From: Pseudomonas sp. VD-NE ins
GTDB taxonomy: Bacteria; Pseudomonadota; Gammaproteobacteria; Pseudomonadales; Pseudomonadaceae
Direction: 5' to 3'
Length of the DNA stretch: 64,000 nucleotides
Assembly (NCBI RefSeq): GCF_031882575.1
Contig: NZ_CP134772.1
Coordinates: 6,632,055 to 6,696,054, forward strand
Shown here: piece by piece, positions 1 through 64,000 of the stretch
Layout: the number at the start of each line of letters is the position of its first letter
How positions within the stretch are numbered: the stretch's first letter is position 1
Notes under the pieces: model-generated
The model's database searches: none
Told to the model about the DNA's origin: nothing
Seen by the model: the letters and a program-made list of their open reading frames with translations, nothing else
Translations under genes and position numbers: made by a program

Positions 1-963
<963 letters not shown>

Positions 964-1111
964 CACTATTGCTCTCCAATGGTCGGCTGCCAGAATTCAA
1001 TAACTTGGCATAATTTGTGCCGACAAAATGCGCGCAGAGTATAGGGGCGGTTCTGCCCCTATTCAACTGTCAGGTAGTGATTTCCGACTGCGCGCTACAT
1101 GAGGAAATGTT

Positions 1112-1984
1112 TCAGCGGATGTGTGCGAGCACACCTTGAAGCTCATCGAGGGAGTTATAACCGATCACCAACTGCCCCTTTCCCTTCTTGCCGTGGCGAA
1201 TCTGCACCGCAGAGCCTAGGCGCTCGGCCAGACGCTGTTCGAGACGGGCGATATCCGGGTCGGGTTTGGTCGCTTCCACAGGCTCCGGTTTACCACTCAA
1301 CCACTGGCGAACCAGTGCTTCAGTTTGGCGCACGGTGAGCCCGCGTGCGACAACATGTCGCGCCCCTTCCACCTGCTGATTGTCCGGCAGACCGAGCAAA
1401 GCACGGGCATGACCCATTTCCAGGTCGCCGTGGGACAACATGGTCTTGATGACTTCCGGCAGTGCAATAAGCCGCAACAGGTTAGCCACAGTGACGCGGG
1501 ACTTACCCACAGCCTCGGCAACTTGCTGCTGAGTCAGCTGGAATTCCTGCTGCAAACGCTGCAGGGCCACTGCTTCTTCGATCGGGTTGAGGTCTTCACG
1601 CTGGATGTTCTCGATCAGCGCGATGGCAATCGCGGTTTCATCCGGCACATCGCGAACCATTGCCGGGATGGTTTCCTGCCCGGCTTGCTGGCTCGCGCGC
1701 CAGCGGCGTTCACCGGCGATGATTTCAAAGCGGCCACCGCCAATCGGGCGCACCACGATCGGCTGCATCACGCCTTGCGCTTTGATCGAGGCCGCCAGTT
1801 CTTCCAGCGCCTGCGGATCCATGTCCCGGCGCGGCTGGTATTTGCCACGCTGCAGCAGATCAAGCGGCAGGTGTTGCAATTCACGGGTGTCAGCCTGCGC
1901 GGCTTGTTCTTCCAGCGCGCTGACGGTCGGACCACTCAGCAGTGCATCCAGTCCACGTCCGAGACCTCGTTTCTTGACGGCCAT
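1112..1984 (-). CDS. parB: Chromosome partitioning protein ParB (Spo0J)
   Basis: A 290-residue CTP-dependent DNA clamp that loads at parS sites and spreads, working with ParA to segregate the origin region. The N-terminus KKRGLGRGLDALL is the ParA-interacting arginine-rich segment. GERRWRA near residue 92 is the CTP-binding box, ENIQREDLNPIEEA follows, and a helix-turn-helix lies around QQVAEAVGKSRVTVANLLRL. The C-terminal part is the dimerisation domain. It starts 9 bases after the parA stop and is surely cotranscribed. A perfect parS lies in recF at 18200. Confidence 0.97.
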   Translation of the reverse strand: MAVKKRGLGRGLDALLSGPTVSALEEQAAQADTRELQHLPLDLLQRGKYQPRRDMDPQALEELAASIKAQGVMQPIVVRPIGGGRFEIIAGERRWRASQQAGQETIPAMVRDVPDETAIAIALIENIQREDLNPIEEAVALQRLQQEFQLTQQQVAEAVGKSRVTVANLLRLIALPEVIKTMLSHGDLEMGHARALLGLPDNQQVEGARHVVARGLTVRQTEALVRQWLSGKPEPVEATKPDPDIARLEQRLAERLGSAVQIRHGKKGKGQLVIGYNSLDELQGVLAHIR

Positions 1985-1993
1985 GGGGATTCC

Positions 1994-2791
1994 TTAAGTT
2001 GCCTGAGCGGCGGCGATGCGTGAATTTTTGCGCTGACGACGAACCATCTCGCCGGCCAGGGCCAGATAAGCCAGGGCGCCACGCGATTGCTTGTCGTAGG
2101 CCAGCGCCGGCATGCCGTAGCTCGGCGCTTCGGCCAGACGGATGTTGCGCGGGATCACCGTGTCGTAAAGCTGCTCGCCGAAGTGTTCCTTGAGCTGCGC
2201 CGAAACGTCGTTCATCAGGCTCAGGCGCGGGTCGTACATGGTCCGCAGCAGGCCTTCGACTTTCAGGTTCGGATTGAGCAGTTCAGCGATGCGCTTGATG
2301 TTATCCACAAGGTCGCTGAGACCTTCGAGCGCAAAGTATTCGCACTGCATGGGGATAATGACCCCATCAGCGGCGACCAAGGCGTTCAGCGTGAGCATCG
2401 ACAGCGACGGCGGGCAGTCGATCAGAATGTAATCGTAGTTTTCACGGATCGGCGCCAGCGCGCTGCGCAGACGGCTTTCCTTCATCTGCATTTCCAGCAG
2501 CACCACTTCAGCCGCCGTCAGATCGCGGTTGGCCGGCAGCAGTTGATAACCGCCGTGCTCGGAATAGTGCATGGCCTGGGCCAGATCGCATTCGCCGATC
2601 AGCAGGTCGTAGACCGAGTTTTCCAGGCCGTGTTTATCCACACCGCTACCCATGGTGGCGTTGCCCTGTGGATCGAGATCGATCAACAGCACCCGGCGCT
2701 TGGTCGCGACCAGGGATGCTGCGAGGTTGATGCAGGTGGTGGTCTTGCCCACACCACCCTTCTGGTTCGCTATCGCGAATACCTTAGCCAT
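1994..2791 (-). CDS. parA: Chromosome partitioning ATPase ParA (Soj)
   Basis: A 265-residue Walker-type ATPase that binds the nucleoid and, with ParB-parS, moves replicated origins apart. The deviant Walker A motif KGGVGKTT appears near residue 11, DLDPQGNAT is the switch I/A' region, and DCPPSLSMLTLNAL is Walker B. I chose the ATG at 2791 (MAKVFAIANQKGG) because family members begin there; a TTG six codons upstream is also open. It sits between rsmG and parB in a leftward mnmG-rsmG-parA-parB run. Two exact DnaA-box 9-mers lie inside it (2301, 2634). Confidence 0.97.
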   Translation of the reverse strand: MAKVFAIANQKGGVGKTTTCINLAASLVATKRRVLLIDLDPQGNATMGSGVDKHGLENSVYDLLIGECDLAQAMHYSEHGGYQLLPANRDLTAAEVVLLEMQMKESRLRSALAPIRENYDYILIDCPPSLSMLTLNALVAADGVIIPMQCEYFALEGLSDLVDNIKRIAELLNPNLKVEGLLRTMYDPRLSLMNDVSAQLKEHFGEQLYDTVIPRNIRLAEAPSYGMPALAYDKQSRGALAYLALAGEMVRRQRKNSRIAAAQAT

Positions 2792-2809
2792 TCTTGCTTG
2801 TGTTCCCAA

Positions 2810-3454
2810 TCATGCCGTGCGGCGCAGTATCAGCAGATGGCGTTGGCCTTGGCAACCGGGTACGGCCAGGGCGTGTTCGCTATCGAGTTTGAAGTCTGCC
2901 GGCAATGCTACCAGCTCATCGGCCGGATGAACGCCCTTCATTGCCAGCCAGCGTGTATCGGCGTCGCCTAAGTGGCGAGTCCAGTTGGTGAAGTTTTCCA
3001 TGCTGCTGAACGCCCGGGAAATGATCCCGTTGAACGGTTGAGCAGGCTGGAAGGCTTCGACACGACTGTGGATAACTTGCAGGTTATCCAGTTTGAGTTC
3101 GAGTTTGACCTGGGTCAGGAAGCGGGTTTTCTTGCCGTTGCTGTCCAGGCAGGTCACTTGCGAATCCGGATACAGGATCGCCAACGGGATCCCCGGCATG
3201 CCGCCGCCACTGCCGACGTCGAGCCAGCGACCGTTTTCGATGAACGACATGACGCTGAGACTATCGAGCAAGTGCCGCGAAACCATTTCGTCCGGATCGC
3301 GCACCGCAGTCAGGTTGTAGGCCTGGTTCCATTTGATCAACAGGGCCAGATAACCCAGCAGCAATTCGTGCTGGGTTTCAGTGAGATTGACACCGAGCTC
3401 GCGGGCTCCTGTGGATAACTCTTCGGCGTGTTGCGAAGTGACCTTAGAACTCAA
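2810..3454 (-). CDS. rsmG: 16S rRNA m7G527 methyltransferase RsmG (GidB)
   Basis: It methylates N7 of G527 in 16S rRNA using SAM; loss of the homologue gives low-level streptomycin resistance. It has 214 residues, the normal length, with the SAM motif [18 protein letters not shown] near residues 77-94 and [12 protein letters not shown] as the second motif. The start is TTG, supported by GGAG about 9 bases upstream. Its first bases overlap the mnmG stop (TTGA), which suggests translational coupling. Exact DnaA-box 9-mers occur at 3067 and 3410. Confidence 0.96.
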
Positions 3455-5349
3455 GCGCTTTGCTCCAACTGACGGCCCGCGCCGCGTTTTTTCAAATGAA
3501 TCATCAACAGCGAAATCGCTGCCGGGGTCACTCCCGGGATCCGCGAAGCCTGGCCGAGCGTCTCTGGTCGAGTCGCGCCGAGCTTGCTCTGGATCTCCTT
3601 GGAGAGACCGGAAATGTTGGTGTAATCGATATCCACAGGCAATTTCGTGTCTTCACTGGCGCGCAGACGGGCGATTTCGTCCTGTTGACGATCAATGTAA
3701 CCGGCGTATTTGGTCTTGATTTCAACCTGCTCGGCGACCTGTGGATCTTCGGCGCCATTGCCGGTCACTTCGACCAGACCAGCGTAGTCGATTTCCGGAC
3801 GGCTCAAGAGGTTGAGCAAGTTGTATTCGTGGGTCAGCGGCGTGCCGAATTTCTCGGCAATCGCATCGCCCTGCTGCGTATTCGGACGAACCCAAGTGCT
3901 TTTCAGGCGCTGCTCTTCGAGTTCGATGCTTTCGCGCTTCTTGCAGAAGGCTGCCCAACGGGCGTCATCGACCAGGCCGAGTTCGCGACCTTTTTCGGTC
4001 AGACGCAGGTCGGCGTTGTCCTCACGCAGAATCAGGCGGTACTCGGCACGGGAAGTGAACATGCGGTACGGCTCTTGGGTACCGAGCGTGATCAGGTCGT
4101 CGACCAACACGCCGATGTACGCTTCATCGCGACGCGGACACCAGGCTTCTTTGCCCTTGGCGCGCAATGCGGCGTTGGCACCAGCGAGCAAACCTTGGGC
4201 GCCAGCTTCTTCGTAACCGGTGGTGCCGTTGATTTGCCCGGCGAAGAACAGACCGCCGATGACTTTGGTCTCGAGGCTGTACTTCAGGTCGCGCGGATCG
4301 AAGTAGTCGTACTCGATCGCATAACCCGGACGCACGATGTGCGCGTTTTCCATGCCGCGGATCGATTGCACGATCTGCAATTGCACGTCGAACGGCAAGC
4401 TGGTGGATATCCCGTTCGGGTACAGCTCATGGGTAGTCAAACCTTCCGGTTCGATAAACACCTGATGGCTTTCCTTGTCGGCAAAGCGGTGGATCTTGTC
4501 TTCGATCGACGGGCAATAGCGCGGGCCGATGCCTTCGATTTCACCGGCAGCGGAATACATCGGCGAACGATCGAGGTTCGCCGCGATGATTTCGTGAGTG
4601 CGGGCGTTGGTGTGAGTAATCCAGCAACTGACCTGGCGTGGATGCTGTTCCTTGTTGCCCATGAACGACATCACCGGGATCGGCGTATCGCCCGGCTGCT
4701 CGGTCATCACCGAGAAATCCACAGACTTGCCATCAATACGCGGCGGTGTACCGGTTTTCAGGCGACCGACACGCAGTGGCAGTTCACGCAAACGGTGAGC
4801 CAGGGCAATCGACGGCGGATCACCGGCGCGACCGCCGGAAAAATTCTGCAAACCGATGTGGATAAGTCCGCCGAGGAACGTACCGGTGGTCAACACCACG
4901 GAATCGGCGAAAAAGCGCAGACCCATTTGCGTGACAACACCACGGACTTGTTCCTGCTCGACGATCAGGTCGTCAGCGGCTTGTTGAAATATCCACAGGT
5001 TCGGCTGATTTTCCAGAATTTCGCGGACAGCAGCTTTGTACAGAATCCGGTCGGCTTGCGCACGGGTCGCCCGTACGGCTGGGCCTTTGCGGCTGTTCAA
5101 CACGCGAAACTGGATGCCACCCAAATCGGTAGCCGTGGCCATCGCGCCGCCGAGGGCATCGATTTCCTTGACCAGATGGCTTTTGCCAATGCCACCGATG
5201 GCCGGGTTGCAACTCATGGCACCGAGGGTTTCCACGTTATGCGTCAGCAACAGGGTTTTTGCCCCCATACGTGCTGAGGCCAGTGCTGCCTCGGTACCGG
5301 CATGACCGCCGCCGATGACGATCACTTCAAAACGGGAAGGGAAATCCAC
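3451..5349 (-). CDS. mnmG: tRNA uridine-5-carboxymethylaminomethyl modification enzyme MnmG (GidA)
   Basis: An FAD protein that with MnmE installs the cmnm5 group on wobble U34 of tRNAs. The FAD-binding [10 protein letters not shown] is at the N-terminus. The family signatures [25 protein letters not shown] and [17 protein letters not shown] are present, and the helical MnmE-binding domain is at the C-terminus. It has 632 residues. Two adjacent GTG codons are possible starts; I prefer 5349 because GAGG then sits 6 bases upstream, and the protein then begins MDFPSRFEV. Its partner mnmE lies about 4.6 kb away beyond an iron-uptake cassette. Confidence 0.97.
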
Positions 5350-5421
5350 CACGCACCTCGTGCCTGCTTAAGTAGGTAATTCAGGAATAGTTTGAGATCA
5401 GGTTTCTGGACCTGGTCGACA

Positions 5422-5450
5422 AGTATAGGGACTTCGCCCTTCCTAAAGAA
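5422..5450 (-). promoter_or_regulatory. Possible mnmG promoter
   Basis: Reading leftward there is TATACT (5422-5427) as a good -10 hexamer and TTCTTT (5445-5450) as a poor -35, separated by 17 bases and about 75 bases before the mnmG start. The -10 is convincing and the -35 weak. Transcription from here would run away from the DnaA-box cluster. Confidence 0.3.
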
Positions 5451-5474
5451 CCCTTTGCACAAAATTTAACCAGC

Positions 5475-5763
5475 TGTGGAGAACTCGAGGTTAAAAGAAT
5501 AAAAAAGAGAGAAATTTATAAAACCTTTGTTTTTATGTTTATTCTTACTGAGCAGCGTTTCTGTGGATAGATCTCTACAAGCCTTTATATTCAATATGTA
5601 CAGAGTTTTAAAACCCTGTGCTCATGTGCCAATAAGGCCCTTGGATAACCGGTTTAAGCCTGTGGATGAAAGGGGTGGTTATCCACAGACGGGGTTATGT
5701 CCAGTTTTCAGGCCCTGTTATCAACTGCCCTTAGTGGCAGTTATTCACAGGGCTTAATCCACA
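5475..5763. other. Second origin-like DnaA-box cluster (oriC2-type) upstream of mnmG
   Basis: This gene-free stretch holds one exact DnaA box, TTATCCACA at 5679, and five one-mismatch boxes at 5475, 5562, 5661, 5741 and 5755. AT-rich DNA at about 5460-5545 lies beside them. It is colinear with oriC upstream of dnaA: box starts 5562, 5679 and 5741 have the same 117 and 62 base intervals as 14122, 14239 and 14301. Shared words TGTACAGAG, GGATAACC and TGCCCTTAG lie between them. Pseudomonas is known to carry a second autonomously replicating fragment next to gidA (mnmG). Whether this copy fires is not visible from sequence. The rest of 5764-5880 shows nothing I recognise. Confidence 0.75.
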
Positions 5764-5880
5764 GAAAATCGACCAAATGGTTTTTTCAGGACGCGAAAAA
5801 AAGCGCCACCGATGATCCGGTGACGATGAGGAAGCCGATGGAGGGAAGTGAAAGGGCTATTGTGAGAGAACGTAACAGAG

Positions 5881-5899
5881 GCTAATAATAGCCATTATC
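5881..5899. promoter_or_regulatory. Fur box upstream of the FecI-type sigma factor
   Basis: GCTAATAATAGCCATTATC matches the 19-base Fur consensus GATAATGATAATCATTATC at 15 positions. It ends 21 bases before the sigma-factor start, so Fur-Fe2+ would block transcription when iron is sufficient. Confidence 0.75.
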
Positions 5900-5920
5900 A
5901 TTAACTTGCCAGTTCTTCCC

Positions 5921-6427
5921 ATGTCCTTACCCGCCCATAACGCTGCGATCGAGCAAATCTACGAGCAACACCATTCGTGGCTATATGGATGGCTCAAGGG
6001 CAAATTGCATGACGCCTGCGATGCGGCCGATGTAGCGCATGACACGTTTGTGCGGATTCTGGCGGCCCGAAATGCCACACAGATTCGCGAGCCACGGGAT
6101 TATCTGGCGACCATCGCGCGCGGCCTCGTCATTGATCGTTATCGCAGGCAGGCTATCGAAGCCGCTTATTTGCAGACCCTGGCAGCTCGGCTGGAAGCCA
6201 CCGCCATCAGCGAGGAAGACAAGGCGCTGATCATCGAAACCCTGGTCGCTGTGGATAAAGCCTTGGCGGGGCTCGGTGCCAGAAGCCAACAGATCTTCAT
6301 GCTCTCGCAGATCGACGGCCTGACTTATCAACAGATCGCCCTGAAGTTGAAGGTTTCATTGACCACGGTGAAGAAACACATGATCCGCGCCCTGACGGAA
6401 TGTGCCCTGATCATGGCGCAGCGTTGA
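5921..6427 (+). CDS. FecI-family ECF sigma factor
   Basis: A 168-residue extracytoplasmic-function sigma factor expected to direct RNA polymerase to the adjacent receptor gene when a ferri-siderophore is sensed. Region 2 is seen around YGWLKGKLHDACDAADVAHD and TFVRILAARN. Region 4 is LTYQQIALKLKVSLTTVKK. I chose the ATG at 5921 (MSLPAHNAAIEQIY) over a TTG at 5906; neither has a clear ribosome site. Its stop overlaps the fecR start by one base. The upstream Fur box implies iron repression. The particular signal cannot be told from sequence. Confidence 0.9.
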   Translation: MSLPAHNAAIEQIYEQHHSWLYGWLKGKLHDACDAADVAHDTFVRILAARNATQIREPRDYLATIARGLVIDRYRRQAIEAAYLQTLAARLEATAISEEDKALIIETLVAVDKALAGLGARSQQIFMLSQIDGLTYQQIALKLKVSLTTVKKHMIRALTECALIMAQR

Positions 6428-7374
6428 TGGCCATCGCCCCCAATCGCCAGGTTTTCGAAGCGGCCGCCAGTTGGTACGTACAGTTTCAGGCGGATCCACC
6501 AACACTCGCTGAACAAAAGGCTTGGCAGCTGTGGATAGATAGCGACCCGGCGCATCTGGCGGCGTGGCATCAGATGGAACAATTGCAGCGCCACCTCGGC
6601 ACCCTGCCGCAGGATCTCAAACGTCGCGCGCTGCACACCGGACAGCAACGACGACAGGTGCTGAAGATGTTGCTGCTTGCTGCGGGGACAGGGTTCGTTG
6701 GCTGGAATGTTCAGCAACACACATCTGTGGGGAATGTCTGGGCGGACTATAAAACCCCTGTCGGTCAGCGTCGCAACCTTACATTGACCGATGGCAGTCA
6801 GATTCAACTCAACACCGACACCGCTATTGATGTTTCTTTCGACACGGCACAACGGCTGATTCGCCTGCGCTCCGGCGAGATCCTGATTCAAACCGGCAAG
6901 CTGGGCGATCAGCGGCCCTTTTTCGTCGAAACCCGTGATGGCCGGATTCAAGCGCTGGGTACCCGATTCTCCGTTCACCAGTTATCGGGCTCGACCCGGG
7001 TTGGGGTGCTGGAAGATCGAGTCAGCGTTCAGCCCGCTGATGCATCAACGACCGCAAGAATTCTGCAGGCAGGCGAAGGCGCGGATTTTGATCGTCAGCA
7101 CATCGGGCTCATTCATCCCTTCAAATCCTCGGAAGTGGCGTGGATCAACGGCCAGTTGATCGTACTCGATGCACGTTTGGGCGATGTCATCGAAGAATTG
7201 GGCCGTTATCGCAGCGGGGTTTTGCACTGCGATACGCGTGCTCGGAATCTGCGGGTTTCCGGGACATTCCGCCTCAATTCAACCGACGCTGTACTCGCCA
7301 ATCTTCAGGCGTCGCTGCCGATCAACGTGCGTTATTTCACCCGTTACTGGGTCTCGATCAGCCACAACGCTTGA
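6427..7374 (+). CDS. FecR-family anti-sigma / sigma regulator
   Basis: A 315-residue inner-membrane protein that relays occupancy of the TonB receptor to the FecI-type sigma factor. The N-terminal DUF4880 region (about residues 10-55, with WQLWIDSDPAHLAAWHQME) is cytoplasmic. One membrane segment lies near residues 78-98 (MLLLAAGTGFVGWNV). The periplasmic FecR domain follows (RRNLTLTDGSQIQLNTDTA, IRLRSGEILIQTG, VGVLEDRVSV). The start ATG overlaps the sigma-factor stop as TGATG, so the two are translationally coupled. Confidence 0.92.
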   Translation: MAIAPNRQVFEAAASWYVQFQADPPTLAEQKAWQLWIDSDPAHLAAWHQMEQLQRHLGTLPQDLKRRALHTGQQRRQVLKMLLLAAGTGFVGWNVQQHTSVGNVWADYKTPVGQRRNLTLTDGSQIQLNTDTAIDVSFDTAQRLIRLRSGEILIQTGKLGDQRPFFVETRDGRIQALGTRFSVHQLSGSTRVGVLEDRVSVQPADASTTARILQAGEGADFDRQHIGLIHPFKSSEVAWINGQLIVLDARLGDVIEELGRYRSGVLHCDTRARNLRVSGTFRLNSTDAVLANLQASLPINVRYFTRYWVSISHNA

Positions 7375-7493
7375 ACGAAATTTCACTTGGGGAAAATAAA
7401 TCGACAACAGGGTTATCTTTTTTTGCCCTGACCCGGCCCTAAAGGTAATCGCGATAAACGCGGCTCTTTGTCACCTTCAGGGCTTATCCACAC

Positions 7494-9929
7494 ATGCGTC
7501 TTCCCACGTTTCGTCAGCGTTTTTCCTACCACTGCATTGCCTGTAGCTTACTGATGACCAGCGCCGCGTCCTGCCTGGTGATTAGCCATAACGCCGTCGC
7601 TGCATCGGTAGCCCTGCGTTACGCCATCGCCGCCGGCCCGCTGGCTAATGCGCTGAGCCAGTTCGCCTCGGCCGCCAACGTGATTCTGTCGTTCTCGCCG
7701 CAACAGACCAGCCGCTTGCGCAGCGCCGGGTTGAGCGGCAATTACACCGTCGATCAGGGGTTCGCCCAACTGCTTCAAGGTTCAGGTTTGCAAGCCGTAC
7801 CGCAGGCGCCGGGCAGCTACATCCTGCAGGCACTGCCGAACGGCGATTCACTGGAGCTGGCCCCGACCAACATCAACGGTCAGTTGGCCAATCCGATGAA
7901 TCTGGATTACGCGGCGGACGTCGGATACAAGGCGCAGAACAGCCGAATCGGTACAAAAACCAGTACGCCGTTGTCGGAAACACCGCGTTCCGTGTCAGTC
8001 GTCACGGTCCAACGCATGAAAGATCAGAAATCTCAGACACTCACTGAAGTACTCGGCTACGTGCCGGGGATCTTTGCCCCACCGTTCGCCGCCGGCGACA
8101 GCCTCGCCGGGGACCTGTTCTACATTCGCGGTTTCAACGCCACCGATTACGGCTACGGTCTGTTGCGCGATGGACTACGCGTACAGGGCAACCGCTATGA
8201 CACCAGCACCGAGCCTTACGGTCTTGAGCGAGTGGAGATTTTCCGCGGCCCGTCTTCTCTGCTGTACGGCGAAAACGCCCCCGGCGGTCTGGTCAATCTG
8301 GTGAGCAAACGCCCGACCGCGGCACCGCAAGGTGAAGTGCAATTGGGTTATGGCTCGAACAATCGCCGGCAGATCGGCGTCGACGTCTCCGGGCCACTCA
8401 ATGACAGCGGCAACGTTCTCGGGCGAGTGGTGATGCTTGGGCGCAAGTCCGACACCCAGACCGATCATGTCCCGGATGACCGGATCTACATCGCGCCAAC
8501 GCTGACCCTGAATTTCGACGACTTCAACACCCTGACCCTGCTGGCCAACTACCAGAAGGATCACACCAACATGGAACTTGGCCTACCGGCCGCCGGGACT
8601 TTGCTGACCAACCCCAACGGCAAGTTATTCAAAGGCACCATGCTCGGTGATCCGGACTGGAACACCTTCGAACGGGAAACCTGGAGCAGCGGTTACGAGT
8701 TCAGCCACTCGTTCAACGACGACTGGCAGTTCCGCCAGAACTCGCGCTACATGCAGTCGCGCATCACCCGCCACGAAACCTGGCCAGGCAACCTCAACAA
8801 CGCTGGGTTCGGTACGCGTCTGAACATGACCGCCTACGATCGCTTCAACAAATCGATGGTGTATTCGCTGGATAACCAACTGGAAGGCAAATTTCAGGTC
8901 GGCGGTCTGGAAAATACCGTGCTACTCGGCGCCAGCTACGACCGGACTTCGTTCAATCAGGATTGGAACGCCGGCATCGTCGGGCCGATCGATGTGTATA
9001 ACCCGGTTTACCTGCGCGACCCGACCACGCCGATTGCGGTGCAAAACACCTTGCTTGAGCAACAGATGAAAGGGGTTTATGCACAGATCCAGAGCAAGTA
9101 CGACCATTGGCTGTTCCTGCTCGGCGGCCGTCAGGATTGGGTCGACAGTGATTTCCGCGACAAGGTGGCCCAGTCGAGCGACATCAGCTCCGAGGATAAG
9201 AAATTCACCTATCAGGGCGGCGTGATGTACCAGTTCGACAACGGCATGACGCCGTATGTCAGCTATTCCACCTCGTTCGTGCCGGTGCAGCAGATTTCCA
9301 ATGCCGGCGCACCGCTCGATCCGATCACCAGCAGCCAATATGAAGTGGGCCTGAAGTACGAGCCGATCGGTTGGGACACCGCCTTCACTGCATCGGTGTA
9401 TGACCTGCGTAAAAAAGACGACACCTACTTCGACGCCACCACGTCGAGCTATCGCCAAGTGGGTGAAAGCCGTTCCAAAGGTGTGGAACTGGAACTCAAC
9501 AGCAACCTGACCCAGAACCTCAACGTCACGGCGGCCTACACCTACACCGACGCGCGAATCACCAAGGATGCCGCGACGTCATTGGTCAAAGGCCATCAAA
9601 TGACCGGCGTGCCGCGTAACCAGGCTTCGGTCTGGGCGAAATACCGTTTCCTCGATGGCGATCTGAAAGGTTTGTATGTGGGTGGCGGTGTGCGTTACTT
9701 CGACAGTGCCTTCGCTTACACCTCGCCTTCTCTCTACGGGAAGCTGGATGCCGGCGACGTCACCTTGGTAGATGCGGCTATCGGTTATCAGATCGATACG
9801 CACTGGAGCGTCGACCTGAATGCAAAGAACCTGTTCGACAAGGAATATGTATCTGGATGCAACGATGCCGGCCGTTGCTACTGGGGTGAAGACCGCACCT
9901 TGCTCGGTACGGTTTCGTACAACTGGTAA
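7494..9929 (+). CDS. TonB-dependent ferri-siderophore receptor with signalling domain
   Basis: An 811-residue outer-membrane transducer-type receptor. Its N-terminal signal peptide ends near AVAAS. A STN signalling domain follows (about residues 40-110, LRYAIAAGPLANALSQFASA), which talks to FecR. Next are the plug (SETPRSVSVVTVQRMKD, GFNATDYGYGLLRDG, VEIFRGPSSLLYGENAPGG) and a 22-stranded barrel ending in aromatic W (GTVSYNW). The plug resembles the FoxA/FhuE/FpvA class of hydroxamate or pyoverdine receptors, but the ligand is not assignable. A DnaA-box 9-mer (7484) touches the start region. About 120 bases separate it from fecR and should hold the sigma-dependent promoter. Confidence 0.93.
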   Translation: MRLPTFRQRFSYHCIACSLLMTSAASCLVISHNAVAASVALRYAIAAGPLANALSQFASAANVILSFSPQQTSRLRSAGLSGNYTVDQGFAQLLQGSGLQAVPQAPGSYILQALPNGDSLELAPTNINGQLANPMNLDYAADVGYKAQNSRIGTKTSTPLSETPRSVSVVTVQRMKDQKSQTLTEVLGYVPGIFAPPFAAGDSLAGDLFYIRGFNATDYGYGLLRDGLRVQGNRYDTSTEPYGLERVEIFRGPSSLLYGENAPGGLVNLVSKRPTAAPQGEVQLGYGSNNRRQIGVDVSGPLNDSGNVLGRVVMLGRKSDTQTDHVPDDRIYIAPTLTLNFDDFNTLTLLANYQKDHTNMELGLPAAGTLLTNPNGKLFKGTMLGDPDWNTFERETWSSGYEFSHSFNDDWQFRQNSRYMQSRITRHETWPGNLNNAGFGTRLNMTAYDRFNKSMVYSLDNQLEGKFQVGGLENTVLLGASYDRTSFNQDWNAGIVGPIDVYNPVYLRDPTTPIAVQNTLLEQQMKGVYAQIQSKYDHWLFLLGGRQDWVDSDFRDKVAQSSDISSEDKKFTYQGGVMYQFDNGMTPYVSYSTSFVPVQQISNAGAPLDPITSSQYEVGLKYEPIGWDTAFTASVYDLRKKDDTYFDATTSSYRQVGESRSKGVELELNSNLTQNLNVTAAYTYTDARITKDAATSLVKGHQMTGVPRNQASVWAKYRFLDGDLKGLYVGGGVRYFDSAFAYTSPSLYGKLDAGDVTLVDAAIGYQIDTHWSVDLNAKNLFDKEYVSGCNDAGRCYWGEDRTLLGTVSYNW

Positions 9930-9933
9930 AACG

Positions 9934-9972
9934 AAAAAGGGGCTGTGGATAAATTGTCCACAGCCCCTTTTT
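9934..9972. terminator. Bidirectional terminator between the receptor gene and mnmE
   Basis: A perfect 16-base-pair stem (9934-9949 with 9957-9972, core GGGGCTGTGGA) has a 7-base loop and A/T tracts on both sides. It can end transcription from the rightward receptor and the leftward mnmE. The stem carries an exact DnaA-box 9-mer at 9944-9952. Confidence 0.9.
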
Positions 9973-11343
9973 TCATTTGCCGATACAGAAACTGGAAAAG
10001 ATCCGTCCCAACAGATCATCAGAGCTGAAAGCCCCGGTGATTTCACCCAGCGAATGCTGGGCCTGGCGCAAATCTTCGGCGAGCAACTCTCCAGCGCCAG
10101 CCAAGGTCAGCTGGGCCCGGCCGTGTTCCAACGCCGCACTGGCGTGGCGCAAGGCTTCCAGATGTCGGCGACGTGCGCTGAAGCTACTTTCCGACGTCTG
10201 CTCGTAACCCATGCAGGCCTTGAGATGATCGCGCAGCAGATCCAGACCTTCACCAGCCGACTTGGCGCTGAGACTGATCGTCACATGCCCGTCTTCGCTG
10301 GTTTCCAAAACAATGGCTTCGCCCGTTAGATCGGCCTTGTTGCGGATCAACGTAACTTTGGCCGGATCCGGCCGGGTTTCGAGGAATTCAGGCCACAGGG
10401 CAAACGGATCCAGTGCTTCCGGAGCGGTTGCATCGACCACCAGCAACACTCGATCTGCCTCGCCAATGGCTTTCAACGCGCGTTCAACGCCGATCTTTTC
10501 CACATGATCATCGGTATCGCGCAAACCAGCGGTGTCGACAACGTGCAGCGGCATACCATCAATGTGGATATGTTCGCGCAGGATATCGCGGGTGGTACCG
10601 GCAATCTCGGTAACGATCGCCGCTTCACGACCGGCCAACGCATTCAGCAGGCTGGATTTACCGGCATTCGGACGCCCGGCAATCACCACGGTCATGCCAT
10701 CACGCAACAACGCGCCCTGCCCGGCTTCGCGCAGCACTGTGGATAATTCATCGCGGACTTTGTCGAGCATGCTCAGCACGTGGCCATCGGCGAGGAAGTC
10801 GATTTCTTCTTCCGGAAAGTCGATGGCGGCTTCGACGTAGATACGCAAACCGATCAGTTGCTCGGTCAAGTTATGCACACGCTGGGAAAACGCACCCTGC
10901 AGAGAACGCAGAGCATTACGCGCAGCCTGTGCAGAACTTGCCTCGATCAGATCGGCAATCGCCTCGGCCTGGGCCAGGTCGAGTTTGTCATTGAGGAACG
11001 CGCGCTCGCTGAATTCACCCGGACGCGCCAGACGGCAGCCCAGTTCCAGGCAGCGCTTGAGCAACATGTCCAGAACGATCGGCCCACCGTGGCCCTGCAG
11101 TTCCAGCACATCTTCGCCGGTGAACGAGTTCGGTCCCGGGAAATACAGCGCCAGACCTTCATCGAGCACTTGCTGGTCATCACTGAAAAACGGCCCGTAA
11201 TGGGCGTAACGCGGTTTCAGTTCGCGGCCGCTTATAGCTTTGGCTGCAACGCTGGCCAGCGGCCCGGAAATACGGACGATGCCCACACCACCACGACCTT
11301 GAGCGGTGGCGACAGCGGCGATGGTTTCACGAGGTACGCTCAT
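9973..11343 (-). CDS. mnmE: tRNA modification GTPase MnmE (TrmE)
   Basis: A GTPase partner of MnmG in U34 modification of tRNA. It has 456 residues, the family length. The N-terminal tetrahydrofolate-binding domain contains [13 protein letters not shown]. The G domain has [14 protein letters not shown] (P-loop), [10 protein letters not shown] (G3) and RNKADL (G4). The protein ends in CIGK with the conserved cysteine. I chose the ATG at 11343 ([15 protein letters not shown]) rather than an upstream in-frame codon. It lies downstream of yidC with a terminator between them. Confidence 0.97.
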
Positions 11344-11374
11344 TAACCGGAATCCAGACAAAAATGACAGATAG

Positions 11375-11401
11375 CAAAACGCCCCACTAGGGGGCGTTTT
11401 G
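11375..11401 (-). terminator. Terminator after yidC
   Basis: An 11-bp perfect stem (CAAAACGCCCC at 11375-11385, complement at 11391-11401) with a 5-base loop ends in TTTT on either strand. It lies between the yidC stop and the mnmE start. Confidence 0.75.
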
Positions 11402-11422
11402 AGTGGTTATCCACAGTGTAAA

Positions 11423-13102
11423 TCAAGCGGCTGCTTTGGTAGCCCGTTCGATCTTACGCGTGATGTACCACTGTTGGGTGATGGACAGGCAGTTGTTCAC
11501 AACCCAGTACAGCACCAGACCCGCCGGGAACCACAGGAAGAAGAAGGTGAAGATGATTGGCATCATTTTCATGACCTTCGCCTGCATCGGATCCGGAGGA
11601 GTCGGGTTCAGCTGCTGCTGGATAAACATGGTTGCGCCCATGATGATCGGCAGAATGAAGAACGGATCCTTGATCGACAGGTCAGTGATCCACAGCATGA
11701 ACGGCGCCTGGCGCATTTCCACGCTTTCCAGCAGAACCCAGTACAGCGAAAGGAAAACCGGCATCTGCACGAGGATCGGCAAGCAGCCGCCCAGTGGATT
11801 GATCTTCTCTTTCTTGTACAGCTCCATCATGGCCTGCGACATTTTCTGCCGGTCATCGCCATGTTGCTCTTTCAGAGCAGCCAGTTTCGGCGCAACGGCA
11901 CGCATACGCGCCATCGATTTGTAGCTGGCAGCCGACAGAGGGAAGAAAAGACCCTTGATCAGCATGGTCAGGAAGATGATCGACCAGCCCCAGTTACCGA
12001 CAATGGCGTGGATGTGTTGCAGCAGCCAGAAGATTGGCTGGGCAATGAACCACAGGATGCCGTAGTCGACGGTCAGTTCCAGACCTGGGGACAACTCTTT
12101 CAGCACCGCCTGGCTTTTCGGCCCGGCGTACAGCACAGCGCTGGTTTCAACTTTGGCACCCGGTGCAGCGGTCAATGTCGGACCGGTGTAACCGATGATG
12201 TAGTTGCCTTTGCTGTCTTTACGGGTCTGGACGACATTGTTCTCGCCCTTCGCCGGAATCCACGCGGTCACGAAGTAGTGCTGCAGCCAGGCTACCCAAC
12301 CACCGGTGACGGTTTCTTTCAGCTGCGCCTTGTCCATGTCCTTCATGGACACTTTCTTGTACGGCTCCGAACTTGTCCACAGGGCAGCGCCCAGGTAAGT
12401 CGCGGTGCCAGTAGCAGTAGTGGACGAAGGATCAGCGCTGTTGTCGCGCTTCAACTGAGCAAACATTGCGCCATTCCAGGGCTGAGCGCTCTGGTTATCC
12501 ACAATGTAGGAAACGGCTACGTCATACAGGCCGCGTTTCAGAGTGAAACGCTTGATGTAATTGACGCCGTCCTTGCTGAACTTCAGGTCTACGACCAGTT
12601 GGTCCTGACCGTCAGCCAGTTGATAAGTCTTTTTCTCCGAGGAGTAGACCGGACGACCGGCCGGATTTGCATCCGGGCCATTGGTGCCGATCAGACCGCT
12701 TTGTGCCAGATAAACTCGTTCACCGCCGTTATCGAACAGCTGGAACGGAACATCAGGACGATCCTGACGACGTGGATACAAAGGCAAGGTCAGTTGAGCA
12801 ACATCACCACCTTGTGGATCGATCGCGAGATCGAGCACGTCGGTTTTGATCTGGATCAGATCCTTGCTGGCGGCTACCGGCGTTTCGGCAGGTGCACTGG
12901 TATCGCTAGCGGCGCGCGGAATATCGTCACTGGCGGCAGCATTATTGCCAGTGGCGGTGTCCGGCAAACCGGATGTAGTCGTACTGGAAGCAACATTCTG
13001 AGTCGGCAGGGCAGCCTGACCATAGTCCTGGTTCCATTTAAGGACCATAACGTAGGCCACGATTGCCAGGGCGACGATCAGGATCGTGCGTTTGATATCC
13101 AT
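11423..13102 (-). CDS. yidC: Membrane protein insertase YidC
   Basis: An inner-membrane insertase that works alone or with SecYEG, for example on AtpE/AtpB and CyoA. It has 559 residues. An N-terminal signal anchor (RTILIVALAIVAYVMVLKW) is followed by an Ala/Thr-rich linker and a large periplasmic domain (about 55-340). The conserved five-helix core follows (IFLTMLIKGLFFPLSAASYKS, GGCLPILVQMPVFLSLYWVL, LPIIMGATMFIQQQLNP, FTFFFLWFPAGLVLYW). The start is 2 bases after the yidD stop, in the conserved rpmH-rnpA-yidD-yidC order. Confidence 0.98.
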   Translation of the reverse strand: MDIKRTILIVALAIVAYVMVLKWNQDYGQAALPTQNVASSTTTSGLPDTATGNNAAASDDIPRAASDTSAPAETPVAASKDLIQIKTDVLDLAIDPQGGDVAQLTLPLYPRRQDRPDVPFQLFDNGGERVYLAQSGLIGTNGPDANPAGRPVYSSEKKTYQLADGQDQLVVDLKFSKDGVNYIKRFTLKRGLYDVAVSYIVDNQSAQPWNGAMFAQLKRDNSADPSSTTATGTATYLGAALWTSSEPYKKVSMKDMDKAQLKETVTGGWVAWLQHYFVTAWIPAKGENNVVQTRKDSKGNYIIGYTGPTLTAAPGAKVETSAVLYAGPKSQAVLKELSPGLELTVDYGILWFIAQPIFWLLQHIHAIVGNWGWSIIFLTMLIKGLFFPLSAASYKSMARMRAVAPKLAALKEQHGDDRQKMSQAMMELYKKEKINPLGGCLPILVQMPVFLSLYWVLLESVEMRQAPFMLWITDLSIKDPFFILPIIMGATMFIQQQLNPTPPDPMQAKVMKMMPIIFTFFFLWFPAGLVLYWVVNNCLSITQQWYITRKIERATKAAA

Positions 13103-13104
13103 GA

Positions 13105-13350
13105 TTACTCGGCCATCGAAGAAGAACGGGAGGTAGGGATAGGTGGAACCGGGTCATAACCACCGGGATTCCACGGATGACAGCGACCTAAACGACGAAA
13201 GGCCAGCCAGCCACCGCGCAGAAGGCCATGATTTTCAATGGCTTCATACGCGTAGCAGGAACAACTGGGGTAGAAACGACAGTGACTGGCCATCAAAGGA
13301 CTAATGGCATAGCGATAAAACTGGATCGGAACGAGGGCCAGTTTACGCAT
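13105..13350 (-). CDS. yidD: Membrane protein insertion efficiency factor YidD
   Basis: An 81-residue DUF37/YidD protein that modestly improves YidC-dependent insertion. The conserved cysteine-containing core [17 protein letters not shown] (residues 22-38) and [15 protein letters not shown] are present. An amphipathic N-terminal helix ([16 protein letters not shown]) probably sits on the membrane. Its start lies inside the 3' end of rnpA (8-base overlap), so translation is likely coupled. Confidence 0.95.
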
Positions 13351-13744
13351 CGGTACTGTCTACCCCTACAGTTTCGGTTTTGACTTCTGGAACTGGCTTG
13401 CTGCGTGCCAGACGCTTCCAGAGCTTGCCGAAATGCTGAATCAATTCGGGGTTTTCTACATCGCCCAGACCTTTGCGCGCGACGATAACGATATCCCAGC
13501 CGACCAGTGAATCCTGGTGCAGACGGAACGATTCGCGCATCAAACGTTTGAGGCGATTGCGCTCAACGGAGAGCTTTACGCTCTTTTTCCCGATAACCAG
13601 CCCGAGACGGGGGTGATCAAGATCGTTGTTGCGTGCAAGGAGCAGGAGATTTTTCCCCGGAACCTTGCCGGTAGGGGAGTCAAAGACTGCCTTGAAATGC
13701 CGGGGAGTAAGCAGACGCTTTTCCCGACTGAAGTCCTGACTCAC
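13343..13744 (-). CDS. rnpA: Ribonuclease P protein component
   Basis: The protein cofactor of RNase P, aiding 5' maturation of tRNAs. It has 133 residues from a GTG at 13744 ([20 protein letters not shown]), the family length. The RNR box is seen in [16 protein letters not shown]. The frame is open further upstream to 13840, but that extension overlaps rpmH in another frame and is not conserved in the family. The chosen GTG has a GGAG placed unusually close, so initiation may depend on coupling to rpmH 16 bases upstream. Confidence 0.93.
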
Positions 13745-13760
13745 CTCCAGTACCGGATTA

Positions 13761-13895
13761 TCAAACTGCCAGACGCGCACGACCTTTGGCGCGACGACGC
13801 GACAGGACTGCGCGGCCGTTCTTGGTAGCCATGCGAGCACGGAAACCGTGGGTACGAGCGCGTTTGATAGTGCTTGGTTGGAAAGTACGTTTCAT
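13761..13895 (-). CDS. rpmH: 50S ribosomal protein L34
   Basis: A 44-residue, highly basic ribosomal protein reading [18 protein letters not shown] and ending AKGRARLAV, matching L34 throughout. It is the first gene of the leftward rpmH-rnpA-yidD-yidC operon and is driven by a strong promoter about 60 bases upstream, next to oriC. Confidence 0.98.
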
Positions 13896-13955
13896 GTCGT
13901 GTTACCTGGTTCGTCCACAACGGGCCGGAATGGCCCCCGTTTTAAGAGACCGGGG

Positions 13956-13984
13956 ATTCTAGAGAAAGCAAGCCTTCAGGTCAA
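13956..13984 (-). promoter_or_regulatory. rpmH promoter (sigma-70 type)
   Basis: On the minus strand TTGACC (13979-13984) and TAGAAT (13956-13961) are separated by exactly 17 bases. They match the sigma-70 hexamers at 5 of 6 positions each and lie about 60 bases upstream of the rpmH ATG. Confidence 0.8.
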
Positions 13985-14121
13985 TTTCCAACCAACGTTT
14001 CCTTATAAATAGATCTCAAGGTGTTCTTTGCCTGATCACCTGTTCGCCATACATAAAAATAAAGAAGGGAATTATTTAAAGCTTTTCTGTAAAGCTTATA
14101 AAAGCTAGACACGCCTTCTTC

Positions 14122-14394
14122 TGTGGATAAGTGACAGCAGCCCATGTTTTACCTGCTGTACAGAGAATGACAACTACAGTGGAAAACCGTGTTCAGCCTG
14201 TGCTGCGCTGTCGGATAACCTGTGCGTGGAATGGACTGTTATCCACAGGCAGGTTATCCACCGAGTTCAACCCCCAGTTGTCCAGTGCCCTTAGGGGCGG
14301 TTATCCACAGAGCTTATCCACACACCGTTGGTCGCCTTTTTCTGATTTAACGCATTGATAAATCATGGTCACCGGGCAACCTGCATGTGGATAA
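14122..14394. other. oriC: Chromosomal replication origin oriC
   Basis: Between rpmH and dnaA there are five exact DnaA boxes: TTATCCACA at 14239, 14301 and 14314 on the plus strand, and TGTGGATAA at 14122 and 14386. A one-mismatch box lies at 14254. AT-rich DNA suitable for unwinding flanks it at about 14040-14110 and 14340-14365. The clustering, orientation and rpmH-dnaA position match known Pseudomonas oriC. The remainder of 13985-14121 is AT-rich without further recognised sites. Confidence 0.95.
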
Positions 14395-14416
14395 GTGGAC
14401 GGCTCGCCGCTACAAT
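14388..14416 (+). promoter_or_regulatory. Candidate dnaA promoter overlapping a DnaA box
   Basis: TACAAT (14411-14416) is a strong -10. The hexamer 17 bases upstream, TGGATA (14388-14393), is a 4-of-6 match to -35 and is embedded in the exact DnaA box 14386-14394. DnaA bound there would compete with RNA polymerase, giving autorepression. Confidence 0.5.
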
Positions 14417-14461
14417 GGCCGCTTGTTTTTGCCTCACCGGCTTTCAACTTAGGGGATATCC

Positions 14462-15991
14462 GTGTCAGTGGAACTTTGGCAGCAGTGCGTGGAGCTTTTG
14501 CGCGAGGAGCTGCCTGCCCAACAATTCAACACCTGGATCCGTCCACTACAGGTCGAAGCCGAAGGCGACGAGTTGCGCGTCTACGCACCGAACCGTTTTG
14601 TGCTGGACTGGGTCAACGAAAAGTACCTGGGCCGCGTCCTTGAACTGCTGGATGAGCACGGCAACGGCATGGCGCCTGCGCTTTCCTTATTAATAGGCAG
14701 CAAACGCAGTTCCGCTCCGCGTGCCGCGCCGAACGCTCCGCTTGCAGCCGCGCAGGTTTCCCAGCAGGCCCAGGCAAATGCCACGCCTGTGAGTACGCCG
14801 GCACCCACCCAGACGTCAGCACCGGCAGCCAAGCGTTCGACGCAGAAAAGCCCCGAGGTCAGCGATGAGCCGTCTCGCGACAGTTTCGACCCGATGTCCG
14901 GCGCTGCTTCGCAACAGGCCCCGGTCCGCGCTGAACAGCGCACCGTGCAGGTCGAAGGTGCGCTCAAGCACACCAGTTACCTGAACCGCACCTTCACCTT
15001 TGAAAACTTCGTCGAAGGTAAATCCAACCAGCTCGCCCGCGCGGCGGCCTGGCAAGTGGCGGACAACCCCAAGCACGGCTACAACCCACTCTTCCTTTAT
15101 GGTGGTGTTGGTCTGGGTAAGACTCACTTGATGCACGCGGTGGGTAACCATCTATTAAAGAAGAACCCGAATGCCAAGGTCGTGTACCTGCATTCCGAGC
15201 GTTTCGTGGCCGACATGGTCAAGGCACTGCAGCTGAACGCAATCAACGAGTTCAAGCGTTTCTACCGTTCGGTGGATGCCCTGTTGATCGACGACATTCA
15301 GTTCTTCGCCCGCAAAGAGCGCTCGCAGGAAGAGTTTTTCCACACCTTCAACGCCCTGCTTGAAGGTGGCCAGCAGGTCATTCTCACCAGTGACCGCTAC
15401 CCGAAAGAAATCGAAGGCCTTGAAGAGCGCCTCAAATCCCGCTTCGGCTGGGGCCTGACGGTTGCCGTCGAGCCGCCGGAACTGGAAACCCGTGTGGCGA
15501 TCTTGATGAAGAAGGCCGACCAGGCCAAAGTCGAGTTGCCGCATGACGCTGCGTTCTTCATCGCCCAACGCATTCGCTCCAACGTCCGTGAGCTGGAAGG
15601 CGCGCTCAAGCGCGTGATCGCCCACTCGCACTTCATGGGCCGCGACATCACCATCGAGCTGATTCGCGAATCCCTGAAAGACCTGTTGGCGCTGCAAGAC
15701 AAACTGGTCTCTGTGGATAACATTCAGCGCACCGTCGCCGAGTACTACAAGATCAAGATCTCGGATCTGCTGTCCAAGCGCCGTTCGCGCTCGGTGGCGC
15801 GTCCGCGTCAAGTGGCCATGGCCTTGTCCAAGGAACTGACCAACCACAGCCTGCCGGAAATCGGCGATGTGTTTGGCGGTCGCGACCACACGACCGTGTT
15901 GCACGCCTGCCGCAAGATCAACGAACTTAAGGAATCCGACGCGGACATCCGCGAGGACTACAAGAACCTGCTGCGTACACTGACCACTTGA
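14462..15991 (+). CDS. dnaA: Chromosomal replication initiator DnaA
   Basis: An AAA+ initiator that binds DnaA boxes and opens oriC. It has 509 residues. Domain I ([20 protein letters not shown]) is followed by a long Ala/Pro/Gln-rich domain II linker (about residues 85-165). The AAA+ domain has Walker [10 protein letters not shown] and Walker [10 protein letters not shown]. Domain IV carries the signature [17 protein letters not shown]. The start is GTG at 14462, supported by AGGGGA 7 bases upstream. An exact DnaA-box 9-mer lies inside the gene at 15712. Confidence 0.99.
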
Positions 15992-16030
15992 TGAACACCA
16001 GCGCAGCTTATTAAGGCAAGGGACTAGACC

Positions 16031-17134
16031 ATGCATTTCACCATTCAACGCGAAGCCCTGTTGAAACCCCTGCAACTGGTCGCAGGCGTTGTCGAGCGCC
16101 GACAGACCTTGCCGGTACTCTCCAACGTGCTGCTGGTTGTCGAAGGCCAGCAACTGTCGCTGACCGGTACCGACCTGGAAGTCGAGCTGGTCGGTCGTGT
16201 GCAACTTGAAGAGCCGGCTGAAACAGGTTCCATCACCGTGCCTGCGCGCAAGTTGATGGATATCTGCAAAAGCCTGCCCAACGACGCGCTGATCGACATC
16301 AAGGTCGATGAGCAGAAGCTGGTCGTGAAGGCTGGCCGTAGCCGCTTCACCCTGTCGACGCTGCCGGCCAACGATTTCCCGACCGTTGAAGAAGGTCCTG
16401 GCTCGCTGACCTGCAGCCTCGAGCAAAGCAAACTGCGTCGCCTGATCGAACGTACCAGTTTCGCCATGGCTCAGCAGGACGTGCGTTATTACCTCAACGG
16501 TATGCTGCTGGAAGTATCCGAAGGCATCATCCGCGCTGTGGCTACCGACGGTCACCGTCTGGCCATGTGCTCGATGAAAGCCGATATCGGCCAGCCTGAT
16601 CGCCATCAGGTGATCGTGCCGCGCAAAGGTATCCTTGAACTGGCACGTCTGCTCACCGAGCCGGACGGCAACGTCAGCATTGTATTGGGTCAGCACCACA
16701 TCCGTGCGACCACTGGCGAGTTCACGTTCACCTCGAAACTGGTCGACGGCAAATTCCCGGACTACGAGCGCGTTCTGCCGAAGGGCGGCGACAAGCTGGT
16801 ATTGGGCGATCGTCAGGCCCTGCGTGAAGCGTTCAGCCGTACCGCGATCCTGTCCAACGAGAAGTACCGTGGTATCCGTCTGCAACTGGCCAGCGGTCAG
16901 TTGAAGATCCAGGCCAACAACCCGGAGCAGGAAGAAGCGGAAGAAGAAGTCGGCGTTGAATACAACGGCGGCTCCCTGGAAATCGGCTTCAACGTGAGCT
17001 ACTTGCTCGACGTGTTGGGCGTGATGACCACCGAGCAGGTTCGTCTGATCCTGTCCGACTCCAACAGCAGTGCGCTGGTGCAAGAGTCCGACAACGACGA
17101 TTCGGCTTACGTTGTCATGCCGATGCGTCTGTAA
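16031..17134 (+). CDS. dnaN: DNA polymerase III beta sliding clamp
   Basis: A ring-shaped processivity clamp of 367 residues with three repeated clamp domains, starting MHFTIQREALLKPLQLV. DYERVLPKGGDKLVL and LSPVDN-type clamp positions are in place, and it ends in the hydrophobic pocket strand YVVMPMRL. It is 39 bases downstream of dnaA with AAGG before the ATG, and is likely cotranscribed with dnaA and recF. Confidence 0.99.
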   Translation: MHFTIQREALLKPLQLVAGVVERRQTLPVLSNVLLVVEGQQLSLTGTDLEVELVGRVQLEEPAETGSITVPARKLMDICKSLPNDALIDIKVDEQKLVVKAGRSRFTLSTLPANDFPTVEEGPGSLTCSLEQSKLRRLIERTSFAMAQQDVRYYLNGMLLEVSEGIIRAVATDGHRLAMCSMKADIGQPDRHQVIVPRKGILELARLLTEPDGNVSIVLGQHHIRATTGEFTFTSKLVDGKFPDYERVLPKGGDKLVLGDRQALREAFSRTAILSNEKYRGIRLQLASGQLKIQANNPEQEEAEEEVGVEYNGGSLEIGFNVSYLLDVLGVMTTEQVRLILSDSNSSALVQESDNDDSAYVVMPMRL

Positions 17135-17148
17135 TCAGCTGACCCTGG

Positions 17149-20675
<3,527 letters not shown>

Positions 20676-20693
20676 TCCCGGTTTGCGTCAAAC

Positions 20694-20724
20694 AAAAGGC
20701 CAACGCATTGCGTTGGCCTTTTTA
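20694..20724 (+). terminator. gyrB terminator
   Basis: A 12-bp stem (AAAGGCCAACGC at 20695-20706, paired with 20710-20721), a 3-base loop and a T tract follow the gyrB stop by about 20 bases. Confidence 0.9.
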
Positions 20725-20734
20725 TTGGCAGATC

Positions 20735-20802
20735 AAAAGATCGCAGCCTACGGCAGCTCCTACAGAGATTGGTGTAGGAGCTGCCGTAGGCTGCGATCTT
20801 TT
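20735..20802. repeat. REPIN-type inverted repeat (GATCGCAGCC class)
   Basis: Two nearly perfect 29-base arms (20735-20763 and 20774-20802) are inverted about a 10-base spacer, with cores GATCGCAGCCTACGGCAGCT and its complement. A second copy of the same class is at 51114-51187. They sit between gene ends, typical of Pseudomonas extragenic palindromes. Confidence 0.85.
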
Positions 20803-20809
20803 GCTCTTT

Positions 20810-21529
20810 TTACTCGGATGCTGCAGACACACTCTCCAACCGATACCCATACCCATAAATCGTCAGCAACTGCCAACCCCGATCCGCCGTCAGCCCCAGC
20901 TTGTTACGTAGCCGATAGATATGCGTATCCAACGGCCGCGACGAAGCCATCTCCTCATGCGGCCAAAACCGTTCATACAGATAATCCCGCGACAACGGTC
21001 GACCCAGATTGCTGAACAAACACCGCGCCAGTCGATACTCGCGCTCAGTCATGACAATCGGCTTTCCCTCGCGAGTGACAGTCAGTTCGGCATCATCAAA
21101 CGTCAGATCATTAAAGCTCAGCACTTCCGTCGCAGCCGCGCGTTGCTGGCTATGCCGACGCAGCACCGCCGCCACCCGCGCCTTCAACTCATTCGGCCGA
21201 AACGGCTTGCTCACGTAATCATCGGCCCCGGCATTCAACGCCTGAACGATATCGCTCTCGCCATCGCGACTGGTGAGCATGATCGCGGCCGGAGGCGCTT
21301 CCATGTGTTCGCGGGTCCAGCGCAACAGGGCCAGACCCGTGAGGTCGGGCAGTTGCCAGTCGAGGATCAGCAGGTCGAAGGTTTCCCGGCGTAGCTGTCG
21401 CAGCAGGTCTTCACCACGCTCGAAGCTGTGCAGCGACCACGGCTGTTCGCCGGCGTCGGCCATTTGCTGCAGGGTTTGCTCGACCCGGCGCAGTTCGGCG
21501 GGTTCGTCGTCCAGTATCGCAACGCGCAT
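20810..21529 (-). CDS. OmpR/PhoB-type response regulator
   Basis: A 239-residue two-component regulator. The receiver domain (MRVAILDDEPAE, with phospho-acceptor Asp in LLILDWQLPDLTG near residue 53 and KPFRPNELKARV with the conserved Lys) is followed by a winged-helix DNA-binding domain (LTVTREGKPIVMTEREYRLA, LSRDYLYERFW, YRLRNKLGL). I chose the ATG at 21529 because AAGGA lies about 8 bases upstream. It is divergent from the histidine kinase at 21699, so the 170-base gap probably contains both promoters. The target genes are unknown. Confidence 0.9.
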   Translation of the reverse strand: MRVAILDDEPAELRRVEQTLQQMADAGEQPWSLHSFERGEDLLRQLRRETFDLLILDWQLPDLTGLALLRWTREHMEAPPAAIMLTSRDGESDIVQALNAGADDYVSKPFRPNELKARVAAVLRRHSQQRAAATEVLSFNDLTFDDAELTVTREGKPIVMTEREYRLARCLFSNLGRPLSRDYLYERFWPHEEMASSRPLDTHIYRLRNKLGLTADRGWQLLTIYGYGYRLESVSAASE

Positions 21530-21698
21530 ACGCGGTGGTTCCTTGTTGCTTGGGCAGTTGGGCGTCAACCATAGTCGCTTGGTCATCACCTTGAAAGTAA
21601 GCGGCCCGCCGTTGGTCGACGTCCGCTATGATTCTTCGGGTCTACGTCTCAGACCTGTGGCCCATGAAACCATTCACACTGCCCTGCCCTTTTTCCCC

Positions 21699-23231
21699 AT
21701 GAACAACCAGCGTCGGCGTGAAAGCCGTGAACCGAGCCAGGTGCAGCGATTGTTTCGCCAGTTGGTGCGCGAGTGGTTGTGGATAAGTCTAGTGCTGTTG
21801 CCGCTGACTGCGCTGTTGTCTTATCGCGCGCAGGTCAATTTGCACGATGCATCTCCCGCCATGGGCGCCTTGTTGTCGGTCGCCTTGGTGGCCGGCAGTC
21901 TTGGCCTGCTGTTGTGGCGTCCGCGCTGGGCGCTCTGGGTCACATTGATCGGCATGGCGTGCGCGCTGCTGGCCAGTGCAGGCTTAGCGGAAATACGCCG
22001 TTGGTGGTCGCCGACGCCAGCAGTGCTGGGGATGTTGTTCGGTTACCTGATCTGGAACTGGCGGCGCCTGAGTGTGGTGCTGACCTATTTCGGTTGGGAG
22101 TTGGCCCGGTTAGACAGCGAGCCGAAAGTTTTTCCCGAGCGCCGTCGTTCGCAATTCACCGGCGCTGATCGTTTGCAGGGCCAGATCATGGCGCTCGAAC
22201 AAGCCATGAGCCGTACCCGCGATACCCGGCGCTTTATTGCAGACGGTCTGGAGTACTTGCCCGTCGCCACACTGATCAGCGATCCCAAGGGCCAGATCCT
22301 GCTGGGCAATCGCAAGGCTCGCCAGCTATTCGATCACAACCTGGTGGGGGACGACGTCCTCGATCAGCTGGCCAGCCTGGGTTACCCGGAGTTGTCCACA
22401 GAGTTGCGGCCGTCACTGTCGGCCATACCGCTGTTGGAGTTCCGCGATCACAAGGAACGCAGCCTGCGCCTGGAACGTGCCGCCCTGCTGCCGGTGGACG
22501 GAGACACGCCGATTGGCTGGCTGCTCAGCCTCACCGATCTCAGCGCCGAACGTGCCGCCGAGGAACAGCGCGGGGTATTGCTGCGTTTTCTTTCCCACGA
22601 CCTGCGTGCCCCGCATTCGGCGATCCTCGCTTTGCTGGATGTGCATCGCCATCAGGCCGGGGCCGATGCGCCGTTGTTCGAACAAATCGAACGCCAGGTA
22701 CGTCGCGCGCTGGATCTGACTGACGGATTTGTTCTGCTGGCGCGGGCCGAATCCGAGGCTTACCAATTTCAGCCGACGCTGTTCGCGATGCTGGTACTGG
22801 ATGTGCTGGATCAAGCGTTGCCCATCGCCCAGCAGAAACGTATCGAGCTGCTGCATGACATGGATGAAGAGTCGCAGGAGCGTCTGATCAATGCCGACCA
22901 AGGCTTGCTGACCCGCGCGCTGTTCAACCTGCTGGAGAACGCGATCAAGTACAGCCCGGCAGATACCACTATTACCCTGCGCGTCTGTTGCCGCGAGGAA
23001 TGGTTGCACTGTGAATTGATCGATCAAGGCAAGGGCATCGCCGCCGATGAATTGCCCGACCTGTTCAGCCAATACCGACGTTTTTCTTCCGCGCAGGGCA
23101 TCGACGGCGTGGGCCTAGGCTTGTCGATGGTCAAAGCGGTAGTCGATCACCACGGCGGCAAAATCGAATGCCGCAGCGTGGTTGATCAAGGCACCACCTT
23201 CCTGCTTGAGTTACCGCTAGTCCCAGACTGA
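21699..23231 (+). CDS. Membrane sensor histidine kinase
   Basis: A 510-residue probable partner of the divergent response regulator. Four close-spaced hydrophobic helices (about residues 25-130: WLWISLVLLPLTALLS, MGALLSVALVAGSLGLLLW, WVTLIGMACALLASAG, VLGMLFGYLIW) leave almost no periplasmic loop. A PAS-like region follows (LPVATLISDPKGQILLGN). The H-box is RFLSHDLRAPHSAILALL, the N-box ALFNLLENAIKYSP, and G boxes DQGKGIA and GVGLGLSMVKAVV. Sensing is probably intramembrane or cytoplasmic. The start MNNQRRRES has no clear ribosome site, so it could lie slightly upstream. Confidence 0.88.
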   Translation: MNNQRRRESREPSQVQRLFRQLVREWLWISLVLLPLTALLSYRAQVNLHDASPAMGALLSVALVAGSLGLLLWRPRWALWVTLIGMACALLASAGLAEIRRWWSPTPAVLGMLFGYLIWNWRRLSVVLTYFGWELARLDSEPKVFPERRRSQFTGADRLQGQIMALEQAMSRTRDTRRFIADGLEYLPVATLISDPKGQILLGNRKARQLFDHNLVGDDVLDQLASLGYPELSTELRPSLSAIPLLEFRDHKERSLRLERAALLPVDGDTPIGWLLSLTDLSAERAAEEQRGVLLRFLSHDLRAPHSAILALLDVHRHQAGADAPLFEQIERQVRRALDLTDGFVLLARAESEAYQFQPTLFAMLVLDVLDQALPIAQQKRIELLHDMDEESQERLINADQGLLTRALFNLLENAIKYSPADTTITLRVCCREEWLHCELIDQGKGIAADELPDLFSQYRRFSSAQGIDGVGLGLSMVKAVVDHHGGKIECRSVVDQGTTFLLELPLVPD

Positions 23232-23238
23232 TCATGCA

Positions 23239-23270
23239 CAAAAAAACCGGCTATATCAGCCGGTTTTTTT
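23239..23270 (+). terminator. Terminator after the histidine kinase
   Basis: A stem of AAAACCGGCT and AGCCGGTTTT with a 5-base loop and a run of seven T lies just after the kinase stop. The A tract on the left lets it act in both directions. The AT-rich 23271-23399 shows only an exact DnaA box at 23386. Confidence 0.88.
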
Positions 23271-23399
23271 ACTTCCGAAAAAAACTTATGCACCTTTTAC
23301 GGTGTTTTATGAGCTTGAGAAATATATAAGTAAATCAATCACTTAATTAGAGTATTCAAGCCTTTTCAACAAAACCGTACACAGGTTATCCACAAAAAT

Positions 23400-24179
23400 T
23401 CAGACAGCGATCTGATCATTTGCCGCCGGTGCCTGCGGCGCCTGTGGCAGCGAGCCCATTTCACGCTGAGTCTTCTCGTTCCAGGCTTGTACCCGGTCGT
23501 TCAACTCAGCGACGGCGCGAGGGCCAGTGCCTTCGGCGTACATCGGCTCGCCGATGACTACGGTGATCACGCCGGACTTCTTGCCCCAACCGATTTTCGG
23601 CCAGAACTTGCCAGCATTGTGTGCAATCGGTAGCACCGGAAGCGCCGCATTCACCGCCAAAGCGCTACCACTGCGGGAGAACTTGCCGACAGTGCCGTAA
23701 GGAACGCGTGTACCTTCCGGGAAGATCAGCACCCAGACGTTGTCCTTGAGCAGTTCATCGCCTTTGGCCGCGACTTGTTTCAAAGCAGCTTTCGGGTTGT
23801 CGCGATCAATTGCAATCGGCCGCAACATGGCCATCGCCCAGCCGAAGAACGGTACATACAGCAGTTCGCGCTTGAGCACCTGGCTCAACGGCGAGAAATA
23901 AGCGGAGAGAAAGAACGTCTCCCAGGTGCTCTGGTGGTTCGACTGAATCACGCAGGGCCGGTCAGGCACGTTTTCCGCACCTTTGATTTCGTAGCGGATA
24001 CCGAGAAACACCTTGGTCAACCACAAGGCACAGCGGCACCAGTACACGTTGATAAAACGATAACGCGCCTTGAATGGCAAAAACGGCGCGATAAAAAAAC
24101 TCAAGCTGCACCACAGCAGAGAGGTGGTGCCCAGCAGCAGGTAAAAGAGAAAAATCCTGATGGCCCGCAGTATCGACAT
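23400..24179 (-). CDS. 1-acyl-sn-glycerol-3-phosphate acyltransferase (PlsC/LptA family)
   Basis: A 259-residue membrane acyltransferase that should convert lysophosphatidic acid to phosphatidic acid. An N-terminal hydrophobic helix (residues 8-36) precedes the catalytic HX4E motif in NHQSTWETFF. The substrate motif is FPEGTRVPYG, and VLPIAHNAGKFWPK is block IV. It corresponds in position to the acyltransferase before gmhB-glyS in P. aeruginosa. A main plsC may exist elsewhere, so this may be a paralogue. Confidence 0.9.
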   Translation of the reverse strand: MSILRAIRIFLFYLLLGTTSLLWCSLSFFIAPFLPFKARYRFINVYWCRCALWLTKVFLGIRYEIKGAENVPDRPCVIQSNHQSTWETFFLSAYFSPLSQVLKRELLYVPFFGWAMAMLRPIAIDRDNPKAALKQVAAKGDELLKDNVWVLIFPEGTRVPYGTVGKFSRSGSALAVNAALPVLPIAHNAGKFWPKIGWGKKSGVITVVIGEPMYAEGTGPRAVAELNDRVQAWNEKTQREMGSLPQAPQAPAANDQIAV

Positions 24180-24262
24180 AGTGACGTTTACCGTTACGGG
24201 GCAATGCCCGAGTGTTCAAGCGCACTCCCGATCAATCCCTGGTCAGGAACTTCAGAAGTACT

Positions 24263-24796
24263 CTAGTTGTGGATAAGTTCTGCGGCAATCGCCGCCAGAT
24301 CGTCAAAAATCAGAGTGCCAACCGGCAGGGTTTTGCCCTGAGTCTTTTCGCCTTTTCCGGTCTTTACCAAAACTGGCTGTGAATCGACGGCTTTGGCGGC
24401 CTCCAGGTCACCAAGGCTGTCGCCGACGAACCAGACATTGGCCAGGTCGACGTTGTAATGCGCCGCGATGGTTTTCAACATCCCCGGTTTCGGCTTGCGG
24501 CAATCGCAGCCCTCGTCCGGCCCATGCGGGCAATACACGATCAGCCCGACTTCACCGCCCTGCTCCGCTACCAGTTCGCGCAAGCGTGCGTGCATGGCAT
24601 CGAGGGTGTCGAGGTCGTAGTAACCGCGAGCAATGCCCGACTGGTTGGTAGCCACCGCCACCGTCCAGCCGGCCTTGCTCAACTGCGCAATCGCCTCGAT
24701 CGAGCCGGGCAACGGAATCCACTCCGCCACTGACTTGATGTAAGCGTCGGAGTCGTAATTGATCACTCCGTCCCGATCGAGAATCAGCAGTTTCAA
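24263..24796 (-). CDS. gmhB: D-glycero-D-manno-heptose-1,7-bisphosphate 7-phosphatase
   Basis: A HAD-superfamily phosphatase in the ADP-heptose pathway for the LPS inner core. It has 177 residues. DRDGVINYDSD near the N-terminus is the catalytic DxD motif, ATNQSGIARGY is motif II, and the zinc-binding cysteines appear in YCPHGPDEGCDCRKPKPGML. The start is TTG at 24796 (MKLLILDRDG), with GAGG 8 bases upstream and 10 bases after the glyS stop. An exact DnaA box overlaps its 3' end (24268). Confidence 0.93.
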   Translation of the reverse strand: MKLLILDRDGVINYDSDAYIKSVAEWIPLPGSIEAIAQLSKAGWTVAVATNQSGIARGYYDLDTLDAMHARLRELVAEQGGEVGLIVYCPHGPDEGCDCRKPKPGMLKTIAAHYNVDLANVWFVGDSLGDLEAAKAVDSQPVLVKTGKGEKTQGKTLPVGTLIFDDLAAIAAELIHN

Positions 24797-24806
24797 CAGC
24801 AATCCC

Positions 24807-26861
24807 TCAACCCAGCAGCGAAATGTCGGCAACACCGAGGAACAGACCACGCAGACGCGCCAGCAGCGCGTAACGGTTGGCCCGCACATTGGCGTCGTCG
24901 GCATTGACCATCACCGCGTCGAAGAACGCATCCACCGGCTCACGCAATGCCGCCAGGCGTGCCAGCGATTCGTTGTACTGACGCGCTGCGGCCATTGGCT
25001 GCACTGCTTGATCCGCTTGCTGGATCGCCGAGTACAGCGAGAACTCGTTGGCGTTGTCGAAGTACTTGGCTTGCACCTCGGTCGGTACCGCGCCTTCGAG
25101 TTTGCTCAACAGGTTCGATACACGCTTGTTCACCGCCGCCAGCGCTGCCGCTTCCGGCAGTTTGCGGAAGGCCTGCACCGCTTGCACACGCTGGTCGAAG
25201 TCCAGCGCCGAACCCGGCTTCAGGGCACGTACCGACAGGTAAGTGGCGACTTCAACGCCTTCGTCTTCGTAACGCGCACGCAAACGGTCGAAGATGAATT
25301 CCAGCACGGACTCGTTGAGCCCGGCAGCCTTGACCTTGGCACCGAATGCAGCCACGGCGAAAGCCACGGCGTCGTTCAGGTCCAGATCAAGTTTCTTCTC
25401 GATCAGGATGCGCAGCACGCCGAGTGCCGCACGGCGCAGGGCATACGGGTCTTTGCTGCCGGTTGGCAGCATGCCGATACCGAAGATACCGACCAGGGTG
25501 TCGAGCTTGTCAGCGATCGCAACGGCTGCACCGGTCAGGGTGGCTGGCAGTTCTGCACCGGCACCACGTGGCATGTATTGCTCGTTGAGCGCCAGCGCGA
25601 CGTCTTCCGGCTCACCGTCATTGAGGGCGTAGTAATAACCGGCGACACCTTGCATCTCCGGGAACTCGCCAACCATTTCAGTGGCCAGGTCGCACTTCGA
25701 CAGCAGGCCTGCGCGCGCAGCCCAAGAGGCGTTGCCGCCAATGCGTGCGGCGATGTACGCAGCCAGTTTGGAAACACGCTCGGCCTTGTCGTAGACGCTG
25801 CCGAGTTTTTCCTGGAACACCACGTTCTTCAGGCGATCATTGAAAGCTTCGAGCTTCTGCTTCTTGTCCTGCTTGAAGAAGAACTCGGCGTCGGTCAGAC
25901 GTGGGCGAACCACTTTCTCGTTACCGGCGATGATCTGCTGCGGATCTTTGCTTTCGATGTTGGCCACAGTGATGAAACGTGGCAGCAACTTGCCGTAGGC
26001 ATCCAGCAGGCAGAAGTACTTCTGGTTGTCCTGCATGGTGGTGATCAGCGCTTCTTGCGGCACGTCGAGGAAACGTTCCTCGAACGAGCACACCAGCGGC
26101 ACCGGCCATTCAACCAGCGCGGTCACTTCGTCGAGCAGTGCCGGTGGAACGATTGCCGTGCCTTCCTGACGGGTGGCCAGTTCTTCGGTGCGCTTGCTGA
26201 TGATCTCGCGACGCTCATTGGCGTCGGCCAGCACATAAGCGGCACGCAGGTCGGCGAGGTAGCTCGACGGCGAACCGATGCGCACGCTTTGCGGGTGATG
26301 GAAGCGGTGACCACGGGAGTCACGGCCAGCCTTTTGCGCGAGGATGGTGCAATCGATGACCTGGTCACCGAGCAGCATCACCAGCCATTGGGTCGGACGC
26401 ACGAACTCTTCCTTGCGCGCACCCCAACGCATGCGTTTCGGGATCGGCAGGTCGTTCAGCGAGTCTTCGACGATGGTCGGCAGCAGGCTCGCGGTCGGCT
26501 TGCCGGCGATGCTCTGGCTGTAACGCAGTTTCGGGCCGCTCTGATCGATTTCGCTCAAATCAACGCCGCACTTTTTGGCAAAGCCCAGTGCTGCTTGAGT
26601 CGGGTTACCGTCAGCGTCGAACGCCGCCTGACGTGGCGGGCCGTCGAGGTTGATGCTGCGATCCGGTTGCTGGGTCGCCAGCGCGGTGATCAGCACAGCC
26701 AGACGACGCGGTGCGGCGTAGACGGTTTTAGTCTCGTAGCTCAGGCCAGCGGCTTGCAGGCCTTTGTCGATACCGGCGAGGAACGCGTCAGCCAAGGTGT
26801 TCAGGGCTTTCGGTGGCAGTTCTTCGGTGCCCAGTTCAACCAGAAAATCTTGCGCACTCAT
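24807..26861 (-). CDS. glyS: Glycyl-tRNA synthetase beta subunit
   Basis: The beta chain of the alpha2beta2 bacterial GlyRS, needed for tRNA binding and activity. It has 684 residues and begins [20 protein letters not shown], the family signature. It has the HD-like region [20 protein letters not shown] and a C-terminal anticodon-binding DALR-like region. Its ATG overlaps the glyQ stop by 4 bases (ATGA), ensuring coupled synthesis of the two chains. Confidence 0.98.
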
Positions 26862-27811
26862 TGTGCTGCCTCCAGCTTGGCCAGTACTTCGTCACGCAGG
26901 TCCGGGGTCGCCATCGGGAAGCCCAGCTTGGCGCGTGCCAGCAGGTAGGCTTGCGCAACGGAACGCGCCAAGGTGCGTACGCGCAGAATGTATTGCTGAC
27001 GCGCGGTCACCGAGATCGCCCGGCGCGCATCCAGCAGGTTGAAGGTGTGCGACGCCTTCAACACCATTTCGTAGCTCGGCAACGGCAGCGGCTGGTCTAG
27101 TTCGATCAGACGCTTGGCTTCGCCTTCATAGAAGTCGAACAGCTCGAACAGTTTGTCGACGTTGGCGTGTTCGAAGTTGTAAGTGGACTGCTCCACTTCA
27201 TTCTGGTGGAACACGTCGCCGTAGGTGACTTTGCCCATCGGGCCGTCAGCCCAGACCAGGTCGTAGACCGAATCCACGCCTTGCAGGTACATGGCCAGAC
27301 GCTCGAGACCGTAAGTGATCTCGCCGGTCACCGGGTAGCACTCGATGCCGCCCGCCTGCTGGAAGTAAGTGAATTGAGTCACTTCCATGCCGTTCAGCCA
27401 GACTTCCCAGCCCAGACCCCAGGCGCCGAGGGTCGGCGATTCCCAGTTGTCTTCGACAAAGCGAATGTCGTGGACCAGCGGGTCCAGGCCGACATGCTTG
27501 AGCGAGCCCAGGTACAGTTCCTGGAAGTTGTCCGGGTTCGGCTTCAGGACGACCTGGAACTGATAGTAGTGCTGCAGACGGTTCGGGTTTTCGCCGTAAC
27601 GGCCGTCAGTCGGACGGCGGCTTGGCTGCACGTAGGCGGCGTTCCAGGTTTCCGGGCCGATGGCGCGGAGGAAGGTCGCGGTGTGGAAAGTGCCGGCGCC
27701 TACTTCCATATCGTAGGGCTGAAGTACCACGCAACCTTGCTCGGCCCAGTATTGCTGGAGCGCGAGGATCAAGTCTTGGAAGGTACGCACGGCTGGCGTA
27801 GGCTGGCTCAC
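26858..27811 (-). CDS. glyQ: Glycyl-tRNA synthetase alpha subunit
   Basis: The catalytic alpha chain of GlyRS (class II). It has 317 residues. Class II motifs include [19 protein letters not shown] and [18 protein letters not shown], with [20 protein letters not shown] near the C-terminal half. I chose the GTG at 27811 ([14 protein letters not shown]), which has AGGTG 8 bases upstream. It is divergent from tag, leaving an 81-base intergenic promoter region. Confidence 0.98.
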
Positions 27812-27892
27812 GAAATTCACCTGTTTCTTGGGCTGCGATTTAAAGAGCGGGAGTATACCCGATTCATTGCTGCGCACGCCCCCTGGAGCCTT

Positions 27893-28450
27893 ATGCCACG
27901 CTGCTTTTGGTGTACCGAAGATCCGCTATACATGGCTTATCACGACCAGGAGTGGGGCACGCCGCTACGCGATGCGCAGGGTTTGTTCGAGTTGCTTTTG
28001 CTCGAAGGGTTCCAGGCCGGGCTTTCCTGGATCACCGTGCTGCGCAAGCGCGAGCGTTATCGCGAGGTGCTGTTCGGCTTCGACGTACAGCGCGTTGCGC
28101 AGATGAGCGACGCCGAAATCGACGAACTGATGCTCGATCCGGGAATCATCCGCAACCGCCTCAAACTCAACGCCGCCCGCCGGAATGCCCAGGCCTGGCT
28201 GGCGCTGGAGGATCCGGTGGCCTTCCTCTGGTCGTTCGTCAACGACCAACCGATCATCAATCATTTCAAGAATCGCAGCGAAGTCCCGGCGATCACCCCC
28301 GAAGCGCTAGCGATGAGCAAAGGCCTGAAAAAGGCCGGGTTCACGTTCGTCGGCCCGACCATTTGCTACGCGCTGATGCAGGCCTCGGGCATGGTCATGG
28401 ATCACACTCAGGATTGCGACCGCTACGCGCAGCTCGCCAACGGCGGTTAG
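27893..28450 (+). CDS. tag: DNA-3-methyladenine glycosylase I
   Basis: It removes 3-methyladenine from alkylated DNA in base-excision repair. It has 185 residues, starting [20 protein letters not shown]. Cys4 and His17 plus the C-terminal HTQDC supply the four zinc-snap ligands. [20 protein letters not shown] and [19 protein letters not shown] are family blocks. GGAG precedes the ATG. It is followed 40 bases later by lpxL. Confidence 0.96.
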
Positions 28451-28490
28451 AATGGCCGCCTCGCGCACAGCACAAGATCAGGAGTGACCT

Positions 28491-29378
28491 GTGGAAAAGT
28501 TTAAAGGCGCCTTGCTGGTAGGCGCTCTGCGGCTGTTTGCCCTGCTGCCATGGCGGGCCGTGCAGGCCGTGGGTTCGGCGATCGGCTGGATCATGTGGAA
28601 AACCCCCAACCGCTCCCGCGACGTGGTGCGGATCAACCTCGCCAAGTGTTTTCCACAGATGGACCCGGCCGAACGGGAACGTCTGGTCGGCCAGAGCCTG
28701 AAAGACATCGGCAAGTCGCTGACTGAAAGCGCCTGCGCGTGGATCTGGCCGGCGCAACGCTCGATTGACTTGGTGCGCGAAGTCGAAGGTCTCGATGTGC
28801 TGAAAGACGCACTGGCCTCGGGCAAAGGCGTGGTCGGCATCACCAGCCACTTGGGCAATTGGGAAGTGCTCAACCACTTCTATTGCAGCCAGTGCAAACC
28901 GATCATTTTCTATCGCCCGCCGAAGCTTAAGGCTGTGGATGAATTGCTGCGCAAACAGCGTGTGCAACTGGGCAACAAAGTCGCTGCTTCCACTAAGGAA
29001 GGCATTCTCAGCGTCATCAAGGAAGTGCGCAAAGGTGGTGCAGTGGGCATTCCCGCTGACCCGGAACCGGCCGAATCCGCCGGGATCTTCGTGCCATTCT
29101 TCGCCACGCAGGCGCTGACCAGCAAATTCGTGCCGAATATGTTGGCTGGCGGCAAAGCCGTCGGCGTGTTCCTGCATGCACTGCGCCTGCCCGACGGCTC
29201 TGGCTATAAAGTCATCCTCGAAGCCGCGCCCGAAGCCATGTACAGCACCGATACCGCCGAATCCTGCGCTGCCATGAGCAAAGTAGTCGAGCGCTACGTA
29301 GCCGCTTATCCAAGCCAGTACATGTGGAGCATGAAACGCTTCAAGAAGCGTCCACCGGGCGAAGAGCGCTGGTACTGA
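28491..29378 (+). CDS. lpxL: Lipid A biosynthesis lauroyl acyltransferase (LpxL/HtrB)
   Basis: An inner-membrane acyltransferase that adds a secondary acyl chain to Kdo2-lipid IVA. It has 295 residues. An N-terminal hydrophobic anchor (ALLVGALRLFALLPW) precedes the catalytic HX4E in SHLGNWEVLNHFY near residue 124. The start is GTG with AGGAG upstream. Pseudomonas often has more than one LpxL-type gene, so the exact acyl position is not assigned. Confidence 0.92.
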   Translation: MEKFKGALLVGALRLFALLPWRAVQAVGSAIGWIMWKTPNRSRDVVRINLAKCFPQMDPAERERLVGQSLKDIGKSLTESACAWIWPAQRSIDLVREVEGLDVLKDALASGKGVVGITSHLGNWEVLNHFYCSQCKPIIFYRPPKLKAVDELLRKQRVQLGNKVAASTKEGILSVIKEVRKGGAVGIPADPEPAESAGIFVPFFATQALTSKFVPNMLAGGKAVGVFLHALRLPDGSGYKVILEAAPEAMYSTDTAESCAAMSKVVERYVAAYPSQYMWSMKRFKKRPPGEERWY

Positions 29379-29394
29379 GCTGATTGGCATGATC

Positions 29395-29426
29395 TGTGGA
29401 TAACCTCACTGGCGAGGTTATCCACA
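29395..29426. promoter_or_regulatory. Perfect inverted pair of DnaA boxes
   Basis: TGTGGATAACCTC (29395-29407) and its exact complement (29414-29426) face each other over a 6-base spacer. This gives a 13-bp perfect palindrome containing two exact DnaA 9-mers. It lies between lpxL and the PilZ gene. No T tract follows, so it is a poor intrinsic terminator. Confidence 0.7.
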
Positions 29427-29451
29427 ACCGTTCATCAAAGGGCGCAAGAAG

Positions 29452-29691
29452 ATGTCCGAACACCGCAAATCCTTCCGCATCAAGATTACCCACGACAGCT
29501 TCGGCGAATGCCTCGGGCAGACGCGCAATCTGTCGCCTACCGGGGTGTTCGTGCAGCATCCGGTTTTGGCTTCCTTACCCAAAGGTGCAGTGGTTTACGG
29601 CCAGGTGCAGGACTTACCCACAGGCGCGCCGCGGGTACGGATGGAAGTGGTTACAGTGGATGCCGACGGTATCGGCCTTCGCTACCTTTGA
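29452..29691 (+). CDS. Short PilZ-domain protein (candidate c-di-GMP receptor)
   Basis: A 79-residue stand-alone PilZ domain. The c-di-GMP motif RxxxR is seen as RKSFR (residues 5-9), and the second motif NLSPTG fits D/NxSxxG. The rest is beta-rich. Nothing else is fused, so it should act by binding a partner. The start is ATG at 29452 with a purine-rich AAGAAG before it. Its stop abuts the convergent TPR gene by one base. Confidence 0.85.
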   Translation: MSEHRKSFRIKITHDSFGECLGQTRNLSPTGVFVQHPVLASLPKGAVVYGQVQDLPTGAPRVRMEVVTVDADGIGLRYL

Positions 29692-29692
29692 C

Positions 29693-30007
29693 TTATTGCG
29701 CCTGACGATCGAGCTTCTTCAGAAATACCGTCATTTCCTTCTCGGCCTGCTTGTCGCCATGGGCGCGGGCGGCTTCCAGACCCTGTTCCCATGCCTGCCG
29801 TGCGGCGGTGTGATCGCCCAGTGCCAATTGCGCCTTGCCCAACAATTTCCATGCCGCCGAATATTTCGGATCGAAACCGACACAGCGCTGAAAATGCTCG
29901 GCAGCCTTGGCGTTTTCCCCAAGATCCAGATAGCCCTTGCCCAGGCCGAAGCGCAGCAGGGAGTTATCCACACCCTTGGCGAGCATTTTTTCCAGGGATT
30001 CGAGCAT
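29693..30007 (-). CDS. Small tetratricopeptide-repeat protein
   Basis: A 104-residue protein with two to three TPR units (GLGKGYLDLGENAKAAEHFQ, AWKLLGKAQLALGDHTAARQ, WEQGLEAARAHGDKQAEKEM) and no signal peptide. It is a likely cytosolic protein-interaction scaffold of unknown partner. I chose the ATG at 30007 because AGGA lies 8 bases upstream. It is convergent with the PilZ gene. A DnaA-box 9-mer lies inside (29964). Confidence 0.85.
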   Translation of the reverse strand: MLESLEKMLAKGVDNSLLRFGLGKGYLDLGENAKAAEHFQRCVGFDPKYSAAWKLLGKAQLALGDHTAARQAWEQGLEAARAHGDKQAEKEMTVFLKKLDRQAQ

Positions 30008-30059
30008 CGGTGGAGTCCTTTCTTGGGTGTCAGTGTTGATGGGGTTTATTGAGACCGCC

Positions 30060-30125
30060 TTCGCGAGCAGGCTCGCTCCCACAGGGGAAACGCATTCCAA
30101 AGGTGGGAGCGAGCCTGCTCGCGAA
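30060..30125. repeat. REPIN (GAGCGAGCCTGCTCGC class)
   Basis: Two 23-base arms (30060-30082 and 30103-30125) are exact inverted copies with core GCGAGCAGGCTCGC, and each arm is itself palindromic. The same class recurs at 45644, 55177 and 58811. Confidence 0.9.
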
Positions 30126-30150
30126 AGGGCCAGTGCCGTCAGCGCAAACC

Positions 30151-31527
30151 TCAGAAGAAGCTCAACCCGACATGGAACAACTTCTCCACATCGCGAATAT
30201 GCTTTTTATCCACAAGGAACAGAATCACGTGGTCGCCCGCTTCGATCACCGTGTCATCGTGGGCGATGATCACTTGTTCATTGCGGATCACCGCACCAAT
30301 CGTGGTGCCCGGCGGCAGGCCAATCTTCTCGATCGGTTTGCCAATCACCTTGCTCGACTTCGCATCACCGTGGGCAATCGCCTCAATGGCTTCCGCCGCA
30401 CCGCGACGCAGTGAGTGCACGCTGACGATATCGCCACGGCGCACGTGGGCCAGCAGGGTGCCGATAGTCGCCAGTTGCGGGCTGATGGCGATGTCGATGT
30501 CGCCGCCCTGAATCAGGTCGACATACGCCGGGTTGTTGATGATCGTCATGACCTTCTTCGCCCCCAGCCGTTTGGCCAGCAGCGACGACATGATGTTGGC
30601 TTCGTCATCGTTGGTCAGCGCGAGGAAAATGTCGGCGTCGGCAATGTTCTCCTCCAGCAGCAAATCACGGTCGGAAGCGCTGCCCTGCAAGACCACGGTG
30701 CTGTCGAGGGTGTCGGAGAGATAACGGCAACGCGCCGGGTTCATCTCGATGATCTTCACCTGATAACGGCTTTCGATGGCCTCGGCCAGACGTTCACCGA
30801 TCTGCCCGCCGCCAGCGATGACGATGCGTTTGTAGGTTTCGTCGAGGCGGCGCATTTCGCTCATCACTGCGCGAATATTCTCACGGGCAGCGATGAAGAA
30901 GACTTCGTCATCGGCCTCGATCACCGTGTCGCCCTGGGGCAGGATTGGCCGGTCGCGACGGAAAATCGCTGCCACGCGGGTTTCGACATTCGGCATGTGC
31001 TCACGCAACTGGCGCAGTTGCTGACCCACCAGCGGCCCGCCGTAATAAGCGCGCACCGCCACCAGTTGCGCCGCGCCTTCGGCAAAGTCGATTACCTGCA
31101 AGGCGCCGGGATGCTGGATCAGGCGCTTGATGTAGTTGGTCACCACTTGCTCGGGGCTGATCAACACGTCGACCGGAATCGCTTCGTTCTGGAACAGCTG
31201 TTCTTCGCGGTTCAAATAGGACGCTTCACGCACCCGGGCGATCTTGGTCGGGGTGTGGAACAGGGTGTGGGCCACCTGACAGGCGACCATGTTGGTCTCG
31301 TCGCTGTTGGTCACCGCCACCAGCATGTCGGCGTCGTCGGCGCCGGCCTGACGCAGCACCGACGGCAACGAGCCACGGCCCTGAATGGTGCGGATGTCGA
31401 GACGGTCGCCGAGGTCGCGCAGGCGCTCGCCGTCGGTGTCGACCACCGTGATGTCATTGGCCTCGCTGGCCAAATGCTCGGCCAGCGAACCGCCGACCTG
31501 TCCCGCACCGAGGATGATGATTTTCAT
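30151..31527 (-). CDS. trkA: Trk potassium uptake regulatory protein TrkA
   Basis: A cytosolic NAD(H)-binding subunit that gates TrkH/TrkG K+ channels. It has 458 residues arranged as a tandem repeat of RCK-N and RCK-C domains. The two Rossmann motifs are [15 protein letters not shown] at the N-terminus and [15 protein letters not shown] near residue 236. It lies 22 bases after rsmB on the same strand, as in P. aeruginosa. An exact DnaA box (30206) lies in its 3' part. Confidence 0.97.
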
Positions 31528-31549
31528 CCAGTCACTCCGTTGAATCCGT

Positions 31550-32860
31550 TTAGCCGCGCGCGGCAGCGATCTTGATCAGCTTGGCGTAGTAGAACCCGTC
31601 ATGCCCACCTTGCTGGGCCAGCAATTGGCGACCATGGGGCTGTTTGATCCCGGCGCTGGTGGCCAGGTCCAGTTCGCGGGCACCGGGGGTGCGCTCAAGG
31701 AACGCGGCGATGACTTCGGTGTTCTCGGTCGGCAGCGTCGAGCAGGTGGCATACAACAGGATGCCGCCGACTTCGAGGGTTTTCCACATGGCGTCGAGCA
31801 ATTCGCCTTGCAGTTGCGCGAGGGCGACGATGTCGTCCGGCTGACGGGTCAGCTTGATGTCCGGATGGCGGCGGATCACGCCGGTGGCCGAGCATGGTGC
31901 GTCGAGCAAAATGCGCTGGAACGGTTTGCCGTCCCACCATTTCTCGGTATCGCGACCGTCGGCGGCGATCAGTTCGGCGTTTAGACCGAGGCGTTCTAGG
32001 TTTTCCTTAACGCGCACCAGACGCTTGGCTTCCAGATCCACCGCCACCACACTGGCCAGCGCCGGTTCGGCTTCGAGGATGTGACAGGTCTTGCCGCCCG
32101 GCGCGCAACAGGCGTCGAGCACGCGTTGCCCCGGCACCAGATCGAGCAGGTCGGCAGCCAGTTGCGCGGCTTCGTCCTGCACGCTGATCCAGCCTTCAGC
32201 GAAACCCGGCAGGCTGCGTACGTCGGCGGCGGCTTCGAGGATGATGCCGTCGCGGCTGTACACGCATGGTGTTGCAGCAATCCCGGCCTCAGTCAGCAAA
32301 CCGAGGTAAGCGTCGCGGCTGTGATGACGACGATTGACCCGCAGGATCATCGGCGGATGCGCGTTGTTCGCCTCACAAATCGCTTCCCACTGTTCCGGCC
32401 AGAACGCCTTGAGGGATTTTTGCAGCCAGCGCGGGTGAGCGGTGCGCACCACCGGATCACGTTCCAGTTCGGCGAAAATCGTTTCGCTTTCGCGCTGGGC
32501 GTTGCGCAGCACGGCGTTGAGCAGGCCTTTGGCCCACGGCTTTTTCAGCTTGTCGGCGCAACCGACGGTTTCGCCGATGGCGGCGTGGGCCGGCACGCGG
32601 GTGTAGAGCAATTGGTAGAGACCGACCAGCAGCAGCGCTTCAACATCGGCGTCGGCAGCCTTGAACGGTTTCTGTAGGAGTTTTTCCGCCAGTGCCGACA
32701 GGCGTGGCTGCCAGCGCGCGGTGCCGAAGGCCAGATCCTGAGTGAAACCGCGATCGCGATCCTCGACCTTGTCCAGTTGCGTCGGCAGGGAGCTGTTCAG
32801 CGAGGCTTTGCCGCTGAGCACGGCGGCGAGTGCCTTGGCGGCGGCCAGACGCGGATTCAT
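31550..32860 (-). CDS. rsmB: 16S rRNA m5C967 methyltransferase RsmB (Sun/Fmu)
   Basis: It methylates C967 of 16S rRNA. It has 436 residues. The N-terminal NusB-like domain (residues 1-135) is followed by a Rossmann methyltransferase with [15 protein letters not shown] as SAM motif [18 protein letters not shown] and [11 protein letters not shown] provide the two conserved cysteines. Its ATG overlaps the fmt stop by 4 bases. Confidence 0.97.
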
Positions 32861-33816
32861 TGTGCGTCCACCGCTGCGCCGAGCACGGTGCCGACCGCGA
32901 ACTTCTCACGACGGCTGTTGAACAGGTCGCTGAAGTTCAGCGCCTTGCCGCCTGGCAATTGCAGGCGGGTCAGGCACAGGGCTTGGTCGCCGCAAGCGAC
33001 TACCAAACCGTCCTTGCTGGCGCTGAGCACTTCGCCCGGCGTGCCTTTGCCTTCGGCAAGTGTCGCCGCCAGTACTTTCAGCGCTTCACCGTTGAGGGTG
33101 CTGTGGGTGACCGGCCATGGGTTGAAGGCGCGCACCAGTCGCTCCAGCTCAATCGCCGGACGGCTCCAGTCGATGCGTGCTTCGTCTTTGTTCAATTTGT
33201 GCGCGTAAGTGGCGAGTTCGTCGTTCTGCACTTCGCCTTCCAGAGTGCCGGCAGCCAGACCGGCAATCGCTTGCACCACGGCCGGCGGGCCCATCTCGGC
33301 GAGGCGGTCATGCAGGCTGCCACCAGTGTCTTCAGCACTGATCGGCGTGACAACCTTGAGCAGCATCGGCCCGGTGTCGAGGCCGGCCTCCATGCGCATC
33401 ACGGTCACGCCGCTCTCGGCATCACCGTGTTCCACGGCGCGTTGAATCGGCGCCGCACCGCGCCAGCGTGGCAGCAACGAGGCGTGACTGTTGATGCAAC
33501 CCAGGCGCGGAATATCCAGCACCACTTGCGGCAGGATCAGGCCATAGGCGACCACTACCAGCAGATCCGGTTTCAGCGCGGCCAGTTCAGCCTGAGCCTC
33601 AGCGTTGCGCAAAGTCGGCGGCTGCAACACCTGGATATTATTTTCCAGCGCCAACTGTTTAACCGGGCTCGGCATCAGTTTTTGCCCGCGACCGGCCGGA
33701 CGATCCGGTTGGGTGTAGACCGCAACGATCTCGTAAGGGCTGTTCAGCAGGGCCTTGAGGTGTTCGGCGGCGAATTCCGGGGTGCCGGCAAAAACGATGC
33801 GCAGTGGCTCAGTCAT
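32857..33816 (-). CDS. fmt: Methionyl-tRNA formyltransferase
   Basis: It formylates initiator Met-tRNA using 10-formyl-THF. It has 319 residues, starting [20 protein letters not shown]. The catalytic region [20 protein letters not shown] near residue 110 contains the Asn-His pair. The C-terminal OB-like tRNA-binding domain is present. It pairs functionally with def just upstream, but a terminator separates the two. Confidence 0.98.
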
Positions 33817-33830
33817 GAAGGGAGTCTCAT

Positions 33831-33860
33831 AAAAAGAAAAAGGCTTGCCGCAGCAAGCCT
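33831..33860 (-). terminator. def terminator
   Basis: A perfect 8-bp stem (AGGCTTGC at 33841-33848 with 33853-33860) has a 4-base loop and an A-rich stretch at 33831-33840, which reads as a T tract on the minus strand just after def. Confidence 0.8.
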
Positions 33861-33874
33861 TTGAAGGAGGGGCA

Positions 33875-34381
33875 TCAAGCGTTCTGGCGGTGCTGCTTTT
33901 CCAGTTTCTTCTTGATCCGGTCGCGTTTGAGCGTGGACAGGTAATCGACGAACAATTTGCCGTTGAGGTGGTCGCATTCGTGCTGGATGCACACCGCGAG
34001 CAGGCCTTCGGCGATCAGCTCATAGGGCTTGCCGTCGCGGTCCAGCGCCTTGATTTTGACCTTTTGCGGGCGGTCGACGTTTTCGTAGAAGCCCGGTACC
34101 GAGAGGCAGCCTTCCTGGTATTGCTCCATTTCTTCGGTCAGCGATTCGAACTCGGGGTTGATGAACACCCGCGGTTCGGTGCGGTCTTCGGAAAGGTCCA
34201 TCACGACGATACGTTTGTGCACGTTGACCTGGGTCGCGGCAAGGCCGATGCCCGGCGCTTCATACATTGTTTCAAACATGTCATCGACCAACTGACGCAC
34301 TTCGTCGTCCACTACAGCCACAGGCTTGGCGATAGTGCGCAGACGCGGGTCCGGGAATTCGAGGATGTTTAAAATGGCCAT
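33875..34381 (-). CDS. def: Peptide deformylase
   Basis: A metalloenzyme that removes the N-formyl group from new proteins. It has 168 residues. Motif 1 is GIGLAATQV, motif 2 EGCLSVP, and motif 3 [11 protein letters not shown], giving the metal-binding Cys and two His. The start is the ATG at 34381 ([16 protein letters not shown]). It is divergent from the LysM gene, with 160 bases between that should hold both promoters. Confidence 0.98.
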
Positions 34382-34541
34382 AGGCTTTGATTGCTGCACA
34401 CGTTGAGTAAAGTCGGGCGATGGCCTGGCAGGTCCGAAGATGCAGGCTACCGTTGTGAAGCGTAGCTTGTGCATTTTGCACAAGCGAGCCACGGGGGCTC
34501 TGACGGTTCACGCGAATGCACATGATAAAGGGATTCACTGC

Positions 34542-35567
34542 ATGAGGAAAACACTACTCGCCCTGCTGCTGTTGGCTTCGGCCGGCGTGGCGCAAGGGCA
34601 AGTGCAACTCAGGGATGGTTTTCCACAGCAATACACGGTGGTTTCGGGGGACACGCTCTGGGACATTTCCGGCAAATACCTGCGCGAGCCCTGGCAGTGG
34701 CCACAACTGTGGCGGGCCAATCCGCAAATCGAAAACCCCAACCTGATCTATCCCGGCGACACGCTGACGCTCAGTTATGTCGACGGCCAACCGCGTCTGA
34801 CGCTTAATCGTGGCGAGTCGCGCGGCACCATCAAGCTCTCGCCGCGTATTCGCACCAGCCCGGTAGCCGAGGCGATTCCGAGCATTCCACTGAAATCGAT
34901 CAACAGCTTTCTGCTGAGCAACCGCATCGTCGACAAGGCCGAGGATTTCGACAAGGCGCCGTATATCGTCGCCGGCGATGCCGAGCGCGTGCTCAGCGGC
35001 ACCGGTGACCGTATCTTCGCGCGCGGCCATTTCGATCCGGATCAGCCGGTCTACGGCATTTTCCGTCAGGGCAAGGTCTACACCGATCCGCAGACCAAGG
35101 AGTTTCTCGGGATCAACGCCGACGATATCGGCGGCGGTGAAATCGTCGCCACCGAAGGCGACGTCGCCACCCTCGCCCTGCAACGCACCACCCAGGAAGT
35201 GCGCCTCGGCGACCGTCTGTTCAGTGGCGAAGAGCGTTCGATCAATTCGACCTTCATGCCCAGCGCGCCCACGACCAGCATTAACGGCGTGATCATCGAT
35301 GTGCCGCGCGGCGTTACCCAGATCGGTGTGATGGACGTGGTCACGTTGAACAAAGGCAAGCGCGACGGTCTGGCCGAAGGCAACGTGCTGGTGGTGATGA
35401 AAACCGGCGAAACCGTGCGTGACCGCATTACCGGCCAGCCACTGAAAATTCCCGACGAACGCGCCGGGTTGCTGATGGTGTTTCGCACTTACGACAAACT
35501 CAGCTACGGCCTCGTTCTCAACGCTTCACGCTCGCTGGCGGTGCTCGACAAGGTGCGAAATCCGTAA
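34542..35567 (+). CDS. LysM-domain periplasmic protein
   Basis: A 341-residue exported protein with a signal peptide (MRKTLLALLLLASAGVAQG). A LysM peptidoglycan-binding domain follows near residues 27-78 (YTVVSGDTLWDISGKYLREP, PNLIYPGDTLTL). The remaining 260 residues are beta-rich and match the conserved uncharacterised LysM protein located between def and dprA in Pseudomonas. Its role is unknown, with cell-wall association inferred. AAAGGGA precedes the ATG. Confidence 0.88.
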   Translation: MRKTLLALLLLASAGVAQGQVQLRDGFPQQYTVVSGDTLWDISGKYLREPWQWPQLWRANPQIENPNLIYPGDTLTLSYVDGQPRLTLNRGESRGTIKLSPRIRTSPVAEAIPSIPLKSINSFLLSNRIVDKAEDFDKAPYIVAGDAERVLSGTGDRIFARGHFDPDQPVYGIFRQGKVYTDPQTKEFLGINADDIGGGEIVATEGDVATLALQRTTQEVRLGDRLFSGEERSINSTFMPSAPTTSINGVIIDVPRGVTQIGVMDVVTLNKGKRDGLAEGNVLVVMKTGETVRDRITGQPLKIPDERAGLLMVFRTYDKLSYGLVLNASRSLAVLDKVRNP

Positions 35568-35650
35568 GCTTGCTTCACAAGTTACCAACAGAGTTATCCA
35601 CAGCTTGTTCCGAATGGTTCGGAGCTTATAACGATCAAGGATGATCCATC

Positions 35651-36748
35651 ATGTTGCCTGTCTGTACGCCAGTTTCCCCGGCGGAACTGGAAGCGCGTCT
35701 GCGCCTGCACCGCTTGCCGGATGTCGGCCCCAAGCGGTTTATAAAATTGCTCGAAGCCTTTGGCTCGGCGTCGAAAGCCATCAGCGCGCCGGCCAGTGCC
35801 TGGCGCTCGTTGGGCCTGCCAGCGTCGAGTGCCGAAGCGCGCCGTTGTCCAGACGTGCGCGATGGCGCCAGCCATGCAATGCGCTGGCTAGAGCGCGCGG
35901 ATCAGCATTTGCTGATGTGGGACCAACCGGATTACCCGGCATTGCTGGCGCAGATTCCCGACCCGCCGCCCATGTTGTTCGTGGCCGGTGATCCGCTGAT
36001 TCTGGAAAAACCGCAACTGGCGATGGTTGGCAGCCGCCGCGCGTCGCGTCCGGGAATGGACACCGCAGCGGCATTTTCCCGCAGTCTCGCCGGGGCCGGT
36101 TTTGTCATCACCAGCGGGTTGGCGTTGGGTATCGATGCCGCTGCGCATCAGGCTGCTGTGGATGTTGGCGGGCTGACCGTGGGCGTACTCGGCACAGGAC
36201 TGGAAAACTTTTATCCACAGCGCAACCGGCGCTTGGCTGACGCGATGATTGCGTCCGGTAGCGCGGTGCTTTCGGAATTTCCACTGGACGCCGGGCCGAC
36301 CGCGAGCAACTTCCCGCGGCGCAATCGCATCATCAGCGGTTTGGCTCTCGGCGTGCTGGTGGTCGAGGCCAGCGTTGCCAGCGGATCATTGATAACGGCA
36401 AGGCTGGCGGCGGAACAGGGGCGCGAGGTTTACGCGATTCCCGGTTCGATCCATCACCCCGGCGCGCGCGGCTGCCACCAATTGATCCGCGATGGTGCGG
36501 TATTGGTGGAAACCATTGAACACATCCTCGAAGCACTGCGCGGCTGGCAGCATCTACCGTTATCCACTGACACGGCGAAAGTCGATCACCCGTTGCTTAC
36601 CCTGCTCCACGCCGCCCCGCACACCAGCGAGGGTTTGGCTGACAGCAGCGGCTGGGCGTTGCCCAAGGTGTTGGCGGCCCTCACCGAACTGGAAATGGAT
36701 GGCCGCGCCGTGAGTGAAAATGGCCGCTGGTTTGCGCGCGTGCGCTAG
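35651..36748 (+). CDS. dprA: DNA-processing protein DprA (Smf)
   Basis: It binds incoming single-stranded DNA and loads RecA during transformation, and is conserved even where competence is unproven. It has 365 residues. An N-terminal helix-hairpin region (LHRLPDVGPKRFIKLLEAFG) precedes the Rossmann domain, with AMVGSRRASRPG, SGLALGIDAAAHQAA and RNRIISGLALGVLVVEA. A C-terminal winged helix comes last. An exact DnaA box sits 48 bases upstream (35594) and another inside (36211). Confidence 0.95.
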   Translation: MLPVCTPVSPAELEARLRLHRLPDVGPKRFIKLLEAFGSASKAISAPASAWRSLGLPASSAEARRCPDVRDGASHAMRWLERADQHLLMWDQPDYPALLAQIPDPPPMLFVAGDPLILEKPQLAMVGSRRASRPGMDTAAAFSRSLAGAGFVITSGLALGIDAAAHQAAVDVGGLTVGVLGTGLENFYPQRNRRLADAMIASGSAVLSEFPLDAGPTASNFPRRNRIISGLALGVLVVEASVASGSLITARLAAEQGREVYAIPGSIHHPGARGCHQLIRDGAVLVETIEHILEALRGWQHLPLSTDTAKVDHPLLTLLHAAPHTSEGLADSSGWALPKVLAALTELEMDGRAVSENGRWFARVR

Positions 36749-36803
36749 GTTTTACAAGGAAGATCGGTAAACTGCGCGAAACCTGTTTGCGGAGAGTTTT
36801 TTC

Positions 36804-37361
36804 ATGGTTAACAGTTGGCGTGTGCAACAAGCCGCACGAGAGATTCGCGCCGGGGCGGTGATTGCCTATCCAACCGAAGCCGTCTGGGGGCTGGGTTGCG
36901 ACCCGTGGAATGAAGAGGCCGTGGATCGGTTGCTGGCGATCAAGAATCGTTCGGTGGTCAAAGGGCTGATTCTGGTTGCCGACAACATTCGCCAGTTCGA
37001 CTTCCTGTTCGAAGACTTCCCGCAAGAATGGATCGACCGCATGGCCAGCACCTGGCCGGGGCCGAACACCTGGCTGGTGCCACATCAGGGCTTGTTGCCG
37101 GAGTGGGTGACCGGCGTGCACGACACCGTGGCGCTGCGGGTCAGCGATCACCCGCAAGTGCGCGATCTGTGCTCGATGGTGGGGCCGTTGATTTCGACCT
37201 CGGCCAACCCGCAGGGTCGCCCGGCGGCGCGTACCCGATTGCGCGTTGAGCAGTACTTCCGTGGACGAGTGGATCTGGTGCTGGGCGGCAGCCTCGGTGG
37301 GCGGAAAAACCCGAGTGTCATCCGCGATCTTGCGACGGGGAAGGTCATTCGTCCCGACTGA
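36804..37361 (+). CDS. tsaC: L-threonylcarbamoyladenylate synthase TsaC (YrdC/RimN)
   Basis: It makes threonylcarbamoyl-AMP for the t6A37 tRNA modification. It has 185 residues, the short TsaC type. The signature [20 protein letters not shown], the [14 protein letters not shown] region and [13 protein letters not shown] are present. GGAGAG lies before the ATG. In P. aeruginosa the next gene is qor; here the five-gene cassette intervenes. Confidence 0.97.
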
Positions 37362-37386
37362 CCTTCTTTCGGTCTTATTCGTTTTT

Positions 37387-37418
37387 AAACTCCTCGACTG
37401 TATGGACGAGGAGTTTTT
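37387..37418 (+). terminator. tsaC terminator
   Basis: A 10-bp perfect stem (AAACTCCTCG at 37387-37396 with 37407-37416), a 10-base loop and five T lie 26 bases after the tsaC stop. It isolates the downstream cassette transcriptionally. Confidence 0.88.
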
Positions 37419-37631
37419 GCCTGCCTGTGATTTATTGGGTTCAGCTTCTACAACTTAAACAGTTTGTTGTTTATGTTGTTCTTCTGTGTGTCAGATAAAT
37501 CTATAAGTTAGAAGTTTCAGTAACTTTTCCCACGTCATTATCAGAAGTCGCGCAGTGGCGATATTCTCAAAAGCATCCATTATTTCAATGCGCTCAGAAA
37601 ACTTCGATAAGTTAACGTCTGCGGAGAAGGA
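37419..37631 (+). other. AT-rich leader of the five-gene cassette
   Basis: This 210-base gene-free stretch is clearly richer in A/T than its surroundings and must carry the cassette promoter. An inverted repeat with 6-base arms (AAGTTA at 37505-37510, TAACTT at 37521-37526) could be an operator. I could not pick a confident -35/-10 pair. The end carries the strong GGAGAAGGA ribosome site for the first gene. Confidence 0.5.
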
Positions 37632-38300
37632 ATGGATACTACGAACTTACAACTCAAGGATTATCTGCAGGGGCTTCAGGAGACTCTGAACAAGCAACAC
37701 GCTGATTATCGTATCGCTATTCTTGATACGGGAGCAGACACCCGCGAGTTTGAACAATTCATCGGCCGCCAGTTTCGTCTTCGACTCAAGCATTACATGC
37801 TGACGTCCAGAGCCCGGGCACTTGAAACAAGGTTGGCGATTTCATCGCGCAGCACACATTTTCTGCTGTACCAGCGCGATCAACTGACCGCGGTATTAAG
37901 AGTGACCCCTTCGCCGTTCGAGTGGGCTGCGCTGGCGCACCAGTATGTTTCTCCAACCGTGGCGCTGGCGCGCCATGTCGAATTCAGTCGCCTGATCACC
38001 CATTCACAACAACATCGGCCGGTGCCGATCAATGCGCTGCTTGCCGCCGCGACCGAATGGGCGATCGACTGCGGTTACCAGGGTGTTACCGCCTTGTGCA
38101 GGTCACCACAACGACGGCTGTTCCAGCGTTTCGGCCTGACCCCGATCACCTCCAACTCACTTCATATCGAGCATCGCGCTCGCGGTGATTACTGGCTGCT
38201 GTCTGCTGAATGGCGGCAAATCCTTACAGCGCTTCAACAACCCTTCCCCATGAACGCCAACCATCCGGAGAGTCGCGATGAATGCATCCGTCAGTTTTGA
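37632..38300 (+). CDS. GNAT-fold acyltransferase resembling autoinducer / N-acyl amino acid synthases
   Basis: A 222-residue soluble protein, first of a five-gene unit. The C-terminal half looks like the GNAT/autoinducer-synthase fold. HVEFSRLITHS (E117-F-S-R120) copies the conserved Glu-x-x-Arg pair of LuxI-type synthases. AATEWAIDCGYQGVTALCRS and QRRLFQRFGLTPI fit the acyl-CoA/ACP-binding and last beta regions. The LuxI tryptophan is not obvious, so it may instead be an N-acyl-amino-acid synthase relative. I infer transfer of an acyl group to an amine, with substrate unknown. The strong ribosome site GGAGAAGGA supports the start. It overlaps the next gene by 23 bases. Confidence 0.6.
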   Translation: MDTTNLQLKDYLQGLQETLNKQHADYRIAILDTGADTREFEQFIGRQFRLRLKHYMLTSRARALETRLAISSRSTHFLLYQRDQLTAVLRVTPSPFEWAALAHQYVSPTVALARHVEFSRLITHSQQHRPVPINALLAAATEWAIDCGYQGVTALCRSPQRRLFQRFGLTPITSNSLHIEHRARGDYWLLSAEWRQILTALQQPFPMNANHPESRDECIRQF

Positions 38301-39012
38301 ACAACAGTTGATCCTGCTTGATCAGCGAATCGAGAAAACATGGGCCGATATTCTGGATAACTCCCGGCTGGTCAAGGCGATTCGTGAGGGCAGTGTTTCC
38401 AGAGCGTTATATGCGATCTATATGATCGAGACCTTTCATTACACCGCACACAATGCACGAAACCAGGGTTTGGTCGGTGTCCGGCACGCCGATAATCCTG
38501 TTTATGCAAAGTTCTGTTTTGAACATGCGGCGCAAGAAGTCGGTCATGAAAAAATGGCCCTGCATGATGTCATGAGTCTGGGCTTGAAAAATGAGAACTT
38601 TGATATACCGCCGGCACTCCCTGAAACGGAAGTGCTGATCGCTTACTTGTACTGGATTTCCTTTACCGGTAATCCGTTACAACGGCTGGGATACAGCTAC
38701 TGGGCGGAAAACGCCTATCACTTCATTACTCCGCTGATCAACAGACTGAGTGAAACACTGGCGCTGAAGCCTGCTCAGTTGACGTTTTTCATCGCTCATT
38801 CAGATATCGATGTCGAGCACTTCAACGAAATCAAACTCATCTTGCAGCGTACCTGCAAGCGCCAGGTTGACTGGGATGCCGTTGCCACGGTGATGGAAAC
38901 CAGTCTGCGCCTGACCGGGAACATGCTCGAGGCAGTTTATGAGCAGTACGAGGCGTGGCAAAACGGCCTCGCCCCCCGCTACGAATTCCTCCATGCCCTG
39001 GATAACTCATGA
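38278..39012 (+). CDS. Heme-oxygenase-fold diiron oxidase / oxygenase candidate (HDO, TenA/PqqC-like)
   Basis: A 244-residue all-helical protein. By my count it has His174, Asp178 and His181 (HSDIDVEH), the Hx3Dx2H motif that binds iron in CADD, SznF and related enzymes. Further candidate ligands are Glu82/Glu87 and His90 (FEHAAQEVGHE) and Glu144 (YWAENAYHF). This predicts a nonheme diiron enzyme using O2 for N-oxygenation, C-C cleavage or desaturation. TenA and PqqC relatives lack the full metal set. GGAG precedes the ATG, which lies inside the previous gene. Base composition is lower in GC than flanking housekeeping genes. Confidence 0.75.
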   Translation: MNASVSFEQQLILLDQRIEKTWADILDNSRLVKAIREGSVSRALYAIYMIETFHYTAHNARNQGLVGVRHADNPVYAKFCFEHAAQEVGHEKMALHDVMSLGLKNENFDIPPALPETEVLIAYLYWISFTGNPLQRLGYSYWAENAYHFITPLINRLSETLALKPAQLTFFIAHSDIDVEHFNEIKLILQRTCKRQVDWDAVATVMETSLRLTGNMLEAVYEQYEAWQNGLAPRYEFLHALDNS

Positions 39013-39054
39013 TGCCTTCGCGTTCATTTTCTCGCCGCACAGGCGGAGGTGTGG

Positions 39055-40149
39055 ATGGCTGATTACTTCGAGCGGTTGAACTACGCGCTGGGGGATGAAG
39101 ACACGGCGCTCGAATACGCCATTCTGCCCGAGCACTCCAGGCACGTGTTGGGTGTTGCCGGCTGTGGTGGTCGACTGCTTCCGTTACTGGCCCGCTACCC
39201 GGCTCGCATGACTTGCGCTGATATCAGTGCGCCGCAACTGGCGTTTACCCGCCTGCGTTTTGCCCTGCTGGAGCAAACCGATCACCAGTCGTTTATGGAT
39301 TTCATGGGCTATCGGCCGGACACGTCAGTCACACGGCGCAAATCCATATTTCGCCTTCTGGACCTGCCCGCCCTTGATCGCCAATGGCTGGCGAACCTGT
39401 TTCATTCCCGTCATTGGCAAGCGCCGGTTTACCAGGGTGCCTTCGAGCAGACCCTGCAGCGGTTAGCGAAGGTCAATGGATTGTTCACCGGCAAGGCGGG
39501 TCGAGCGATTTTCCAGTTCCGCGACCTGGGTGAACAATCGGCTTATTACCGAAGGCACTTCCCCCACCGGCGCTGGAAGGCCGTGGTCGCATTGTTGGGA
39601 AATGCGGCGGTGCTCAACTCGCTGCTTTACCGGGGGGCATTTCCCCGCAACAACCTTGGAATCAGCTCCCGTGAGGCCTATCTGGGTCTGTTCCATACCT
39701 TGTTTACCACTCAGGTCGTGCGCGAAAGCTTTTTCCTGCAAATGCTGTTTTTCGGTGAACTGCGGTATTCGCAAGGCTTTCCGCTTGAGTGTGATCCGCA
39801 GCTTTTCCAACAAGCTCGCAAAGCGCTGCGGGAGTGCGAGTTGACGGTGGTGCAGGGCGATATTCTCGACTGCGTGGCCACCTGCAGGGACGTCGATTTT
39901 GTCTCGCTTTCCGACGTGCCTTCATTCCTGCCGGCAGAGGTCGGCACTGATGTTCTGCAGCGGCTCCGACCCGCTCTGGGCGAGGATGCACTGACAGTTA
40001 TTCGTGGCCACTTGCATGTGGTCAGGCCCGACTGTGCAGGGTTTTGCGACATCTCCGCTCAGTATCAGGAAGCGATCACACGAGAAAAAACCCAACTCTG
40101 GCGAGTACAGGTCTACCGCCAGACATCACCTGTGCAGGTATCTCGATGA
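39055..40149 (+). CDS. DUF3419 family SAM-dependent enzyme (BtaA-like)
   Basis: A 364-residue protein with a nucleotide-binding motif near the N-terminus (HVLGVAGCGGRLLPLLARYP, then CADISAPQL). A long helical insert and VDFVSLSDVPSFLP in the C-terminal part follow. It resembles DUF3419 proteins, whose studied members (BtaA) move the 3-amino-3-carboxypropyl group of SAM onto diacylglycerol to make betaine lipids. BtaB, the usual partner N-methyltransferase, is absent, so a different acceptor is likely. I use the ATG at 39055, with GCGGAGG 5 bases upstream. Its stop overlaps the next start as ATGA. Confidence 0.7.
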   Translation: MADYFERLNYALGDEDTALEYAILPEHSRHVLGVAGCGGRLLPLLARYPARMTCADISAPQLAFTRLRFALLEQTDHQSFMDFMGYRPDTSVTRRKSIFRLLDLPALDRQWLANLFHSRHWQAPVYQGAFEQTLQRLAKVNGLFTGKAGRAIFQFRDLGEQSAYYRRHFPHRRWKAVVALLGNAAVLNSLLYRGAFPRNNLGISSREAYLGLFHTLFTTQVVRESFFLQMLFFGELRYSQGFPLECDPQLFQQARKALRECELTVVQGDILDCVATCRDVDFVSLSDVPSFLPAEVGTDVLQRLRPALGEDALTVIRGHLHVVRPDCAGFCDISAQYQEAITREKTQLWRVQVYRQTSPVQVSR

Positions 40150-41414
40150 ATACGCCTCATCCGACCATCAATTGGGTCAAGAATCGTGTCCGTCAGGCGC
40201 GTGACGATCAGCAGCAATTGTTCGATGCCGGACTCAATGGCCTGAAACTGGAAAAGCGCGAAGGCAAGGTCATTGAGTTGGGCAGCGGCGAACAGCTAAC
40301 CGAATTTCTCTCATGCTCCTATCTTGGTCTTGAGAGCGACCCCCGGCTGATTCAAGGTGCAGTGCAAGCCGTCGAATCTTTTGGTGTGCAGTTCGCAGCC
40401 GCCCGGACCCGAGCGTTGCTGCCGCCGATGCGTGAACTTGATGAGCAATTGAACCGTATATTTCAGGGGCATACGGTGACTTTCAATTCGGTGGGCAGTG
40501 CCCATCTGGGGTGTCTGCCGCTGCTGGGTTCCGGTGAGCTGCCGTCGTATCCGTTGCGTCGTGGCCCAGGCTGGATCGTTGACCGCGCCGCCCATGCGTC
40601 GATGCAAGTGCTGCAAGGCATTCTGTGGCAGTTCGGCCCCGTGCAGCGCTGCGATTGCAGTGATCTGCAGCAAGTCGAAGACGCCTGTTCCACGGCAGTT
40701 GCTGCCGGCAATACGCCCATTATCCTGGCTGACAGCATTGGCTCGATGCGAGGGCTTTATCCCGTCAACCGGCTGCTGCAACTGGCTGAGCGCTTTGAGG
40801 GCTACCTGTATGCAGATGACGCTCACGGCACTTCGATTCATGGCGAGGCTGGGGGCGGTTATGCACTTGTTGCCGCCACTGAACCGTTGCGCAATCGCCT
40901 GATCCTGCTGTCGTCATTGTCCAAGGCCTTCGGTGCAACCGGCGGTGCGATTACCGTGCTGACAGCGGCCGATGCCGAGATGATTCGGCGCCATGCGTCG
41001 ACTTATACATTCGGTGGGCCACTGTCCATGGGAGGGGTCGGCGCGGCAGTCGTCTCGGCCAGGATCCATCTATCTGCACAGTTGGGCCGATTGCAGGCGT
41101 CACTTTGGCGAAATGTGGCGGTGATTGACGATCTGCTTGGGCCGCTGCTGGGCAACCATCAGATTGCTTCGCCCATACGTTTCGTCCGGGTTGGCGCCGA
41201 GCGGGATGCCATCCGTCTGGCGTTGCACCTGCGTCGGCATGCCATCGCAGTCACTACTGCCTTGTTTCCGGTGGTGGCCAAAGGTGAAGCGATCCTGCGA
41301 TTGGCCATCAGTGCCAATCACAGCCACGCTCAGTTGGAGCATCTGGCCAGCGCCGTCAACGACGGGTTCGCTGAATTGGGCATTCGTCAGGGAGAGCCGC
41401 GTCATGCGCCGTGA
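40146..41414 (+). CDS. Alpha-oxoamine synthase family PLP enzyme (BioF/KBL/CqsA-like)
   Basis: A 422-residue fold-type I PLP enzyme. The PLP lysine is K260 by my count in LSSLSKAFGATGG. ADDAHGTSIHG gives the ring-nitrogen Asp and partner His, and His150 in DRAAHAS is the ring-stacking residue. Family members condense an acyl-CoA (or acyl-ACP) with an amino acid or SAM-derived amine and lose CO2, giving an alpha-aminoketone. The setting beside an acyl-activating ligase and SAM-using enzyme, rather than bio genes, argues against biotin synthesis. The start ATG overlaps the upstream stop. Confidence 0.8.
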   Translation: MNTPHPTINWVKNRVRQARDDQQQLFDAGLNGLKLEKREGKVIELGSGEQLTEFLSCSYLGLESDPRLIQGAVQAVESFGVQFAAARTRALLPPMRELDEQLNRIFQGHTVTFNSVGSAHLGCLPLLGSGELPSYPLRRGPGWIVDRAAHASMQVLQGILWQFGPVQRCDCSDLQQVEDACSTAVAAGNTPIILADSIGSMRGLYPVNRLLQLAERFEGYLYADDAHGTSIHGEAGGGYALVAATEPLRNRLILLSSLSKAFGATGGAITVLTAADAEMIRRHASTYTFGGPLSMGGVGAAVVSARIHLSAQLGRLQASLWRNVAVIDDLLGPLLGNHQIASPIRFVRVGAERDAIRLALHLRRHAIAVTTALFPVVAKGEAILRLAISANHSHAQLEHLASAVNDGFAELGIRQGEPRHAP

Positions 41415-42726
41415 CCTGATGATGCATGCCAGTTCGGCGGGCGTTCACGCGGCAGCAACAGAGGCCTTCGCGAGTAAATTGGCCCATGCGCAGTCACTGT
41501 CATGGTTTTGCACGTTGTGTCCGCAGATTCGGCTGGTGCAGACGACGGAGGATCTGCATCGGCTGCCGATCCTGGCCGTGGAGGACGAACAGGGCGGATT
41601 GCTGTTTACCCGTCTCGGCGAAGCTTCACACCGTGCCTGTGGCGGCGGGCTGACCCTGACCTCGGGTGGTAGCACTGGTAACCGCAAGCACATCACCCAT
41701 TCCTGGGCTTTCAACGAAAGCATAGTGTCCCTGGGCGCGCGAATGTTTGCTGCGACCGATGAGCGTCCCGGTGTCGTCATCAATTGCCTGACGCCCGGCG
41801 AAATGCAGGGTGCTTTCCAATACGCGGCGGCCATCGTCCAGCACATCGGTGCGCGTCTGCTGCCTGCTGGCGCGCTGATGGGCATTCAGCGCATAGCCGG
41901 GTTGATTCATTCTCAAGCGGCCGATGCCCTGATCTGCACCCCGTCTTTTGCCGCGGCGTTGTTCAATCATGCCGATGTCGATGGGACGCAGTTGAGCAGT
42001 CTGAGATGGCTCTACTACATCGGCGAACCCTGCCGTCAGCCTTTACGCGAGCAACTGGCTCGGGACTGGCCGGCCCTGAACATACGATCATTGGGCTATA
42101 GCTCGACGGAGACCGGTCCGGTCGGTTTCCAGTGCGCGCACCTCGAACATGGTTTCTACCATCTGCATGCGGACGCCATGCTGCTTGAAGTGGTGGATCC
42201 GCTGAGCCTGCGAGCGGTGGCCGACGGTGAGTCCGGCGAGTTTCTGCTGACACCTTTACTGCCCGATCATGTGCCGTTGCTGCGGTATCGCATTGGCGAC
42301 CGTGGGCGAGTCCTGGGCAGGCAATCAACGTGTGCCTGTGGCAGCGCGCTGCCCATACTGGAGCTGGAGGGGCGCGTCGAGACTTCGATCAAGCTGGGTG
42401 GTGCGATCATCACTCAGGGTCAGGTTCTGAGCGTGCTCGCGGAGGCATTGCCTGCACTGCACGCTTCGGATGTGCAGGTGCAGATTGTTCGACAGGTCGA
42501 TGGTGCGCATATACGGCTTGTCATCGCTCGGGAGCGATTGCCGGCCGGTGCAGAACGCGTCATCGAAGAGGCTTTGCGCAACGAGGCGCAGGCGAGTGCA
42601 TTGCTTGGATTGCCCGGTGTGCTGGGCTTGCAGGTACGGCGTCTGCCTCGGTGTGACTTCGAAACCACCGTGGCCGGCAAAACACCGTTCTTTGCTGAGG
42701 CGCGAGGCGGCCCGGGCAAGTCATGA
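41404..42726 (+). CDS. AMP-forming acyl/aryl ligase (phenylacetate-CoA ligase-like)
   Basis: A 440-residue adenylate-forming enzyme. The ATP loop is LTSGGSTGNRKHITHS (about residues 85-100), GYSSTETGPVGFQC is the A5-like motif, and LLRYRIGDRGRVLGR includes the conserved Asp. A cysteine pair in STCACGSALP is typical of PaaK-type ligases. It should activate a carboxylic acid as acyl-AMP and pass it to CoA or a partner, possibly feeding the oxoamine synthase. The start ATG lies 11 bases inside the previous gene, with GGGAGAG upstream. It is the last gene, convergent with qor 35 bases on. Confidence 0.78.
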   Translation: MRRDLMMHASSAGVHAAATEAFASKLAHAQSLSWFCTLCPQIRLVQTTEDLHRLPILAVEDEQGGLLFTRLGEASHRACGGGLTLTSGGSTGNRKHITHSWAFNESIVSLGARMFAATDERPGVVINCLTPGEMQGAFQYAAAIVQHIGARLLPAGALMGIQRIAGLIHSQAADALICTPSFAAALFNHADVDGTQLSSLRWLYYIGEPCRQPLREQLARDWPALNIRSLGYSSTETGPVGFQCAHLEHGFYHLHADAMLLEVVDPLSLRAVADGESGEFLLTPLLPDHVPLLRYRIGDRGRVLGRQSTCACGSALPILELEGRVETSIKLGGAIITQGQVLSVLAEALPALHASDVQVQIVRQVDGAHIRLVIARERLPAGAERVIEEALRNEAQASALLGLPGVLGLQVRRLPRCDFETTVAGKTPFFAEARGGPGKS

Positions 42727-42761
42727 CGACTCGTCCGGGTGCTTCGTTGGCTGGCTACGTG

Positions 42762-43739
42762 TCAGGGCAACAGGACGGTGGAACCGGTGGTACGTCGCGC
42801 CGACAGTTCGGTTTGCGCCTTCGCCGCATCGGCCAGTGGATAACGCTGGCTGATGTCCACTTTCAACTTGCCGCTGATGATCATTTCGAACAATTCGTTG
42901 GCCATCCGCTGCAGGTTCTCGGCATTGTTGGCATAAGTCGCCAGCGTCGGTCGGGTCACGTACAGCGAGCCCTTGGCGGAGAGAATCCCCAGGTTCACGC
43001 CGTCTACCGCACCAGAAGCATTACCGAAGCTCACGACCAGGCCGCGTGGCGACACGCTGTCGAGGGAAGTCAGCCAGGTGTCCTTGCCGACACCGTCATA
43101 AACTACCGGGACTTTCTTGCCGTCGGTCAATTCCAGCACGCATTGCGCAACATTTTCGTGGCTGTAATCGATCGTCGCCCAGGCACCATTGGCCTTGGCC
43201 AGTTCGGCTTTTTCTTTGGAACTGACGGTGCCGATCAGCTTCACGCCCAAGGCCTTGGCCCACTGACAGGCCAGCGAACCGACACCACCGGCCGCCGCGT
43301 GGAACAGAATGGTTTCGCCACCCTTCAACTCATAGGTCTGGCGCAACAGATATTGCACGGTCAGGCCTTTGAGCATCACCCCGGCAGCCGTTTCGAAACT
43401 GATTTCGTCGGGCAGGTGCACCAGATTGTCCTGGGGCAGCACATGCAATTCGCTGTAGGCCCCCAACGGGCCGCTGCCGTACGCCACGCGATCACCGACC
43501 TTGAACCGGGTCACGTCGCTGCCCACGGCATCAACCACGCCTGCACCTTCCGCACCCAGGCCGGACGGCAAGGCCGGCGGCGCATACAGACCGCTGCGGT
43601 AATAGGTGTCGATGAAGTTCAGGCCGATCGCCTTGTTGGCCACGCGCACTTGATTCGGGCCGGGTGCGGCGGGTTGGTAATCAACATATTCGAGCACTTC
43701 GGGGCCGCCGTGGGCGCGGAACTGGATACGCTTTGCCAT
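42762..43739 (-). CDS. qor: NADPH:quinone oxidoreductase
   Basis: A 325-residue zinc-less medium-chain dehydrogenase/reductase that reduces quinones with NADPH. GLNFIDTYYRSGLY and GAEGAGVVDAVG are family blocks, and HAAAGGVGSLACQWAK is the NADPH-binding loop. No catalytic-zinc cysteines are seen. It is divergent from hemF with 150 bases between. In P. aeruginosa it directly follows tsaC. Confidence 0.95.
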   Translation of the reverse strand: MAKRIQFRAHGGPEVLEYVDYQPAAPGPNQVRVANKAIGLNFIDTYYRSGLYAPPALPSGLGAEGAGVVDAVGSDVTRFKVGDRVAYGSGPLGAYSELHVLPQDNLVHLPDEISFETAAGVMLKGLTVQYLLRQTYELKGGETILFHAAAGGVGSLACQWAKALGVKLIGTVSSKEKAELAKANGAWATIDYSHENVAQCVLELTDGKKVPVVYDGVGKDTWLTSLDSVSPRGLVVSFGNASGAVDGVNLGILSAKGSLYVTRPTLATYANNAENLQRMANELFEMIISGKLKVDISQRYPLADAAKAQTELSARRTTGSTVLLP

Positions 43740-43793
43740 CTGCCTGCTCTCCTTGGGTCTGTTGTGAGCCCCCTATCCAACTCCCATGCTTGA

Positions 43794-44804
<1,011 letters not shown>

Positions 44805-44813
44805 GGATTTTTG

Positions 44814-45635
44814 ATGGATCGTTACGTCGTTTTCGGTAACCCGATCGGCCACAGCAAATCGCCGCTGATTCACAAGCTGTTCGCCGAACAGACCGGCCAG
44901 AGCCTCGACTACAGCACGCTGTTGGCGCCGCTTGATGATTTCGCCAGCTGCGCCACGGCGTTTTTCCAGGAAGGTCGCGGTGCCAACGTGACCGTGCCGT
45001 TCAAGGAAGACGCCTATCGTCTGGCCAACAGTCTGACCGCCCGCGCACAAAGGGCCGGCGCGGTGAACACCTTGAGCAAACTGGCTGATGGTTCATTGCT
45101 CGGTGACAACACCGACGGCGCCGGGCTGGTGCGTGATCTGACAGTGAACGCCGGGTTCAGCCTGACGGGTAAACGCATCTTGCTGCTTGGCGCCGGTGGC
45201 GCAGTTCGTGGGGCGCTGGAGCCGTTGCTGGCGGAACAACCGGCCTCAGTCATCATCGCCAATCGTACAGTGGACAAGGCTGAGTTGCTGGCGGAGTTGT
45301 TCTGTGACCTGGGGCCGGTGTCGGCCAGTGGTTTCGACTGGTTGCGTGAGCCGGTGGACGTGATCATCAACGCCACATCGGCGAGCCTGACCGGCGATGT
45401 ACCGCCGATTGCGCCGAGCCTGATCGAGCCGGGCAAGACCCTGTGCTACGACATGATGTACGGCAAGGAACCGACGGCGTTCTGCCGCTGGGCCAGCGAA
45501 CATGGCGCGGTAGTGTCGATGGATGGCTTGGGGATGTTGGCGGAGCAGGCCGCTGAGGCGTTTTACTTGTGGCGCGGCGTGCGCCCGGACACCGCGCCAG
45601 TACTCGCCGAACTACGCCGCCAACTGGCGCAATAA
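44814..45635 (+). CDS. aroE: Shikimate dehydrogenase (NADP+)
   Basis: It reduces 3-dehydroshikimate in aromatic amino acid synthesis. It has 273 residues. The substrate site [28 protein letters not shown] with the catalytic Lys, [13 protein letters not shown] for NADP, and [12 protein letters not shown] are all present. I chose the ATG at 44814 (GAGGA 7 bases upstream) over the adjoining TTG. Confidence 0.98.
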
Positions 45636-45643
45636 ATTCCCAT

Positions 45644-45730
45644 GTGGGAGCGAGCCTGCTCGCGAAAGCGGTCTGTCTGACACATCAATGTTGGCTGTGC
45701 CGCAGTCTTCGCGAGCAGGCTCGCTCCCAC
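45644..45730. repeat. REPIN (GAGCGAGCCTGCTCGC class)
   Basis: Arms 45644-45666 and 45708-45730 are inverted copies with a 41-base spacer, of the same class as 30060. It sits between the convergent aroE and sulP stops. Confidence 0.9.
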
Positions 45731-45751
45731 AAGGATTACCTCTATTGCCAA

Positions 45752-47320
45752 TCAATCCTCAAACCGGATCGGGCATTTTTCCGGCCCTTCCAGCTTCCTC
45801 AACTCCTCCATCACCTGCGGTCGCGCGCGGCGCAAGGTCAGGCTGCGATCCTGGCTCAATAACCGCCGCGCCTCCTGATGCAGCATCTCCACCCCTGAAT
45901 AGTCGATGAAGTTTATCTGCTGCGCCTCGATCACCACCCGCGCGCCGTGCAGGCGTTGCAGGCGCACCTGCAGGTAGTGGCTGGCGCCGAAAAAGATCGA
46001 CCCGCCTACGCGCAAAATATCGTCCTCGCCGTCGCGCCAATGCTGCACGCGCGGTTGCGAGGTGCGCTTGAGATAGAAAAAGAGCGAGGCCAGCACCCCG
46101 GCATAAATCGCCGTTTGCAATTCCAGCAGCAACGTTGCCAGGCAGGTCAGGGCCATGACCACGAACTCGGCGCGGCTGACACGTAGCAAGGCGCGAATCC
46201 CGCGATGATCGACCAGGCCCCAGGCAATCAGCAGGATGCTGCCCGCCATCGCCGGAATCGGAATGTGCGAAATCAGCCCTGCGCCGAAAATCGCAAACAA
46301 TGCCACCCAAATCGCTGAAAACACCCCGGCCAGCGGCGAGCATGCGCCCGCTTCGTAACTGAGGCCCGAACGGGTAAACGAGCCTGCCGACAACGATCCG
46401 GAAAAGAACGCCCCGACGATATTCGACAAGCCCTGCGCGCGGACTTCCTGATTGGCATCGAGCAATTGCTGCGAGCGTGCCGAAATCGAGCGGGCAATCG
46501 ACAGACTGGTAACCAACCCGAGCATGCCCACTGCGACGGCGCTCGGCAGCAGGCGCAAGATCAAATCCAGATCCAGCGGCAACGCACTGAACGGCGGCAA
46601 CCGTCCGACAAAAGCGCTGACCAGATGCACATGGCCGAACATCGCCGGCCACAGCCACACCAGCAGACTGGCCAGAGCGAGGGTTATCAACAACGTCGGC
46701 CAGCGCGGCAGTAATTGTTTCAACATCACACCGACGATCACCGTCGCCACACCGAGGACCAAAGAAGGTTTATCCACAGCCCGGAGGTGTTGCAGCAGAT
46801 CCATAAGACTCGCCAGCGCCGTAGCTTTGGCCGGCAACTCCAGCCCCAACAGGTTCGGCAATTGCCCGATGGCGATCACCACTGCGGCACCAAGGGTGAA
46901 CCCCAGCACCACCGAGTGCGAGACGAAGTTCACCAGCGCGCCGAAACGCAGTAAACCGAGCAGCCACTGGAAAATTCCTGCCAGAAACGTCAGCAACAAG
47001 ATCAGGGTGATGTAGTCCTGCGATGCCGGGACCGCTAAGGGACTGACGCTGGCAAACAGCACAATGGAAATCGCTGCCGTCGGGCCGCAGATCAAATGCC
47101 ACGACGAACCCCACAGGCAGGCAATCAGCACCGGGATGATTGCGGCATAGAGGCCGTATTCAGGTGGGAGACCGGCGATCAGCGCGTAGGCAATCGACTG
47201 GGGTAACGCGAGAATTGCGCCGCTGAGGCCGACGATCAGATCCCGTCCTACGCTGGCGCGGCTCTGCCGCGGTAGCCAGGTGAGGAAGGGCAAGAGAGAG
47301 TGGCGGCTGGGGAAGGCCAT
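45752..47320 (-). CDS. SulP family inorganic anion (sulfate) transporter with STAS domain
   Basis: A 522-residue protein with about a dozen membrane segments. The SulP signature GLPPEYGLYAAIIPVLIACL is near residue 50. A cytoplasmic STAS domain forms the last 110 residues (VGGSIFFGASHYLQVRL, INFIDYSGVEMLHQ). Its position next to choline sulfatase matches the PA0029-PA0031 arrangement of P. aeruginosa and suggests handling of sulfate released from choline-O-sulfate. Bicarbonate or another anion is also possible. Confidence 0.85.
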   Translation of the reverse strand: MAFPSRHSLLPFLTWLPRQSRASVGRDLIVGLSGAILALPQSIAYALIAGLPPEYGLYAAIIPVLIACLWGSSWHLICGPTAAISIVLFASVSPLAVPASQDYITLILLLTFLAGIFQWLLGLLRFGALVNFVSHSVVLGFTLGAAVVIAIGQLPNLLGLELPAKATALASLMDLLQHLRAVDKPSLVLGVATVIVGVMLKQLLPRWPTLLITLALASLLVWLWPAMFGHVHLVSAFVGRLPPFSALPLDLDLILRLLPSAVAVGMLGLVTSLSIARSISARSQQLLDANQEVRAQGLSNIVGAFFSGSLSAGSFTRSGLSYEAGACSPLAGVFSAIWVALFAIFGAGLISHIPIPAMAGSILLIAWGLVDHRGIRALLRVSRAEFVVMALTCLATLLLELQTAIYAGVLASLFFYLKRTSQPRVQHWRDGEDDILRVGGSIFFGASHYLQVRLQRLHGARVVIEAQQINFIDYSGVEMLHQEARRLLSQDRSLTLRRARPQVMEELRKLEGPEKCPIRFED

Positions 47321-47373
47321 GGGTCCTCGCGGTTGGGGTTTTATTCAAGGTTATCAGGGTGTCAGGGTGAAAA

Positions 47374-47551
47374 GCCCCTCACCCTAGCCCTCTCCCAGAG
47401 AGAGGGGGACTGACCGAGGTGTCTGGACTGGCTACATCGACCTGAGAAATCAGCGTCGAACTCAGGTCTCGAATCAAACAACGATCGGCTCCCTTTCCCC
47501 CTCGCCCCTCTGGGGGCGGTCCGACGTTTCGGGAGGGCTGGGGTGAGGGGG
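47374..47551. repeat. Long-spaced inverted repeat of the CCCTCACCC class
   Basis: GCCCCTCACCCTAGCCCTCT begins at 47374, and a near-exact complement ends at 47551 (GGGAGGGCTGGGGTGAGG from 47531), with about 130 bases between. This fills the gap between sulP and choX. It is a recognised kind of Pseudomonas extragenic palindrome, different in sequence from the GAGCGAGC and GCTGGC classes here. I see no gene in the spacer. Confidence 0.7.
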
Positions 47552-47591
47552 CAAAAATCTCAAGCCGAGCAAAATTCAAAAAACCCCACAA

Positions 47592-48512
47592 TCAAAGCTT
47601 CGCTTTCACCGCCGCCAACGCATCCTTGCCATCCGCCGTCTTAACCCCCTCCAGCCACTTATCCAGCACCGTCGGATTCGCCTTGATCCACGCCTTCGCC
47701 GCCTCGGCATTGCTGACCTTCTTGTTCACCACCTCGGCCATGATGCTGTTCTCCATCTCCTGGGTGAACGACAGATTGGTCAGCAATTTACCCACATTCG
47801 GACAGGCTTCGGCGTAGCCCTTGCGCGTCAACGTGAACACGCTGCCGGTGTCGCCAAAGTACTTCTCGCCACCCTTCAGGTAATGCATCTTCAACTGCAC
47901 GTTCATCGGGTGCGGGGTCCAGCCGAGGAAGGTGACGAATTTCTGTTTCTTCACCGCTCGCGACACTTCAGCCAGCATCGCCTGTTCGCTGGATTCGATC
48001 AGCTTCCACTGGCCCATGTCGAAGTCGTTCTTCTTGATGATTTCCTGCAACGAGATATTCGCCGGCGCGCCGGAGCCGATGCCGTAGATCTTGCGCTCGA
48101 ACTTTTCGGCGTATTTGTTCAGGTCGGCAAAGTTATGCACACCCGCATCCCAGACGTAATCCGGCACCGCGAGGGTGAATTCGGTGCCGTCGAGGTTTTT
48201 CGCCAGTTGCGTGACATCGCCGGTGGCGACGAACTTGTCGTAAAAACCCTGTTGCGCCGGCATCCAGTTGCCGAGGAACACGTCCACCTGGCCGTCCTTC
48301 AACCCGCCAAAGGTGATCGGCACCGCGAGGGTGTCGACCTTGGCCTTGTAGCCCATGCCGTCCAGCAGAAACCCGGTGATCGCATTGGTTGCGGCGATGT
48401 CGCTCCAGCCCGGGTCGGCCATTTTCACCGTGTCGCAGCTTTGCTCGGCGAAGGCCGATGCGCTGCTCAGCGCGAGCAGGCCAACCGTCACTACTGTGGA
48501 TAACTTACGCAT
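47592..48512 (-). CDS. choX: Choline/betaine ABC transporter substrate-binding protein
   Basis: A 306-residue periplasmic binding protein with signal peptide MRKLSTVVTVGLLALSSASAFA. It is OpuAC/ChoX type, with GWSDIAATNAITGFLLDGMG, DVFLGNWMPAQQGF and VTFLGWTPHPMN contributing aromatic box residues for a trimethylammonium group. The start ATG at 48512 has GGGGAAG upstream and follows betC by 16 bases. No permease or ATPase gene is adjacent, so it probably docks on a shared CbcWV-like transporter elsewhere. Confidence 0.88.
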   Translation of the reverse strand: MRKLSTVVTVGLLALSSASAFAEQSCDTVKMADPGWSDIAATNAITGFLLDGMGYKAKVDTLAVPITFGGLKDGQVDVFLGNWMPAQQGFYDKFVATGDVTQLAKNLDGTEFTLAVPDYVWDAGVHNFADLNKYAEKFERKIYGIGSGAPANISLQEIIKKNDFDMGQWKLIESSEQAMLAEVSRAVKKQKFVTFLGWTPHPMNVQLKMHYLKGGEKYFGDTGSVFTLTRKGYAEACPNVGKLLTNLSFTQEMENSIMAEVVNKKVSNAEAAKAWIKANPTVLDKWLEGVKTADGKDALAAVKAKL

Positions 48513-48528
48513 GGACTTCCCCTTAACA

Positions 48529-50043
48529 TTATTGGTTTTGGCAGGGTTGTGGATAACGTGCTTTGCGTTCCAGATCATCGAGATCGATGTGGTTGCGCAT
48601 GTACTGCTGACTGGCGTCCACCAGTGGCTGGTGATCCCAGCTCTTCAGCTTGCCGATGGTCAGCGCCTCGGCAACAAAACGGCGGCGGCGTTGGCTGGCA
48701 AGGACTTGCCGGTGAATCGCCGGAATGTCCCACTTGGCCCTCGCTTCGGCGAGAAAATCGCCAAACAGCTGGCGATGTTGCGGCGATTGACTGAGTTCTT
48801 CCAGTTCGCGCGGATCGTTGTCTACGTCGAAGAGCAGGCAAGGGTCGCTTTCACTGTAGATAAATTTGTAGGCGCCACGACGGATCATCATCAGCGGGCT
48901 GATGGTGCCTTCGGCCATGTATTCGCCAAACACTTCGTCATGACCGCCCTGCCCTTGCAGGTGTGAAACCAGTGAGCGGCCGTCCAGCGGCAAGCCCGGT
49001 TCCAGCGTGCCGCCGGCCAGTTCAACAAATGTCGGCAGCAGGTCGGCGGTCGACACGGCAGCGCTGACGCGGCCTGACTCGAACTGCCCTGGCGCACTTA
49101 TCAACAGGGGCACACGGGCTGCCATTTCGTACCAGTGCATTTTGTACCAGAGGCCTTTCTCGCCCAACATGTCGCCATGGTCGCCTGAGAACACAATGAT
49201 GGTGTCATCGATTAACCCGGTTTCTTCCAGTGTTTGCAGAAGTTTGCCGACATTGGCGTCGATATAGCTGCACGCACCGAAGTACGCCCGGCGTGCATCG
49301 CGAATCTTATCCACAGGTAGCGGCTTGTCCCACAGGTCGTAAACCTTGAGCAAACGCTGCGAGTGCGGATCGAGTTCATGTTGATCCGGTGTGATCGGAA
49401 GCGGGATGTCGCCATCGTCATACAAATCCCAGAACGCCTTGGGAATCGTGTACGGGTCGTGGGGGTGAGTCATCGACACAGTCAGGCAGAACGGCTGGTC
49501 GCAATCCTCGCGAATGTGATCGAACAGGTATTGCTGCGCCTTGAACAGCACCTCTTCGTCGAAATCGAGTTGGTTGGTGCGCACACACGGCCCGGCCTGC
49601 AACACTGAAGACATGTTGTGATACCAGCTCGGGCGCACGTCCGGTTCGTCCCAGTTCACCGCCCAACCGTAATCGGCCGGGTAGATATCGCTGGTCAGAC
49701 GCTCTTCGTAGCCGTGCAACTGATCGGGACCACAGAAATGCATTTTGCCCGACAGCGCTGTGCGGTAACCGAGGCGGCGCAAGTAATGGGCATAGGTCGG
49801 CACATCGGCAGGGAAATCGGCGGCGTTGTCATAGGCGCCGATCTTGCTCGGCAACTGGCCACTGACCAGGGTAAAACGCGACGGCGCGCACAACGGGCTG
49901 TTGCAGTAAGCGGCGTCGAACACCACGCCTTGAGCGGCGAGGCGGGAAAGATTCGGCAGTTTGATCGGCGAAGGGCCGTAGAACGGCAACATTGGCGCGG
50001 CCATCTGATCGGCCATGATGAAAAGAATATTCTTGCGCTTCAT
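48529..50043 (-). CDS. betC: Choline sulfatase
   Basis: It hydrolyses choline-O-sulfate to choline and sulfate. It has 504 residues. Cys52 by my count in PLCAPSR is the C-x-P-S-R site converted to formylglycine. D12 (IMADQM) and FSGDHGDMLGEKG supply metal ligands, and the C-terminal tail WDHQPLVDASQQYMRNH is typical of BetC. I use the ATG at 50043 (MKRKNILFIMADQM); an ATG six codons upstream is open, and neither has a strong ribosome site. A sulfatase-activating enzyme is not in the window. Confidence 0.95.
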   Translation of the reverse strand: MKRKNILFIMADQMAAPMLPFYGPSPIKLPNLSRLAAQGVVFDAAYCNSPLCAPSRFTLVSGQLPSKIGAYDNAADFPADVPTYAHYLRRLGYRTALSGKMHFCGPDQLHGYEERLTSDIYPADYGWAVNWDEPDVRPSWYHNMSSVLQAGPCVRTNQLDFDEEVLFKAQQYLFDHIREDCDQPFCLTVSMTHPHDPYTIPKAFWDLYDDGDIPLPITPDQHELDPHSQRLLKVYDLWDKPLPVDKIRDARRAYFGACSYIDANVGKLLQTLEETGLIDDTIIVFSGDHGDMLGEKGLWYKMHWYEMAARVPLLISAPGQFESGRVSAAVSTADLLPTFVELAGGTLEPGLPLDGRSLVSHLQGQGGHDEVFGEYMAEGTISPLMMIRRGAYKFIYSESDPCLLFDVDNDPRELEELSQSPQHRQLFGDFLAEARAKWDIPAIHRQVLASQRRRRFVAEALTIGKLKSWDHQPLVDASQQYMRNHIDLDDLERKARYPQPCQNQ

Positions 50044-50092
50044 GTGATCGCGGCATTCCATAGTGAATATTTATGCGACATTGCTGCGATCG

Positions 50093-50109
50093 AGCATGGA
50101 GTCCATGCT
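50093..50109. promoter_or_regulatory. Palindromic operator candidate between betC and the LysR regulator
   Basis: AGCATGGAGTCCATGCT is a perfect 17-base palindrome (8-bp arms about a central G). It is placed midway in the 114-base divergent gap, about 50 bases from each start codon. It is a plausible binding site for the divergent LysR protein. Confidence 0.6.
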
Positions 50110-50157
50110 GTATCCGGTAAAGCCCGCGCCGGACAATGACTAGGATAAGCACCGCTT

Positions 50158-51108
50158 ATGTATGAAGCCTTGGGTGATCTGTCGCTCGACCTGCTCCGCG
50201 CGTTCGAAGCGGCGGCTCGGCAGCGCAGTTTTACTGCGGCCGCGGTTGAGCTTGGCACCACGCAACCGGCGATCAGCCAGCAGATCAAACGGCTGGAAGA
50301 ACAGCTCGGCACGCGGCTGTTTGACCGAATCTACCGAGGCATCGAACTGACCGAAGTCGGCGCGATACTGTTTGAGCAAGTTTCCTTAGGTTTGCAGAAT
50401 ATCGACGCGGGATTGAGCGCGATCAGCGCACAACAGCAGCATGAGGTGCTGCAAGTCGCCACCGATTTTGCCTTCGCCGCTTATTGGTTAATGCCACGCT
50501 TGCACCGTTTTCACCAAGCCAATCCGCAGGTTGACGTGAGCCTGGTGACCAGCGAACGCAACCACAACATGCTGCGCACCGACATCGATGTGGCGATCCT
50601 GTTTGGCGATGGGCGTTTTAAACAGGGCGAAAGCCATTGGCTGTTCAGCGAAGAAGTATTCCCGGTGTGCAGTCCGCAGTTGCTCAAGGATCGCGCCCTG
50701 CCCCTGCCTGTTCAGGCGTTACTGGAGTTTCCGTTGTTGCACCTGCGCGGGGAAAACAGCAGCAACTGGTTTGACTGGAGTGGTCTGTTCCGTGAACTCG
50801 GTATCAATACACCGCCAGCGCCGGGGCAATTGCGCTTCGACAATTACACGCTGTTGATTCAAGCGGCGATTGGCGGCCAAGGCGTGGCGATTGGCTGGCG
50901 CCACCTTGTGGATAACTTGCTGAGTCAGGGGTTGCTGTGCCGACCCATTGCCGAAACGACCCTGTCGCGCCTCGGTTATTACGTCGTGCTGCCGCAACGC
51001 AAACGTCGGGGCGCGCTGATTCAGCAGTTTGTCGATTGGTTGATGGCGGAACAGGCGAGCAGTGCTGAGTCGCTTAATGGACTCGCACTGCCTTCGATCG
51101 CGGTTTGA
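50158..51108 (+). CDS. betR: LysR-family regulator of choline-sulfate utilisation
   Basis: A 316-residue LysR transcription factor. The N-terminal winged helix has SFTAAAVELGTTQPAISQQIKRLEEQLGTRLF. The co-inducer domain follows (ATDFAFAAYWLMPRLHRF, DVAILFGDGRF). It is divergent from betC-choX, the classic arrangement for a regulator of that operon, and matches PA0032. The inducer is presumably choline-O-sulfate or choline. It contains an exact DnaA box (50907). Confidence 0.85.
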   Translation: MYEALGDLSLDLLRAFEAAARQRSFTAAAVELGTTQPAISQQIKRLEEQLGTRLFDRIYRGIELTEVGAILFEQVSLGLQNIDAGLSAISAQQQHEVLQVATDFAFAAYWLMPRLHRFHQANPQVDVSLVTSERNHNMLRTDIDVAILFGDGRFKQGESHWLFSEEVFPVCSPQLLKDRALPLPVQALLEFPLLHLRGENSSNWFDWSGLFRELGINTPPAPGQLRFDNYTLLIQAAIGGQGVAIGWRHLVDNLLSQGLLCRPIAETTLSRLGYYVVLPQRKRRGALIQQFVDWLMAEQASSAESLNGLALPSIAV

Positions 51109-51113
51109 AAGTC

Positions 51114-51187
51114 AAAAGATCGCAGCCTGCGGCAGCTCCTACATCTGGAACGCGGTCCCCTGTAGCTGCCGAAGGCTGCGATCTTTT
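51114..51187. repeat. REPIN (GATCGCAGCC class)
   Basis: Arms 51114-51142 and 51161-51187 are inverted and of the same class as 20735. The right arm runs into the TAA stop of the leftward gene that follows, so the repeat end supplies part of that stop codon. Confidence 0.85.
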
Positions 51188-51851
51188 ACGAATCTGCAGC
51201 CGCCACGAAATTCACATGCTGACCCACATGCAGATTCAACCGCAGCTCATCAGCAATCCCCACCGCCACGCGGTTCAAACGCTCCAGCGGTTCGGCCAGA
51301 CCCGGTTCGAGATTGCCGCCAACCTGACTGAAATGCTCAATGGTCAGCCCGGCCACACCGTGCGGCGCATTCACCAGCGTCCAGTGCAGCGGGCTGCTTT
51401 GCACGGCTTCGAGAATTTCTTCGGCGGCATGGCGTTGCAGGCGATCATCGACATCCGGCTCATCGAGCACGGCAAAATCCCCCACCAGAAACAGCCGCGA
51501 AACATTGGCCGCTTGCAGGCCATCGACCAACGCGTCGACGGCCAACACCTGCTCGACCGGGCCGAGCACGACCGAGCGTTCCACATGATCGCTGCTGAAC
51601 GGCAAGCCCGGCGCATCCAGTAAACAGATGACCGCCGAGCTGCCCGCCACACTCTGATTGACCCGCTCCAGATCGAACAGATCGCCCGTTTTGGTGCGCA
51701 AGCCAGGACGCGGCGCCAGTGCGGTCAAATCGTCGAGAATGGCAATGACTTCATGCTGACGGCGCAGCAATTCAGCCATCAACGCGCTGCCCAGGCTACT
51801 CATGGCACCATAGAGCACCACTTTTACCGCCGGGGTTTCGGCATTTTTCAT
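51186..51851 (-). CDS. NAD(P)-binding Rossmann-fold protein (NmrA/SDR-like)
   Basis: A 221-residue protein with an N-terminal dinucleotide loop VVLYGAMSSLGSALMAELLRR (GxxxxxG spacing) and an atypical SDR layout (SSPLHWTLVNAPHG). It is the kind often annotated as NAD-dependent epimerase or NmrA-like. The substrate is unknown. Its stop overlaps the end of a REPIN. It is divergent from the DOPA-dioxygenase-like gene. Confidence 0.7.
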   Translation of the reverse strand: MKNAETPAVKVVLYGAMSSLGSALMAELLRRQHEVIAILDDLTALAPRPGLRTKTGDLFDLERVNQSVAGSSAVICLLDAPGLPFSSDHVERSVVLGPVEQVLAVDALVDGLQAANVSRLFLVGDFAVLDEPDVDDRLQRHAAEEILEAVQSSPLHWTLVNAPHGVAGLTIEHFSQVGGNLEPGLAEPLERLNRVAVGIADELRLNLHVGQHVNFVAAADS

Positions 51852-51933
51852 GGCTGATCCCTTTTGTTATCCCTTGTATGGCGTGTGACATACGGGCAAC
51901 GCCGAGGGTTCGAACCGATTCAGAGGCTTTCAG

Positions 51934-52260
51934 ATGCAAGCGATCAAGGGTTACCACGCCCACGTCTATTTCGACGCCGGCACCATCGAGCAGGCGCGGG
52001 CCTTGTGCGAGCAGGCTGCGCAGTTGTTTGCGTTGAAGATGGGCCGGGTTCACGAGCGCCCGGTCGGGCCGCATCCGGACTGGAGTTGCCAGTTGGCCTT
52101 CGGCCCTGAGCTGATCGGTGATGTGCTGCCATGGCTGGCGCTCAATCGCAAAGGCCTGGTGGTGTTTCTGCACCCGGACACGGGGGATGATTTGCTCGAC
52201 CACACCGAGCATGCGATCTGGATGGGAGCGATTCGGCCGCTGAATCTGTCTGTTTTCTGA
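51934..52260 (+). CDS. DOPA 4,5-dioxygenase family protein
   Basis: A 108-residue protein matching the small DOPA-4,5-dioxygenase-like family. GYHAHVYFD near the N-terminus and HERPVGPHPDWSCQLAF carry the conserved histidines, followed by GLVVFLHPDTGDDLLDHTEHAIWMG split over the C-terminal half. Fungal homologues cleave catechol rings in betalain synthesis, but the bacterial role is unknown. Its stop directly abuts the stop of the convergent GFA gene with no spacer. Confidence 0.85.
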   Translation: MQAIKGYHAHVYFDAGTIEQARALCEQAAQLFALKMGRVHERPVGPHPDWSCQLAFGPELIGDVLPWLALNRKGLVVFLHPDTGDDLLDHTEHAIWMGAIRPLNLSVF

Positions 52261-52662
52261 TCAGATCGTTTCTTCGGCTTCGCCCGGCAAATGCTCGTCC
52301 AGATGCAGCCAGGGCAATTGGCTGTCGGTCCAGATATGTCGCTCGGCCGGCGCCAGTTGCGGCTGATCAAGAGTAGCGATGGTCACGTCGATGCTCTCGG
52401 GGCTGAGTAATGTCACCAGCGTCAGTTGCGCGCCGCAGTTCGGGCAGAAGAACCGCGCGCAACTGGCCGACGAGTCATAGCGCGACGGCGCCGCGGCCAG
52501 CCACTGGAAATTTGCCGCCGGCACGGTGATCCATGTGGTGACGATGCCACCGCTGACTCGGCGACAAATCGAACAATGGCAATGGGCGATATCCTGCAAC
52601 GCCCCGCTGAACTGATAACGAATGTGTCCGCAGTGGCAGCCGCCGCTGTGCAATTCGCTCAT
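52261..52662 (-). CDS. GFA-family zinc-binding protein
   Basis: A 133-residue glutathione-dependent formaldehyde-activating-like protein. Zinc-binding cysteines are seen in GGCHCGHIRY, AHCHCSICRRVSG and FFCPNCGAQL. The family includes many proteins with no proven activity on formaldehyde. I chose the ATG at 52662 (MSELHSGGCHCG), which has GGAGGG upstream. Confidence 0.88.
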   Translation of the reverse strand: MSELHSGGCHCGHIRYQFSGALQDIAHCHCSICRRVSGGIVTTWITVPAANFQWLAAAPSRYDSSASCARFFCPNCGAQLTLVTLLSPESIDVTIATLDQPQLAPAERHIWTDSQLPWLHLDEHLPGEAEETI

Positions 52663-52985
52663 GGTCAAAGCCCTCCTTCCCGCGTTCATTGACTCTGATT
52701 AGCATCCGACGACCGGTTGACCGTTCACCCAAAGCTTTCTTCAGCGAAAGGTAGCTGAAAGCTTCCCCGATTAGCATCGCCTCCACTTCCGGCAACAGAC
52801 CGGTTGGCCAACGCGTGTGATACCTCGCACGAACGGCCCAATTAACAACAACAATGGTGATTCTGATGTCCTCTGTAGCCCGCCTTTGCGCTGTCCCTCC
52901 GCCCGTACGTCTCGTGCTTCCCGTTCTGCGCTGATCCCACTCGATCTGCTCATCTAACTAGCCGCGCTACGCCTGGAGTATTCCC
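52663..52985. other. Intergenic region before the CitMHS transporter
   Basis: This stretch holds the divergent promoters of the GFA gene and the transporter. I see GATTAGCATC twice (near 52698 and 52770) and an imperfect hairpin (AAGCTTTC at 52732, GCTGAAAGCTT at 52754). A 22-codon frame at 52866-52934 lacks a ribosome site and I do not call it a gene. Confidence 0.4.
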
Positions 52986-54293
52986 ATGCTGACTTTCCTT
53001 GGCTTCGCCATGGTCATCACGTTCATGTTCCTGATCATGACCAAGCGCCTGTCCGCGCTGATCGCTCTGATCATCATCCCGATTGTCTTCGCCCTGTTCG
53101 GCGGTTTTGCACCGAAGATCGGTCCGATGATGCTCGAAGGCATCACCAAGCTCGCGCCGACTGGCGTGATGCTGATGTTCGCCATTCTCTATTTCGCCCT
53201 GATGATCGACTCCGGCCTGTTCGACCCGGCCGTGCGCAAGATTCTCAAACTGGTCAAGGGCGACCCGCTGAAGGTTTCGGTCGGCACCGCCGTACTGGCG
53301 CTCGTCGTTTCCCTCGATGGTGACGGCGCGACCACTTACATGATCTGCGTGGCCGCCATGCTGCCGCTGTACAGCCGCATTGGCATGAGCCCGCGGATCA
53401 TGGCCGGTCTGATCATTCTCGCCGGTGGCGTGATGAACATGACCCCGTGGGGTGGCCCGACTGCCCGTGCCGCGAGTGCGTTGCATGTCGACCCGTCGGA
53501 CATTTTCGTGCCGATGATCCCGGCGATGGCCGCGGGCGTGGTGGCGATTCTGCTGATCGCTTATTTCTACGGTAAACGTGAACGTGCGCGTCTGGGTGAG
53601 CTGCATCTGGCCGGCGACGAGATTGATCACAGCGAAATCAGCGTCTCGCAATTCCCCGATGCCCGTCGTCCGAAACTGATCTGGTTCAACGGCGCACTGA
53701 CCTTCGGCCTGATGTGCACCCTGATCGCCGGCCTGTTGCCGTTGCCCGTGCTGTTCATGGTCGCGTTCAGTATTGCCATGATCGTCAACTACCCTTGCCT
53801 GCAGATGCAGAAGGATCGCGTCGCCGCTCACGCCGGCAGCGTGCTGGCAGTGGTCGGGCTGATCTTTGCGGCGGGTATCTTCACCGGTATCCTGAGCGGC
53901 ACCGGCATGGTCGATGCGATGTCGAAGAGCCTGTTGGCAGTGATTCCGGATTTCCTCGGCCCGTATCTGGCCGTGATCACGGCGCTAGTGAGCATGCCGT
54001 TCACCTTCTTCATGTCCAACGATGCGTTCTACTATGGCGTGTTGCCGGTGTTGGCCGAAGCCGCCAGCCACTACGGGATCACCGCAGTGGAAATGGCCCG
54101 TGCCTCGATCGTCGGTCAGCCCGTCCACTTGCTGAGCCCGTTGGTGCCATCGACGTATCTGTTGGTAGCCCTGGCTGGCATCGATTTCGGTGACCACCAG
54201 CGTTTCACCCTGAAATGGGCGATCCTGGTTTGTATCTGCATCCTGATTGCTGCACTGCTGTTGGGGACTTTCCCGGTGTTCAGCACTCTATAA
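52986..54293 (+). CDS. CitMHS family citrate/H+ (metal-citrate) transporter
   Basis: A 435-residue protein with about 12 membrane helices, starting MLTFLGFAMVITFMFLIMTK. Signature regions are SLDGDGATTYMICVAAMLPL, GGVMNMTPWGGPTARAA, FFMSNDAFYYGVLPVLAE and GQPVHLLSPLVPSTYLL. CitMHS proteins import citrate complexed with Mg2+ or Ca2+ by proton symport. The exact organic acid is not assignable. GGAG precedes the ATG, and no regulator is adjacent. Confidence 0.9.
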   Translation: MLTFLGFAMVITFMFLIMTKRLSALIALIIIPIVFALFGGFAPKIGPMMLEGITKLAPTGVMLMFAILYFALMIDSGLFDPAVRKILKLVKGDPLKVSVGTAVLALVVSLDGDGATTYMICVAAMLPLYSRIGMSPRIMAGLIILAGGVMNMTPWGGPTARAASALHVDPSDIFVPMIPAMAAGVVAILLIAYFYGKRERARLGELHLAGDEIDHSEISVSQFPDARRPKLIWFNGALTFGLMCTLIAGLLPLPVLFMVAFSIAMIVNYPCLQMQKDRVAAHAGSVLAVVGLIFAAGIFTGILSGTGMVDAMSKSLLAVIPDFLGPYLAVITALVSMPFTFFMSNDAFYYGVLPVLAEAASHYGITAVEMARASIVGQPVHLLSPLVPSTYLLVALAGIDFGDHQRFTLKWAILVCICILIAALLLGTFPVFSTL

Positions 54294-54313
54294 GCCCAAG
54301 ACTCACCGTTTCG

Positions 54314-54349
54314 GGTCCTGGCTTCGCGGTTTGAAGCCCGGACCTTTTT
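54314..54349 (+). terminator. Terminator after the CitMHS transporter
   Basis: A 12-bp stem with one mismatch (GGTCCTGGCTTC region 54314-54325 paired with 54333-54344), a 7-base loop and TTTTT lie between the transporter stop and terC. Confidence 0.85.
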
Positions 54350-54378
54350 CGGTTTAACAATCGCTCAAAGGAATACAC

Positions 54379-55146
54379 ATGGAATGGCTGACCAACCCCG
54401 AAATCTGGGTTGCCTTCTTCACCCTGACCGCCCTGGAAATCGTCCTCGGCATCGATAACATCATCATGATTTCGATCCTGGTCAGCCGCATGCCCAAACA
54501 CATGCAGCAGCGCACCCGGATCTTCGGTCTTGGCCTGGCCATGATCACCCGTATCCTGTTGCTGCTGTCGATCACTTGGGTCATGCGCCTCACCGCCGAC
54601 CTGTTCGAAGTGTTCGGCCAAGGCATTTCCGGCCGCGACCTGATCCTGTTCTTCGGTGGTCTGTTCCTGCTGTGGAAGAGCTCGCAAGAGATGTACCACG
54701 CGCTGGAAGGCGAAGACGAAAGCGACGACACCCCGGGTGGCAAGGGTGGCAACTTCCTCTACACCATCATCCAGATCGCGATCATCGACATCGTCTTCTC
54801 GCTGGATTCGGTGATCACTGCAGTGGGTATGGTTTCCCATGTGCCGGTGATGGTCGCGGCGATTGTCGTGGCGGTGCTGGTGATGATGCTGGCCTCGGGC
54901 AAGATCAGCGAGTTCATCGACAAGCATCCGTCGCTGAAGATGCTGGCGCTGTCGTTCCTGCTGGTGGTCGGTACCGTGCTGATTGCCGAATCGTTCGACG
55001 TGCATGTGCCGAAGGGCTACGTCTACTTCGCCATGGCGTTCTCGCTGGCGGTGGAAGCGATCAACATCAAGCTGCGCGGCGCAATGGCCAAGAAAAAACA
55101 GCAGCAAGACCCGGTGAAACTGCGCAAGGACATCCCGGGCCAGTAA
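54379..55146 (+). CDS. TerC family integral membrane protein
   Basis: A 255-residue protein with seven predicted membrane helices. The two conserved acidic motifs are EIVLGIDNIIMISIL (residues 21-35) and FSLDSVITAVGM near residue 140. TerC proteins are linked to tellurite resistance and manganese or calcium export. This version lacks tellurite-operon neighbours, so metal handling is the safer inference. Confidence 0.9.
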   Translation: MEWLTNPEIWVAFFTLTALEIVLGIDNIIMISILVSRMPKHMQQRTRIFGLGLAMITRILLLLSITWVMRLTADLFEVFGQGISGRDLILFFGGLFLLWKSSQEMYHALEGEDESDDTPGGKGGNFLYTIIQIAIIDIVFSLDSVITAVGMVSHVPVMVAAIVVAVLVMMLASGKISEFIDKHPSLKMLALSFLLVVGTVLIAESFDVHVPKGYVYFAMAFSLAVEAINIKLRGAMAKKKQQQDPVKLRKDIPGQ

Positions 55147-55176
55147 CCCGGTAGTCCAGACGCACGCAATACCCCT

Positions 55177-55264
55177 GTGGGAGCGAGCTTGCTCGCGAAG
55201 GCTTCGTGTCAGTCGACAGAAATGTTGGCTGGCCCACCGCTTTCGCGAGCAGGCTCGCTCCCAC
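55177..55264. repeat. REPIN (GAGCGAGC class)
   Basis: Arms 55177-55199 and 55242-55264 are inverted, differing at one central base (TTGCTCGC versus CTGCTCGC core). It lies just after terC. Confidence 0.9.
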
Positions 55265-55299
55265 ATTTGTTTGTGCAACGTTCAGGCACTGCGGACCTT

Positions 55300-55387
55300 G
55301 TGGGAGCTGGCATGCCAGCGATAGCGGAGTGTCTGGCGACATCAATGTTGGTTGTGCCGACGCCATCGCTGGCAAGCCAGCTCCCAC
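55300..55387. repeat. REPIN (GAGCTGGCNTGCCAGC class)
   Basis: Arms 55300-55322 and 55365-55387 carry the core GAGCTGGC/GCCAGCGAT. It stands 35 bases from the preceding GAGCGAGC-class element, so two classes are in tandem. Bases 55388-55578 show nothing else I recognise except the ribosome site of the next gene. Confidence 0.9.
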
Positions 55388-55578
55388 AGGGGGCGGCGTC
55401 GATTTAAATGGGAGTGCATGAAGTGCTTTTCATGACACTTTTGTTTCAATCCACACTTTAGCTGTGCAATGCTGGCGCCCAGACCGTTAGCCAACTACAG
55501 CTTAAGTATCAAAAACGTAGAAACCGCGCGGTACCGTCAACTTGCCTCTCTGAGGCACTGCTAATACAGGGGGTCTGC

Positions 55579-57237
55579 ATGCTCACCCTGCTCAATCTGC
55601 TTTCCGCCGTCGCCCTGCTGATCTGGGGCACGCACATCGTCCGAACCGGCATCCTGCGGGTGTACGGCACCAACCTGCGCCATGTGATTGGCCAGAACAT
55701 GTCCAAGCGTTGGCTCGCCTTCGTCGCCGGCATCGTCGTGACGGCGATGGTGCAGAGCAGCAACGCCACTGCCATGCTCGTCACTTCCTTCGTCGGCCAG
55801 GGCCTGATGGCGCTGACCCCGGCGCTGGCGACCATGCTCGGTGCCGACGTCGGTACCGCGCTGATGGCGCGGGTGTTGACGTTCGACCTGTCGTGGCTGT
55901 CGCCGCTGCTGATTTTTCTCGGGGTGATTTTCTTTCTGTCGCGCAAGCAGACGCGCCTTGGGCAGATGGGCCGGGTGTCCATCGGGCTGGGGCTGATCAT
56001 TCTCGCGCTGCAATTGATCGTTGAGGCCGCCGCGCCGATCACCCATGCGCAAGGTGTGAAGGTGATTTTCGCCTCGCTGACCGGTGACATCCTCCTCGAC
56101 GCCTTGGTTGGCGCGTTGTTCGCGATGATTTCCTACTCGAGCCTCGCGGCCGTGCTGCTCACCGCGACCCTGGCCGGTGCTGCGGTCATCAGTTTGCCGG
56201 TAGCAATCGGTCTGGTGATCGGCGCCAACATCGGCAGCGGCATTCTCGCCTTTATGAGCACCAGCATGCAGAACGCCGCCGGCCGGCAAGTGGCGCTGGG
56301 CAGTCTGTTGTACAAATTGATCGGCCTGCTGCTGATCATCCCGGTGCTCGACCCGCTGGTGCACTGGATCGACAGCCTCGATTTCAGCCCGCAGGAAATG
56401 GTCATCGGCTTTCACCTGCTCTACAACACCGCGCGTTGCCTGATTCTGCTGCCGAGCGTCGGCCCGATGGCACGCCTCTGCGCGTGGCTGCTGCCGGAGC
56501 GCCCGGAGGTCAACGGCACCGCCAAACCGCGTCACCTCGACGCCACCGCATTGGTCACACCGAGTCTGGCATTGGCCAACGCCGCGCGGGAAACCCTGCG
56601 CATGGGCGATCTGCTCGACAACATGCTCGATGCCACCCTCGATGTGCTGCGCGGCAAGCAGACCGCCGTTACCCAGGAAATGCGCCGACTGACCGATGAC
56701 GTCGAAGCGCTGTACAGCGCAATCAAGCTGTACCTGGCGCAGATGCCCCGCGAAGACCTCGGCGAGCAGGACAGTCGGCGCTGGGCCGAGATCATCGAGC
56801 TGGCGATCAACCTGAAGCTGGCCGCCGACCTGATCGAACGCATGTTGCGCAAGATCCAGCAGCAGAAGACCTCGCAGCGGCGCTCTTTTTCCGAAGAAGG
56901 TCTGGAGGATCTGGCCGGGTTGCAGCAGCAACTGATTTCTAACCTGCGTCTGGGCCTGTCGGTATTCCTCAGTGGCGATCGTGAAAGCGCCCGGCAGTTG
57001 CTCCGCGAGAAACGCCGCTTTCGCGCACAGGAGCGCCGTCTGGCGCATGCGCATGTAAGCCGTTTGCAACGCAAGATTGTCCAGAGTCTGGAAACCAGTT
57101 CGTTGCACCTGGAGTTGATTGCCGACATGAAACGCTTGAATTCACTGTTTTGCGGCAGTGCGTATGTGGTGCTGGAAACGGCGGACACCGGGGCGCTGGC
57201 GGCGGATGATATTGCCGATATAACGCATTCGCCTTGA
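55579..57237 (+). CDS. Na+/phosphate cotransporter family protein with PhoU-like domain
   Basis: A 552-residue protein. The membrane part (about residues 1-305) holds the inverted-repeat QSS motifs (VQSSNATAMLVTSF and a second SYSSLAAVLL) and the matched GADVGTALMAR and GANIGSGILAF. The C-terminal 230 residues are helical and PhoU-like (LDNMLDATLDVLRG, LAADLIERMLRKIQ). Relatives such as YjbB move phosphate, usually outward. AGGGGG precedes the ATG. Confidence 0.88.
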   Translation: MLTLLNLLSAVALLIWGTHIVRTGILRVYGTNLRHVIGQNMSKRWLAFVAGIVVTAMVQSSNATAMLVTSFVGQGLMALTPALATMLGADVGTALMARVLTFDLSWLSPLLIFLGVIFFLSRKQTRLGQMGRVSIGLGLIILALQLIVEAAAPITHAQGVKVIFASLTGDILLDALVGALFAMISYSSLAAVLLTATLAGAAVISLPVAIGLVIGANIGSGILAFMSTSMQNAAGRQVALGSLLYKLIGLLLIIPVLDPLVHWIDSLDFSPQEMVIGFHLLYNTARCLILLPSVGPMARLCAWLLPERPEVNGTAKPRHLDATALVTPSLALANAARETLRMGDLLDNMLDATLDVLRGKQTAVTQEMRRLTDDVEALYSAIKLYLAQMPREDLGEQDSRRWAEIIELAINLKLAADLIERMLRKIQQQKTSQRRSFSEEGLEDLAGLQQQLISNLRLGLSVFLSGDRESARQLLREKRRFRAQERRLAHAHVSRLQRKIVQSLETSSLHLELIADMKRLNSLFCGSAYVVLETADTGALAADDIADITHSP

Positions 57238-57289
57238 ACGTCTGGGGTTAAGGTCAGTCAGTAACACAGAGTTCAGCCTCAAGGGCCTC

Positions 57290-57362
57290 ATCGCTGGCAA
57301 GCCAGCTCCCACAGGGTTTTGTGAACGCCGCAAATCCTTGTGGGAGCTGGCTTGCCAGCGAT
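57290..57362. repeat. REPIN (GAGCTGGCTTGCCAGC class)
   Basis: Inverted 23-base arms at 57290-57312 and 57340-57362, same class as 55300 and 63605. Confidence 0.9.
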
Positions 57363-57414
57363 GGGGTCCTGACTGACGACACGGATCTCCAAATCAGCCG
57401 TACGGAAGCCTGTT

Positions 57415-58806
57415 ATGCGTTGCCTGTTGTTCGCCTGTCTGTTGCTCGGTTCCCTGCCCGCCTTCGCCCTGGATCGTTTTCAGGTTGAAGGCTATGCACT
57501 GCCCAACGGTTTGCAGCTAATGCTCAAGCCCGGCACCGAACGGGGGCACGTGGCGATCCGGCTGGTGGTCGGCGTCGGCCTCGATGATTTCGACTGCGAT
57601 GACAAGGAGCTGCCGCACCTGCTTGAGCACTTGTTGTTCAGCGGCATCGACGCCACCGGCGAAGGGGGTCTGGAAGAACGCATGCAAGCGTTGGGCGGTG
57701 ACTGGAATGCCTTCACCAGCAACGCCGACACCACCTTCGTCATCGAAGCCCCGGCGAAAAACCAGCGTAAAGTGCTCGACCTGCTGCTCGCTCTGCTTAC
57801 GCAAACGCGCATCGACGACAACGCGATCAACGCCGCCAAACGTGTGGTCGAGCGCGAGGACGGCGGCCATTACACACGCCTGCAACGCTTTCTCGATCGT
57901 CAGGACCTTGGCCACACCGCGAGCAATCAGCTCGCCGTCGAACTGGGCCTGAAATGCCCCCAGCGTGCCGAGGTCAGTCACCTGACTCAGGAGCAACTGG
58001 AGAAGGTACGCAAGGCCTGGTACGCGCCAAACAACATGACGCTGATCGTCGTCGGCGAACTCGACAAACTGCTGCCGGCCTATCTGGAGCGCACTTGGGG
58101 CGCGCTCGAAGCAGTCGAGCCGAGCGAACACCGTGCGCTGCCGGACATCAGCACCCGCGCCGCCCATGAACGCACCCTCACCCGTGGCTTTATCGGCGAC
58201 AGTGCCAAGCTGCACTGGTTGGTGCCGGAGCCGGTGATTGATGATCAGTACGACCAGACCTTCGACATTCTCAAGGATTACCTCGACTGGGCGCTGTACC
58301 GACAGATCCGCCTCAATCACGGCTTGTCGTACGGGCCGTGGGCTGAGCGTGAGGTGTTTGGCGGCGTCGGTTTCATGAGCCTCAACGCCGATCTGGATCG
58401 CGATGACGTCGACGAAGCCATACAAGTGCTGGAAGACCTCAAGGCTGACCTGCTGAAAAACGGCCTCGACCCGGCTACGTTTGCCCGCATCAAACAGGCG
58501 TCCATCGCCCATCAGGCCTGGGCGGTGCAGGGCAACAGCGCGATGGCGGATTATTACTGGAGCGCCCTCGGCGATTACGAGGATGGCCGCTTTGCCAACC
58601 CGGCGCGGGAGCTGCAAGGGGTGACGCTGGAAGCGGCGAACAAGGCCATGCGTGAGTTGCTGTTGCAACCGGGGTATTTGCGGATCGAGAAGCCGTTGAT
58701 CAGTGATGATCAGGTGTTGTGGTTGAGCGCGGGTGGGTTGGGCCTGGTGTTGCTGGTCCTGATCGGTTGGCGTTTGCACCACCGTCGAAAACCCGCCGAA
58801 CACTAA
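57415..58806 (+). CDS. Membrane-anchored M16 family zinc metalloprotease
   Basis: A 463-residue protein. Signal peptide MRCLLFACLLLGSLPAFA is followed by an M16 catalytic domain with H68-x-x-E71-H72 (PHLLEHLLFSG) and a downstream Glu in VVEREDGG as third zinc ligand. The second half has an M16_C fold, including the RxxxxLxYG-like region RLNHGLSYGPWAE. A single C-terminal helix (VLWLSAGGLGLVLLVLIGW) then a basic tail (RLHHRRK) anchors it, probably with the protease in the periplasm. It is roughly half the length of insulysin-type M16A enzymes. Confidence 0.87.
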   Translation: MRCLLFACLLLGSLPAFALDRFQVEGYALPNGLQLMLKPGTERGHVAIRLVVGVGLDDFDCDDKELPHLLEHLLFSGIDATGEGGLEERMQALGGDWNAFTSNADTTFVIEAPAKNQRKVLDLLLALLTQTRIDDNAINAAKRVVEREDGGHYTRLQRFLDRQDLGHTASNQLAVELGLKCPQRAEVSHLTQEQLEKVRKAWYAPNNMTLIVVGELDKLLPAYLERTWGALEAVEPSEHRALPDISTRAAHERTLTRGFIGDSAKLHWLVPEPVIDDQYDQTFDILKDYLDWALYRQIRLNHGLSYGPWAEREVFGGVGFMSLNADLDRDDVDEAIQVLEDLKADLLKNGLDPATFARIKQASIAHQAWAVQGNSAMADYYWSALGDYEDGRFANPARELQGVTLEAANKAMRELLLQPGYLRIEKPLISDDQVLWLSAGGLGLVLLVLIGWRLHHRRKPAEH

Positions 58807-58810
58807 TCCT

Positions 58811-58898
58811 GTGGGAGCGAGCTTGCTCGCGAAAGCGGTGTGTCATTCAACAAATGTGGTGACTGACCCGCCGCCTTCGCGAGCAAGCTCGCTCCCAC
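58811..58898. repeat. REPIN (GAGCGAGCTTGCTCGC class)
   Basis: Inverted 23-base arms at 58811-58833 and 58876-58898, starting 4 bases after the M16 protease stop. Confidence 0.9.
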
Positions 58899-58996
58899 AG
58901 GGAAGGTGGTGAATTTACTGACCGGCAGCCTCGCCACAACGCCCGGCGGACGCTACTCTGTCGAGGTTTTTTCCTATCCAGTCGTGAACCGCCCAA

Positions 58997-60025
58997 ATGC
59001 CAAAAATACAGCTCCTGATCCAGCGCATTCTCGAACTGATGAAGCGCTATCCTGGGGTCATTGCGCTTGGCGGTTTCATCTCCGGGGTCGGCAGTTTCAT
59101 CATGGTCGATCGTCAGCAAGGGCTGGCGAGCTGGATCACCGTGATCATGCTGCTCAGCTGGATCTGGCTGATGCTGGAAAACACCCTGACCGGCCTATTC
59201 ACCCGCATCTTCAAACGCGAGATTCCCCAGCCGCTGCTGCGTTACGCCACGCAGATGATCCATCAGGAAAGCCTGTTTTTTGTCCTGCCGTTTTTCTTCA
59301 TCACCACGACCTGGAACAGTGGCCAGTTGTTTTTTACCGGCCTGCTCAGCGTGGCGGCACTGATCTCGATCGTTGATCCGCTCTATTACAAATGGCTGGC
59401 GCCACGGCGCTGGGCGTTTCTCGCGCTGCACACCCTGACCCTGTTCGCCGCCCTGCTCACCGCGTTGCCGGTGATCATGCACCTGACCACCGCGCAGAGC
59501 TTCAAGTGGGCGCTGGGCATTGCCGTGCTGTTGTCGTTCCCGAGTCTGGCGTCGATCTTCCCGATCCGTACGCTGCGCAATGCTTTGGCGATCCTGTGCA
59601 TTACGGTCGGCATCGGTGGCGTTGGTTGGGCGCTGCGTTCGTGGGTGCCGCCGGCGACGCTGTGGATGACCGACGTGGCGATCAGCACGCAAATGCAGGA
59701 CCGCACCCCCGGCGCCAGCCTCGACACGGTCAGTGCCGAGCAGATTCGTGGTGATGGCCTGTATGCCTACACCGCAATCAACGCGCCGCGCGGGCTCGAT
59801 GAGCGGATTTATCACGTCTGGCAATTCAACGGCAAAGAAGTCGACCGCATCGCCCTCGACATCCACGGCGGGCGCAAGGAAGGCTACCGCGCGTGGACGC
59901 ACAAGCAGAACTTCCCCGGCAACCCGGCGGGCAAGTGGCAAGTGCGGGTGTTGACCGAAGACGGCCAGGTGATCGGCGTGCTGCGCTTCGAAGTCACGGA
60001 CAGCACAGCGATCAAAGAAAAGTAA
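58997..60025 (+). CDS. DUF5924/DUF2914 membrane protein
   Basis: A 342-residue protein with six or seven membrane helices in the first 215 residues (ALGGFISGVGSFIMV, VIMLLSWIWLMLEN, FFVLPFFFITTTW, FLALHTLTLFAALLTALPV, ILCITVGIGGVGWAL). A soluble beta-rich C-terminal domain (about 235-335, with YHVWQFNGKEVDRIAL and GKWQVRVLTEDGQVIGVLRF) matches DUF2914. The function is unknown, though the C-terminal domain resembles extracytoplasmic sugar- or peptide-binding beta sandwiches. Confidence 0.8.
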   Translation: MPKIQLLIQRILELMKRYPGVIALGGFISGVGSFIMVDRQQGLASWITVIMLLSWIWLMLENTLTGLFTRIFKREIPQPLLRYATQMIHQESLFFVLPFFFITTTWNSGQLFFTGLLSVAALISIVDPLYYKWLAPRRWAFLALHTLTLFAALLTALPVIMHLTTAQSFKWALGIAVLLSFPSLASIFPIRTLRNALAILCITVGIGGVGWALRSWVPPATLWMTDVAISTQMQDRTPGASLDTVSAEQIRGDGLYAYTAINAPRGLDERIYHVWQFNGKEVDRIALDIHGGRKEGYRAWTHKQNFPGNPAGKWQVRVLTEDGQVIGVLRFEVTDSTAIKEK

Positions 60026-60079
60026 TCCGGTTCGTGCTATTACGTTAGTTCGCATAAAGGCCGAACAAGCACGGAGCTT

Positions 60080-61228
60080 ATGACCAGCAGCTCGATCAGC
60101 GGTAATGCTCAACTGGACACGTCGATAACCCCTGCCCGCCTGCGGGTCACGGGGGACTGGACGCTTGCCCATTACGCCGAGCTCAAGCAACTGAGCGAAA
60201 AGCTCCACGGCCAGTACGATGCCAACACGCCGATCGACCTCAACAGCCTCGGCGCCCTCGACACCGCTGGCGCTTCGTTGCTGGTCGAACTGCTTGGTTC
60301 CGAACGCCTCGGCAAATCCGCCGAACACCCCGATTGCACCCTGACCTCCGCCGACCGCGCGCTGCTGCAAACCGTGTACTGCTCGATGACCGATTTCTGC
60401 GTGCCGATCAAAGAGCCGGAAATCAGCGTCAGCGTGCAACTGCTGACGCGCATTGGTCGCGCCGTCGACACCGTCTGGCAAGACACCCTGCAACTGCTCG
60501 GCTTCGTCGGCCTGATTATGGAAACCATCGCTCGCAGCCTGTTCCGGCCCAAGCGTTGGCGCATCACGCCGATGATCGCGCACATCGAACAGACCGGTCT
60601 CGACGCCGCGCCGATCGTGGCATTGCTGACCTTTCTGGTCGGCGCAGTGGTGGCATTTCTCGGGGCGACGGTGCTGGCCAGTTTCGGCGCGACGATTTTT
60701 ACTGTGGACCTGGTGGGCTTCTCGTTCCTGCGCGAATTTGGTGTGCTGCTCACGGCAATCCTCATGGCCGGGCGCACCGCCAGCGCGTTCACCGCGCAGA
60801 TTGGCTCGATGAAGGCCAACGAAGAAATCGACGCAATCCGCACCCTCGGCCTCGATCCGATGGAGTTGCTGGTGGTGCCGCGTGTGCTGGCGATGCTGGT
60901 GGCGTTACCGATGTTGACGTTTCTGGCGATGCTCTGCGGGATCATCGGTGGCGGCGTGGTCTGCGCGGTGTCGCTGGACATCTCGCCGGCGATGTTCCTG
61001 ACGCTGTTGCAATCGGACATTGGCGTGCAGCATTTCTTGGTCGGGTTGGTGAAGGCGCCAATTTTCGCCTTCATCATTGCCGCGATTGGTTGCCTGGAAG
61101 GCTTCAAGGTCAGCGGCAGTGCCGAGTCGGTCGGCGCCCACACCACGTCCGCCGTGGTGCAGTCGATTTTCGTGGTGATCGTGCTCGACGCGGTGGCCGC
61201 GCTGTTCTTCATGGAGATGGGCTGGTGA
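60080..61228 (+). CDS. Mla/MCE-type ABC transporter permease with N-terminal STAS domain
   Basis: A 382-residue protein. The first 100 residues form a STAS domain (IDLNSLGALDTAGASLLVEL, like MlaB). The MlaE/YrbE permease follows with five or six helices, including VALLTFLVGAVVAFLGATVL, FLREFGVLLTAILMAGRTAS, the coupling segment SMKANEEIDAIRTLGLDPME and LGCLEGFKV-like IGCLEGFKVSGSAESVG. MlaB and MlaE are thus one chain. It should move phospholipid between inner membrane and envelope. The next gene starts within its stop (GTGA). Confidence 0.92.
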   Translation: MTSSSISGNAQLDTSITPARLRVTGDWTLAHYAELKQLSEKLHGQYDANTPIDLNSLGALDTAGASLLVELLGSERLGKSAEHPDCTLTSADRALLQTVYCSMTDFCVPIKEPEISVSVQLLTRIGRAVDTVWQDTLQLLGFVGLIMETIARSLFRPKRWRITPMIAHIEQTGLDAAPIVALLTFLVGAVVAFLGATVLASFGATIFTVDLVGFSFLREFGVLLTAILMAGRTASAFTAQIGSMKANEEIDAIRTLGLDPMELLVVPRVLAMLVALPMLTFLAMLCGIIGGGVVCAVSLDISPAMFLTLLQSDIGVQHFLVGLVKAPIFAFIIAAIGCLEGFKVSGSAESVGAHTTSAVVQSIFVVIVLDAVAALFFMEMGW

Positions 61229-62028
61229 GTCGTCTACCCCGCGCGCCCTCGGAGGCGGTGATCGAAGTCCGTGGCCTGTGCAATCGCTTTGGCAGCCAGA
61301 GCGTGCACGAGAACCTCGATCTGGATTTGTACAAAGGCGAAATCCTCGCCGTGGTCGGCGGCTCCGGCAGTGGCAAATCGGTGCTGTTGCGCAGCATTGT
61401 CGGTTTGCGCCGGCCCAGCGAAGGCATGGTCAAATTGTTCGGCAAGAATCTGCCGAGCCTGTCCGAGCATGAGCGCTCGCTGGTCGAGCGGCGTTTTGGC
61501 GTGCTGTTTCAGAAGGGCGCGCTGTTCTCCTCGCTGACCGTCACCGAGAACGTCGCCCTGCCCCTCATCGAACACGCTGGCCTCAGCCGCAACGACGCCG
61601 AGCACTTGGCCGCGGTGAAGCTGGCGCTGGCCGGGCTGCCGCTGTCGGCAGCGGACAAATATCCGGCGTCGCTGTCCGGCGGCATGATCAAACGCGCCGC
61701 GCTGGCTCGGGCTTTGGCGCTGGATCCGGACATCCTGTTTCTCGACGAACCCACTGCCGGCCTCGATCCGATTGGTGCGGCGCAATTCGATCAATTGATC
61801 CTGACCCTGCGCGATGCGCTTGGCCTCAGCGTGTTTCTGGTGACCCACGACCTCGACACGCTCTACACCATCACCGACCGCGTGGCGGTGCTGGCGCAGA
61901 AAAAAGTGCTTGTGGCAGGTCCAATCGACGTCGTCTCGGAAACCGACGACGCGTGGATTCACGAATACTTCCACGGCCCGCGCGGCCGCTCGGCGCTGGA
62001 CGCCGCCAAATTGCTCAACGAGGTCTGA
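61225..62028 (+). CDS. Mla/MCE-type ABC transporter ATP-binding protein
   Basis: A 267-residue ATPase of the MlaF class. Walker A is GGSGSGKSVLLRS, the Q-loop VLFQKGALFSSLT, signature LSGGMIKRAALARAL, Walker B ILFLDEPTAGLDP, and H-loop VTHDLDT. The start is GTG overlapping the permease stop by 4 bases. It energises lipid transport by the neighbouring permease and MCE protein. Confidence 0.95.
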   Translation: MSRLPRAPSEAVIEVRGLCNRFGSQSVHENLDLDLYKGEILAVVGGSGSGKSVLLRSIVGLRRPSEGMVKLFGKNLPSLSEHERSLVERRFGVLFQKGALFSSLTVTENVALPLIEHAGLSRNDAEHLAAVKLALAGLPLSAADKYPASLSGGMIKRAALARALALDPDILFLDEPTAGLDPIGAAQFDQLILTLRDALGLSVFLVTHDLDTLYTITDRVAVLAQKKVLVAGPIDVVSETDDAWIHEYFHGPRGRSALDAAKLLNEV

Positions 62029-62029
62029 C

Positions 62030-62968
62030 ATGGAAACCCGAGCGCATCATGTGTTGATCGGCCTGTTCACGGTGATTGTGGTGGCAGGCGCCCTGCTCTT
62101 CGGTCTGTTCCTGGCCAAGTCCAGCGTCGACACCGAGTTCAAGGATTACGAGATTGTCTTCAGCGAGGCGGTCAGTGGTCTGTCCAAGGGCAGCCCGGTG
62201 CAGTACAGCGGGATCAAGGTCGGCGATGTGATCACCCTGCGCCTTGATCCGCAAGACCCACGACGGGTGCTGGCGCGGATTCGTCTGGCCGGTGATACGC
62301 CGGTCAAGGAAGACACCCAGGCCAAACTGGCGCTGGCCGGGATCACGGGGACGTCGATCATCCAGCTCAGCGGTGGCACCCCGGAAAGCCCGAAACTGCG
62401 TGGGCATGACGGTAATCTGCCGACCATCGTTGCATCGCCCTCGCCTATTTCGCGCTTGCTCAATGACTCCAACGATTTGATGACCGGCATCACCGCATTG
62501 CTGCAGAACGCCAATCAGATGTTCTCTGCCGAGAACGTCGAGCGAGTCAGCAAGACCCTCGCCCACCTCGAACAAACTACCGGCACCATCAACGACCAGC
62601 GCGGCGACATCAAGCAAGCCATGCAGCAACTGGCGACCGTCGGCAAACAGGCCGGCAGCATGCTCGAACAGACGTCGTTACTGATGCGCAACGCCAACGG
62701 TTTGATCAACGACCAGGGCAAACAGGCACTGGGCAGCGCCGAGCAGGCGATGAAGTCGCTGGAACAAAGCACGACCACCATCAGCACGTTGCTGAGCAAA
62801 AACGAAAACTCCCTCGACAACGGCATGCAGGGCCTCAATGGTCTGGCCCCGGCGATCCGCGAACTGCGTGAAACGCTGACCTCGCTGCGCGCCATCTCGC
62901 AACGCCTTGAGGCCAACCCCAGCGGCTACTTGCTGGGCCGTGACAAGAACAAGGAATTCACGCCATGA
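62030..62968 (+). CDS. MCE-domain protein (MlaD/PqiB-like)
   Basis: A 312-residue periplasmic protein with one N-terminal membrane anchor (HVLIGLFTVIVVAGALLFGLF). An MCE domain spans about residues 35-115 (FSEAVSGLSKGSPVQYSGIKVG, ALAGITGTSIIQL). A long helical, heptad-rich tail (about 150-300) is likely to form a tunnel across the periplasm. It starts 1 base after the ATPase stop and overlaps the lipoprotein start by 4 bases. Confidence 0.92.
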   Translation: METRAHHVLIGLFTVIVVAGALLFGLFLAKSSVDTEFKDYEIVFSEAVSGLSKGSPVQYSGIKVGDVITLRLDPQDPRRVLARIRLAGDTPVKEDTQAKLALAGITGTSIIQLSGGTPESPKLRGHDGNLPTIVASPSPISRLLNDSNDLMTGITALLQNANQMFSAENVERVSKTLAHLEQTTGTINDQRGDIKQAMQQLATVGKQAGSMLEQTSLLMRNANGLINDQGKQALGSAEQAMKSLEQSTTTISTLLSKNENSLDNGMQGLNGLAPAIRELRETLTSLRAISQRLEANPSGYLLGRDKNKEFTP

Positions 62969-63588
62969 AGCTGACTCGACTTGCCCTTCTCGCCGGCTTC
63001 ACGCTGATCAGCGCCTGTTCGATTCTGCCCCAGTCCGAGCCGTCGGATGTCTATCGCTTGCCGGCCGCACAGGTGCCCGCCTCTGCCAGTTCGGCGGCGA
63101 CGCAGCAGTGGTCGCTGCGGCTGAACAAGTTGCAGGCCAGTGAAGCGTTGAACCGGCCGACAATTGCGGTGATTCCGCAGGGTGACGTGATCAGCAGCTA
63201 CAAGGGTTCGCGCTGGAGCGATCCGGCACCAGTGCTGGTGCGCAATCGCTTGCTCGACGGCTTTGCGCGCGATGGCCGGGTGACGTTGCTCAGTACCGAT
63301 GACAGCAACTTTGCTGCGGATCTGGAATTGGGTGGGAGTTTGCAGGCGTTTCAGACTGAATATCAGGGCGCGCAGGCCAGCGTTGTGGTGCGGGTTGATG
63401 CGTTGCTCGTGCGTGGCTATGACCAGCGCATTCTGGCCAGTCGCCGGTTTGAAGAGCGTCAGCCTCTGAACGATGTTCAGGTGCCGGCGGTGGTTGCCGG
63501 GTTTGGCCAGGCCAGTGATCGCCTGACCGCCCAAGTCGTGGCCTGGGCCGTCGACCAGGGCCAAAAGCTGGCCCCCCAAAGACCTTAA
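62965..63588 (+). CDS. ABC-type transport auxiliary lipoprotein (PqiC/DUF330-like)
   Basis: A 207-residue lipoprotein. The signal MKLTRLALLAGFTLISAC has the lipobox ISAC and a modified Cys at residue 18. The mature domain (YRLPAAQVPASASS, LNRPTIAVIPQGD, YKGSRWSDPAPVLVRNRLLD) matches the auxiliary outer-membrane lipoproteins of MCE systems. It is the last gene of the four-gene operon. There is no MlaC-like soluble carrier here. Confidence 0.9.
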   Translation: MKLTRLALLAGFTLISACSILPQSEPSDVYRLPAAQVPASASSAATQQWSLRLNKLQASEALNRPTIAVIPQGDVISSYKGSRWSDPAPVLVRNRLLDGFARDGRVTLLSTDDSNFAADLELGGSLQAFQTEYQGAQASVVVRVDALLVRGYDQRILASRRFEERQPLNDVQVPAVVAGFGQASDRLTAQVVAWAVDQGQKLAPQRP

Positions 63589-63604
63589 GCCCAACACAAT
63601 CCCT

Positions 63605-63692
63605 GTGGGAGCTGGCTTGCCAGCGATAGCGGTGTGTCAAGCAACGTCAATGTTGGCAGTACCGCCGCCATCGCTGGCAAGCCAGCTCCCAC
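63605..63692. repeat. REPIN (GAGCTGGCTTGCCAGC class)
   Basis: Inverted 23-base arms at 63605-63627 and 63670-63692, between the convergent lipoprotein gene and the partial gene at the edge. Confidence 0.9.
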
Positions 63693-63703
63693 AGGGTTCT
63701 CTA

Positions 63704-64000
63704 TCAGCCAAAGAACCAGTAGCAGACGGCAATGGCACCCACGACACCGGCAAACTCCGCCAACAACGCACACCCCACCGCATGCCGTGCCCGCTGAATC
63801 CCCACTGCGCCGAAATACACCGCCAGCACATAGAACGTGGTCTCGGTACTGCCCTGAATCGTCGCCGCGACCAGCGCCGGGAAGCTGTCGACACCGGATG
63901 TTTTCATCGTCTCGATCAACATCGCCCGCGCCGCACTGCCGGAGAACGGTTTGACCATCGCCGTCGGCAACGCATCGACAAACCGCGTGTCCCAGCCGGC
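63704..64000 (-). CDS. Nucleoside-recognition / SpmA-SpmB-like membrane protein (partial, N-terminus off the right edge)
   Basis: The leftward frame is open to base 64000 and reads AGWDTRFVDALPTAMVKPFS, then GSAARAMLIETM, AATIQGSTETTFYVLAVYFG and a hydrophobic end GVVGAIAVCYWFFG. This matches the C-terminal half of the SpmA/SpmB nucleoside-recognition (Gate) membrane proteins found in non-sporulating pseudomonads. The role there is unknown. About 99 codons are visible and the true start lies outside. Confidence 0.85.
   Translation of the reverse strand, partial: AGWDTRFVDALPTAMVKPFSGSAARAMLIETMKTSGVDSFPALVAATIQGSTETTFYVLAVYFGAVGIQRARHAVGCALLAEFAGVVGAIAVCYWFFG

Follow-up and report, generated by a model that had tools for sequence, protein, structure and literature searches.

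Gene content and organisation of the locus

The 64,000-nucleotide stretch of Pseudomonas DNA analysed here (the window) contains five genes on the plus strand between genes that we take to be dprA and tsaC upstream, and qor (on the opposite strand), hemF and aroE downstream, which raises the question of whether they form a single biosynthetic operon and what this operon might make. The five open reading frames run from 37632 to 42726 in the order given in Table 1, confirming the order proposed in an earlier sequence-only reading of this DNA, and their junctions (an overlap of 23, a gap of 42, and overlaps of 4 and 11 bases) match that reading exactly. Position 37419 is the first base past the tsaC terminator and not the first codon of the cassette. 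This terminator (inverted repeat 37389-37396/37407-37414) is omitted by a terminator scan with a loop limit of 8, but its arms are kept in aligned relatives and, where they have changed (locus L062), they still pair.

Table 1. Features of the five-gene locus, with positions in the window
Feature	Position	Strand	Basis or detail
Rho-independent terminator after tsaC	37389..37418	+	8-bp arms, loop of 10, T run; read directly in sequence
Conserved 113-bp region directly upstream of operon (putative control region)	37519..37631	+	identity in 9 compared loci
GNAT-fold acyltransferase, 222 aa, FeeM/AHL-synthase-like	37632..38300	+	
Heme-oxygenase-like dimetal oxidase (HDO), 244 aa	38278..39012	+	Haem_oxygenas_2 and PDB 3dde matches
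DUF3419 (BtaA-like) SAM-dependent transferase, 364 aa	39055..40149	+	loop A35-G36-C-G-G, D56
PLP-dependent alpha-oxoamine synthase, 422 aa	40146..41414	+	NCBIfam PRK07505
PaaK-like AMP-forming ligase, 440 aa	41404..42726	+	AMP-binding; TSGGSTG loop

The cassette had also been described as poorer in GC and as lacking the DnaA 9-mers common elsewhere. The former is true of genes 1 and 2 (55.4% and 50.3%) and fails for genes 3, 4 and 5 (57.9%, 59.6% and 61.5%), with 57.9% for the whole cassette versus 59.0% for the window. DnaA 9-mers are indeed absent from 36219 to 46770, but their absence does not set the cassette apart, because the region 50915-64000 is equally without them. As had been claimed, Pfam and NCBIfam searches recognised no NRPS, transporter or regulator in this set of five.

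Conservation in Pseudomonas

The five genes were found together, in the same order and between tsaC and qor, in all 30 Pseudomonas loci examined (24 distinct genomes), and this recurrence in fixed order exceeds chance. The flanking genes of the window also border the cassette in relatives. In 29 of the 30 loci, all five genes were free of internal stops wherever they could be aligned; in some loci the ligase start, up to 17 residues, falls outside the alignment. Where the cassette is missing, qor lies within 303 bp after tsaC in 13 of 14 loci, in line with the proposal that these genes are neighbours and that the cassette is an insertion relative to most Pseudomonas; P. aeruginosa, for which the adjacency had been asserted, was not identified among these 14. 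The constant site together with the adjacency at empty sites therefore points to one old, selected operon. Thus, the genes co-occur as a single operon as predicted, whereas the expectation that the block would recur in varied locations was not borne out, and a mobile cassette was rejected on the same ground. The DUF3419 gene was present in 17 of 398 genomes of the genus, the window genome included.

Simple vertical descent does not describe this history either, since only 6 of 22 splits were identical between the cassette and flank trees and 17 pairs of well-supported splits were in conflict, although both trees share large groups as judged by eye. An anti-phage role was rejected for want of a PADLOC match, and a phage origin for want of a PHROGs match and of any tblastn hit for DUF3419 in 50,697 phage records. 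For viral contigs, 0 of 21 pattern matches were confirmed. A search of an open-access library gave no paper on the five-gene set among the matches listed.

A conserved region upstream of the operon

The 113 bp directly upstream of the first gene are 85-96% identical in nine compared loci, versus 51-74% in adjacent intergenic DNA. Fourfold sites of the HDO gene are 42-69% identical in nine loci, the figure for L074 being out of register after an insertion. The region is single-copy in the genome (other matches cover at most 30 bases), and we consider it a putative promoter or operator. A promoter scan returned one site, on the minus strand, which is fewer than in shuffled sequences. A riboswitch or leader RNA was rejected, as the region had no Rfam match at gathering scores, folded with a z of only -0.52 and lacked compensatory pairs. 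By eye, the conserved block seemed to hold a short reading frame upstream of the operon, but single-base indels in L062, L064 and L067 oppose this.

Enzyme families encoded by the operon

The family assignments made earlier were upheld for all five proteins. By structure comparison, the GNAT protein has the LuxI/FeeM fold of FeeM and acyl-homoserine lactone (AHL) synthases. The AHL synthases MesI, BjaI and RpaI occupied the first Foldseek rows, while VIA-align gave FeeM the top Z, with TofI tied within 1 unit and LasI among the best rows. The protein was assigned to no Pfam family at curated cut-offs, and a match to Acetyltransf_5 (OlsB-type) was absent. Among HDO-adjacent relatives, those of Aestuariibacter (L075, 27.3) and Agarilytica (L146, 35.0) exceed the Pfam FeeM cut-off of 27, and those of L056, L058, L076 and L079 fall below it. 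The family keeps an Arg-Ser at 73-74.

HDOs have the ligand spacing E-x2-H, E, H-x3-D-x2-H. The second protein matched Haem_oxygenas_2 with 62.9 bits (cut-off 28.9) and PDB 3dde with 254 bits, and its candidate ligands are E87, H90, E144, H174, D178 and H181; these columns are intact in all but one of 16 aligned proteins, the exception being L074 with Gln at 90. Three histidines and three carboxylates are the usual HDO ligand set according to an excerpt of PMC13108848, which describes the class as growing fast and puts the number of HDOs with validated functions at about a dozen. By fold family and ligand set, the oxidase is a candidate diiron-type HDO. When 369 genomes of the class were searched, the HDO found no better match elsewhere than one at 32% identity. 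PDB 3dde is a solved structure of this HDO clade, and is named merely as a domain of unknown function.

The oxoamine synthase scored 396.6 bits with NCBIfam PRK07505 (cut-off 342) and remained below the cut-offs of BioF (137.9 of 426) and the autoinducer synthase PRK07179 (46.5 of 428). Its SLSKAFG motif is present in 30 of 30 Pseudomonas loci, and K260 is presumably the PLP lysine. Plasmid records with a match at 1e-30 number 166, and the context of the oxoamine synthase gene on the three inspected showed none of the other four genes. The ligase matched Pfam AMP-binding (44.2 bits) and PaaK-type ligases in the PDB (up to 71.5 bits), and its TSGGSTG loop is likewise kept in 30 of 30 loci. It reached 50.5 of the 646 bits set for the PaaK equivalog TIGR02155, so that general AMP-binding alone passes. 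In 229 genomes of the class, its closest counterpart beyond the window genome was 32% identical, which is uninformative about gene context.

The DUF3419 protein shares its Pfam family (65.4 bits, cut-off 28.2) and SAM-binding fold with BtaA, the betaine lipid 3-amino-3-carboxypropyltransferase. However, canonical members, which we take to be BtaA, score 327-395 bits (29 best matches in 398 genomes) where the window protein has 64.8, and it carries NYxLGDED and SDVPSF in place of their YxQIWEDP and DAQDWM-type stretches. Judged by these scores and motifs, the window protein is a divergent BtaA-like SAM enzyme and not BtaA.

Core genes recur in distant bacteria

The core genes of the operon recur in distant bacteria. 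A GNAT gene accompanies the HDO gene in 9 of the 11 HDO loci from outside Pseudomonas, the two misses being a contig with masked bases and a contig ending inside the HDO gene, and also on a Deefgea plasmid. DUF3419 is present in 4 of these 11 loci, and relatives of the window oxoamine synthase and ligase were not detected in them. In Aestuariibacter (L075), DUF3419 is followed by closely spaced or overlapping frames for HlyD-type and AcrB-type exporter proteins, an AMP-binding ligase and a penicillin-amidase-family protein. Deefgea and Trinickia carry a related, amide-hydrolase-like serine hydrolase downstream, and the nearest PDB entries to the Trinickia protein are 8rlj and 6-aminohexanoate-dimer hydrolases. 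In Bdellovibrionota-type loci (L079 was tested), the genes near GNAT-HDO encode a fatty acid desaturase, an FkbM methyltransferase and a protein whose weak aldehyde-decarbonylase match stays below the cut-off.

A gene for the SAM decarboxylase SpeD is clustered with DUF3419 in three of five non-Pseudomonas DUF3419 loci (Deefgea, Corallococcus and Trinickia). No SpeD besides the cluster copy was found in the Trinickia genome, and Corallococcus has one more. Position 36, in the SAM loop of DUF3419, is Asp in 3 of 3 SpeD-linked proteins and Gly in all 16 others; the latter include Aestuariibacter, in whose genome SpeD was not found. Asp36 is thus an apparent switch to decarboxylated SAM.

Proposed pathway and alternatives

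The operon layout, co-occurrence, families, catalytic motifs and upstream region are sequence-based, and we infer the enzymatic steps. We lean slightly towards the reading that the genes are one co-transcribed, ancestral Pseudomonas biosynthetic operon for a small acylated amine made without an NRPS. The PaaK-like ligase would activate a carboxylic acid as an AMP or CoA ester, and the oxoamine synthase would condense acyl-CoA with an amino acid to an alpha-amino ketone, with loss of CO2. The GNAT enzyme may draw on acyl-ACP or acyl-CoA to convert an amine derived from an amino acid into an amide, the HDO may oxidise this N-acyl product, with desaturation or oxidative decarboxylation as the likeliest reactions, and the BtaA-like enzyme may transfer 3-amino-3-carboxypropyl from SAM. 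GNAT acylation had been placed last, and we changed this: the core more likely consists of acylation and then oxidation, because no two genes keep together as constantly as GNAT and HDO, whereas DUF3419 is added in some lineages and the 11 non-Pseudomonas loci showed no relatives of the ligase and oxoamine synthase. The pathway might accordingly be layered, with DUF3419 next to the GNAT-HDO core and the window-type ligase and oxoamine synthase as a Pseudomonas layer. Most likely, the product would be an acylated, aminocarboxypropylated small molecule from an NRPS-free route, an amphipathic amide with an extracellular or envelope role.

The evidence also has to be weighed against a structural, envelope-bound membrane aminolipid, for which the GNAT enzyme and oxoamine synthase would make a long-chain backbone and DUF3419 a homoserine-like head group in betaine-lipid style. 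The kinship with BtaA, the lack of an exporter among the five genes and the genes near GNAT-HDO in Bdellovibrionota-type loci are in keeping with this, and N-acyltransferases begin aminolipid pathways according to an excerpt of PMC11631085. However, the five genes include neither an O-acyltransferase nor a BtaB-type methyltransferase, the rarity of the DUF3419 gene in the genus would be unusual for a structural lipid, and DUF3419 itself is far from canonical members. Moreover, the GNAT fold groups with FeeM and AHL synthases rather than the OlsB type, and the amidase-type and exporter genes in relatives suggest a released product, which together make an aminolipid unlikely.

We give even less weight to a quorum-type signal, whereby the GNAT enzyme would make an autoinducer from SAM or an aminocarboxypropyl compound, to be decorated by the remaining enzymes. 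The prominence of AHL synthases in both structure comparisons speaks for it, and RpaI-type systems use aryl-CoA, which a PaaK-type ligase could supply; yet FeeM has the top VIA-align Z (TofI within 1 unit), no luxR-type gene was recognised among the open reading frames at 35.5-45 kb, and Arg-Ser 73-74 seems to take the place of the acidic SAM-site residues of AHL synthases. A degradative or detoxifying operon, in which an environmental compound would undergo acid activation and acyl transfer, appears very improbable: PaaK-like ligases are common in catabolism, but beta-oxidation, ring-cleavage and uptake proteins are absent from the five (Pfam, NCBIfam), and the HDO, oxoamine synthase and BtaA-like transferase families are mostly anabolic.

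The biosynthetic reading, extended to the relatives, suggests that the amide may be a temporary cap there, because the core is adjoined by an exporter and an amidase in Aestuariibacter, and by an amide-hydrolase-like protein in Deefgea and Trinickia. Next to a clustered SpeD, DUF3419 might transfer 3-aminopropyl from decarboxylated SAM instead. Tentatively, and with more doubt than conviction, we suggest an unrecognised multi-phylum pathway family of a LuxI/FeeM-fold acyltransferase and a diiron HDO, in which the acyl cap may be removed by an amidase after export and the BtaA-fold enzyme would provide 3-amino-3-carboxypropyl (SAM, Gly36, as in Pseudomonas) or 3-aminopropyl (decarboxylated SAM, Asp36, dedicated SpeD), a SAM-loop donor switch outside polyamine metabolism. 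If the reading of Gly36 and Asp36 holds, it makes a precise prediction on how BtaA-like enzymes choose between SAM and decarboxylated SAM. In culturable Pseudomonas, the operon itself offers a pathway that is short, conserved and centred on an as yet uncharacterised HDO clade.

Comparison with known systems

Small Pseudomonas operons with an HDO include the pvf/mgo clusters and, according to an excerpt of PMC13185094, the mangotoxin operon mboABCDEF. MboA matched the window HDO with 17 bits only, and, unlike mangotoxin, pvf and mgo, the five genes lack an ATP-grasp ligase and an NRPS (Pfam, NCBIfam). The tyz cluster, as described in an excerpt of PMC10404671, is a precedent for N-acylation followed by oxidation, and resembles the operon as a small NRPS-free cluster with an N-acyltransferase beside an oxidase and a likely acyl-amide product. 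However, tyz has a flavin oxidase and a ThiF homologue, whereas in the window operon a diiron-type HDO is accompanied by a BtaA-like transferase, an oxoamine synthase and a PaaK-like ligase.

Two further loci, in both of which DUF3419 and oxoamine synthase were not annotated, have similar gene combinations. The Pseudoalteromonas stretch (L148) shares an AMP ligase and an HDO, here as a fusion that lies between a T_hemolysin gene, which it adjoins, and an SDR gene; T_hemolysin is probably akin to LuxI/FeeM, and the HDO is ~21% identical to that of the window. P. syringae-group plasmids (L058) differ in having an FMN reductase, an EamA transporter, a hydrolase and divergent anthranilate synthase genes, but carry a PaaK-type ligase, a GNAT-like protein and an HDO (34.7% identical) in a row.

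Layout and conservation of the cassette in Pseudomonas

The sequence-only reading had described five rightward genes, coding for a GNAT/autoinducer-synthase-like protein, a diiron candidate of the heme-oxygenase fold (heme-oxygenase-like dimetal oxidase, HDO), a DUF3419 enzyme, an alpha-oxoamine synthase and an AMP-forming ligase. Inspection of the open reading frames in the window bore out their positions, overlaps and single gap. The proposed co-occurrence was confirmed as well, since the five genes stand in the same order between tsaC and qor in 30/30 Pseudomonas loci, corresponding to 24 distinct genomes because six loci duplicate six others, with identity over 3 kb. The aligned spans of the genes were free of internal stops in 29/30 loci, the exception being the HDO gene of L084 (P. 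anatoliensis), with a stop at codon 63; the ligase stop at codon 434 in six loci is simply an earlier end. Downstream, qor on the other strand is followed by hemF and aroE, and relatives have the same neighbours. In 13 of 14 cassette-less Pseudomonas loci, qor lies 42-303 bp from tsaC, and in the remaining one (L139) it was absent from the 1.5 kb fetched. Coordinates are listed in the table.

Coordinates of the cassette, its surroundings and features of compared loci
Sequence	Coordinates	Feature	Remark
Window	37389-37418	tsaC terminator, upstream of cassette, after tsaC	seen in sequence
Window	37632-42726	five-gene cassette, + strand	
Window	2301-50915	TTATNCACA sites, both strands	DnaA-box-like
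L058 (P. syringae-group plasmids)	3390-11132	ligase-GNAT-HDO-FMN reductase-EamA-hydrolase row	divergent from anthranilate synthase pair and LuxR gene
L074 (P. iridis)	7372-8462	dprA matches in two frames	possible frameshift or assembly error
L075 (Aestuariibacter)	11855-19778	exporter pair, AMP ligase and penicillin-amidase-family frames, after GNAT-HDO-DUF3419	closely spaced or overlapping
L081	1192-2826	FkbM methyltransferase-HDO fusion, single open frame, 544 aa	Pfam-tested
L082	9005-10639	FkbM methyltransferase-HDO fusion, single open frame, 544 aa	
L191 (Xenorhabdus plasmid)	5896-11198	SpeD relative and adjoining genes	SpeD 48.9% identical to Trinickia cluster SpeD
L192 (Glaesserella plasmid)	1336-4834	SpeD relative and adjoining genes	SpeD 43.5% identical to Trinickia cluster SpeD

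For the 113 bp directly before gene 1, identity of the window to nine other loci was 85-96%; in the same loci, the remaining intergenic region gave 51-74%, and fourfold sites in the HDO gene gave 42-69%. The genome contains no second copy of this region (other matches are at most 30 bases, with E >1), and RNA folding and Rfam gave no support for a structured RNA. It is taken as a putative promoter or operator, a feature that the sequence-only reading did not mention.

Distribution and history

The DUF3419 gene was detected in 17/398 genomes of the genus and in 4/57 relatives, the window genome being counted in both. Among 369 genomes sampled evenly from the class, the cassette was not found outside the window genome; there were 12 weak DUF3419 matches, and the five loci fetched from this set gave no tblastn match to any cassette protein. 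Trees of cassette and flanks (25 genomes) were alike by eye in their large groups, only 6/22 splits were identical, and 17 pairs of well-supported splits were in conflict. We read the history of the cassette as a probable single old acquisition, with later descent accompanied by local recombination and loss. L084 and L074 are joined in the trees, and the HDO of L074 carries Gln in place of the candidate ligand H90, plus a five-residue insertion; in these two genomes the oxidase appears to be degenerating.

Loci outside Pseudomonas and the proposed pathway

Scanning an 84,980-species collection with an HDO alignment yielded 25 loci, 14 from Pseudomonas and 11 from elsewhere. Of the 11 non-Pseudomonas loci, nine have a GNAT relative close to the HDO gene (eight found by tblastn, L075 by blastp and FeeM Pfam); none was detected in L061, which has masked bases near a contig end, or in L083, where the contig ends inside HDO. 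DUF3419 is present in four of the 11 (L061, L068, L075 and L076), and a Deefgea piscis plasmid has the order GNAT-HDO-DUF3419-speD. Relatives of the window oxoamine synthase and ligase were found by tblastn (E 1e-4) in none of the 11 loci. Because this distribution is nested, with GNAT-HDO, then DUF3419, and then the window ligase and oxoamine synthase, it suggests that amide formation and oxidation of the amide form the core of the pathway. N-acylation with subsequent oxidation has a characterised precedent in the tyz cluster (PMC10404671). The ligase and oxoamine synthase would then supply a Pseudomonas-specific acyl or amino-ketone part; we infer the substrates, step order and biological role of the pathway. 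All five enzyme families are already known, and no paper describing the five-gene set was among the matches listed in searches of an open-access library; within this scope, the gene combination, the HDO clade and the association with SpeD appear undescribed.

In one or two examples tested of the Bdellovibrionota-type loci, FkbM methyltransferase and fatty acid desaturase passed Pfam cut-offs, and aldehyde-decarbonylase-like and hexapeptide proteins fell under them. More distant variations on the theme are the ligase-GNAT-HDO row of P. syringae-group plasmids (two records examined of 23 Pseudomonas), an Agarilytica plasmid in which a GNAT passing the FeeM cut-off adjoins HDO, and a Pseudoalteromonas locus in which a T_hemolysin gene adjoins an AMP-ligase-HDO fusion. 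The L058 row represents a further, unassigned HDO pathway.

SAM or decarboxylated SAM as predicted donor

The SAM decarboxylase SpeD is encoded in the cluster in 3/5 non-Pseudomonas DUF3419 loci (Deefgea, Corallococcus and Trinickia), and all three proteins pass the AdoMet_dc cut-off. A genome-wide search covered the Corallococcus, Trinickia, Aestuariibacter and Lysobacterales assemblies. Corallococcus has two SpeD, one at the cluster position, and Trinickia one, at the cluster position; the single SpeD of Lysobacterales is located away from the DUF3419 locus, and the search found none in the assembled Aestuariibacter sequence. The window genome has one, far from the cassette. Within the glycine-rich SAM loop that follows the first strand of DUF3419, column 36 holds Asp in 3/3 SpeD-linked proteins and Gly in 16/16 others, an equally clean split being seen only at column 80 (Phe/Tyr); column 36 holds Ser in 14 canonical members (in-frame rows, three wrong-frame rows excluded). 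In spermidine synthases, Asp in a corresponding loop favours decarboxylated SAM. Based on the column-36 split and this precedent, we predict aminopropyl transfer by the SpeD-linked forms and aminocarboxypropyl transfer in Pseudomonas. Since the three proteins with Asp are similar to each other, the association of Asp36 with SpeD is suggestive of a donor switch, not proof. SpeD homologues can also be ornithine or arginine decarboxylases, as described in PMC10407285, and the cluster SpeD may be such an enzyme instead.

In both the Glaesserella and the Xenorhabdus plasmid locus, the SpeD relative is followed by a gene annotated as radical SAM enzyme; one locus has a P450 and an MFS transporter, the other speF. 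These are possibly other pathways consuming decarboxylated SAM.

Exporter and candidate amide-hydrolase neighbours

The putative pathway has its fullest version outside Pseudomonas in Aestuariibacter (L075), where frames for an HlyD-type protein and an AcrB-type exporter (492.6 bits) follow DUF3419. After them come an AMP-binding ligase (137.4 bits) that shows no significant similarity to the window ligase, and a penicillin-amidase-family protein (475.7 bits), whose closest PDB chain is a D-succinylase (103 bits). Related serine hydrolases, which belong to the beta-lactamase fold family, are encoded downstream in Deefgea and Trinickia, the Trinickia protein being closest to 8rlj and to 6-aminohexanoate-dimer hydrolases, enzymes that cut amides. 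With candidate amide hydrolases in 3/5 non-Pseudomonas DUF3419 loci and a complete exporter pair in one, the acyl amide may serve as a cap, taken off after export. The Pseudomonas cassette has neither exporter nor amide hydrolase.

DnaA-box-like sites

The window forms the last 64 kb of the 6.7-Mb single-contig genome. The DnaA-box-like TTATNCACA occurs in it 37 times (0.64 expected from shuffles), and 206 times genome-wide, versus 54 for the reversed control pattern. The window is 1% of the genome, yet holds 18% of the sites. Among the first 100 sites listed, which extend to 5.6 Mb, the interval from 2.5 to 4.4 Mb holds only three.
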